Assembly (NCBI GenBank): GCA_023150375.1
Contig: JAKLLA010000030.1
Span: 1-38,264, forward strand
DNA: 38,264 nucleotides
Direction of reading: 5' to 3'
Source of the DNA: Burkholderiaceae bacterium
GTDB lineage: Bacteria > Pseudomonadota > Gammaproteobacteria > Burkholderiales > Burkholderiaceae_C
This document shows, one piece after another, positions 1 through 38,264 of the stretch. The notes beneath the pieces were generated by a model. That model had not been told where the DNA came from, searched no databases, and worked only from the letters and a program-made list of their open reading frames with translations. How positions within the stretch are numbered: the stretch's first letter is position 1; the number at the start of each line of letters is the position of its first letter. The position numbers and the translations under genes were made by a program.

Positions 1-6
1 GCCGAG

Positions 7-306
7 CCGCTGCTGCCCGAGGGCCTGCCCCTGGTGGACACCTTCGCCGCCGGCTGGCCGGCCTGCATCGCCACCAGTCCGACAGGCGCCTGCACGCGCC
101 CGAGCTGCCGCACCTGGTCGGCGCCGCTGCCGCCGGCCGAACCGCTGCCGCGTCACCCCGAGCCGCTGCACCTGATCGGCGCCGCTGCTGCTGGCCGGTC
201 CGCTGCTGCCCCAGGGCCTGCCCCTGGTGGCCACCTTCGCCGCCGGCTGGCCGGCCTGCGTCGCAACCAGTCCGACAGGCGCCTGCACGCGGCTGAACTG
301 CCGCAC
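7..306. repeat. 107-bp imperfect direct repeat (193-bp period)
   Basis: Positions 7-113 and 200-306 are the same 107-bp unit with 7 mismatches by eye. The period of 193 bp is not a multiple of three, so the second copy is out of frame with the first. In the frame that starts at base 1, the first copy reads through with a peptide containing DTFAAGWPAC. The second copy gives the related ATFAAGWPAC in another frame. This could be the tail of a gene running in from the left that was damaged by a partial duplication. I cannot assign a family, and no convincing gene is visible in 1-716. Confidence 0.75.
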
Positions 307-320
307 AGTCCGGCTGCGCT

Positions 321-421
321 TGTCCCCGCCCGAAAATCGAGGCGGGGACAGTCAACGGGGACAGGAAAGTCTTTGTGCGACAGTGACTTACGTCTCGTGT
401 CCCCGCGTCCCCGCTGTCCCC
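321..421. repeat. Cluster of TGTCCCC/GGGGACA heptamers
   Basis: TGTCCCC occurs at 321-327, 398-404 and 415-421, with a near copy CGTCCCC at 406-412. The reverse complement GGGGACA occurs at 344-350 and 357-363. The copies at 321 and 344 form a hairpin-capable pair (TGTCCCCGCC at 321-330 against GGCGGGGACA at 341-350). The three right-hand copies are spaced 8-9 bp apart, a spacing like the TGCGACA arrays near 19.2 and 28.7 kb. This suggests a protein-binding array at the edge of a mobile element, but the role is unknown. Confidence 0.55.
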
Positions 422-660
422 GCGCGCTTTTGCAAGGAAGGCATGGGCAAAGCACATCAGACGCAGACCATCCTCCGAACCTTACAAGCCCTGACGCCAG
501 CAGCACGACCGCGAACGCTCGCAACAGTCCGGCCTGAAGGGCGCCCAGAAGCGCCGGATGGCCTCTGATCCTGTCGGGCTGGCGTCAAGTTAGGGTGTGC
601 TCAGGCTGACACCGCACATGCGCCGCGAAAGTGTCCAACTAGAGTTCTTATCGACTCATG

Positions 661-689
661 TTGACACAATGTGTATGGAAACCTAAAGT
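661..689 (+). promoter_or_regulatory. Predicted sigma-70 promoter of the serine recombinase
   Basis: TTGACA at 661-666 is a perfect -35 box. A 17-bp spacer leads to TAAAGT at 684-689, which matches 4 of 6 bases of the -10 consensus. The start codon at 717 follows, with AAGGGG at 705-710 as ribosome binding site. Just upstream lie dyads of the resolvase-site kind: GACAC at 608-612 with GTGTC at 631-635 (28 bp end to end), and TGTC at 632-635 with GACA at 663-666 (35 bp end to end). They overlap the promoter, so the recombinase may bind there and repress itself. Confidence 0.55.
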
Positions 690-716
690 TCATCCTGACA
701 CATCAAGGGGCATGAG

Positions 717-1376
717 ATGACAGGCAGGCGAACCCAGGCGAACAACGGCAAGGCGGGCACCGCGCAGGTCCACCCCGCACCTGCATCGGTGGCCGGTCAG
801 CCCGCAGCCGGGCAGCGGGTCGGTTACGTGAGGGTCAGCAGCGCCGACCAGAACCCGGCCCGGCAACTCGACGGCATCCAACTGCATCGGGTGTTCAAGG
901 ACTTCTGCACCGGTAGCACGACCGACCGCCCGGGGCTGGCCGCGGTGCTGGCCTACCTGCGGGAGGGTGATTGCTTGGTGGTGCATTCGATGGACCGCCT
1001 GGCGCGCAACCTGGACGACCTGCGGCGCATCGTGCGGGAGCTGACCGGCCGGGGCGTGTCAGTCGAGTTCGTGAAGGAGGGCCAGACCTTCACCGCCGAC
1101 GGGGCAAGCCCGATGGCGAACCTGATGCTGTCGCTGCTGGGCGCCTTCGCAGAGTTCGAGCGTGCGCTGATCCGGGAGCGGCAGCGGGAGGGAATCGCCA
1201 TCGCGCGCCAGGATCCGACGAAGTACCGCGGACGGGCGCCCGCCCTGTCGCCTGAGCGGGCAGCCGAGCTGCGATCGAAGGACGCGGCGCAGGGTGGCAA
1301 GGGCCGGGCGGCCCTGGCGCGGGAGTTCGGCATATCGCGTCAAACGCTCTATCACTACATCGGCAGCGATAGCTGA
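717..1376 (+). CDS. Serine recombinase (resolvase/invertase family)
   Basis: A 219-aa protein of the small serine recombinase family, which cuts and rejoins DNA at short dyad sites through a phosphoserine link. After a low-complexity N-terminal extension of about 34 residues the catalytic domain begins with VGYVRVSSADQN, which holds the nucleophilic serine near residue 42. Further family motifs are VVHSMDRLARN, the segment rich in small residues before LMLSLLGAFAEFER, and the linker RERQREGIAIA. The C-terminal helix-turn-helix reads AALAREFGISRQTLYHYI. ATG 717 is preceded by AAGGGG at a 6-nt spacing; the ATG at 712 is closed after two codons. No transposase lies beside it. It could serve element resolution, inversion or plasmid-like dimer resolution, and its neighbours do not decide between these. 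Confidence 0.93.
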   Translation: MTGRRTQANNGKAGTAQVHPAPASVAGQPAAGQRVGYVRVSSADQNPARQLDGIQLHRVFKDFCTGSTTDRPGLAAVLAYLREGDCLVVHSMDRLARNLDDLRRIVRELTGRGVSVEFVKEGQTFTADGASPMANLMLSLLGAFAEFERALIRERQREGIAIARQDPTKYRGRAPALSPERAAELRSKDAAQGGKGRAALAREFGISRQTLYHYIGSDS

Positions 1377-1405
1377 TTCGGCCCCTGTCTCGGACTGGCT
1401 GAAAG

Positions 1406-1661
1406 TGCAGTAACTCATGCAGTAACTGCCCCGCGCAACTCCCCGCAAACACAATGCCGGCGCGGTTTTCACGTTCCTGTCGGGGGACCATCGATGCATC
1501 CGCGGACTTCCGCCGAAGTCCACCAAGCCCGCTTCTTCACTCTGAAGGCGGGCTTTTTTCTTCCGCGAACATCCGCCGAAATCCGCTGACAGCCGCGCCC
1601 GACTGCAGTAACTTTCGCAGTAACTTTTTCTGCGACTTTCGCCGTCGCCTTTGCAGTAACT
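1406..1661. repeat. TGCAGTAACT repeats
   Basis: TGCAGTAACT is present at 1406-1415, 1418-1427, 1604-1613 and 1652-1661, with CGCAGTAACT at 1616-1625. The two pairs share a 12-bp period. Next to the first pair, 1441-1450 reads CCCCGCAAAC and is followed by ACAATG. The right-hand inverted array of the 11-kb element has a similar core (CCCCGCAAAC then CCGCATG, 28739-28755). The region 1377-1788 has no supported gene apart from these repeats and one terminator. The repeats look like binding sites, perhaps the remnant end of a related element, and this reading is inference. Confidence 0.6.
1525..1559 (+). terminator. Rho-independent terminator after the recombinase
   Basis: AAGCCCGC at 1525-1532 pairs with GCGGGCTT at 1548-1555, and the run of T continues to 1559. 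It lies about 150 bp downstream of the recombinase stop codon. The stem could also act on the opposite strand, but no gene there needs it. Confidence 0.7.
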
Positions 1662-1788
1662 TCGTGCCCGCCGATGCCCCGCGTCCGTTCCGGTTTGCCG
1701 AGCGCGCAGACGCCTGCCGTCTCCGGCCGAGCGGCGCCCGGCAGGCCCGGCGGGCCGATGCCCTCCCCTTGCTTCACCGGAGAACGCC

Positions 1789-2748
1789 ATGCTGCAGATC
1801 GACCGCCGCCATCGCCTCGTCGGCGATGAGGTGAGCTACCAGGCCACGCCCAACATCGGCGGCGTGCTGCGACCGCGCTGGCTGGTGCTGCACTACACGG
1901 CAGGGCGCTCGCTGGAGAGTTCGGTGGCCTCGCTGTGCACCCGCAAGCCCGCCGGCAACGCCTCGGCGCATGTCGTCCTGGGGCGCGACGGGCGCATCGT
2001 GCAGCTGGCCCCCTTCAACGTGGTGACCTGGCACGCCGGCGTGAGCAGCTGGGAGGGCGTGACCGGGCTGAACGCGCACTCGATCGGCATCGAGATGGAC
2101 AACGCCGGCGCACTCGACGAGATCGGCGGGCGGCACTTCACCTGGTTCCGTCAGGAGGTGCCCGCCGCCGAGGTGCAGATCGCCGCGCACCGCCACGGCG
2201 GCGCCCGGCGCGGCTGGCATGCCTACACCGGCGCGCAGATCGAACGCGCGCTGGAACTGGCCGAGCTGCTGGTGACCCGCTACGGACTGGAAGACGTGCT
2301 GGGCCACGAGGACATCGCGCCCGGGCGCAAGACCGACCCCGGCCCGGCCTTTCCGCTGGAGGCGATCCGGGCCCGTGTGGCAGGGCGCGAGGCGGACACC
2401 CTCGGGCGCTGGGTGGTCGAGGCCGGGGCGCTGAACATCCGGCGCGGGCCGGGCTCGCAGTACGAGCCGGTGGCCCCGCCGCTGGTGCGCGGCACCGCGG
2501 TGCTGATGATCGAACCGGGCAGCCGCTTCAGCCGCGTCGAGGTGCTGGGCAGCACCGACCTGGAGGGCTGGGTGGCCAACGACTACCTGCGACCGGCCGC
2601 GACGGCTGCCACCCCGCGCAGCACCACAGTGCGCCGCAGCCGGCGCCCTACCCCGGCAGAAATGCCTGCCGACGCACCCGGGGCGGCAGCGGAACCCGCT
2701 GCGAAGGCCGCCCGCCGGGCACGCCGCCGCACCCCTGCCGGCGAATGA
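1789..2748 (+). CDS. N-acetylmuramoyl-L-alanine amidase with C-terminal SH3 domain
   Basis: A 319-aa Amidase_2 (PGRP/AmpD-fold) enzyme expected to cut the bond between MurNAc and L-alanine in peptidoglycan. Zinc ligands and catalytic residues fit the family: H35 in LVLHYTAG, then H173, K181 and D183 in GHEDIAPGRKTDPGP. A bacterial SH3 domain follows at about 205-272 (ALNIRRGPGSQYEPV to GWVANDYLRP), a usual cell-wall or ligand-binding module. A proline/alanine-rich basic tail of about 45 residues ends the protein. No signal peptide is seen, so it is either cytoplasmic (muropeptide recycling) or exported by another route such as holin-dependent release. ATG 1789 follows GGAGAACGCC. It stands between the recombinase region and chromosomal genes and could be a prophage leftover. 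Confidence 0.9.
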   Translation: MLQIDRRHRLVGDEVSYQATPNIGGVLRPRWLVLHYTAGRSLESSVASLCTRKPAGNASAHVVLGRDGRIVQLAPFNVVTWHAGVSSWEGVTGLNAHSIGIEMDNAGALDEIGGRHFTWFRQEVPAAEVQIAAHRHGGARRGWHAYTGAQIERALELAELLVTRYGLEDVLGHEDIAPGRKTDPGPAFPLEAIRARVAGREADTLGRWVVEAGALNIRRGPGSQYEPVAPPLVRGTAVLMIEPGSRFSRVEVLGSTDLEGWVANDYLRPAATAATPRSTTVRRSRRPTPAEMPADAPGAAAEPAAKAARRARRRTPAGE

Positions 2749-2766
2749 GCCCGGCAGGCAGCGACC

Positions 2767-3558
2767 TCAGCGGGCGCCGCTGACGTCCAGGATGGCGCCG
2801 CTGGTGTAGCTGGCCGCCGGTCCGAGCAGCCAGACGATCGCCTCGGCCACCTCCTCGGCGCGGCCGGCGCGCCGCATCGGCAGGCTGGCAGCCACCTGTG
2901 CCACCCGGTCTGGCTGGCCGCCGCTGGCATGGATCTCGGTATCGATGATGCCCGGACGCACTGCGTTGACCCGGATACCCTCGGCGGCCACCTCACGCGC
3001 CAGGCCGATGCTGAAGGTATCGATGGCCGCCTTGGTGGCGGCATAGTCGACGTAGGTGCCGGCCGCCCCCAGGCGCGCCGCGGTCGACGAGACGTTGACG
3101 ATCGCACCGCCCGCGCCGCCGTGGCGGGGGCTCATGCGACGTACCGCCTCGCGGGCGCAGTACAGGCTGCCCAGCAGGTTCACCTCGACCATGCGGCGCA
3201 GACGCGCACCGTCCATCTCGTCGAGGCGGGCGCCCATGTCGACCACGCCGGCGTTGTTCACCAGCCCGTCCAGGCGGCCGAAGCCGGCATCCAGGGCCGC
3301 GAACATCGCCAGCACCTGGGCCTCGTCGGCCACATCGGCCGGCAGCACCAGGGCACGCCGCCCCAGCGCCCGCAGCTCCAGCGCCAGCGCCTCGGCCTCG
3401 TCGATGCGATGCCGGCAGTTGAGGGCCACATCCCAGCCCTGCCGGGCAGCCAGGCGGACGGTGGCGGCGCCGATGCCCCGGCTGCCGCCTGTGACGAGCA
3501 GGACCGGGGCAGTGGGCGGCGGCTCGGCCGTCGGAGGGAGCATCGGGTCGAGGGGCAT
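2767..3558 (-). CDS. SDR-family NAD(P)-dependent oxidoreductase
   Basis: A 263-aa classical short-chain dehydrogenase/reductase. The cofactor motif TGGSRGIG is at 23-30 and NNAG at 101-104. The catalytic set is serine 157/158 in NVSST, Y172 and K176 (YAATK), followed by RVNAVRPGIIDTEIH. The C-terminal PMRRAGRAEEVAEAIVWLL and the ending SYTSGAILDVSGAR are typical of the FabG/glucose-dehydrogenase branch. The substrate cannot be read from the sequence. The gene faces the amidase gene, with stop codons 18 bp apart, and is alone on its strand. The first 15 residues are a proline-rich lead; a second methionine at residue 6 is a possible start. Confidence 0.93.
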   Translation of the reverse strand: MPLDPMLPPTAEPPPTAPVLLVTGGSRGIGAATVRLAARQGWDVALNCRHRIDEAEALALELRALGRRALVLPADVADEAQVLAMFAALDAGFGRLDGLVNNAGVVDMGARLDEMDGARLRRMVEVNLLGSLYCAREAVRRMSPRHGGAGGAIVNVSSTAARLGAAGTYVDYAATKAAIDTFSIGLAREVAAEGIRVNAVRPGIIDTEIHASGGQPDRVAQVAASLPMRRAGRAEEVAEAIVWLLGPAASYTSGAILDVSGAR

Positions 3559-3825
3559 GGCGCAGAGAATCAGGTCGGAGCAGGTGGACGGGGCAGGCAG
3601 GCCGACGGGGGGGCCGGCGTCGACGGGTGGTGGACAATGGGCAAAAATCCCATCGATTCAGGACTCCCTTCGACCCCGGACCGTCCCCGCGCCGGTTCAG
3701 CCACCGCAGCGTGCTAGCATGATTTGCAAGATTTCACGGTGCAGCGCCTTGGACCGCCGATTCCCGGCGGACTGCGCTGCCGATTGTGCCGGGGTCCGCC
3801 CCCGACGGCCACGGATCGCCCTGCG

Positions 3826-5712
3826 ATGAAGACGCTGCGGATCGTCATCCTCGACGAAGACGGATCGACGCCCGCCCGACCGGGTGAGGGCGAGGTCGGC
3901 CACCCGACAGGGGGCCTGGCCGGCCTGGACCCGCGCCGGCTGGAGGGCCTGAGCGGCCCGGCAGCCGCTGCGCTGCTGCGCGAGCATGCCCAGCCGCTGT
4001 CCTTCCTGGACACCGACGCCGGCGGCCTGGACGCGCTCGGTGACCGCAGCACCAGCCTGGAGGATCGCGTGCAGGAGGCCCTGCGCGGCAGCGATGCCGA
4101 CGCCGCGCCCCGGCCGGTGCTGCTGGTGCCGCCGCGCGACGAGGGCGCGGCGACGCGGGGCCGGCCGACCGAAAGACTCGGCGAGCGCCTGATGCGGGTG
4201 CTGCGCCGGCATGAGCTGGAAGCCGCGCTGGGCGAGGCCCAGGCCCGCCTGGCCCAGATCGGCCTGCGCGACGGCCAGCATGGCCTGCCCCGGCGCGAGC
4301 TGTTCGTCGACCGGCTCGAACAGGCGGCCCTGTCGGTGCAGCGCGGCGGAGCGTCCTTCACCCTGCTGATGATCGGCGCCGAATTGCCGGCCCCCGGCGA
4401 GGCGCCCCCGGTGGCTGACGGTGCCGAGGCGATCGAGCCCACGCGCCCGGCCGCCGCAGCCAGCGCGCTGCTGGTCGAGACGCTCACCGCACGCCTGCTG
4501 CGGCTGGGGCGCCGCTGCGACAGCTATGCCCGCATGGGCGGACACAGCTTCGCCGCCCTGCTGCTGGGCAGCAGCTCGGTGGCTGCCTCGATGTCGCAGG
4601 CACACCGCCTGGCCGAGGACCTGGCGCGGCCGCTGATGGTGGCCGGGCAGCCCCAGCGTCCGCAGATCACGATCGGCGTGGCCATGTGCCCGCAGCACGG
4701 CAGCGACGCGCGCAACCTGCTGCTGCACGCCCACGCCGCCCTGGAACAGGCTCAGGCGGGCCGGCATGCGGTGGCCGTCTACGACCCGCGCTACAGCCGT
4801 GCCCTGCACAGCCCGGGCGAGGTCGGCGCGGCCACGCTGCCGCTGCAGGGCGAGGCACTGGCGCCGCTGCTCGAGCAGGCGCTGGACCGGCACGAGATCG
4901 GCCTGGCGCTGCAGCCGGTGGTGGACCTGTGCAGCGGCCGCATCCTGCACATCGAGGCGCTGGCGCGCTGGCAGCTGCCGGCGCAGGGCGCCGTCGCACC
5001 ACGCGACTTCGTCGCCGTGGCCGAGCACCACGGCCTGATCGGCCGGCTCACCGATCAGGTGCTCGACCAGGCGCTGCGCGCAGCCCGGGGCTGGCGCGCG
5101 GCCGGGCTGGCGGCCACGCTGTCGCTGAACCTGTCGGTGAGCCAGCTCGGCGATCCCGAATGGCCGCGCCGCCTGCGCGCAGCCCTGCTGCAGCACGACT
5201 GGCCGGCGCAGGCGCTGCAGCTGGAGGTCTCGGCCCCGGCGCTGCTGCGCCATGCCGATGCCGACCCGCAGGTGCGCGCCGAGCTGGACGCCCTGGGCGT
5301 CGGGCTGGCCGTGCAGGGCTTCGGCAGCGGCCTGGGCTCGATGCTGTCGGTCGCCGAACTCGCGCCCCTCACCCAGATCGGAGTCGACCTGGCCGATCTG
5401 CGCGCCGACGCCCGTTCCGCGACGCCCGAATCGCTGCGCGCCATCCTGGCGGCCGCAGTGGCCCTGGCGCATGGCCTGGGCGCCCGGCTGGTGGTGGGAG
5501 GGATCGAACAGGCCGCCGATCTCGCCGCCCTGCACGAACTGGGCGTGGACGGCGTGCAGGGCCGGCTCTGCGCCGCGCCGATGGCGCCCCGACAGCTGCG
5601 GCCCTGGTGGCAGCAGCACCGCGACCGGCCCCTGGCCTGGCAGCATCCGACGGCGGCTGCGGACGCCCCCGGACTGGACATCGATTGCGGTCGGCCCTCG
5701 GCGCCGGCCTGA
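3826..5712 (+). CDS. Degenerate GGDEF-EAL domain protein, probably catalytically inactive
   Basis: A 628-aa protein shaped like a cyclic-di-GMP enzyme. The N-terminal 100 residues are poorly conserved. A GGDEF-like domain spans about 155-330, but the signature is GGHSF at 238-242, so the metal-binding acidic residues are absent. An EAL-like domain spans about 345-600. It keeps E377 in HIEALARW and the asparagine of LNLSVSQL. The paired acidic motif before FGSG reads VQG instead of DD, and the lysine normally before the next strand is missing (IGVDLADL). A phosphodiesterase or cyclase activity is therefore unlikely; a binding or protein-interaction role is more plausible. No membrane segment is seen. 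The open frame extends upstream to 3724, but ATG 3826 (MKTLRIVILDEDGS) gives the better N-terminus. ParA follows on the same strand. Confidence 0.85.
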   Translation: MKTLRIVILDEDGSTPARPGEGEVGHPTGGLAGLDPRRLEGLSGPAAAALLREHAQPLSFLDTDAGGLDALGDRSTSLEDRVQEALRGSDADAAPRPVLLVPPRDEGAATRGRPTERLGERLMRVLRRHELEAALGEAQARLAQIGLRDGQHGLPRRELFVDRLEQAALSVQRGGASFTLLMIGAELPAPGEAPPVADGAEAIEPTRPAAAASALLVETLTARLLRLGRRCDSYARMGGHSFAALLLGSSSVAASMSQAHRLAEDLARPLMVAGQPQRPQITIGVAMCPQHGSDARNLLLHAHAALEQAQAGRHAVAVYDPRYSRALHSPGEVGAATLPLQGEALAPLLEQALDRHEIGLALQPVVDLCSGRILHIEALARWQLPAQGAVAPRDFVAVAEHHGLIGRLTDQVLDQALRAARGWRAAGLAATLSLNLSVSQLGDPEWPRRLRAALLQHDWPAQALQLEVSAPALLRHADADPQVRAELDALGVGLAVQGFGSGLGSMLSVAELAPLTQIGVDLADLRADARSATPESLRAILAAAVALAHGLGARLVVGGIEQAADLAALHELGVDGVQGRLCAAPMAPRQLRPWWQQHRDRPLAWQHPTAAADAPGLDIDCGRPSAPA

Positions 5713-5801
5713 ACCGGCCCCTGCGCTTCGATGGTGCAGCGCAGCAGAGTTTCGGCACAATCCGGGGATTTCCATCTCCGCGCCCGCTGAAAGGTCCTGC
5801 C

Positions 5802-6572
5802 ATGCGCCGTGTCGTGTTCAACCAGAAGGGCGGGGTCGGCAAGTCGACCATCACCTGCAATCTCGCGGCCGTGAGCGCGCAGCAGGGCCTGCGCACCCTG
5901 GTGCTGGACCTGGACGTGCAGGGCAACTCGACGCGCTACCTGCTCGGGGAAGGCGCCGACGGCGTCGAGGGCGGCACGACGGCCGACTTCTTCCAGCAGA
6001 CCCTGGGCTTCAGCTTCAACCCCAAGGGCGCCGGCGAGTTCATCTACGAGACACCCTTCGAGCGCCTGCACCTGATGCCCTCCAGCCCGGCGCTGGACGA
6101 GCTGCACGGCAAGCTGGAGTCGCGCTACAAGATCTACAAGCTGCGCGAGGCGCTGGAAAGCCTGGCCAAGGACTACGACGCGATCTGGATCGACACCCCG
6201 CCGGCGCTGAACTTCTACACCCGCAGCGCGCTGATCGCCGCCGAGCGCTGCCTGATCCCGTTCGACTGCGACGATTTCTCGCGCCGCGCGCTCTACACGC
6301 TGATGGAGAACGTGCAGGAGATCCGCGCCGACCACAACGCCGCCCTGCAGGTCGAGGGCATCGTGGTCAACCAGTTCCAGCCGCGCGCCAGCCTGCCGCA
6401 GAAGGTGGTGGCCGAGCTGATCGCGGAAGGCCTGCCGGTGCTGCAGCCCTACCTGAGCGCCTCGGTGAAGATCAAGGAGAGCCACGAGCGCGCGCTGCCG
6501 ATGGTCCACCTGGACCCCCGGCACAAGCTGGCGCAGGAGTTTGTCGCGCTGCACGAAGCGCTGGGCGGCTGA
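5802..6572 (+). CDS. ParA-family ATPase
   Basis: A 256-aa member of the ParA/MinD deviant Walker A ATPases. The motif KGGVGKST at 9-16 carries the signature lysine. LDLDVQGNSTRYLL holds the A' motif and IWIDTPPALNFYTRSAL the Walker B region. These ATPases position chromosomes, plasmids or protein clusters by cycling on the nucleoid. No ParB-like gene or parS-type repeat is near, so this is an orphan; such orphans in betaproteobacteria often position other cargo, but that is inference. AAAGG at 5790-5794 supports ATG 5802. CACAAT at about 5757-5762 is a possible -10 box in the 89-bp gap after the EAL gene. Confidence 0.9.
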   Translation: MRRVVFNQKGGVGKSTITCNLAAVSAQQGLRTLVLDLDVQGNSTRYLLGEGADGVEGGTTADFFQQTLGFSFNPKGAGEFIYETPFERLHLMPSSPALDELHGKLESRYKIYKLREALESLAKDYDAIWIDTPPALNFYTRSALIAAERCLIPFDCDDFSRRALYTLMENVQEIRADHNAALQVEGIVVNQFQPRASLPQKVVAELIAEGLPVLQPYLSASVKIKESHERALPMVHLDPRHKLAQEFVALHEALGG

Positions 6573-6597
6573 CACGCCCCACCGCGCCGCACCGATC

Positions 6598-7116
6598 TCA
6601 GCCCGCGGCGCTCACCGGTTGCGCGGCGGCCCGCAGCACAGCCGCCAGCAGCTCGCCATCCACGCCGCGCGCGGCGCCGAAGCCGGCCACGTGGCGCAGC
6701 ACGCTCGGCAGCAGCCGCACGAAGCGGAAGTCCGGCAGCTGCGTCATCAGCGCCGCCTGGGGATGGCGCGCGAGGTAAAGCGCCTCGCAGTGCGCATGCG
6801 CCGGGCTGCCCGGCTCGACGAAGGCCGCCGTGGCCTGCAGCGACGCGCGCGGCAGTGCCTGGGGCATCTCGGCCGCGTCGTCGCGGTCGAGGATCAGCAG
6901 GCTGACCCGCGCATCGCGGGCCATCTGCCGTGTGTGCGCAGCCAGCCCGCTGACGTGCAGGATCAGGACGCCTGCGGCCCCCTCCTGCGCCGCATCCACG
7001 GCGAAGGGCACCATCGACAGCGCGGGCGCGCCGTCGTCGTCCAGACAGGCCAGCGCCGCCACCGGCCGCTCGCGCAGCAGGCGAACGAGCTGTTCGTCGA
7101 GGCGCGAGAGGTGCAT
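6598..7116 (-). CDS. Pyridoxamine 5'-phosphate oxidase-like FMN-binding protein (HugZ type)
   Basis: A 172-aa protein of the split-barrel flavin fold. The N-terminal part LVRLLRERPVAALACLDDDGAPALSMVPF and the strand VLILHVSGLAAHTRQMARDARVSLLI match the HugZ/pyridoxamine oxidase-like group. The family includes haem-utilisation proteins and general flavin reductases, and the substrate here is unknown. The C-terminal PDFRFVRLLPSVLRHVAGFGAARGVDG is typical of HugZ-like proteins (flavin barrel plus F/Y-rich strand). Its start lies 17 nt after the aminotransferase stop codon, so the two are probably cotranscribed. ATG 7116 is the start that begins the family homology (MHLSRLDEQLV). Confidence 0.8.
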   Translation of the reverse strand: MHLSRLDEQLVRLLRERPVAALACLDDDGAPALSMVPFAVDAAQEGAAGVLILHVSGLAAHTRQMARDARVSLLILDRDDAAEMPQALPRASLQATAAFVEPGSPAHAHCEALYLARHPQAALMTQLPDFRFVRLLPSVLRHVAGFGAARGVDGELLAAVLRAAAQPVSAAG

Positions 7117-7133
7117 GGCGGTCAGGAACCGGC

Positions 7134-8330
7134 TCAGCTCACCGCGGCGATGGCGCGGGCGACGTAGTCGATGTTCTTGCTGTTGAGCGCGGCCACGCAG
7201 ATGCGGCCCGAATCGACGCCGTAGACGCCGAACTCGCTGCGCAGGCGCACCATCTGGTCCTTGCTCAGGCCGGAGAAGCTGAACATGCCGCGCTGGCGGG
7301 TGATGAAGCTCAGGTCGCGGGTCACGCCGGCTTCCTTCAGCTTGGCCTCCAGCGCCGCGCGCATGGCCTTGATGCGGGTGCGCATGCCGGCCAGCTCGTC
7401 TTCCCACATCTGGCGCAGCTCGGGCGTGCCCAGCACCTTGGCCACCACCTGGGCGCCGTGCGTCGGCGGGTTGGAGTAGTTGGTGCGGATGACGATCTTC
7501 AGCTGCGACAGCACGCGCGCGGTCTCGTCCTTGTCCACGCAGACCACCGACAGGGCGCCCACGCGCTCGCCGTAGAGCGAGAAGCTCTTCGAGAAGGAGG
7601 TGGAGACGAAGAAGTCCAGGCCCGCGTCGACGAACTGCTGGATCACCGCGCCGTCCTCGGCGATGCCGTCACCGAAGCCCTGGTAGGCCATGTCGAGGAA
7701 GGCGACGAGGTTGCCGGCCTTGACGGCCTCGACCACCTGGCTCCACTGCGCCGGGGTGATGTCGTAGCCGGTGGGGTTGTGGCAGCAGGCATGCAGCACC
7801 ACGATGGTGCCGGGGGCGGCGGCCTTCAGGTCGGCCAGCATGCCGTCGAAGTTCACGCCCAGCTTCTGCGCGTCGTAGTAGGCGTAGGTCCCGACCTCGA
7901 AGCCGGCGTTGGTGAACAGCGCGCGGTGGTTCTCCCAGCTCGGGTCGGAGATCAGCACCTTGGCCGTCGGGTTGACCTTCTTCAGGAAGTCGGCGCCCAC
8001 CTTCAGGCCGCCGGTGCCGCCCAGGGCCTGCACGGTGGCGACGCGGCCGGCGCGCAGGATCTCGCTGTCGGCGCCGAAGACCAGGCCCTGCACCGCCTTG
8101 TCGTAGGCGGCGATGCCGTCGATGGGCAGGTAGCCACGCGCGGCGGGGGCCTCGATCATCTGCTGCTCGGCGGCCAGCACGCACTTCAACAGCGGCAGCT
8201 TGCCGTTGTCGTCGTAGTACACGCCCACGCCGAGGTTGACCTTGGCCGGGTTGGTGTCGGCGGCAAACTGCTCGTTCAGACCCAGGATGGGGTCGCGCGG
8301 AGCCATCTCGACGGCGGAAAACAGGGACAT
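7134..8330 (-). CDS. Aromatic/aspartate aminotransferase (class I, fold type I)
   Basis: A 398-aa PLP enzyme close to TyrB/AspC, which moves the amino group between aspartate, tyrosine or phenylalanine and 2-oxoglutarate. The start [22 protein letters not shown] and the segment [17 protein letters not shown] are family hallmarks. The PLP-binding lysine lies in [16 protein letters not shown]. Other motifs are [11 protein letters not shown] and the substrate arginine region near GMFSFSGLS. Length equals the usual 397 or so. TyrB and AspC paralogs cannot be separated by eye. It is divergent from uvrB with a 100-bp gap and leads the two-gene operon with the flavin protein. Confidence 0.93.
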
Positions 8331-8430
8331 GGGAAGCTCGTTCGGTCGGGGGTGGGTGGGAGGGACGAGGCGCCGCCGGATGCGGTACCCTGTGCGTTTG
8401 GTCGAATTTTACGGGCCAGTGGATCCAGGC

Positions 8431-10628
<2,198 letters not shown>

Positions 10629-10632
<4 letters not shown>

Positions 10633-11141
10633 CGGCGCCGCAGGTCACGCCGACGCGCGTCCTGATGGTCTGCATGGGCAACATCTGCCGCTCGCCGACC
10701 GCCGAGGCGGTGCTGCGCCACCGTGTCAGCCGGCTGGGCCTGCAGGCGCAGGTGGAGATCGACTCGGCCGGCACGCACGCCTGGCACACCCGCAATCCGC
10801 CGGACGAACGCAGCATCGCGCACGCGGCGCGACGCGGCTACGACCTGAGCGCGCTGCGGGCCCGGCGCATCGAGGCGGCGGACTTCGAACGCTTCGACCT
10901 GCTGCTGGCCATGGACGCCGACAACCTCGCCCACCTGCAGGCCGAGGCCCCGGCCGAGGCGCAGCAGCGCCTTCGCCTGCTGCTGAGCTTCGCCCCGCAG
11001 CTCGGGCTGCGCGAGGTCCCGGACCCCTACTACGGCGGACCGGCCGGCTTCGAGCGGGTGCTGGACCTGATCGAGGTCGCCTGCGACGGGCTGGTCGAGC
11101 ATTTGCGACGCGTCTATGAACGTGATCGAAACGGCCGATAG
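10629..11141 (+). CDS. Low-molecular-weight protein tyrosine phosphatase
   Basis: A 170-aa enzyme with the phosphate loop [10 protein letters not shown] at 14-23, giving nucleophile C15 and R21. The general acid D132 lies in PDPYYGG. The family dephosphorylates phosphotyrosine, in bacteria often on polysaccharide-export kinases or arginine phosphate, and no such partner gene is adjacent. Its ATG overlaps the uvrB stop codon (ATGA), so it is translated with uvrB. The iscR promoter follows within 40 bp. Confidence 0.93.
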
Positions 11142-11173
11142 CGCGCGCCTCTGCACGCCTTGGACGCTTGCCC

Positions 11174-11199
11174 TATAATCGAGTAAATCACTCGGGAAA
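11174..11199 (+). promoter_or_regulatory. iscR promoter with IscR-type operator
   Basis: TATAAT at 11174-11179 is a perfect -10 box; no good -35 is seen at 17 bp. The 25 bp from 11175 form a partial dyad, beginning ATAATCGAGT and ending CACTCGGGAAA. It resembles the type 1 IscR sites of proteobacterial isc promoters (known family pattern: ATA..TGAC..GTC-like halves). The site covers the -10 box, which fits repression of the operon by [2Fe-2S]-IscR when clusters are plentiful. The match is by eye. Confidence 0.75.
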
Positions 11200-11281
11200 G
11201 AGGCGAGGGTCCACCCGACACGGAGCCCGGTGCGCGACCACCCTGAACGCGTGCCCCTCCCGATCACAGGAGTTCGATGCG

Positions 11282-11815
11282 ATGAGATTGACCACCAAAG
11301 GGCGTTTTGCCGTCACCGCGATGATCGACCTGGCGCTGCGCGAGCACAGCGGCCCGGTGGCCCTGGCCGCGATCAGCGCGCGCCAGCAGATCTCCCTGTC
11401 CTACCTGGAGCAGCTGTTCGGCAAGCTGCGCCGCCAGGAGTTGGTCGAGAGCACCCGCGGCCCCGGCGGCGGCTACTCACTGGGCCGCAAGGCCGAGGAC
11501 ATCACCGTGGCCGACATCATCGTCGCGGTGGACGAGGCCATCGATGCGACCGGCTGCGGCGGCGGCGAGAACTGCATGGGCGACGAGTCCGGCCGCTGCA
11601 TGACGCACGACCTCTGGGCCAGCCTGAACGCCAAGATGCTGGAGTACCTGAACTCCATCTCGCTGAAGAGCCTGGTGGACGACCAGCTCTCGCGCGGCGT
11701 ATCGGTGGAGGACACCCCGGTCAAGCGGGCGATCTCCTCGCAACCGGTGGTCAAGCCGATCAAGGTCACGGCACCGAACTCGGTGTTCGCCCTGGCCGGC
11801 ACGCTGACGAAGTAA
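11282..11815 (+). CDS. iscR: Fe-S cluster-sensing transcriptional regulator IscR
   Basis: A 177-aa Rrf2-family regulator that binds a [2Fe-2S] cluster and controls the isc operon. The winged-helix start [20 protein letters not shown] and the recognition segment [31 protein letters not shown] are characteristic. Cluster ligands are C92, C98 and C106 with H109 (GCGGGENC, then GRCMTH). The spacing of the last cysteine is two residues longer than in E. coli (C104, H107). AGGAG lies about 10 nt before ATG 11282. It is the first gene of the isc operon, 80 bp before iscS. The last 30 residues ([17 protein letters not shown]) are less conserved. Confidence 0.96.
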
Positions 11816-11895
11816 GGCCCTCCGATCCGTCCTCTCCCGACCGGCGTCGCCGTTCCTGGCGACGTTGGGAACGTTCGACCCTGCAGATCCTGGAC

Positions 11896-13110
11896 ATGAC
11901 ACCGCACTTTCCGATCTACATGGATTACGGCGCCACCACGCCGGTGGACCCGCGCGTCGTCGACGCGATGATCCCCTGGCTGCGTGAGCATTTCGGCAAT
12001 CCGGCCTCGCGCAGCCACGCCTGGGGCTGGGAGGCCGAGGAGGCCGTCGAGAAGGCCCGCGGCGAGGTCGCCGAGCTGATCGGCGCCGACCCGCGCGAAA
12101 TCGTCTGGACCTCCGGCGCCACCGAGTCCAACAACCTCGCGCTCAAGGGTGCCGCGCACTTCTACCAGTCCCGCGGCAGGCACCTGATCACCGTCAAGAC
12201 CGAGCACAAGGCGGTGCTGGACACGATGCGCGAACTGGAGCGCCAGGGCTTCGAGGTGACCTACCTCGACGTCGAGGCCGACGGCCTGCTCGATCTGGAA
12301 AAGTTCCGTGCCGCGCTGCGCCCGGACACGATCCTGGCCTCGGTCATGGCGGTGAACAACGAGATCGGCGTGATCCAGGACCTGGCCGCGATCGGCGCGC
12401 TCTGCCGCGAGCGCGGCGTGATCTTCCACGTCGACGCGGCCCAGGCCACCGGCAAGATCGTCATCGACCTGAAGACGCTGCCGGTCGACCTGATGAGCCT
12501 GGCCTCGCACAAGACCTACGGCCCCAAGGGCATCGGCGCGCTGTACGTGCGCCGCAAGCCGCGCGTGCGGCTCGAAGCGCAGATGCACGGCGGCGGCCAC
12601 GAGCGCGGCATGCGCAGCGGCACCCTGCCCACGCACCAGATCGTCGGCATGGGCGAGGCCTTCCGCATCGCCCGCGAGGAGATGGGCACCGAGAACGAAC
12701 GCATCCGCATGCTCCAGCGCCGCCTGGTCGACGGACTGACGAAGATCGAACAGGTCTTCATCAACGGCGACCTGGAGCGGCGCGTGCCGCACAACCTGAA
12801 CATCAGCTTCAACTTCGTCGAGGGCGAGTCGCTGATCATGGGCGTCAAGGGCATCGCGGTGTCGTCGGGCTCGGCCTGCACCTCGGCCAGCCTGGAGCCC
12901 AGCTATGTGCTGCGCGCCCTGGGCCGCAGCGACGAACTGGCGCACTCGAGCCTGCGCATCACGATCGGCCGCTTCACGACGGAGGCGGACATCGACTATG
13001 CGGTGTCGATCCTGCAGGACCGCGTGGCCAAGCTGCGCGAGCTCTCTCCGCTGTGGGACATGTACAAGGACGGCATCGATCTCAGCAGCATTCAGTGGGC
13101 GGCCCACTGA
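11896..13110 (+). CDS. iscS: Cysteine desulfurase IscS
   Basis: A 404-aa PLP enzyme that takes sulfur from cysteine as a persulfide and hands it to IscU. The PLP lysine is K206 in [10 protein letters not shown], and the persulfide cysteine is C328 in [10 protein letters not shown]. Both numbers coincide with E. coli IscS. The C-terminus SSIQWAAH matches the IscU-docking tail of the family. Sulfur from IscS also feeds tRNA thiolation. ATG 11896 starts [20 protein letters not shown]. Confidence 0.97.
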
Positions 13111-13175
13111 GGCCGCCCGGCCGCTCTCGACGGCGGCCGCTTCCCGGGTGAACCGAGACGAGAAGGAGTAACGCC

Positions 13176-13589
13176 ATGGCATACAGCGACAAGGTCATCG
13201 ACCACTACGAAAACCCCCGCAACGTCGGTGCCTTCGACAAGGGCGACGAGGACGTCGGCACCGGCATGGTCGGTGCGCCGGCCTGCGGCGACGTGATGAA
13301 GCTGCAGATCAAGGTCAACCCGGCCACCGGGCTGATCGAGGATGCCCGCTTCAAGACCTACGGCTGTGGCTCGGCCATCGCGTCGAGCTCGCTGGTCACC
13401 GAATGGGTCAAGGGCAAGTCGCTCGACCAGGCCCTGGCGATCAAGAACACCCAGATCGCCGAGGAGCTGGCGCTCCCGCCGGTGAAGATCCACTGCTCGA
13501 TCCTGGCCGAGGACGCCATCAAGGCCGCCGTCGACGACTACAAGGCCCGCCACGGCCAGACGGCGTCGTCCGAGACGGCCGCGCACTGA
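13176..13589 (+). CDS. iscU: Fe-S cluster scaffold IscU
   Basis: A 137-aa scaffold on which [2Fe-2S] clusters form. The cluster ligands are C37 (GAPACGD, with the conserved D39), C64 (YGCGSAIASSS) and C107 (KIHCS). LPPVK at 100-104 is the motif bound by the chaperone HscA. GAAGGAG about 8-14 nt upstream is a strong ribosome binding site for ATG 13176. It sits 65 bp after iscS and 54 bp before iscA. Confidence 0.97.
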   Translation: MAYSDKVIDHYENPRNVGAFDKGDEDVGTGMVGAPACGDVMKLQIKVNPATGLIEDARFKTYGCGSAIASSSLVTEWVKGKSLDQALAIKNTQIAEELALPPVKIHCSILAEDAIKAAVDDYKARHGQTASSETAAH

Positions 13590-13643
13590 CCGAGCCGGCC
13601 GCCCGCCCTCCCCTTCGACCGCATCCGATTCCGAGTTCCCACC

Positions 13644-13967
13644 ATGGCCGTCACGCTCACCGAAGCCGCCGCCCGGCACGTCACCCGCTACCTCGCCCGG
13701 CGCGGCAAGGGGGTGGGCGTACGACTGGGCGTCAAGACGACGGGTTGCTCGGGCCTGGCCTACAAGCTCGAGTACGCCGACGAAATCGCCGCCGAGGACA
13801 TCGTGTTCGAGGGCCATGGCGTGAAGGTGCTGGTCGACCCGAAGAGCCTGCCTTACCTCGACGGCACCGAGCTGGACTTCGTGCGCGAGGGCCTCAACGA
13901 GGGCTTCAAGTTCAGCAACCCGCGCGAGAAGGACCGCTGCGGCTGCGGCGAGTCCTTCCGCGTCTGA
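13644..13967 (+). CDS. iscA: A-type Fe-S carrier IscA
   Basis: A 107-aa A-type carrier that delivers iron-sulfur clusters, mainly [4Fe-4S] ones, to target enzymes. The three conserved cysteines are C35 (GCSGLAY), C99 and C101 (CGCGESF). [23 protein letters not shown] is the usual start. Position in the operon, between iscU and hscB, separates it from the ErpA and SufA paralogs. Confidence 0.96.
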
Positions 13968-14073
13968 ATCCGGCCGCCGCGTCGTCACGGGCCCGTCCGG
14001 GGCGGGCATGCCGGGCAGGGTGATCGACCGGTCACCCGAGCCAGGCATCCTTCCTGCTGAAGTGCCGCCCATC

Positions 14074-14592
14074 ATGAACCTGACCGACACCGACTTCCAG
14101 CTCTTCGATGTGCCGGCGCGCTTCGAGCAGGACCCGACCGTGCTGTCCGAGCGCTGGAAAGCCCTGCAGCGCGAGGTGCATCCCGACCGCTTCGCCGCCG
14201 AAGGCCCGGCCGCCCAGCGCGTGGCCATGCAATGGGCCGTGCGGGTCAACGAGGCCTACCGGCGGCTGCTCGATCCGCTGGCGCGCGGCGCCTACCTGTG
14301 TGAACTGAACGGCCACCCGGTGGATGCACAGCGCAACACCGCCATGCCGGCCGCCTTCCTGATGCAGCAGATGGAGTGGCGCGACCAGCTCGCCCAGGCC
14401 GGCAGCGCTGCGGCGGTCGAAACGCTGGCCGAAGAGGTGGCCGGCGAGCGCCAGCGCCTGCTCGACCGCCTGCACCAGGCCCTCGACGCGCACCAGGACT
14501 GGGCCGAGGCTGTCGCTGTGGTGCGCAGCCTGATGTTCCTGGACCGCTTTGCGGCCGACGTGGACCGGCGCCTCGACGCGCTGGGACAATGA
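14074..14592 (+). CDS. hscB: Fe-S assembly J-domain co-chaperone HscB
   Basis: A 172-aa co-chaperone that brings IscU to HscA and stimulates its ATPase. The J domain fills about 1-75 with the HPD motif at 36-38. The C-terminal three-helix bundle (AMPAAFLMQQMEWRDQL and RSLMFLDRF) is the IscU-binding part. An in-frame ATG exists at 14008, but MNLTDTDFQLFDVP at 14074 is the conserved beginning. The preceding 106-bp gap contains a small dyad (GGGTGA at 14018-14023 with TCACCC at 14032-14037). Confidence 0.96.
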   Translation: MNLTDTDFQLFDVPARFEQDPTVLSERWKALQREVHPDRFAAEGPAAQRVAMQWAVRVNEAYRRLLDPLARGAYLCELNGHPVDAQRNTAMPAAFLMQQMEWRDQLAQAGSAAAVETLAEEVAGERQRLLDRLHQALDAHQDWAEAVAVVRSLMFLDRFAADVDRRLDALGQ

Positions 14593-14613
14593 GGCCCTGA
14601 CTACCCTCCTTCC

Positions 14614-16479
14614 ATGGCACTCCTGCAGATCTCCGAACCGGGCCAGACGCCGGACCCCCATCAGCGGCGCATTGCGGTGGGCATCGACCTGGGCACCACC
14701 CACTCCCTGGTGGCCTCGGTACGCCATGGGGTCCCGGAGTGCCTGCCGGACGCGCAGGGCCGCGTGATCCTGCCTTCGGCGGTGCGCTACCTCGGTCAGG
14801 GCAAGCGGCAGATCGGCCACGACGCGCTGGCGAACCAGGCCCGCGATCCCGGCAATACGCTGGTCTCCTTCAAGCGCTTCATGGGCCGCTCGCTGGGCGA
14901 TGTGGCCGACCGGGACCGCCTGCCCTACCGCTTCGTCGATCGTCCCGGCATGCTGGCGGTGGCCACCTGCGACGGGGAGAAGTCGCCGGTGGAGGTCTCC
15001 GCCGAGATCCTGGCCAGCCTGCGCCAGCGCGCCGAGGACACCTTCGACGCCGAGCTCTTCGGCGCGGTGGTGACCGTGCCCGCCTACTTCGACGATGCGC
15101 AGCGCCAGGCCACCAAGGACGCCGCCCAGATGGCTGGCCTGAACGTGCTGCGCCTGCTCAACGAGCCCACGGCCGCGGCGATCGCCTACGGCCTGGACAA
15201 CGCCAGCGAAGGTCTCTACGCGGTCTACGACCTCGGCGGTGGCACCTTCGACATCTCGCTGCTGCGGCTCGCCCGCGGCGTCTTCGAGGTGGTGGCCGTG
15301 GGGGGCGATGCGGCCCTGGGGGGGGACGACTACGACCACGCCCTGGCCGCCTTTGCGCTGCACCGCGCCGGGCTGCCACCGCTGGAAGCGCTGAGCCCCG
15401 GCGACAAGCGGGCCCTGCTCGAGAAGGCCCGTGCCGCCAAGGAGGCCCTGACCGATGCGCCGCAGGTCCCACTGCACTGCGCCCTGCAGGCCGGCGACCT
15501 GGCCCTGTCCGTGTCGCGGGAGGACTTCGAATCGGCGACGGCGGCGCTGACGCAGCGCACCGTGCAGCAGCTGCGGCGGGTGCTGCGCGATGCCCGTCTG
15601 CGCGCAGCCGACCTGGCCGGCGTCGTGATGGTGGGCGGCTCCACGCGCATGCCGCAGGTGCGGCGCGCCGTCGCCGAGGCCACCGGCCGCGAGCCGCTGG
15701 TGAACCTGAATCCGGACGAGGTCGTCGCGCTCGGCGCGGCGATCCAGGCCAACGCGCTGGCCGGCAACGCCGCCGACGGCGAACTGCTGCTGCTGGACGT
15801 CATCCCGCTGTCGCTGGGTCTGGAGACCATGGGCGGGCTGGTCGAGCGAGTGATCGAGCGCAACGCCACGCTGCCCACCGCCAAGGCGCAGGACTTCACG
15901 ACCTACAAGGACGGCCAGACCGCCATGGCCATTCACGTCGTGCAGGGGGAGCGCGAGCTGGTGGCCGACTGCCGCTCGCTGGCCCGCTTCGAGCTGCGCG
16001 GCATCCCGCCGATGGCCGCGGGTGCGGCGCGCATCCGGGTCACCTTCCAGGTCGATGCCGACGGACTGCTGTCGGTCAGCGCCCAGGAACTGGGCTCGGG
16101 CGTGCACGCCGCCGTCACGGTCAAGCCCAGCTACGGCCTGAGCGACGACGAGATCGCCCGCATGCTGCAGTCGGGCTTCAGCGAGGCCGAGGCCGACATG
16201 CAGCGCCGCGCCCTGCAGGAAGCCCGCGTCGAGGCCGACCGCATGCTGCTGGCCACCCGCTCGGCCCTGGAGCGCGACGGCGACCTGCTCGACGACGCCG
16301 AGCGTGCCGAGGTGGAGGGGCTGATCCGGGCCCTGCAGGCCCGTCTGGGCGGCGAAGACAGCGGTGCGATCGACTTGGCCACGAAGGCCCTGGCCGAAGG
16401 CACCGAACTGCTTGCCGCGCGGCGCATGAACCGCAGCATCCAGCAGGCCCTCACGGGCCGCCGGCTCGACGAGGTCTGA
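14614..16479 (+). CDS. hscA: Fe-S assembly Hsp70 chaperone HscA
   Basis: A 621-aa specialised Hsp70 that drives cluster release from IscU. The nucleotide-binding domain shows [14 protein letters not shown], the segment [32 protein letters not shown], and [15 protein letters not shown]. The substrate-binding domain begins near [20 protein letters not shown]. Length matches HscA (about 616-622) and is shorter than DnaK (about 640), with no acidic C-terminal tail. It starts 21 bp after hscB. Confidence 0.97.
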
Positions 16480-16529
16480 GCGACCTGCGCTGCGCCACCG
16501 ACCGCCCCGACGCACCTCCGCCCATTCCC

Positions 16530-16868
16530 ATGCCCGTCATCAAGATCCTGCCCCATCACGAATACTGCCCCGAGGGCGCGACGATCCAGGCTGCGCCGGG
16601 CAGTTCGATCTGCGAAGCCCTGCTCGAGCACGGCATCGCCATCGAGCACGCCTGCGACATGAGCTGCGCCTGCACCACCTGCCACGTCATCGTGCGTGAA
16701 GGCTTCACCTCGCTCAACGAGATGGAGGAGACCGAGGAGGACCTGCTCGACCGCGCCTGGGGCCTGGAGCCCAACTCGCGTCTGAGCTGTCAGGCCATCG
16801 TGGCCCGGCAGGATCTGGTGGTGGAGATCCCGCGCTACAGCATCAACCACGCCCGCGAGAACCACTGA
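16530..16868 (+). CDS. fdx: ISC-system [2Fe-2S] ferredoxin
   Basis: A 112-aa adrenodoxin-type ferredoxin that supplies electrons for cluster assembly. The ligands are C42, C48 and C51 (ACDMSCACTTC) and C87 (RLSCQ). A further cysteine at 46 is common in this subfamily. MPVIKILPHHEYCPEGA is the typical start. The following gene is dnaQ-like, not iscX: I find no IscX-type protein, so the operon ends here as in many betaproteobacteria. Confidence 0.96.
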   Translation: MPVIKILPHHEYCPEGATIQAAPGSSICEALLEHGIAIEHACDMSCACTTCHVIVREGFTSLNEMEETEEDLLDRAWGLEPNSRLSCQAIVARQDLVVEIPRYSINHARENH

Positions 16869-16884
16869 CCGAGCCCGGCTTGCC

Positions 16885-17610
16885 ATGCGACAGATCTTCC
16901 TGGACACCGAGACCACCGGTCTGAGCCCGGAGGCCGGCGATCGGCTGGTCGAACTGGGCTGCGTCGAGATGGTCAACCGGCGCCTGACCGGTCGCAACCT
17001 GCACTTCTATCTCAACCCCGAGCGCCCCAACAGCGAGGAGGCGGTGCGCGTGCACGGCCTGACGGACGCCTTCCTGGCCGACAAGCCGCGGTTCGCCGCG
17101 ATCGCCGAGGAGTTCATCGCCTACATCCAGGGCGCGCAGATCGTCATCCACAACGCCGCCTTCGACGTCGGCTTCCTGGATGCCGAACTGCGTCGGCTGG
17201 AGCGGCCCGGCATCGCACAGTGCGTGGAAGGCATCGTCGACACCCTGGCCATGGCACGCGAGGCCTACCCGGGCAAGGCCAACTCGCTGGACGCGCTGTG
17301 CCGCCGCCTCGAGGTGGACAACTCCCGGCGCAGCCTGCACGGCGCGCTGCTCGACGCCGAACTGCTGGCCGAGGTCTACATCCGCATGACGCGAGGGCAG
17401 AACGCCCTGGTCATCGACGGCCCGGGCGACGACGTCGAGCACGACGAGACGGTCACCATCGACCCCGGCATCGACCTGCGCGCCTTCGTGCTGCCGGTAC
17501 TGCCGGCCGACGATCAGGAGCTCGCCGCTCATGAGGCTGCGTTGTCCGATCTGGACAAGGCCTGTGGCGGCAAGACGATCTGGCGACAAACTCTTGCACA
17601 GCCTGCTTGA
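16885..17610 (+). CDS. dnaQ: DNA polymerase III epsilon subunit (3'-5' proofreading exonuclease)
   Basis: A 241-aa DEDDh exonuclease. ExoI is FLDTETTGL with D7 and E9. ExoII is VIHNAAFDVGFLD. ExoIII is HGALLDAELLAEVY with its histidine and aspartate. Homologs proofread within the replicative polymerase by pairing with the alpha subunit. The C-terminal third (residues 180-241) is acidic and of moderate conservation, as usual. ATG 16885 lies 16 bp after fdx, so it may be read from the isc promoter. Position right before tRNA-Val is a common betaproteobacterial arrangement. Confidence 0.93.
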   Translation: MRQIFLDTETTGLSPEAGDRLVELGCVEMVNRRLTGRNLHFYLNPERPNSEEAVRVHGLTDAFLADKPRFAAIAEEFIAYIQGAQIVIHNAAFDVGFLDAELRRLERPGIAQCVEGIVDTLAMAREAYPGKANSLDALCRRLEVDNSRRSLHGALLDAELLAEVYIRMTRGQNALVIDGPGDDVEHDETVTIDPGIDLRAFVLPVLPADDQELAAHEAALSDLDKACGGKTIWRQTLAQPA

Positions 17611-17623
17611 AGGCTGTTATAGT
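17594..17623 (+). promoter_or_regulatory. Predicted promoter of tRNA-Val
   Basis: TTGCAC at 17594-17599, an 18-bp spacer, and TATAGT at 17618-17623, located 50 bp before the tRNA. The -35 box overlaps the last codons of dnaQ. Confidence 0.6.
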
Positions 17624-17673
17624 TGCGGTCTTCCTGATTCGGCAGCAAGAACTGTCGAAACAGCCCGGTTACC

Positions 17674-17748
17674 GGGCGGTTAGCTCAGCGGTAGAGCACT
17701 GCCTTCACACGGCAGGGGTCGCAGGTTCGAACCCTGCACCGCCCACCA
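17674..17748 (+). tRNA. tRNA-Val(CAC)
   Basis: A complete cloverleaf of 75 nt. The acceptor stem is GGGCGGT with ACCGCCC and an encoded CCA. The D arm is GCTC/GAGC. The anticodon stem is CTGCC/GGCAG around the loop TTCACAC (anticodon CAC, reading GUG). The T arm is GCAGG/CCTGC around TTCGAAC. Its 3' end is the insertion site of the following integrative element. Confidence 0.97.
17731..17748 (+). other. attL (tRNA-Val 3' end)
   Basis: ACCCTGCACCGCCCACCA is the end of the functional tRNA and the left attachment core. The element restores this end on insertion. Confidence 0.85.
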
Positions 17749-17783
17749 AATGAGGCCCCGCATAGGGCCGCATGACAACAGAA

Positions 17784-17817
17784 AGCCCTAGAGAATCAAA
17801 GCTCTAGGGCTTTTTTG
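17784..17817 (+). terminator. Terminator following tRNA-Val, carried by the element
   Basis: AGCCCTAGAG at 17784-17793 pairs with CTCTAGGGCT at 17802-17811, followed by a T run. It ends tRNA transcription inside the element and replaces the original terminator, now at 28996-29028. Confidence 0.85.
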
Positions 17818-17863
17818 TTGCCCGTATAGCACCGCACGACCCCGCTTGAAGCTGCCCCCATGT

Positions 17864-17927
17864 GGGGGCAACATTGGGGGCAACCGGGAAACCCCCCGGA
17901 AAAGTTGCCCCCAGCGGAGTTGCCCCC
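17864..17927. promoter_or_regulatory. Putative integrase arm-binding sites, left
   Basis: GGGGGCAAC occurs at 17864-17872 and 17876-17884, and inverted as GTTGCCCCC at 17904-17912 and 17919-17927. The last copy touches the integrase ATG. The first two, with a 12-bp period, recur almost identically at 28893-28913 near attR. Arm sites repeated at both ends are expected for tyrosine integrases of this type. The overlap with the leader suggests the integrase or a partner also controls its own expression. Confidence 0.6.
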
Positions 17928-19214
17928 ATGCCGACCGACACCCTGACAGATGCAGCCATCCGCAAGGCGAAGCCCGGCGAGAAACCGCGCAAGCTGTCCG
18001 ATGGTGCCGGGCTGTACCTTGAGCTGCAGCCCAGCGGTGCGCGCTGGTGGCGACTGAAGTACCGCATTGGCGGCAAGGAAAAGCGCCTGAGCCTGGGCAC
18101 CTATCCAGCGGTGACCCTGGCGGAAGCCCGAAGGCGTCGTGACGAAGCGCGGGCACTGGTGGCGACAGGCACCGACCCCAGCGAGTCACGCAAGGCCGAC
18201 AAGGCGGCTCAGGCACACGCCCAGGTGCGCGCGACCCTGCATGCCGCAGGCGAGCCCATGCCCGGCACCTTTGAGGCTGTGGCGCGGGATTGGCTGCGCC
18301 TGGTGCATGAGCCGAAGGTGTCGGCCCGCTACGCCCTGCGCAGCCGCATTCAGCTGGACCGTGACGTGTTCCCGTGGATCGGCACGATGCAGGCCCGGGA
18401 CGTGTCGGCACCCGTAGTGCTGGACCTGCTGCGCAAGGTGGCCGCCCGCGATGCGCTGGACACCGCCCACCGGGTGAAACAGACCGTGGGCCTGGTGATG
18501 CGCTACGCCATCGCCACCGGGCACGCCGACCGCGACCCTACCCCGGACCTGCGCGAAGCCCTGCCCACACCGATCAAACGGCACTTCGCCGCCATCCTCG
18601 AACCCCAGCGCGCGGGCGAGCTCCTGCGCGCCGTGGACGGCTACACCGGGCAGCCCGGCACCCGCGCCGCGCTGCAGCTGGCGGCCCTGACGTTCCAGCG
18701 GCCCGGGAACGTGCGGTCCATGCAGTGGGCACACCTCGACCTCGACGGCTGCACCTGGTCGATTCCTGCAGCAGAGATGAAGCGTTCGAAGCAGGACAAG
18801 GAGACCGGCGCACCCCACCTGGTGCCGCTGGCGCGTCAAGCTGTGGCGATCCTGCGCGAACTGCAGCCGCTGACTGGATCGGGTGCCCTTGTGTTCCCAG
18901 GCCTGCGCAGCCGAGACCGCCCCATCAGCGACATGACCTTGAACGCCGCGATGCGCCGGCTTGGCTTCGGGCCTGACGAGATGACCGCTCATGGCTTTCG
19001 GGCCATGGCGCGAACGGTGATCCGCGAGCAACTGCCGGACATCGATCCCGAGTGGATCGAAGCCCAGCTTGCCCACGGCAAGAAGGGGCCGCTGGGCATG
19101 GCCTATGACCGCGCGCAGTACATGGCGCAGCGCCGCCAGATGATGCAGGCCTGGGCCGACTTCTGCGACCGCCTGCGTGAGGGCGCCCAGGTGCTGCCGT
19201 TCAAGGCCGCCTGA
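17928..19214 (+). CDS. int: Tyrosine integrase (P4/CP4-57 type) of the element
   Basis: A 428-aa site-specific recombinase. The N-terminal arm-binding domain (about 1-90: LTDAAIRKAKPGEKPRKLSDGAGLYLEL) is the DUF4102/Arm-DNA-bind_3 type typical of tRNA-targeting integrases. A SAM-like core domain spans 112-200 and the catalytic domain about 220-410. Catalytic residues are R258 (TFQRPGNVR), the lysine region SKQDKETG, H355 and R358 (HGFR), H383 (LAHGKKG) and Y393 (AYDRAQY). ATG 17928 follows CGGAG by 8 nt; the frame is open to 17862, but MPTDTLTD is the conserved start. It points away from the tRNA, the usual arrangement. Confidence 0.96.
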   Translation: MPTDTLTDAAIRKAKPGEKPRKLSDGAGLYLELQPSGARWWRLKYRIGGKEKRLSLGTYPAVTLAEARRRRDEARALVATGTDPSESRKADKAAQAHAQVRATLHAAGEPMPGTFEAVARDWLRLVHEPKVSARYALRSRIQLDRDVFPWIGTMQARDVSAPVVLDLLRKVAARDALDTAHRVKQTVGLVMRYAIATGHADRDPTPDLREALPTPIKRHFAAILEPQRAGELLRAVDGYTGQPGTRAALQLAALTFQRPGNVRSMQWAHLDLDGCTWSIPAAEMKRSKQDKETGAPHLVPLARQAVAILRELQPLTGSGALVFPGLRSRDRPISDMTLNAAMRRLGFGPDEMTAHGFRAMARTVIREQLPDIDPEWIEAQLAHGKKGPLGMAYDRAQYMAQRRQMMQAWADFCDRLREGAQVLPFKAA

Positions 19215-19217
19215 GCC

Positions 19218-19336
19218 TGTCGCAGGTGAAATCGCAGGACTACCCCTGCGACACCTGCGACAACTGCGACAACCCAGCATTCATGCGGGTTTGCGGGCTG
19301 TTTTCGCTGGTGCGACAGGTTGCGACACCTGCGACA
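19218..19336 (+). repeat. Left inverted array of TGCGACA heptamers (IR-L)
   Basis: One reversed heptamer TGTCGCA at 19218-19224 is followed after 22 bp by three direct copies at 19247, 19256 and 19265. A 39-bp core lies between, containing ATTCATGCGGGTTTGCGGG. Then come three more copies at 19311, 19321 and 19330; a further copy at 19342 has no mirrored partner. The mirror image is at 28701-28819 with the same spacing throughout. The array begins 4 bp after the integrase stop codon. It may be a replication origin, a recombination end or a regulator-binding array. Confidence 0.9.
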
Positions 19337-19357
19337 GGCACTGCGACAACCGGGAAA

Positions 19358-19384
19358 ACCTGATCTCGCCACAGCCAATCAGGT
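19358..19384. promoter_or_regulatory. Dyad upstream of the first regulatory gene
   Basis: ACCTGAT at 19358-19364 is repeated inverted as ATCAGGT at 19378-19384. It lies in the otherwise empty stretch 19349-19481 and could be an operator. No convincing promoter boxes are seen around it. Confidence 0.35.
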
Positions 19385-19481
19385 CAGAATCACCCTGCCG
19401 CGCCTAGGCTGATCCCCGAACCCCAGGCGCCCCACCTGGCCGGCGCGGCGCTCTTCGATGGGGATGCATGGGGGCATGCAC

Positions 19482-19862
19482 ATGACAAGCGGACGACGGA
19501 AGGTCGGTCGGACCGCCTCCGCTGAGATCCGGTGTGAGGCTGCTGGTCTTGCGCGACGGTATCGTGAACTTGATGAGGCCGGCGCATTCTCCCCCGATGG
19601 GGCCCGAGTGATGGCGGAGGATGGGTCCGTTTCTGTGCTTCATGCGAATCCGCACATGCTCCTCTTCGCACTTGAGCGGCTGGCACAGACCGGGCGTCTG
19701 CTGGGTGACGAACGTGGTCCGAAGGTGCTGGAAGCGCTCTGTCGGCACCGAAGTCGGAAGGACCAGATCGCCGATCTTGCGGCATCGCTGAACCTGTCCG
19801 AGAAGGCCGCTGAACTACTCTTGAGCGAGCGTTTGAGGAGGTCACGACGACGTGGACCCTAG
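19482..19862 (+). CDS. Hypothetical protein, first gene inside the left array
   Basis: A 126-aa protein (134 aa from the upstream ATG at 19458) with no family I recognise. The N-terminal part is basic (TSGRRKVGRTASAEIR). The C-terminal half, KVLEALCRHRSRKDQIADLAASLNLSEKAAELLL, looks like a small helical, possibly helix-turn-helix, domain. Its G+C is visibly lower than that of the neighbouring genes, a sign of separate origin. ATG 19482 is preferred because GGGGG lies 7-11 nt before it. It stands between the left array and AlpA and its end overlaps a perfect dyad, so a repressor role is possible, but this is only inference from position. Confidence 0.65.
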   Translation: MTSGRRKVGRTASAEIRCEAAGLARRYRELDEAGAFSPDGARVMAEDGSVSVLHANPHMLLFALERLAQTGRLLGDERGPKVLEALCRHRSRKDQIADLAASLNLSEKAAELLLSERLRRSRRRGP

Positions 19863-19883
19863 AAAACTGGCACCGTTCTAGGG
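19857..19883. promoter_or_regulatory. Perfect operator-like dyad before the AlpA gene
   Basis: CCCTAGAA at 19857-19864 and its exact inverse TTCTAGGG at 19876-19883 are separated by 11 bp. The left half overlaps the stop codon of the preceding gene, and the AlpA start is 35 bp downstream. No T run follows, so an operator is more likely than a terminator. Confidence 0.55.
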
Positions 19884-19917
19884 TGACGGTTGATGCCTCC
19901 TCTTCGAGCATGTGGGC

Positions 19918-20184
19918 ATGAACCCCGCCACCATGCGCAGCGCCACGCCGAAGGCGCAACAACCCCGCCAAGCCCCGACGCTGGCGGCCCCTGACCTGGC
20001 CGACATGCAGCGCCTCACCATCCGTGAGGTGCAGTCCCTGACCGGCCGCAGTGAAACCAGCATCCGCGACCTGATGAAGGCCGGGCGCTTTCCGCTGCCC
20101 GACTACCGCGACGGCCCGCGCTGCGTGCGCTGGTCTGCCGGCTTGGTGCGCCGCTGGCTGGAATCGACCCGCACGCAGGCCTGA
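19918..20184 (+). CDS. AlpA-family helix-turn-helix regulator
   Basis: An 88-aa protein. Residues 32-80 form the AlpA/MerR-like winged helix domain: RLTIREVQSLTGRSETSIRD, then MKAGRFPLPDYRDGPRCVRW, then AGLVRRWLEST. AlpA-type proteins control excision and early transcription in P4-like elements, acting as excisionase or activator. A GTG at 19912 would add two residues. It follows the dyad at 19857-19883 and precedes the long + strand gene train by 3 bp. Confidence 0.88.
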   Translation: MNPATMRSATPKAQQPRQAPTLAAPDLADMQRLTIREVQSLTGRSETSIRDLMKAGRFPLPDYRDGPRCVRWSAGLVRRWLESTRTQA

Positions 20185-20187
20185 CCC

Positions 20188-20496
20188 ATGGGCACGCTGC
20201 ACCGACTCGACCGCGGCCGACCGCCGCGGAAATGGGAAGGCCCCGCACCGATCTGGCAATCGGCCGGGGCCCTGAGGAAGAACGCGCACCCGGATTTTGC
20301 GTCGGCCGCTGCCGATTCGCAACTGGCCGCGTTGCAGGCTCGCTTTGCTGCGGCCGGCATGGCGCTCGATCCGCTCGGCGACGGCTGCATGCTGGCGCAG
20401 CTGCACACGCTGCATGCCGTGCTGCGCACCACCGCCGAGGCCTGGGATCTGCTGCGCGCGGTGGAGCGACAGCAGCGGGGGAGGGTGGCCCGATGA
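20188..20496 (+). CDS. Hypothetical protein
   Basis: A 102-aa protein with no recognised family. It has a basic N-terminus (RLDRGRPPRKWEGPAPIWQ) and a helical C-terminal part (LHTLHAVLRTTAEAWDLLRAVERQQRGR). It starts 3 bp after the AlpA stop, and its own stop overlaps the next ATG, so it belongs to the same transcript. Confidence 0.75.
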   Translation: MGTLHRLDRGRPPRKWEGPAPIWQSAGALRKNAHPDFASAAADSQLAALQARFAAAGMALDPLGDGCMLAQLHTLHAVLRTTAEAWDLLRAVERQQRGRVAR

Positions 20497-20801
20497 GCAC
20501 CACCACCACGACCGCCGACCACCGCGCCCCGCAGATCGTCGTGCGCCAGCACCAGCTGCCCGACGTACAGCCCGAGCTGGCCCACCGCGACCATGCGATC
20601 CCGGCCACCAGCGCAGCGGCGCAGGCCTACGCCCACGGCGAGCGATGCGCTGTCGAGTACCTACTGCGCTGCGCCCGCGGCCTGGCCAAGCCCGGCGAGC
20701 TGCATGCCCGCCTGGTGCTGCTGGAAGGGCCGGCGCTGACCGGGTTCCTCGACCGCCTGCAGGCCCATGCGGTTGCCACGCTGAAGGGGAGCGAGCGATG
20801 A
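20493..20801 (+). CDS. Hypothetical protein
   Basis: A 102-aa protein of unknown function. The core HGERCAVEYLLRCARGLAKPGEL and the C-terminal LTGFLDRLQAHAVATLKG look helical and soluble. The ATG overlaps the preceding stop (ATGA) and GGGGGAGG lies 8-15 nt upstream, which fixes the start. The frame is open further upstream, but that part is antisense in character to the preceding gene's codons. Confidence 0.75.
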   Translation: MSTTTTTADHRAPQIVVRQHQLPDVQPELAHRDHAIPATSAAAQAYAHGERCAVEYLLRCARGLAKPGELHARLVLLEGPALTGFLDRLQAHAVATLKGSER

Positions 20802-20827
20802 GCGCGCACAACCACGCACAACAGCGC

Positions 20828-21040
20828 TTGACACGCCCCGGGCACCCTGGCGCACAATGCGGGCAGGTGCTTGAAAACACCTTCAGATCAGCGGCTAGCC
20901 GCCCCGTCAGTGCGGCTTTGTCACGCCCGTATTCCGTCAAGGTTTCGGGCGGGATGGGCCTACCCGCAAGGCTGGCCGCACGACTGATCTCGTGTTTTCA
21001 ACATCCCGCCCACCCCGCGCCGCTTGAAAACGGCCGGTGT
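20828..21040 (+). ncRNA. Probable C4/P4-CI-type antisense RNA and immunity leader
   Basis: A structured stretch between two small genes. TTGAAAACAC at 20871-20880 pairs with GTGTTTTCAA at 20992-21001, and a second copy TTGAAAAC at 21024-21031 can compete for the same partner. Inside lie two hairpins, AGCCGC/GCGGCT (20897 and 20912) and CGCCCG/CGGGCG (20924 and 20946). Competing short complementary elements around a processed small RNA are the hallmark of the C4/CI immunity RNAs of phages P1, P7 and P4. TTGACA at 20828-20833 and CACAAT at 20853-20858 could be a promoter, with a long 19-bp spacer. The + strand is also open as a 157-codon frame from ATG 20798 to 21271, as often seen over such RNAs. 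Confidence 0.55.
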
Positions 21041-21073
21041 GGTCATCCGACGCTCGATCAGGAGCCCGAGACC

Positions 21074-21271
21074 ATGACGACCCGCAAAGCCGGCAGTCCC
21101 GCTGCCGCATGCGCCACCCAGGCGCGCCGACTCTCCCACGCTTACCGCGCCCGCCTGGCGCGCATCCTGGCCCGCCGTGCCGCTGCGTGTGCCCTGCGCC
21201 GCGCCGAGCTGCGCGCCCGAGCTGCCTTCGTGGTGGCCGCCGACCGCCTGAGCCGGGGAGGTGCAGCATGA
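21074..21271 (+). CDS. Small basic hypothetical protein
   Basis: A 65-aa protein very rich in arginine and alanine (RLSHAYRARLARILARRAAACALRRAELRARAAF), suggesting a single long amphipathic or coiled helix that may bind nucleic acid. AGGAG at 21060-21064 lies 9 nt before ATG 21074. The frame is open from ATG 20798 through the structured RNA region, so a longer product cannot be excluded. The stop overlaps the next start. Confidence 0.65.
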   Translation: MTTRKAGSPAAACATQARRLSHAYRARLARILARRAAACALRRAELRARAAFVVAADRLSRGGAA

Positions 21272-21507
21272 CCACCGCCGCAGACCTCGAGCAAGTCGCA
21301 CGGCAAGCCTGCGACGTGGTGAACCTGGCCGCCGCTGCCGCTGAACAGGTGGCCCAGGTCGAAGCCGGCGACACCTACCGGCTTCCCGTGCTGGGTGCGA
21401 TGCTGCGTGCCCTGCTGGTGCAGGCGAAAGCTATGCACGCTGGCGCCGATGCGCAGTGGATCGCCGCCCACCGGGCCGAACAGAGCCGAGCAGGGGGTGC
21501 CGCATGA
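21268..21507 (+). CDS. Hypothetical protein
   Basis: A 79-aa, mostly helical protein with no recognised family (TTAADLEQVARQACDVVNLAAAAAEQVAQVE). ATGA overlaps link it to the genes on both sides, which is the main support for it being real. Confidence 0.7.
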   Translation: MTTAADLEQVARQACDVVNLAAAAAEQVAQVEAGDTYRLPVLGAMLRALLVQAKAMHAGADAQWIAAHRAEQSRAGGAA

Positions 21508-21701
21508 AGCCCGCCGACACCCTGCTGGTCGAGCTGCGCAGCGCCGCCGATGCGCTGCAGTTCGACGCGCTGCACGCCCGTGCTGTGGAGGCTGGCGCGG
21601 TGCGCCTGACCGCCAAGGGCGCCGCCACGTTGGCCGACATGCTCGCCCGCGCCGCTGACGCGCTGGAAGCTGCCACCACCACCGAACCCGGGAGGGCCTG
21701 A
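21504..21701 (+). CDS. Hypothetical protein
   Basis: A 65-aa helical protein (MKPADTLLVELRSAADALQFDALHARAVEAG) of unknown role. GGGGG lies 5-9 nt upstream and the ATG overlaps the previous stop. Its helical, alanine-rich make-up is like that of the two neighbours, so these short genes may share an origin. Confidence 0.7.
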   Translation: MKPADTLLVELRSAADALQFDALHARAVEAGAVRLTAKGAATLADMLARAADALEAATTTEPGRA

Positions 21702-21703
21702 CC

Positions 21704-21997
21704 ATGGCCACCACCAAGAAGACCGGCGCGACGGGCGCCGAAGCTGCTGCATTGCCTGCGGCCGAACTGGAACGGCTCACCCACCGCCTGATCGCTGCAG
21801 GCGAGGCGCTGCGCGAGCTGGTGGCGCTGCTGCCTGAGCCGACGCACCGCGCGGCTTTCGAGATGGCGCTACTTGGGGCGAAGTGCAGCCCGACGCCCGT
21901 TGACGTTGCCGACACAGCGGCGGTCCTGCTCAGGAGCGCCGCCCATGCGAAGGCCAGACGCGCCCCGGTCCTGAAGCTTGCGGGGGGTGCAGCGTGA
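21704..21997 (+). CDS. Hypothetical protein
   Basis: A 97-aa protein of unknown function. It has a lysine/threonine-rich start (MATTKKTGATG), a helical middle (LERLTHRLIAAGEALRELVALLPE) and a basic end (HAKARRAPVLKLAGGAA). GGGAGG at 21691-21696 lies 7 nt before the ATG. The stop overlaps the start of the Toprim gene, so it is the last gene before the replication genes. Confidence 0.72.
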   Translation: MATTKKTGATGAEAAALPAAELERLTHRLIAAGEALRELVALLPEPTHRAAFEMALLGAKCSPTPVDVADTAAVLLRSAAHAKARRAPVLKLAGGAA

Positions 21998-22941
21998 GCG
22001 ACCACCTTCACGCCTTCCTGGCCGCCGTGCGCGCCGCGCTGGGCAGCGCCCCGGACGACATCGAACCGGGCAAGTGGCACCGCTTCCCCACCAACGGCCG
22101 GCGCAGCGACACCGCCGGCTGGTGCAAGCTCTTCGACGATGGCCGGGCCGGGGTCTTCGGCTGCATGCGGCAGGGCATCAACGAGGTGTGGACCGCGCAG
22201 GACCGGCGCCACCTGAACCCCACCGCCCGGGCTGAGCTGGCGCGCCAGATGGAAGCCGCCCGGCTCGAGCGCGAAGCCGAGCAGCGCCGGCAGTGGCTGT
22301 CGAACGCCGCCAAGCTGGCGCGGCTTTGGCAGGCCTGCGTCCCTTTGTCCCCGGGCGATCCCGTCACGCTGTACCTGCGCCGCCGGCTGCGCGATGCGCC
22401 CTGGCCGCTGCCGAGCGCCCTGCGGTTTCACCCCGCGCTGCCCTACTGGCACGACGGGCAGGTGATCGGCACGCACCCGGCGATGGTCGCCGCGGTGACC
22501 CGCCCGGCCGGCGACCTGGTGGCGCTGCATCGCACCTGGCTGACCCGAGACGGCCGCAAAGCCGACGTGCCCACCGTGCGCAAGCTGACCGCCGCCGCCG
22601 GCCCGGTGCTGGGCAGTTGCATTCGGCTGGGTGAGCCCACGCCGGCCGGCTGCATCGGCATCGCCGAAGGCATAGAGACCAGCCTGGGCGCCTGGCTGGC
22701 GTCCGGCCTGCCGGTATGCGCCGCGTACAGCGCCGCTGCCTTGTCGGCCTGGCAGTGGCCTGACGCCGCGCGGGCGCTGGTGATCTTCGCCGACCACGAC
22801 CCGGCCGGTGCTGCGGCGGCCGAGCGGCTGCAGCAGCGCGCCCGAGCCGCCGGCCTGCGCGTGGAGGTGTCCACCCCGACCACGCCCGGCACCGACTGGT
22901 GCGACGTGTGGGCGAACCGAGAACAGGAGGCGCCTGCATGA
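21994..22941 (+). CDS. Toprim-domain primase-like protein
   Basis: A 315-aa protein of the group found in phage satellites and islands. The first 65 residues (WHRFPTNGRRSDTAGWCKLFDDGRAGVFGCMRQG) resemble the small N-terminal domain of these primases. A coiled, charged linker spans 77-105. The Toprim fold occupies about 218-310: the catalytic glutamate is in IAEGIETS (225-229), the metal-binding DxD motif is in FADHDPAG (265-272), and DWCDVW at 301-306 closes the domain. It probably primes replication of the excised element. The product overlaps the next gene (ATGA), which supports joint action. There is no archaeo-eukaryotic primase or helicase domain in this polypeptide. Confidence 0.88.
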   Translation: MSDHLHAFLAAVRAALGSAPDDIEPGKWHRFPTNGRRSDTAGWCKLFDDGRAGVFGCMRQGINEVWTAQDRRHLNPTARAELARQMEAARLEREAEQRRQWLSNAAKLARLWQACVPLSPGDPVTLYLRRRLRDAPWPLPSALRFHPALPYWHDGQVIGTHPAMVAAVTRPAGDLVALHRTWLTRDGRKADVPTVRKLTAAAGPVLGSCIRLGEPTPAGCIGIAEGIETSLGAWLASGLPVCAAYSAAALSAWQWPDAARALVIFADHDPAGAAAAERLQQRARAAGLRVEVSTPTTPGTDWCDVWANREQEAPA

Positions 22942-24425
22942 GCGCCACGACGATGACGACCAACAAGAAGCCCGCCACCACCTCGGATGTGGTCGCCGCG
23001 CGTGCAACCGCCGCAAAGGTGGCCTCCCCCCAGGCCTTCGACCGAAAGCGCGCCCTGGCCCGAGCCCGTGAGCTGCTGGCGCCATCGCTGAAGGGTCGGG
23101 AGGCCCCGGCATACCCGCTGTATGCGCTGGGCAACCTGGCGCCCGTTGCCGATGAGATCGCGGAGCACGGCCAGATGCAGCCGGCACTGGCCGGGCAGTC
23201 GCTGCTGGGTGTGGCGTCGCTGCTGACGCAAGGGCTCTTCAACGTGCGCAGCCTGTCGGGTGTGCGCCCGTTGTCGCTGTACTTGCTGACGTTGGGGGAC
23301 TCCGGCGACGGCAAGAGCACGGCCGACGGCGTGGCAATGGCATCCGTGAAGGCCTGGCAGCGCCGGGCCGGCGAGGCCTACCAGTCCGAGCTGCGCCAGC
23401 ACAAGGCCGAGCTGCGCGCCCTGAAGAAGGGCGACACCGAGCCTCACGAACCGCGCAGCCCTTACCGCCTGGTGCGAGATGCGACCGTCGAAGGCCTGCG
23501 CCGCGACCTCGAGCACGGGCCGACCTCGCAAGGCCTGTTCACCGACGAAGCCGCCGCGCTGCTGGGTGGCTACGGCATGAGCCCGGAGCACAAATCGAAG
23601 ACCGCCGCGGCTTTCTCCGGCCTGTGGGACTCCGGCGAGCTGAGCGTGAGCCGCAGCATGGGGCCACGGGTCGAACTGCACGGCCGCCGCCTGGCGATGC
23701 ATTGGCTGGTCCAGCCCACCGCCGCGGCTGAAGCGCTGTCCGATCCGCTGCTGTCGGCGCTGGGCTTCTGGCCGCGCTTCCTGCTGGCCTGGCCGAGCCC
23801 CTGCGAGCCGCGGCAGTTCAGGCCCTTTCGCCCAGAGACGCTGCCCGCCATCGGGGCCTACTGGGAGCGTTGCGCGCAGCTGCTGCAGGAGCCGCTGCCG
23901 GGCGACGCAGGCAAGGCGCCGCTGATCGAACTGGACAAGGGGGCGGATGCCATCGTCGGCGACCACTTCGAAGAGATGGAGCGGCAGGCCCGCCGCGGCC
24001 CGATGCGCGTGGTCAAGCCCTTTGCCCTACGCGCGGCCGAACAGACCTGCCGCGTAGCCGCCGTGCTGGCCGCGTTCGACGGCAGGCAGACGGTGACGGC
24101 GGAAGATGCCTTGAACGCGGTGGACCTGGTGCTGCACAGCCTGAACACCTGGCGCGCGGTGATCGACGAAGGCGCGGCCGATGCCGCCGGAGCGCACGCC
24201 CTGCGGCTGTATGAGTGGCTGACCGACCCGAAGCACTGCCCGGGGTGGAAGGCTGAAGGGCGGGCCATCCTGCGCACCGGTCCGGCCTGCGTGCGCAGCA
24301 AGGACAAGCGGGATGCAGCCCTCGACCTTCTGGAGGCTGCCGGCCTGGTGAGCATCGATGCAGGCACGGTCTACGCCCTCGACCCTGCATCGGATCCGGC
24401 GACGCATGAAGGCGCTGCCGCATGA
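22938..24425 (+). CDS. DUF3987-family ATPase, probable replication helicase-like protein
   Basis: A 495-aa protein. The central domain matches the DUF3987 type: PLYALGNLAPVADEIAEHGQMQPALAGQSLLGVASL precedes the Walker A motif GDSGDGKST at 120-128. SQGLFTDEAAALLGGYGM (about 198-215) is the likely Walker B region. The C-terminal third contains a winged-helix-like part (LRLYEWLTDPKHC to ALDLLEAAGLVSI). Such proteins usually sit next to Toprim primases in islands and phages and are thought to help load or unwind DNA; the exact role is not established here. ATG 22938 overlaps the Toprim stop. The frame is open to 22899, but that part is antisense-like codon use. Confidence 0.85.
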   Translation: MSATTMTTNKKPATTSDVVAARATAAKVASPQAFDRKRALARARELLAPSLKGREAPAYPLYALGNLAPVADEIAEHGQMQPALAGQSLLGVASLLTQGLFNVRSLSGVRPLSLYLLTLGDSGDGKSTADGVAMASVKAWQRRAGEAYQSELRQHKAELRALKKGDTEPHEPRSPYRLVRDATVEGLRRDLEHGPTSQGLFTDEAAALLGGYGMSPEHKSKTAAAFSGLWDSGELSVSRSMGPRVELHGRRLAMHWLVQPTAAAEALSDPLLSALGFWPRFLLAWPSPCEPRQFRPFRPETLPAIGAYWERCAQLLQEPLPGDAGKAPLIELDKGADAIVGDHFEEMERQARRGPMRVVKPFALRAAEQTCRVAAVLAAFDGRQTVTAEDALNAVDLVLHSLNTWRAVIDEGAADAAGAHALRLYEWLTDPKHCPGWKAEGRAILRTGPACVRSKDKRDAALDLLEAAGLVSIDAGTVYALDPASDPATHEGAAA

Positions 24426-24604
24426 GCCGCCGAGCCCGCACCCGTGCCGGTGCCCGCCCCTGGGCCCAGCCCACCGCCGACGGCCCGGACGTGGAGGCCC
24501 TTCTGGCGCAGGCGAAGCGCTTCCCGGCGCCCGAACCCACCCAGCCCGCCAAGCCGCAAGGCCCCGCCCGCTTGCAGGATCGACGCAGGGTGCGCGAACG
24601 GTGA
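24422..24604 (+). CDS. Small hypothetical protein
   Basis: A 60-aa, arginine- and proline-rich protein (SRRARTRAGARPWAQPTADG) without a recognised family, probably disordered. It overlaps the DUF3987 stop codon by ATGA. Short length makes it the least certain gene of the train. Confidence 0.55.
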   Translation: MSRRARTRAGARPWAQPTADGPDVEALLAQAKRFPAPEPTQPAKPQGPARLQDRRRVRER

Positions 24605-24621
24605 GCGGTCAAGGGGTCGAT

Positions 24622-24870
24622 ATGCCTCAGGTGCTTCGTGGCCTCCTGGCGGACGCTCTCACCGACGCCGCCATGCAGCTGCGGCACGGCCCGGCCCCCC
24701 AGGCGCAGGCCCTGGCCCTGCACGTGCTGGCGCTGGATGGGCCGCATCGGTCGGCCTGGGCGAAGCTGGCCCCCTCGACCTTCCCGCCTGGCCAGCGCGA
24801 AGCGGCCCGGGCGCTGGTGGCCGAGTTGCTCGTAAGAACTCACATCGCCGCGGGAGACGCCGCCACATGA
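24622..24870 (+). CDS. Hypothetical protein
   Basis: An 82-aa helical protein (MPQVLRGLLADALTDAAMQLRHGPAPQAQALALHVLALDG). AAGGGG at 24611-24616 lies 5 nt before ATG 24622 and decides the start. A GTG at 24601 overlapping the previous stop would add seven residues. The end overlaps the next ATG. Confidence 0.7.
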   Translation: MPQVLRGLLADALTDAAMQLRHGPAPQAQALALHVLALDGPHRSAWAKLAPSTFPPGQREAARALVAELLVRTHIAAGDAAT

Positions 24871-25205
24871 GGCGACCGGACGAAGGACCGAACGCCCTGC
24901 AGTGGTTCCTGGCCGAGCTCGAGCAGCGGGTGAAGTGCCCGGACGCGCGGCGCGAGGTGCACACCCTGCTGCGCAGCATGGCGGGTGAGCGGATCTACCT
25001 GGCGCGCGACATCCTGGTGAAGGCCGAGCAACAGCGCATCGCCCGGGCGCTGCTGGACAGCGGCTTCACAGCCACCCAAGCCAGAGCCGAGCTGGCCGCG
25101 CGCTGCGGCTTCAGCCGGCGCACCGCAGAGCGCGTGGTGGCCCACGTGCTGAACCAGCGCGCCATCGCCGCGGCCGTGGCCAGGTCGGGGCCGCGCGATG
25201 CCTGA
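24867..25205 (+). CDS. Mor-like transcriptional regulator, first copy
   Basis: A 112-aa protein. The pattern GERIYLARD, then EQQRIARALLDSGFTATQARAELAARCGFSRRTAERVV, fits the Mor/C activator family of Mu-like phages: a dimerisation part with a short beta strand, followed by a C-terminal helix-turn-helix. Mor activates the middle promoter of Mu. Here it may control late genes of this element or genes of a helper phage. It overlaps its neighbour and likely paralog by 8 bp. Confidence 0.65.
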   Translation: MRRPDEGPNALQWFLAELEQRVKCPDARREVHTLLRSMAGERIYLARDILVKAEQQRIARALLDSGFTATQARAELAARCGFSRRTAERVVAHVLNQRAIAAAVARSGPRDA

Positions 25206-25494
25206 GCGCCGCTGCGCGTTCGTCGACGAGGTCCTGGCCGCCGCGGGCGATGAGGCTGCGCAGCGTCGCCTGCGCCTGGTGCTGGCGCGGTGGGCGGGGC
25301 AAAGGGTCTACGTGCGAGCGCCCGACGGCCGCGCGCCCGAGCAGATCGCCGCGCAACTGCTGGCCGCTGCCGTGACCGGGACCGATGCCGTGCGGATCCT
25401 GCAGGCACGCACCGGCCGCAGCGAACGGCAGTGCTGGCGCTACCTGCGCCGCGCTGCTGACAGCATCGGACGGACGAAGACAGCGAAGCGCTGA
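25198..25494 (+). CDS. Mor-like transcriptional regulator, second copy
   Basis: A 98-aa protein with the same layout as the preceding gene: AGQRVYVRAPD aligns with AGERIYLARD, and a helix-turn-helix DAVRILQARTGRSERQCWRYLRR ends the domain. The tail is basic (GRTKTAKR). Overall identity to the first copy is low, so duplication is old or the two were acquired separately. A heterodimer is possible. A 36-bp gap then follows, the first real gap in the gene train since the RNA region. Confidence 0.6.
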   Translation: MPERRCAFVDEVLAAAGDEAAQRRLRLVLARWAGQRVYVRAPDGRAPEQIAAQLLAAAVTGTDAVRILQARTGRSERQCWRYLRRAADSIGRTKTAKR

Positions 25495-25530
25495 ACACTG
25501 GCGGCAACGGGCGCGAAGGAGGCCCGCACC

Positions 25531-26046
25531 ATGCCGACCATCACCACCGTGACCGCGGTCCAGACCCTGCACGCCCAGGCCGTCACCCTGGGCCAGCAGA
25601 TCGACGCAGCTCCGAGCAACTACACGCTGAACCAGCAGCTCAGCCAGGTTTTGAACTCCGAGGCGGATGCCGTGACGACGGCCGCACTGGCGCTGCTGCC
25701 CGCTGCGCAGCAGGCCTATGCCGACGCCCTGCAGGCCCTGCACGTGGCGGGTGCCGAGCTGGCCGCAGTGCAGGCGCTCGTTTCCGCCCGCGACACCGTG
25801 AAGGAGCGCACTGCGGTCGGCTATTCGAACGAGCCCGTACGTTCGATGGTCACCGCCCTGCCGATGAAGGTGCGCGGCGGGATCATCAAGGTGTCGCCGC
25901 TGTCGTGCCTGCGTGGCGATGGCGTGGTTGCAGCCGCGGGTCAGCACATCCCGAGCGACTTCGCGGTGCGAAGCGAAGCGGAGATGACGGCGCTCGCCGA
26001 GACCAAGGCCGCTCAGTACCTCACGAGCATGCGAGGTGGCGCGTGA
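25531..26046 (+). CDS. Hypothetical protein sharing a C-terminal motif with the next gene
   Basis: A 171-aa protein of unknown function. The N-terminal half (TAVQTLHAQAVTLGQQIDA, then LLPAAQQAYADALQALHVAG) looks like helical, coiled-coil-prone sequence. The C-terminal end SEAEMTALAETKAAQYLTSMRGG resembles the end of the next protein (REDLERAARLRADQIMTMMRGA). GGAGG lies about 11 nt before ATG 25531. It opens a second block of genes that run to the right array. Confidence 0.75.
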   Translation: MPTITTVTAVQTLHAQAVTLGQQIDAAPSNYTLNQQLSQVLNSEADAVTTAALALLPAAQQAYADALQALHVAGAELAAVQALVSARDTVKERTAVGYSNEPVRSMVTALPMKVRGGIIKVSPLSCLRGDGVVAAAGQHIPSDFAVRSEAEMTALAETKAAQYLTSMRGGA

Positions 26047-26759
26047 TGCTGGCCATCCCCGCGGCGCCGGCCGTGCGCAAGCTGGCGGCCGAGATTGCGC
26101 GCATCGAGGGCGAGCTGGAGGCGGCCGAGGCGGCGCTACAGGCTGCACGCGAGGCCGCTGCAGTCCCCCGGCCCATCGCGCAGAAGATCGGCCCGGGCGA
26201 GCTGGAAACCGCGCGCCTGTCCGACCTGGCCGGGCTGACGTCCGGCCGCGTGGCTGAGCTGGAGGCCACCAAGGAGGCCGAGGCGCAGGACGTGGCCGAG
26301 TGGAGGCGCGCCAACGCTGCCGCGGTCGCCGACGTGGCCCGGCACGAGGCGGCGGTGCAGTTCCACACCGAGGCCCTCAAGGAGGCCCGCCGGCTGGAGA
26401 TGGCCGCCATGTCCGCAGCGGCAAGCCACATCGTGGCGGAGGCTCAGCAAATCTACCGCGATGCGGTCGACTCGCTGAAGGGGGCCGCCGCGGATCTGGC
26501 TGCACTCAACGCGATCAGTGGGGCGTCCTGGCTGCAGCGCATGCGCGTTGGCACGCCGTCAGAAGCGATCTCACCTATCGAGGTGCGGGCCACTACCGTG
26601 ACGGTGCCTGCGCTTGGCGCGATGGACATCTACGGGCGACCGATGACCGAGGGCGCAGTGTCCAAGGACACCGCTCATGTCACCCGTGAAGACTTGGAGC
26701 GTGCAGCCAGGCTACGCGCCGACCAGATCATGACCATGATGAGGGGAGCCCCGCAATGA
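26046..26759 (+). CDS. Hypothetical coiled-coil protein
   Basis: A 237-aa protein with a long predicted coiled coil, about residues 10-140 (KLAAEIARIEGELEAAEAAL, then RHEAAVQFHTEALKEARRLE). A globular C-terminal part follows (EVRATTVTVPALGAMDIYGRP). The last 23 residues resemble those of the preceding protein. The ATG shares one base with the previous stop (TGATG), and a GTG lies directly before it. No family is recognised. Confidence 0.72.
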   Translation: MLAIPAAPAVRKLAAEIARIEGELEAAEAALQAAREAAAVPRPIAQKIGPGELETARLSDLAGLTSGRVAELEATKEAEAQDVAEWRRANAAAVADVARHEAAVQFHTEALKEARRLEMAAMSAAASHIVAEAQQIYRDAVDSLKGAAADLAALNAISGASWLQRMRVGTPSEAISPIEVRATTVTVPALGAMDIYGRPMTEGAVSKDTAHVTREDLERAARLRADQIMTMMRGAPQ

Positions 26760-27244
26760 CCGCCTTCACCGTCGACATCACCAACATCACCGCGCACGAT
26801 GGCCTTCGACAGACCCTGCAGGAGCTGTCGGCCGGGATCCCTTTCACCCTGCAAGGTGGCCGGATCACCTGGGCACCTACCGACGAAGGCCAGCGCTCGC
26901 GGGTGGCCGAACTGCAGGCCGCTGGCGTGGGTGAGTACTTCGACGCCGCCTGTCGCGGGCTGCCCGATGGGGTCTACACGCCCACCATCAAGCCGGACGC
27001 CAGCACCGTGCGCGCAACCGGCAACCCGTGGGCGCCTGGCAGTTTCAACCTGACGCGGCAGATCGAGATGAAGCGCGACAACCCGGCCCAGGCCGCGCTG
27101 TACCAGCAGCATGCCCAGCGGCAGGCCGAAGGGCAGCGCAACCCGTTCGCCCGGGGTCCGCACTTCAACTTGACCGAGCAGCTGCGGCTGAAGCGCGAGG
27201 ATCCGCAGCGCGCGGCGCAGCTGAAGGCGCAGGCCGGGGGCTGA
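26756..27244 (+). CDS. Hypothetical protein with a duplicated NP(W/F)...FNLT motif
   Basis: A 162-aa protein. After an N-terminal domain of about 85 residues, two related segments follow: NPWAPGSFNLTRQIEMKRDN with PAQAALYQQHA, and NPFARGPHFNLTEQLRLKRE with DPQRAAQLKAQA. Segments of this kind are seen at the end of some phage-encoded proteins, often near capsid or scaffold genes, but I cannot name a function. The ATG overlaps the previous stop. Confidence 0.75.
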   Translation: MTAFTVDITNITAHDGLRQTLQELSAGIPFTLQGGRITWAPTDEGQRSRVAELQAAGVGEYFDAACRGLPDGVYTPTIKPDASTVRATGNPWAPGSFNLTRQIEMKRDNPAQAALYQQHAQRQAEGQRNPFARGPHFNLTEQLRLKREDPQRAAQLKAQAGG

Positions 27245-27246
27245 TC

Positions 27247-27471
27247 GTGGCGCCACGCACGCACAGCGACCGCCTGGCGCGCCTGGAGCAGCAGCAACGG
27301 GCCCGCCAGCCGGGCGTGTGCCCGGTGGTGATCTACACCATGGGCGAGCCCTTGCCGGATCCCCGCCCTCACCCTGAGGGTGGGGTGTTCTTCCTCATCC
27401 CGGACAACGGTCGCGGCGACCCATCAACGACTGCGCAGCCTTGCGCACTCAGGCCCACCGCCAATGCATGA
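27247..27471 (+). CDS. Small protein with DRLARLE start (first of three)
   Basis: A 74-aa product starting at GTG 27247, three bases after the previous stop. Its beginning THSDRLARLEQQQRARQPGV resembles those of the genes at 27721 and 27914. The middle VVIYTMGEPLPD is a probable beta strand. Function unknown; the stop overlaps the next start. Confidence 0.65.
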   Translation: MAPRTHSDRLARLEQQQRARQPGVCPVVIYTMGEPLPDPRPHPEGGVFFLIPDNGRGDPSTTAQPCALRPTANA

Positions 27472-27746
27472 CGAAACCCGCTGCAAGCCGCGCCATTGCT
27501 GGGGAAGTGCTCGACCCTGCCCCCCCCGGCCGGCGAGCGCCCGTGCGCCTGGACACGGCCGATTCGATCCGGCTGGAAATGGCCCGGGTCTACCGGGATG
27601 CCCGCGCCCGCAAGCTGGATTCGCAGGAGGCGTCGCGCCTGGTCTACATGCTGGGCGAGATCCGCAAGGCCTACGAGACGACCGTGATCGAGCGCCGGCT
27701 GAAGTCACTGGAGGAAGAGCATGAAGGCAATCCACGCAAGGCTTGA
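27468..27746 (+). CDS. Hypothetical protein
   Basis: A 92-aa protein. The core LDTADSIRLEMARVYRDARARKLDSQEASRLVYMLGEIRKAYE looks like two helices of the kind found in small phage- and island-encoded proteins. Its C-terminal end is acidic (RLKSLEEEHEG). The ATG overlaps the previous stop, and its own 3' end overlaps the next gene by 26 bp. Confidence 0.72.
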   Translation: MTKPAASRAIAGEVLDPAPPGRRAPVRLDTADSIRLEMARVYRDARARKLDSQEASRLVYMLGEIRKAYETTVIERRLKSLEEEHEGNPRKA

Positions 27747-27927
27747 TCGCGTCGAGGCCATGCTTCACAGGAGGCGCCCGCCGCAGGGCCCGCAGGTGAT
27801 CCGCTTCGTGGGTCAACTGCCGGACGGCGGCACGGTGCCCGGCTTCCTGCTGCACGTCGGCGGCAGAACATCGCCATGCGACGCCGCCGATACCTTGAGC
27901 CTGGACGGTCGGCATGAAGCTCACTGA
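27721..27927 (+). CDS. Small protein of the DRLxRLE type (second of three)
   Basis: A 68-aa protein, MKAIHARLDRVEAMLHRRRP and then a strand-like VIRFVGQLPDGG. GAGGAAGAG immediately upstream is a good ribosome binding site. It overlaps both neighbours (26 bp and 14 bp), so its reality rests on the binding site and on similarity to its two siblings. Confidence 0.6.
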   Translation: MKAIHARLDRVEAMLHRRRPPQGPQVIRFVGQLPDGGTVPGFLLHVGGRTSPCDAADTLSLDGRHEAH

Positions 27928-28204
27928 CCGCCTGGCGCGACTGGAGCGCCTGCACTCCGCAGAGCACCCGCTGCGGACCCTGCTGCTGATGCGTACCGAC
28001 GCTGGCCAGCTGCGCCGGGTGGACGTGTGCGAGGAGTTCGGATGGCCGCGGGGCACTGATCCGTTGCCGTTCCGAGATCAGGCCACGGACGAAGCCGGGG
28101 CAGCCTTCGAGGCTGCAGCCCGCGCCGCCGGGTTCGTTCCGCTGGTGCTGGGCAGCGAGGCCGACTGCGTGGCGCTCCTGCGTGACCTGGACGCGAGGGT
28201 GTGA
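27914..28204 (+). CDS. Small protein of the DRLxRLE type (third of three)
   Basis: A 96-aa protein. The start MKLTDRLARLERLHSAEHPL is like that of the two siblings, and TLLLMRTDAGQLRRVDV corresponds to their strand region. The extra C-terminal part (DEAGAAFEAAARAAGFVPLVLG) is absent from the others. Function unknown. Confidence 0.68.
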   Translation: MKLTDRLARLERLHSAEHPLRTLLLMRTDAGQLRRVDVCEEFGWPRGTDPLPFRDQATDEAGAAFEAAARAAGFVPLVLGSEADCVALLRDLDARV

Positions 28205-28205
28205 C

Positions 28206-28631
28206 ATGCGCAAGCACACCCGCCGCCGGCACCACGACGTGAACGCGCACCCGGTGCGTCTGGCCATGCTGGGCCCGCGTCCGCCCACCGATGCCGAGCT
28301 GGTGGCGCTGCGGTCCAAGGAGCTGCTGGCCCTGGCCGCGCTGGCTGAAGGCCGGGCCGCCGCGGGTGATCTGTTCATCCTCGGCCGGCGGGTGCTGGTG
28401 GCCGCGCACATCGCCCGCATGGGCATCGGGCCCGAGGTGCTGCCGCTGGTGCCCGCCTGCAGGCGAGTCCTCGACCTGGCCAAGGTCGATCCGGTGGCCG
28501 CTGGCCAGGATGCCGAAGGGGTGGCGGCGATGCGCGACGTGCTGGACCTGCACGATCAACAGCGCTGCGCGATGCCGGCGGGGGAGGCTGAGGCCGCGAT
28601 CCATGCGGCGGTGCAGGGCCGGCGGTGGTGA
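28206..28631 (+). CDS. Hypothetical protein, last gene of the element
   Basis: A 141-aa protein with a histidine/arginine-rich start (MRKHTRRRHHDVNAHPVRLAM) followed by a helical domain (LVALRSKELLALAALAEGRA, then FILGRRVLVAAHIARMGI). No family is recognised. It begins one base after the preceding stop and ends 69 bp before the right array; no terminator with a T run is seen in between. Confidence 0.72.
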   Translation: MRKHTRRRHHDVNAHPVRLAMLGPRPPTDAELVALRSKELLALAALAEGRAAAGDLFILGRRVLVAAHIARMGIGPEVLPLVPACRRVLDLAKVDPVAAGQDAEGVAAMRDVLDLHDQQRCAMPAGEAEAAIHAAVQGRRW

Positions 28632-28700
28632 TTCGTATCACCCAGGTCGCGCGCCGAACCCCGAACGGGCAAGGGTCAATCCGATTGACCGCACAACCCC

Positions 28701-28819
28701 TGTCGCAACTGTCGCAAAGCGTCGCAGCTGGCAAAACGCCCCGCAAACCCGCATGAATCCTCACTTGTCGCAGTTGTCGCAACTGTCGCAGGGGGCAAAC
28801 GTGCAATGACGCTGCGACA
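28701..28819 (-). repeat. Right inverted array of TGCGACA heptamers (IR-R)
   Basis: This is the mirror image of 19218-19336. TGTCGCA copies lie at 28701, 28710, 28766, 28775 and 28784, with a one-base variant CGTCGCA at 28720. After 22 bp comes the oppositely oriented TGCGACA at 28813-28819. Read from the outside, the gaps equal those of the left array exactly (22 bp gap; then starts 9, 9, 46, 10 and 9 bp apart). The core ATTCATGCGGGTTTGCGGG is conserved. Most other spacer bases have changed. The rest of 28632-28970 holds no supported gene. Confidence 0.9.
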
Positions 28820-28892
28820 ACCCTTGTAGGCGTCGCCATGGGGTGACCGACCTGCAAAGATGCCTAGCCCCGGCGCCAAGCGAAATGCACGT

Positions 28893-28913
28893 GGGGGCAA
28901 CTTTGGGGGCAAC
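28893..28913. promoter_or_regulatory. Putative integrase arm-binding sites, right
   Basis: GGGGGCAAC at 28893-28901 and 28905-28913. The 23 bp from 28891 match 17862-17884 with a single difference and the same 12-bp period. They lie about 60 bp inside attR. Confidence 0.6.
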
Positions 28914-28971
28914 TCCCAGTGGAGTCAGATCATCAATCGTTGTAAATCAACGACTTGCACATGAAATGTTG

Positions 28972-28988
28972 ACCCTGCACCGCCACCA
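28972..28988 (+). other. attR (displaced tRNA-Val 3' end)
   Basis: ACCCTGCACCGCCACCA copies attL except for the loss of one C before ACCA. Being no longer part of a tRNA, it is free to drift, which suggests the insertion is not very recent. An alternative is a mismatch-tolerant crossover. Confidence 0.8.
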
Positions 28989-28995
28989 GGAAATC

Positions 28996-29028
28996 AAAGG
29001 ACTTGCGAGCGATCGCAAGTCCTTTTTT
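28996..29028 (+). terminator. Original tRNA-Val terminator, displaced
   Basis: AAAGGACTTGCGA at 28996-29008 pairs with TCGCAAGTCCTTT at 29013-29025, followed by more T. It begins 8 bp after attR, just where a tRNA terminator would stand in the uninterrupted chromosome. Confidence 0.85.
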
Positions 29029-29126
29029 CTTTTCCGAGACCTGATGTCTGGGCGGCAGCGCTGTCTCGGGGCGGCCGCACCCCGTGTCGGGGTTCAGCAC
29101 CGGCCGACGCAGACCCGCCTCAGGCG

Positions 29127-29432
29127 TCAATCGCGCCGCAGGGCATGCTCCGTCGCGAGCACCTCACGAGCCTGACCTTCGACGACATCCGCCTGCGCGG
29201 CGCCTGTCCGGGAAGGTCGGGCCCAGCCGGGCGGCGGGCGATGCGTGCCCCGCCAACCCTGTGCAGCACGGAAGTCGAAGCTGCGCCAGGTCGGGCGGCG
29301 ACCGCGCAAGAGGTTCCAGCCCAGCCACAGCAGGCTCATCAGCGCACCCGCCAGCAGGAGGCTGAAAAGGAAGATCGTCGCGACGATGGCGATGGCCACG
29401 CGGGCCAGGGATCGGAGCAGGGAAGAAGGCAT
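29127..29432 (-). CDS. Small membrane protein
   Basis: A 101-aa protein with one strong membrane segment at about 11-39 (ARVAIAIVATIFLFSLLLAG and the following ALMSLLWLGWNLL). A basic cytoplasmic-type part follows (RGRRPTWRSF). The C-terminal 40 residues are polar and not conserved-looking. No family is recognised. It is on the strand opposite to the element and probably part of the host chromosome. Confidence 0.65.
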   Translation of the reverse strand: MPSSLLRSLARVAIAIVATIFLFSLLLAGALMSLLWLGWNLLRGRRPTWRSFDFRAAQGWRGTHRPPPGWARPSRTGAAQADVVEGQAREVLATEHALRRD

Positions 29433-29542
29433 GTCGGACCTGTGTCACGCGGCAGGACTGCGCGCGGCAGTGTACGACCCCTCGACGCCGACATCGTTCC
29501 CAAGCACGGCAACGTCCGGTGCGTTGCGCCCGGACACGCTGC

Positions 29543-31360
29543 TCAACCCGTCGCCGCCACCTCGCCCACCCCGCCGCCTCGGGCACCTTCGCGCAGCTGC
29601 AGGGCCATCAGGACCTGATTGCGCAACCCCTTCACCAGCATCAGCTCGCGCTCGGTGATCTGCAGGGGCTGGCCGGCGGGGGGGCTGTCGGCGTAGACCA
29701 TGCCGACGACCTGTCCGGCGCGCTGCAGCGGCAGCACCAGAAAGGAGGCTGCACGCACCTGGCTGTGGAACCAGGGGGGCAGACGGGCGGCGATGAGCGG
29801 ATCGCTGCTGTCGGAAATCAGCGTGTCACTGCCCTTGAGGCAGAGCAGGCCGAACAGGTCCTGTGGCGGCTGCAGCGGCACACGGAAGTGCGCAGCCAGC
29901 CGCGTGACCTCCGGCAGGTTGCCCAGGCGCCCCTCCAGCCGGTCCGGACCACGCTGGCGCAGGCAGATCAGCACGCGCCGCAGATGCAGCGCCTCCTGCA
30001 GGACCTGCATGAAGGTCTGCATCAGCTGGGCCACGCTGACGTCGGAGAGCGCGGCCAGACTGAGGCGCTCGATCCCGGCGGTGAGCTGGGCGAGGCGGCG
30101 AGGATCGTCGGGTCGCGTCGTCACCGCGGCGGGTCGGGCGGCAGGCCGGCCTGCGTCGTTGGCCGGCTTGCCGGACCGTGCCTGGACGTGAGACGCGGCG
30201 GGTGCGACGCGCGGCGGCGCCCCACGCGAGGCGGGCCGATCGCGCGCGGTCGTCTTGCCACCCATCACGGCACTGGCCGGACCCAGGGTCGCCGCCAGCA
30301 GTTCGGGACGGGGCAGGCTCATCACCGGCGCCAGTTCCGCCCACTCGGCCAGGCTGCGCTCGACGCCGGCGGTGACCTGTTCGGGGGTCAGGGCCAGGGC
30401 ATGGCCCCATTCGGCCTGGAAGCGCGCCAGGCGCCCCTCCCGCTCTTCGGGCGGACAGCCGAACACCTCCCGGGCCAGCCGGTTTGCCGCCGTGCAGACG
30501 GCGCGCACGTAGTCGTGGGGCGGCACGTCGGTCTCGGGCTCCGGGACGGCCAGGGGCCGCAGGGCGTGCACGACCGCCTCCGGCCAGCCCCACTGACGGG
30601 CGATCTCGATGCCCAGGTCCTGATAGCCCACGCCCATCACCTCGCGCGAGACCCGCTCGACGACGTCCGGGTCGATCCGATACGACACCGAGGGCTGGAA
30701 ACTTGCAGCGGCCTGTTCGGGACAGCTCTCGGCGAGCCGGCCTTCGACCTCCCGGGCCTCGTCGGCCAGGTGCAGCCAGGCCAGCATGACCCCGAGGTTC
30801 TGGAACAGCGCGGTGATGTAGGCGCTCTCCTGCAGCCTGCGGGACGGACAGAACTCGTTGGCGATCAGGGCCGCCATCAGCGCGCAGGCAAACTCCTCGC
30901 GCACACGGGCGCCGTCGGCGCCCTTGGGCAGCCGCTCGAACAGGGCCAGCGACGCCGCCAGCATGCCCACCGATTGAAAGCCCATCAGCGCGACGGCCCG
31001 GCTGACGGTGGTGATGCTGCCGCCGCCGGCCGAGCTGTAGTAGGCCGTGTTGATGAGCCGCAGCAGCTTGTTGGTCAGGGCGACGTCCTGGAGGACCTCG
31101 TCGGTGAGGGCGCGCTGGTGCGCCAGATCCGATCGGGACACCTTCTGGATGCCGCGGATGGATTCCTTCAACGACGGGAAATCCGCATGGCGGGTCATGC
31201 GGTCGAGCAACCGGGCCAGCTGGGCCGCGCGACGCGCCTCGGCATCGTCCTGGGCATCGTCCGGACTCCCTTCGGCCCGCGGCTCGGACAGGTCCTCCGG
31301 TGTACCCGGGACATCGGCCGACAGGGCGTCGGTGCGGGCGGTGGCGTCGGGATCTGGCAT
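29543..31360 (-). CDS. HDOD-domain protein with C-terminal GAF-like domain
   Basis: A 605-aa signalling protein. An HDOD domain spans about 50-270: [65 protein letters not shown] and [15 protein letters not shown]. The usual HD residues of HD-GYP enzymes are not there, so no phosphodiesterase activity is expected. A proline- and alanine-rich linker (about 350-410) leads to a GAF-like domain at about 420-590 ([22 protein letters not shown], then [20 protein letters not shown]). HDOD proteins often transmit c-di-GMP or stress signals by protein contacts. No partner gene is adjacent. Start [11 protein letters not shown] at 31360 heads an acidic N-terminal tail. Confidence 0.88.
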
Positions 31361-31476
31361 CTCTGCCGAATCGGGCGCCTCGCCGTGAGCTTGAGCCCCC
31401 GCTCAGGCGGGAGTGTGACAAGCGACCGCTTCGCCTGCCGGGCGCCCGACTCCCTCGACAGGCGGCGGCCGCGCCG

Positions 31477-32514
31477 TCAACGGCGCAGCGCCTCGGCGCA
31501 CTCCGGGATCAGCGCCGGCCCCCGGTAGATCAGGCCGGTGTAGACCTGCACCAGATCGGCCCCGGCCGCGCGCTTGGCACGCGCGTCGCTGCCACCGAGC
31601 ACCCCGCCGACGCCGATGATGGGGTAGCCGCTGCCCAGTTCGGCACGCAGGGCCCGGATGACCCGGTTGCTGGCCTCGCGCACCGGCGCCCCGGACAGCC
31701 CGCCGGTCTCTTCGGCGTGCGGCAGCCCGGCCACCGCGGTGCGTTCGATCGTGGTGTTGGTGGCCACGACGCCGTCGATGCCGTTGTGTCGCAGCGTCGC
31801 GGCGATGACCTGGATCTGCCCATCGTCCAGGTCCGGTGCGATCTTCACGAACATCGGCACGCTGCGGCCGTGCTCACGCGCCAGGCGCAGCCGGCGCTCC
31901 TGCAGGGCGCCGAGCAGGGCATCGAGCGCGGCGTCGCTCTGCAGCGCGCGCAGGTTCCGGGTGTTGGGGCTGGAGATGTTGACGGTGACGTAGTCGGCAT
32001 GCGGATACACGCCTTCCAGCCCGAGCAGGTAGTCGTCCGCCGCGGACTCGATCGGCGTGGCCGCGTTCTTGCCGATGTTCAGCCCCAGGATGCCGCCGCT
32101 GCGCCGGAACGAGCGCGCCCGGCGCACGTTGTCCAGGAAGGCCGCCAGGCCCTCGTTGTTGAAGCCCAGCCGGTTGATCAGGGCCTGGGCCTGGGGCAGG
32201 CGGAACATGCGCGGCCGGGGGTTGCCGGGCTGCCCCTTGGGCGTGACCGTGCCGACCTCGATGAAGCCGAAACCCATCGCGCCCAGCCCGTCGATGCAGC
32301 GGCCGTTCTTGTCCAGCCCCGCGGCCAGACCGATCCGGTTGGGAAAGCGCAGGCCCGCGATGTGGACCGGATCGTCCACGCGCCGCTGGCTCCACAGGCA
32401 TTGCAGCGGGGTGTTCTGCCAGCGCGCCAGGGCATCGAGGGTGTGTTCGTGGGCGGTCTCGGGATCGAGGCTGAACAGGAAGGGCCGGGTCAGGCCATAG
32501 GGAACAAACGCCAT
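31477..32514 (-). CDS. pyrD: Dihydroorotate dehydrogenase (quinone), class 2
   Basis: A 345-aa membrane-associated FMN enzyme that oxidises dihydroorotate to orotate in pyrimidine synthesis, passing electrons to quinone. The N-terminal helix region ([29 protein letters not shown]) is the quinone-binding part of class 2 enzymes. FMN motifs include [35 protein letters not shown] and IIGVGGV. The catalytic serine lies in [14 protein letters not shown] 32514 is chosen because it begins the family homology; GGGAG lies further upstream. The gene is divergent from rpiA with a 48-bp gap, so the promoters must overlap. Confidence 0.96.
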
Positions 32515-32562
32515 AATTCGTGGATTCTCCCCCATGACACGCGCCCGCCGGCGCGCGCAGCG

Positions 32563-33225
32563 ATGACTCGAGACGAACTGAAGGCCTGGGTGGGCCGGGC
32601 TGCCCTCAGCTACGTGCAACCGGATTCCGTGGTCGGCGTGGGCACCGGCTCCACCGTGAATCACTTCATCGACGCCCTGGCGGGGATGAAGGATCGTATC
32701 GCCGGAGCCGTCTCCAGCTCGGTGGCCAGCACCGTCCGGCTGCAGGCCCACGGCATCCGCGTGCTGGAAGCCTCTCAGGTGGAGTCGCTGCCGGTCTACA
32801 TCGACGGCGCCGACGAGATCGACCCGAGGGGCTGCATGATCAAGGGCGGCGGCGCCGCCCTGACGCGCGAGAAGATCGTCGCCGACCTGGCCGATCGTTT
32901 CGTCTGCATCGTCGACGACAGCAAGCAGGTCGACGTGCTGGGACGCTACCCCCTGCCGATCGAGGTGATCCCGATGGCCGCCGCACAGCTGCAGCGTCGC
33001 TTCGCTCGCGCCTTCTCGGGCGACGCCCGGCTGCGCGGGGGCGTCGTCACCGACAACGGCAACTGCATCCTGGACGTGCACGGCCTGCGCATCGACGATC
33101 CGCTGGCGATGGAGACCGAGGTCAATCAGTGGCCCGGCGTGGTGACGGTAGGGATCTTCGCCCGCCATCGGGCGGCGATCTGCCTGATGGGCCACGACGA
33201 CGGCGTGCGCACGCTGACGTACTGA
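32563..33225 (+). CDS. rpiA: Ribose-5-phosphate isomerase A
   Basis: A 220-aa cytoplasmic enzyme that interconverts ribose 5-phosphate and ribulose 5-phosphate in the pentose phosphate pathway. Family motifs are [16 protein letters not shown] near the start, [27 protein letters not shown] with the catalytic acid, and [14 protein letters not shown]. Length matches RpiA (about 219). It is followed by a convergent gene after 18 bp. Confidence 0.96.
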
Positions 33226-33243
33226 GGGACGCCCGCGTACCCG

Positions 33244-34038
33244 TCAGGCTGCCTCGCGCGGCGGTAGGTCCGAGCCGAAGTCGAGGCAGCCATGCACCGT
33301 CGCGTGCAGGGAAGCGTAGAAGGCTGCCGAGAAGAACAGCGCCGCGGGGATCGCGAAGAACATCGCCCAGGCCGCCAGGCCCAGCATCGCGAGCACGCCA
33401 CCGAGCGTGAGCGAGAGCAGCAGGTCCGCCGCCACCCAGCTGATGCCATAGACGGCAAAGGCGCCGAGGTTGCGGAAGCTCGCCAGGGCACTGGCGAAGA
33501 GCGCGCGTGCGACGCTGCCCCCCTGGCGCGCCAGGATCACCGGGGCATGCCAGAACACCAGCGCCACCGGGACCAGCATGAGCATGCGCAGCAGTACCCC
33601 CGACTGCAGCGTCTGAAACGCCGCCAGCCGGGCCTCGTCTTCGATGCCATCGGACATCGCGCTGCGCCAGGCCGTCGACAGATCCGGGTCCACCCACTCG
33701 GCCAGCAGGAACATGCCGGCCACTGCCAGGGCGTGCAAGCCGCCCAGCAGCGCGATCGACCGCCGGCTGGGCGCAGCGAACGGCAGGAACAGCGCGGCAG
33801 GCGTGGGGCGCCGTCCAGCCTGCAGGGTCTCGATGGCCTGCACCCAGCCCGCCGACAGGGCCGGCAGCAGGGCGGCCGCCAGCGGAGCACCCACCAGCGG
33901 CAGGGCCAGCAGCAGCCCCAGCCCGAACAGCATGAAACCCATCAGGCCCGCCAGGGTCAGGGGCTGGGCTCTCAGCAGTTGCACGCCGCGGGTCATCCAG
34001 CGCATCCCGTCCAGGGCGGGCGCCTGCCTCAGCTTCAT
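33244..34038 (-). CDS. BPSS1780-like integral membrane protein
   Basis: A 264-aa protein with about five or six hydrophobic segments: TLAGLMGFMLFGLGLLLALPLV, IALLGGLHALAVAGMFLLA, VLLRMLMLVPVALVFWHAPV, AFAVYGISWVAADLLLSLTLGG, and LAMLGLAAWAMFFAIPAALFF. It resembles the BPSS1780 family of betaproteobacterial membrane proteins, whose function is unknown. ATG 34038 overlaps the thrB stop (ATGA), so the two are coexpressed, a neighbourhood common in Burkholderiales. Confidence 0.82.
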   Translation of the reverse strand: MKLRQAPALDGMRWMTRGVQLLRAQPLTLAGLMGFMLFGLGLLLALPLVGAPLAAALLPALSAGWVQAIETLQAGRRPTPAALFLPFAAPSRRSIALLGGLHALAVAGMFLLAEWVDPDLSTAWRSAMSDGIEDEARLAAFQTLQSGVLLRMLMLVPVALVFWHAPVILARQGGSVARALFASALASFRNLGAFAVYGISWVAADLLLSLTLGGVLAMLGLAAWAMFFAIPAALFFSAAFYASLHATVHGCLDFGSDLPPREAA

Positions 34039-35036
34039 GATGCAGCCCCGTCCGTGGGACGCAGCCAGTGCCACGGATTTCCGACCCTCTCGCGCAGGAT
34101 GCGTTCGAAGTGGCGCGGGTCGTGGGCCTGCAGCTGGCTGGCTTCGCGCGGGAGGTGCAAGTCCCACAGTCGCGAGAGCCAGAAACGCAGCGCACCGGCT
34201 CGCAGCAGGGCCGGCAGCAGCCGCTGTTCGTCGTGCGTCAGCTCGCGCTCGGCATCGTAGGCCGTCAGGAAGGCATGCGCGCGTTCTTCGTCCAGGCGGC
34301 CGGTGTCCAGGGCCACACACCAGTCGTTCAGACACACCGCGATGTCGAACAGCCAGGTGTCGACCCCCGCGAAGTAGAAGTCGAAGAAGCCGGTCAGGCG
34401 TTCATGGCCCGGCAGGCCGTCGAACATGACGTTGTCACGGAAAAGATCGGCATGCACCGGCCCGCGAGGCAATGCCAGGAAGGCCGGGGTCTGAGCCAGA
34501 TGCTGCTGGAAGGCGAGTTCCTGATCGATCAGCAGGCGCTGGCCCTCGTCCAGGAAGGGTCGCACGACGGGTACCGTCTCGGTCCACCAGGCCAGTCCGC
34601 GCAGGTTCTGCTGGCGGCGCGGATAGTCGGCCGCCTGCAGGTGCATGCGTGCCAGCATCGCACCGACCTGGCGGCAATGCCAGTCGGAAGGCGCCAGCTG
34701 ATGCCCGCCCGCCAGCCTGTCCACCAGCGCGGCTGGCTTGCCTGCGACCTGGTGCAGGATCTCGCCGGACGCGTCGGCCTGCGGCTCGGGCACCGGGATG
34801 CCCCGCCCGGCCAGATGCTTCATCAGGTGCAGGTAGAAGGGCAGCTGATCATGCTGCAGACGCTCGAACAACGTCAGCACCCAGCGCCGCCGGACGCCAG
34901 CGTCCTGCGTGTCGACGAAGTAGTTGGTGTTCTCGATGCCTGCCGTGATGCCTTTCAGGGAGACCACTCGGCCCAGGTTCAATCTATTCGCCAGCGCCTG
35001 GACTTCTTCCAGGCTCACCTCGGTGAAAACAGCCAT
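34035..35036 (-). CDS. thrB: Homoserine kinase, APH-fold type
   Basis: A 333-aa kinase that phosphorylates homoserine for threonine synthesis. It belongs to the aminoglycoside-phosphotransferase fold used by many proteobacteria, not to the GHMP-kinase ThrB of E. coli. Motifs are SLKGITAGIENTNYFVDT at the start, the catalytic loop GPVHADLFRDNVMFDG (D and N) and the metal-binding FFDFYFAG. A start at MAVFTEVSLEEVQALANRLNLG is the family start. The upstream 196 bp to polA is shared by divergent promoters. Confidence 0.92.
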   Translation of the reverse strand: MAVFTEVSLEEVQALANRLNLGRVVSLKGITAGIENTNYFVDTQDAGVRRRWVLTLFERLQHDQLPFYLHLMKHLAGRGIPVPEPQADASGEILHQVAGKPAALVDRLAGGHQLAPSDWHCRQVGAMLARMHLQAADYPRRQQNLRGLAWWTETVPVVRPFLDEGQRLLIDQELAFQQHLAQTPAFLALPRGPVHADLFRDNVMFDGLPGHERLTGFFDFYFAGVDTWLFDIAVCLNDWCVALDTGRLDEERAHAFLTAYDAERELTHDEQRLLPALLRAGALRFWLSRLWDLHLPREASQLQAHDPRHFERILRERVGNPWHWLRPTDGAAS

Positions 35037-35259
35037 CGGCAAAGGTCGGTGAAGGAGGGTCGGGGCACGACCGGTACGGGCATCGTTGCGGCGGATACGG
35101 CAGCCAGAAGGTTGCGCCAGCCCATCGGCGCAGCGATGGGGGCCGCGTCTACCCCAGTGGGGCGCCGCATGGAGCCGGTCATGCATTGTAGGTCGGTCGC
35201 CCCCGACGACCGGATGAACCACAATCCGACCCATGAGCCTCGACTCCGTGTACTCCGAC

Positions 35260-38025
35260 ATGGCATCCCCCCAGACCCTGCTGCTGGTCGATGGATCCAG
35301 CTACCTCTACCGCGCCTTCCACGCCATGCCGGACCTGCGCGGACCGGAGGGCGAACCGACCGGAGCCGTCCACGGGATCGTCGCAATGTTGCAGTTCCTG
35401 CGCCAGCAGGTACCCGCCTCTCTGGCGGCCTGCGTCTTCGACGCGCCCGGCCCGACCTTTCGCGACGCGTGGTATCCCCAGTACAAGGCCCATCGAGCGC
35501 CCATGCCCGACGCACTGCGCGCCCAGATCGAACCGATCCATGAAGTGGTGAAGCTGCTCGGCTGGCCGGTGCTGGAAGTGCCGGGGATCGAGGCAGACGA
35601 CGCCATCGGCACGCTGGCCCGGAACGCCGCAGCCCAGGGGATGAAGGTGGTGATCTCGACGGGTGACAAGGACCTCGCCCAGCTGGTTTCGCCCGAGATC
35701 ACCCTGATCAACACGATGAGCCGCGAAACCCTCGACGCTCCGTCAGTGCTCGCCAAGTTCGGCGTTCCGCCCGAGCGCATCGTCGACTATCTGACGCTGA
35801 TGGGCGACGCCGTCGACAACGTGCCTGGCGTCGACAAGGTCGGACCGAAGACAGCTGCGAAATGGATCGCGGAATATGGCAGCCTGGAGGGCGTGCTCGC
35901 AGCTGCCGATCGCATCAAGGGCGTTGCCGGAGAAAACCTGCGCCGGGCACGGGACTGGTTGCCGACCGCACGCCGACTGGTGTCGATCCGCACGGACTGC
36001 GACCTGGGCGGTCACATCGCGAACTGGCCACAGCTGGAGAACCTCCGCCTGCTGCCGGGGAATCGAGAGGAACTGATCTCCTTCTACACCCGACACGGCT
36101 TCAAGACCTGGAAGCGTGAGCTCGAATCGTCCGTGAGCCCGATGCCGCAGCCGCAGGAGGCGGTGAAGGCTGCCGACTCGCCAAACCCGACGAACGACGA
36201 TGCAGCCAAGGTATCCAGCGGTGACTACGAGACGGTGACCAGCTGGGAACGCCTCGACCACTGGCTGGACAGGCTTCGCGGCGCCCCGCTCGCGGCTCTG
36301 GATACAGAGACCGACGCACTCGACCCGATGCGCGCGCGGATCGTGGGCATCAGTTTCGCAGTGGAACCCGGACAGGCAGCCTATGTGCCTCTGGCGCACG
36401 ACTATCCAGGCGCGCCGACACAACTGCCGCTCGACGAAGTGCTGGGGCGCATGCGACCGTGGCTGGAAGACCCGCAGGCCCCCAAGGTCGGCCAGAACAT
36501 CAAGTACGACCTGCATGTCTTCGCCAATCACGGCATCGACGTGAAGGGTTATGCGCACGACACACTGCTCGAAAGTTACGTGCTCGAGGCGCATCGGCCC
36601 CACAACCTCGGCAGCCTGGCACTGCGGCACCTGGGCCGACGGGGCATCGAATACGAAGAGCTCTGTGGCAAGGGCGCCAGCCAGATTCCCTTCGGTCATG
36701 TCGACGTGGCTCGTGCCGCGGTGTATTCGGGTGAAGACAGCGATATGACGCTGCAGTTGCACGAACAGATCTTCCTGCCGCAACTGCGCCAGTCCCCGCG
36801 GCAACTCGAGCTCTACGAGAAGATCGAACTTCCCACGGCGAGCCTTCTGGCCCGAGTGGAACGGCACGGCGTCCTGATCGATGCGGCCGCACTGGCATTG
36901 CAGAGCCAGCAACTGGCCCAGCGGATGCTCCAACTGGAGAGGGAAGCCTACGATATTGCCGGTCAGCCATTCAACCTCGGCAGCCCGAAGCAGATCGGCG
37001 ACATCCTCTTCACCAAGCTCGGACTGCCGATCAGGAAGAAGACCGCGACCGGCGCGCCGTCGACCGACGAGGAAGTCCTGCAGGACCTGGCCGTGGACTA
37101 TCCGCTGCCAGCACGCATTCTCGAACATCGGGGGCTGTCGAAACTTCGCAGCACCTACACCGAGAAACTACCCTCGATGGTCAACCCCAGGACGGGGCGT
37201 TTGCATACCAACTACGCACAGGCGGTGACCATCACCGGCCGTCTTTCGAGCAACGAGCCGAACCTGCAGAACATCCCGATCCGGACAGCGGAGGGACGGC
37301 GCGTGCGGGAAGCCTTCATCGCGCCGCCCGGACACCGCATCGTCAGCGCCGACTATTCACAGATCGAATTGCGGCTGATGGCACACATCTCGGGCGACGA
37401 GAACCTCCGGCAGGCTTTCCTGGCGGGCCACGACGTGCATCGGTCGACGGCCGCGGAGGTCTTCGATGTGCCCCTTGATCAGGTCAGCAGCGAGCAGCGT
37501 CGCTACGCCAAGACGATCAACTTCGGGCTGATCTACGGTATGGGGGCCTTCGGCCTTGCGCGCAGCCTCGGCATCGATCAGAAGGCCGCCCGGGACTATA
37601 TCGAACGGTATTTCGCACGGTATCCGGGCGTCAAGCACTTCATGGAGACGGTCAAGTCGGACGCTGCGCAGGCAGGTTATGTCGAGACCCTGTTCGGCCG
37701 CCGGATTCATCTTCCGGAAATTCGTGGCGGCAGCGGCCCGCGTCGCTCGGCCGCGGAACGCCAAGCCATCAATGCCCCGATGCAGGGCAGTGCGGCTGAT
37801 CTGATCAAGCTGGCGATGATCGCTGTACAACGCCACCTGGACGCCGAAAGGCTGGAGGCCAGCATCATCATGCAGGTACATGACGAACTCGTCCTCGAGG
37901 TCCCGGACCACGAGGTCGCCCGGATCCGGATGGACCTCCCCAGGCTGATGTCCTCGGTCGCCGAGTTGTCCGTCCCGCTGATCGCGGAGGTGGGCGACGG
38001 AAAGAATTGGGAGGAGGCACACTGA
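35260..38025 (+). CDS. polA: DNA polymerase I
   Basis: A 921-aa polymerase with all three domains, used in Okazaki fragment processing and repair. The 5'-nuclease domain (about 1-290) starts TLLLVDGSSYLYRAFHAMPD and includes GIEADDAIGTLA and STGDKDLAQLV. The proofreading domain (about 320-520) keeps the acidic pair D348 and E350 in LDTETDALD, so it should be active. The polymerase domain shows motif A with D698 (SADYSQIELRL), the O-helix RYAKTINFGLIYGMG and motif C H874-D875 (QVHDELVLEVP). An in-frame ATG at 35233 would add nine residues; CACAAT just before it could be a -10 box, which favours 35260. Confidence 0.97.
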   Translation: MASPQTLLLVDGSSYLYRAFHAMPDLRGPEGEPTGAVHGIVAMLQFLRQQVPASLAACVFDAPGPTFRDAWYPQYKAHRAPMPDALRAQIEPIHEVVKLLGWPVLEVPGIEADDAIGTLARNAAAQGMKVVISTGDKDLAQLVSPEITLINTMSRETLDAPSVLAKFGVPPERIVDYLTLMGDAVDNVPGVDKVGPKTAAKWIAEYGSLEGVLAAADRIKGVAGENLRRARDWLPTARRLVSIRTDCDLGGHIANWPQLENLRLLPGNREELISFYTRHGFKTWKRELESSVSPMPQPQEAVKAADSPNPTNDDAAKVSSGDYETVTSWERLDHWLDRLRGAPLAALDTETDALDPMRARIVGISFAVEPGQAAYVPLAHDYPGAPTQLPLDEVLGRMRPWLEDPQAPKVGQNIKYDLHVFANHGIDVKGYAHDTLLESYVLEAHRPHNLGSLALRHLGRRGIEYEELCGKGASQIPFGHVDVARAAVYSGEDSDMTLQLHEQIFLPQLRQSPRQLELYEKIELPTASLLARVERHGVLIDAAALALQSQQLAQRMLQLEREAYDIAGQPFNLGSPKQIGDILFTKLGLPIRKKTATGAPSTDEEVLQDLAVDYPLPARILEHRGLSKLRSTYTEKLPSMVNPRTGRLHTNYAQAVTITGRLSSNEPNLQNIPIRTAEGRRVREAFIAPPGHRIVSADYSQIELRLMAHISGDENLRQAFLAGHDVHRSTAAEVFDVPLDQVSSEQRRYAKTINFGLIYGMGAFGLARSLGIDQKAARDYIERYFARYPGVKHFMETVKSDAAQAGYVETLFGRRIHLPEIRGGSGPRRSAAERQAINAPMQGSAADLIKLAMIAVQRHLDAERLEASIIMQVHDELVLEVPDHEVARIRMDLPRLMSSVAELSVPLIAEVGDGKNWEEAH

Positions 38026-38049
38026 GCTGTGCACTCGGATCCCCGGTGC

Positions 38050-38068
38050 GCGTCACGAGACGTGACGC
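38050..38068. other. Perfect hairpin after polA
   Basis: GCGTCACG at 38050-38057 and CGTGACGC at 38061-38068 enclose a 3-nt loop. It lies 25 bp after the polA stop. There is no T run, so it may be a stabilising 3' end or part of a factor-dependent terminator. Confidence 0.5.
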
Positions 38069-38125
38069 ACGCCGCATCGCCTGCATCAGGGCACCAAGAC
38101 AGTGGCCCGCATCGATCCGAGTTTC

Positions 38126-38167
38126 CCAAAAGCTCAAGCCCCCTGGCAGCGGATAGCTGAGGGGGCT
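38126..38167 (-). terminator. Terminator of the ribosomal RNA operon
   Basis: On the - strand AGCCCCCT (38167-38160) pairs with AGGGGGCT (38144-38137), followed by TGAGCTTTT. It lies just beyond the 5S 3' end and faces the end of polA. Confidence 0.75.
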
Positions 38168-38180
38168 GGAGGGGATAGGA

Positions 38181-38264
38181 GCCTGACGATGACCTACTTT
38201 CACACGCGAGTGCGCACTATCATCGGCGCTGAGGTGTTTCACTGTCCTGTTCGGGATGGGAAGG
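38181..38264 (-). rRNA. rrf: 5S ribosomal RNA, 3' part
   Basis: Read on the - strand, the sequence contains CATCCCGAACAGGACAGTGA, then AAACACCTCAGCGCCGATGA, and ends near GTAGGTCATCGTCAGGC. This is the 3' two-thirds of a betaproteobacterial 5S rRNA. The 5' part lies beyond the window end. It implies an rrn operon running toward polA from the right. Confidence 0.93.

Follow-up and report, generated by a model that had tools for sequence, protein, structure and literature searches.

Paired inverted iteron arrays on either side of the replication module of an AlpA-type integrative element are candidate replication origins

Results

The window, by which we mean the whole stretch of 38,264 nucleotides analysed here (Burkholderiaceae bacterium, assembly GCA_023150375.1, contig JAKLLA010000030.1), contains an AlpA-type element of about 11.2 kb that is inserted at a tRNA-Val (cac) gene (17674..17748, + strand). 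The att repeats are 13-bp direct repeats of the sequence ACCCTGCACCGCC taken from this tRNA gene: attL lies within it at 17731-17743 and attR is found at 28972..28984 (+). The gene of the tyrosine integrase, int (17862..19214, +; Pfam Arm-DNA-bind_3, Phage_int_M and Phage_integrase), overlaps a group of candidate integrase arm sites, two forward and two reversed copies of GGGGGCAAC (17864..17927), and two further copies, putatively of the same function, lie near attR (28893..28913, +). An int-alpA RNA (RF02996; 19397..19463, +) is followed by the genes of an AlpA regulator (19912..20184, +; Pfam PF05930, 24.2 bits against a cut-off of 21), a Toprim/DUF7146 primase-like protein (21994..22941, +) and a DUF3987 protein (22899..24425, +), and thus the integrase, AlpA, Toprim and DUF3987 genes all lie on the + strand. 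The DUF3987 protein is a candidate initiator: its model distantly resembles MCM helicases and places helices 429-442, 454-460 and 468-480 beyond the predicted ATPase core. The ORF at 20297-21271 was considered as a protein common to array-bearing elements and was rejected, as the alignments reflect a conserved non-coding stretch.

Two iteron arrays, both candidate origins, are set inward of the att repeats by about 1.5 kb on the left and 0.15 kb on the right. The left array (19218..19348, +) has eight TGCGACA heptamers: the first is reversed (19218-19224), six start at 19247, 19256, 19265, 19311, 19321 and 19330, and the last occupies 19342-19348. The right array (28701..28819, - strand) is its mirror image, with the reversed heptamer at 28813-28819, copies at 28784-28790, 28775-28781 and 28766-28772 and, beyond the core, a TGCGACG with one substitution (28720-28726) and TGCGACA at 28710-28716 and 28701-28707. 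The 19-bp core ATTCATGCGGGTTTGCGGG (19279..19297, +) recurs letter for letter in the right array (28740..28758, -). The sequence-only reading had described two inverted heptamer arrays with mirrored spacing and the integrase outside them, and both descriptions hold: the heptamer offsets of 0, 29, 38, 47, 93, 103 and 112 are the same in both arrays, and int ends just before the left array begins, while still belonging to the element. The mirror symmetry is complete for seven heptamers, and the eighth of the left array has no partner on the right. Identity between the arrays is 19/19 in the core, 21/51 in the non-heptamer spacers outside it and 88/119 in total. Since the spacing is constant while the spacers have diverged, a fixed multimeric protein-DNA complex may fairly be inferred from the sequence.

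This arrangement is not expected by chance. TGCGACA occurs 21 times in the window against 6.98 expected, a number reached in 0/100 shuffles, and simulated windows (n=300) held at most two copies in any 131-bp span. An inverted-repeat search of the window returned a 96-nt inverted repeat, 82% complementary, with 9,360 nt between its arms. Within its own genome the heptamer triplet (up to two mismatches) is found only at the two arrays; the core is exact at both, and its six other occurrences all have three mismatches.

The heptamer was followed into other genomes with a set of 207 stretches (92 viral, 115 genomic), picked by the TGCGACA triplet DNA pattern alone, some of which are near-copies of one another (L079 and L185, for example). 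A DUF3987-like ORF lies within 1 kb of the array in 36 of them (12/92 viral, 24/115 genomic), and in 33 of these 36 the array lies 27-502 bp past the 3' end of that ORF; unrelated bacteria thus have the heptamer a short way downstream of a DUF3987 gene. Counted over all 207 loci, DUF3987 occurs in 39, Toprim in 18, an integrase in 18 and AlpA in 5, and 168 stretches have no DUF3987 in the DNA examined. Co-occurrence alone cannot single out the binder, because the integrase is as frequent as Toprim at these loci. With a reversed heptamer as control, the viral stretches numbered 8 versus 92 for TGCGACA, with DUF3987 in 0/8, a sample too small for testing the DUF3987 association itself.

The paired plan itself recurs in related elements. 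All 80 loci of a set picked by integrase similarity were tested automatically, without specifying an iteron in advance, for an array after int whose 7-mer also forms a second array in the locus. The test was positive in six loci (L468, L469, L485, L506, L542 and L544), all among the eight with a Pfam DUF927 (primase-helicase) match, and in 0/72 others; the cross-locus control gave 10/877. An earlier DUF927 profile, built mostly from array-bearing loci, together with a looser repeat search of 18 loci, had pointed to these eight DUF927 loci and these six pairs as well. The two remaining DUF927 loci have a left array only (L501) or scattered copies (L477). Three more pairs (L449, L453 and L459) were identified among 20 regions selected by the core, and a further one, in Pontibaca (L555), uses the window's own heptamer in the order int, >>>>, Toprim, DUF3987, <<<. 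Including the window there are 11 pairs, flanking Toprim-DUF927 or Toprim-DUF3987 genes in the related elements, and the right array is inverted relative to the left in nine; orientation is mixed in L449 and L485. Iterons vary from element to element yet match within each element, and the plan is preserved among distantly related elements whose repeat sequences are different.

Most DUF3987 relatives lack the pair. DUF3987 (E<=1e-20) was found in eight of the 80 integrase-selected loci, none of which has it: L538 and L539 carry a single array after the DUF3987 gene, and no array was seen beside the gene in the other six. These include L467, which belongs to the same genus as the window and occupies the same tRNA-Val site. 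One array was present in eight of 13 larger DUF3987-relative regions. Single occurrences of the pattern far from such genes in many genomes, and relatives missing an arm yet still active, had been named beforehand as evidence against a paired unit, and they were encountered in part: triplets and cores also stand alone in many places, and in some related elements one array or both are missing.

The core (about AANCYAGNATTCATGCGGGTTTGCGGGNGNTTTT) is common to elements whose iterons are unrelated and whose helicases differ. It is a conserved DNA motif across many phages and satellites, and in some loci it abuts a tRNA or att. The 58 ORFs chosen from 77 core loci belong to mixed families (integrase 6, DUF927 3, terminases, DUF3987 1), and 41 of 55 de-duplicated core loci have no four copies of any 7-mer nearby. 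An RNA hairpin or terminator was rejected as an explanation: AACCC...GGGTT could pair in the left array, the 5' arm is absent from the right one, and the flanks vary across core loci. The template motif of NrS-1 polymerase was also set aside, its published site TTTGGTTA having a weak likeness to the core (PMC8718748). Rfam returned nothing useful over the core, and a text search of the literature found no publication for its sequence.

Discussion

We consider it probable that the two arrays belong together as matched iteron origins, from which a PICI-like, AlpA-type integrative satellite replicates; the best reading of the data is that of two PICI-type origins at opposite ends of a replication module, with int outside. 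Of the three roles that the sequence-only reading had offered, the evidence most favours paired origins used by the Toprim/DUF3987 proteins, because unrelated bacteria have the same heptamer just downstream of DUF3987 genes and because related elements pair their arrays around Toprim-DUF927 or Toprim-DUF3987. Against an origin counts that the gap between the iteron sets of the left array has 59% GC and is not AT-rich as in published PICI origins. Also counting against it are the distance of 4.3 kb from the DUF3987 stop to the right array, which is 0.03-0.5 kb in most relatives, and the absence of the pair from most DUF3987 relatives.

As origins, the arrays would work as follows. The DUF3987 initiator helicase, together with the Toprim primase, would bind the TGCGACA iterons on either side of the core, and by analogy with Rep at SaPI/PICI origins it would open the DNA at the array and load there. 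The arrays point inward from both cargo ends. On the excised circle they would flank attP and int, separated by about 1.6 kb via the junction versus about 9.4 kb via the cargo; given the short spacing across the junction, the two probably cooperate as a single divergent initiation zone. More tentatively, and with the odds against it, the initiator might fire only once excision joins the two inverted origins across attP, so that replication would be tied to circularisation and integrated copies would stay quiet; the core would then serve different elements as an origin module that a shared factor recognises.

One might argue that the right array is the sole origin and the left one a control site, which the initiator would bind to repress the early operon or to pair it with the origin (handcuffing) and limit copy number. 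The right array does match the position, 3' of the replication gene, that is usual in relatives (as in L506 and L555), the left array directly precedes the int-alpA RNA and alpA, between int and the alpA operon, and in L542 and L544 the array centres are unlike, the GC-rich core being present on the left only. However, the arrays of the window match in core, spacing and outer reversed heptamer, none of which a simple operator would need, and in L459 both ends carry three-plus-three iterons. We therefore regard a control site as rather unlikely.

It is very unlikely that the arrays serve excision as accessory sites, whether bound by the integrase or by AlpA as excision factor. They would flank attP on the circle, and an integrase gene accompanies the heptamer in 18/207 loci, but both att sites adjoin a different repeat, GGGGGCAAC, AlpA is present in only 5/207 heptamer loci, and any repeat array follows int in only 11/80 integrase relatives in the automatic test, whereas pairs track DUF927. 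Equally small is the chance of packaging or partition sites for a helper-phage or host protein: the fixed multimeric layout and a capsid gene in one paired relative (L453) would suit such a role, but in distant bacteria the arrays lie next to replication genes, no terminase was found among the scanned ORFs of the window element, and iterons that are uniform within an element and differ from one element to the next fit a binding protein carried by the element itself. Ends of an older transposon find no support, as the inverted repeats do not lie at the element boundary and both the att repeats and the probable arm sites of the integrase, of different sequences, are outside the arrays.

The paired inverted plan of origins offers a direct test of how satellites tie replication to excision. 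Additionally, element-specific iterons that match at both ends would amount to a sequence code pairing initiators with origins.

Comparison with Known Systems

Published PICI origins are described as lying 3' of rep and consisting of two iteron sets around an AT-rich melting region, one of them having been tested on a plasmid (PMC6092414), and in SaPI Rep and Cch2 the C-terminal domain is described as binding the iterons (PMC7581432). The PICI/SaPI Rep-ori system thus resembles ours in having a centre flanked by two groups of short iterons and in an initiator helicase with a primase (PMC6092414, PMC7581432). From the same accounts, Gram-negative PICIs also share AlpA and int, and their origin follows the 3' end of the helicase gene, an arrangement also seen in the relatives described here; PICI/SaPI elements differ in having one origin, directly after rep, with an AT-rich centre, whereas the window element has two inverted arrays at opposite cargo ends and a conserved GC-rich core. 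The SCCmec Cch2 origin is similar in that an initiator helicase is described as binding iterons just after its own gene and the primase is separate, and dissimilar in its helicase family, its iteron AAGTG and its one site (PMC7581432).

Among the features that define PICIs, the window element has an integrase at one end with 13-bp att direct repeats (17731/28972), AlpA with rightward transcription as in the Gram-negative lineage, and genes for a primase and a replication initiator (Toprim/DUF7146 and DUF3987). The two iteron sets are present as well, and an origin immediately 3' of rep with an AT-rich centre is absent. Satellite P4, with ori1 plus crr, likewise combines one primase-helicase initiator with two separated iteron-bearing sites, but its initiator and iteron are different and the sites are not known to be inverted arrays bracketing cargo. 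Handcuffing iteron plasmids have direct-repeat initiator sites able to pair; unlike the window element they are not integrative, and they carry one origin and a control locus and are not known to have two mirrored whole arrays.

Titles and abstract beginnings of the papers that literature searches listed yielded no description of paired inverted iteron origins in satellites; for the heptamer nothing relevant was among the matches listed, and the int-alpA search gave only unrelated material. The sequence-only reading had known of no system with this exact layout, and this has to be narrowed: the paired plan is present in ten other elements and the single arrays are of the published PICI-origin kind. 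What is new in comparison with these systems is the pairing, the inversion (9/11) and a core common to unrelated elements.

Two mirrored arrays in the integrated element

The window contains 21 copies of TGCGACA where 6.98 are expected (none of 100 shuffles was as high), and 300 simulated windows held at most two copies per 131-bp span. Two arrays of such copies are present, left at 19218-19348 (+) and right at 28701-28819 (-). Their mirrored spacing, claimed in a sequence-only reading, was borne out: each array has a reversed heptamer at offset 0, heptamers at 29, 38 and 47, a core at 61 and heptamers at 93, 103 and 112. An eighth left heptamer at 19342, with no right-hand counterpart, had been overlooked in that reading. 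Its account of diverged spacers around a kept core also held: the arrays agree at 88 of 119 positions, at 19 of 19 in the core (19279-19297 +; 28740-28758 -) and at 21 of 51 non-heptamer spacer positions outside the core, and the single one-substitution heptamer that it reported is the right-array copy at 28720-28726. With up to two mismatches, both the triplet and the core are present in the organism's own genome solely at the two arrays.

A 13-bp segment of the tRNA-Val 3' end at 17731 is repeated at 28972, which indicates an integrated element about 11.2 kb long. The element has genes for an integrase (int), AlpA, a primase-like Toprim protein and DUF3987, and an int-alpA RNA (RF02996). A distinct repeat, GGGGGCAAC, lies beside both att sites, in four copies by attL (17864-17927) and two by attR (28893-28913); these repeats are probably the integrase arm-type sites. 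By eye, a repeat cluster was noted just before or at the int start in some 12 of the 80 relatives of the integrase. Since a separate repeat flanks att and the clusters of the relatives hold the int-start position, the heptamer arrays are unlikely to be arm sites themselves. In some relatives the arm-site position next to att is filled by other repeats.

Elsewhere in the window, 24444-25205 weakly matches phage late transcriptional activators (phrog_836, E 0.0011), and 20866-21076 (+) is a conserved non-coding stretch, probably structured. The latter has seven homologues including the window (L446, L449, L468, L497, L538 and L542 are the others), both sides are changed in 12 of 50 predicted pairs, and sRNA-Xcc1 is matched below threshold (33.2 bits vs 53). 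Its TTGAAAAC...GTTTTCAA...TTGAAAAC arrangement is reminiscent of the P4 immunity RNA.

Arrays beside DUF3987 genes

Heptamer pattern searches, which used no protein information, yielded 92 viral-contig and at least 115 genomic stretches, partly non-independent (L079 and L185 are alike). Among the matches listed, the array has a DUF3987-like ORF no more than 1 kb away in 12 of 92 viral and 24 of 115 genomic stretches, and in 33 of these 36 it stands 27-502 bp past the DUF3987 3' end; the remaining three are two overlaps with the ORF (L178, L235) and a weak overlapping hit (L129). Three further loci have the gene 1.3-2.2 kb from the array, and DUF3987 is absent from 168 of the 207 listed stretches, within the DNA of each. 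Three forward and three reversed copies about 25 bp apart are a frequent layout. With the reversed heptamer as a control, 8 viral stretches were found vs 92 for TGCGACA; the informative part is this difference in number, and none of the 8 has DUF3987. DUF3987 is the commonest window gene family in the 207 loci (39, with Toprim 18, integrase 18, AlpA 5), as counted in short loci by a profile for DUF3987 and by single sequences for the others. The triplet with one mismatch occurs in 5 of 399 genomes of the order, and a protein search placed three of the four triplets other than the window's next to a DUF3987 gene; one of these, G253, is apparently the same locus as L220 from the pattern scan. 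By eye, variant heptamers GGTAGCA and TGTAGCA were seen near DUF3987 genes in L070 and L237.

The proposal to check whether the pattern always forms an inverted pair around Toprim/DUF3987 genes met with a divided outcome. Among 13 larger regions around such genes, eight have a single array, L564 and L566 have several, and L555 (Pontibaca; heptamer set) is paired, with int, four forward TGCGACA, Toprim, DUF3987 and three reversed TGCGACA in this order. In L554 (13279) and L556 (7770) a second triplet lies within an int reading frame. Also in the heptamer set, L225 has the left half of the paired plan, after which its contig stops. DUF3987 (E<=1e-20) was found in eight of the 80 integrase-selected loci, none of them paired: L538 and L539 carry a single TGCGACT array directly after the gene, and no array was seen beside it in L467, L492, L493, L512, L528 and L537. 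L467 (580-10893) shares the window's genus and tRNA-Val site; its int and its AlpA, Toprim and DUF3987 genes lie on opposite strands, and it contains no TGCGACA array.

The DUF3987 protein was modeled from 29 aligned sequences (mean pLDDT 81.7, pTM 0.75). The 12 PDB matches of the model (E<=0.001) all belong to MCM helicases or replisome entries; their TM-scores, 0.32-0.37 on the query, are so low that the likeness suggested by the model is a distant one. A sequence profile found no relative in the PDB. The helices modeled past the ATPase core could be a DNA-binding domain.

Paired arrays among integrase relatives

The integrase was matched in 128 of 299 genomes of the same family; leaving the window's own match aside, 80 of the 92 best were examined. 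An automatic test with no preset iteron looked for a cluster, beginning near the int stop, in which some 7-mer is present four or more times in 130 bp, and for another cluster of that 7-mer over 1.5 kb further on. The first cluster was present in 11 of 80 loci and both in six: L468 (GGGAACA), L469 (CGGGGAC), L485 (TGCGGAA), L506 (GTGCCAC), L542 (CGGGGCA) and L544 (GGGGACA). When left iterons were searched in other loci, a far cluster of four appeared in 10 of 877 trials. L476 has a left array, and its DNA ends at 6 kb. Pfam DUF927, searched in 66 genomes, is present in exactly eight of the 80 loci, namely the six paired ones, L501 (left array only, 1.3 kb past int) and L477 (copies scattered). 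Pairs are thus present in 6 of the 8 DUF927 loci vs 0 of the 72 others, six of the 72 having less than 4 kb past int.

Twenty regions around core matches provided three more pairs with int outside, L449 (GGGAACA), L453 (GAGGACA) and L459 (TGCGGACA), the last with the three-plus-three layout at either end; L451 overlaps L544, and in L452 and L454 only the left array is visible. Including the window, the pairs number 11. The right array is inverted relative to the left in nine of them (among these L542, where one of six copies is reversed), and L449 and L485 are mixed. A domain scan of ten of the largest ORFs from loci with arrays identified nine as PriCT_2-Toprim_3-DUF927 proteins and gave no match for the tenth (L454, cut contig). 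Between the arrays of L453, a single ORF (6312-8492) combines ClpP-type protease and phage capsid domains, like capsid-forming satellites.

The shared core

An exact copy of the core TTCATGCGGGTTTGCGGG is carried by 77 viral stretches, and 88 carry an 18-mer that overlaps it; by a rough estimate, chance would give one to two for one 18-mer. After removal of near-copies and short flanks, at least four copies of some 7-mer lie within 130 bp in 14 of 55 and 13 of 40 cores vs 3.0% and 3.5% of random positions from the same DNA. These 7-mers vary between loci, and the rest of the cores are without such repeats. Among 28 phage records with partial matches (E up to 10), 7 are unannotated, and in the remaining 21 the match is outside any annotated gene. 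The core also occurs by tRNA genes (by eye) and near terminase genes; together with the cores without repeats, this means that it is not a mark of origins alone. By eye, it directly adjoins tRNA genes or probable att junctions of prophages in L265, L271, L299, L365, L408 and L421; the L271 tRNA was confirmed by Rfam.

Discussion

We propose that the two arrays are candidate origins that would act jointly once the element is excised. On the circle the distance between them would be about 1.6 kb by way of attP and 9.4 kb in the other direction (L469: about 2.0 and 9.5 kb; L555: about 3.5 and 4.0 kb). The chief alternative is that the right array alone is the origin and the left array a control site.

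PICI origins lie 3' of rep, with a melting region flanked by two iteron sets, and their deletion lowered plasmid maintenance (PMC6092414). By anatomy each window array is of that kind, with a GC-rich core where PICIs have an AT-rich centre. A second, inverted array at the opposite end, with int outside, is not known from the PICI origins described. Single arrays, as far as their sequence tells, are of an already known kind, and what appears to be new, as far as the searches reach, is the pairing of two inverted arrays that have matching iterons, along with the shared core.
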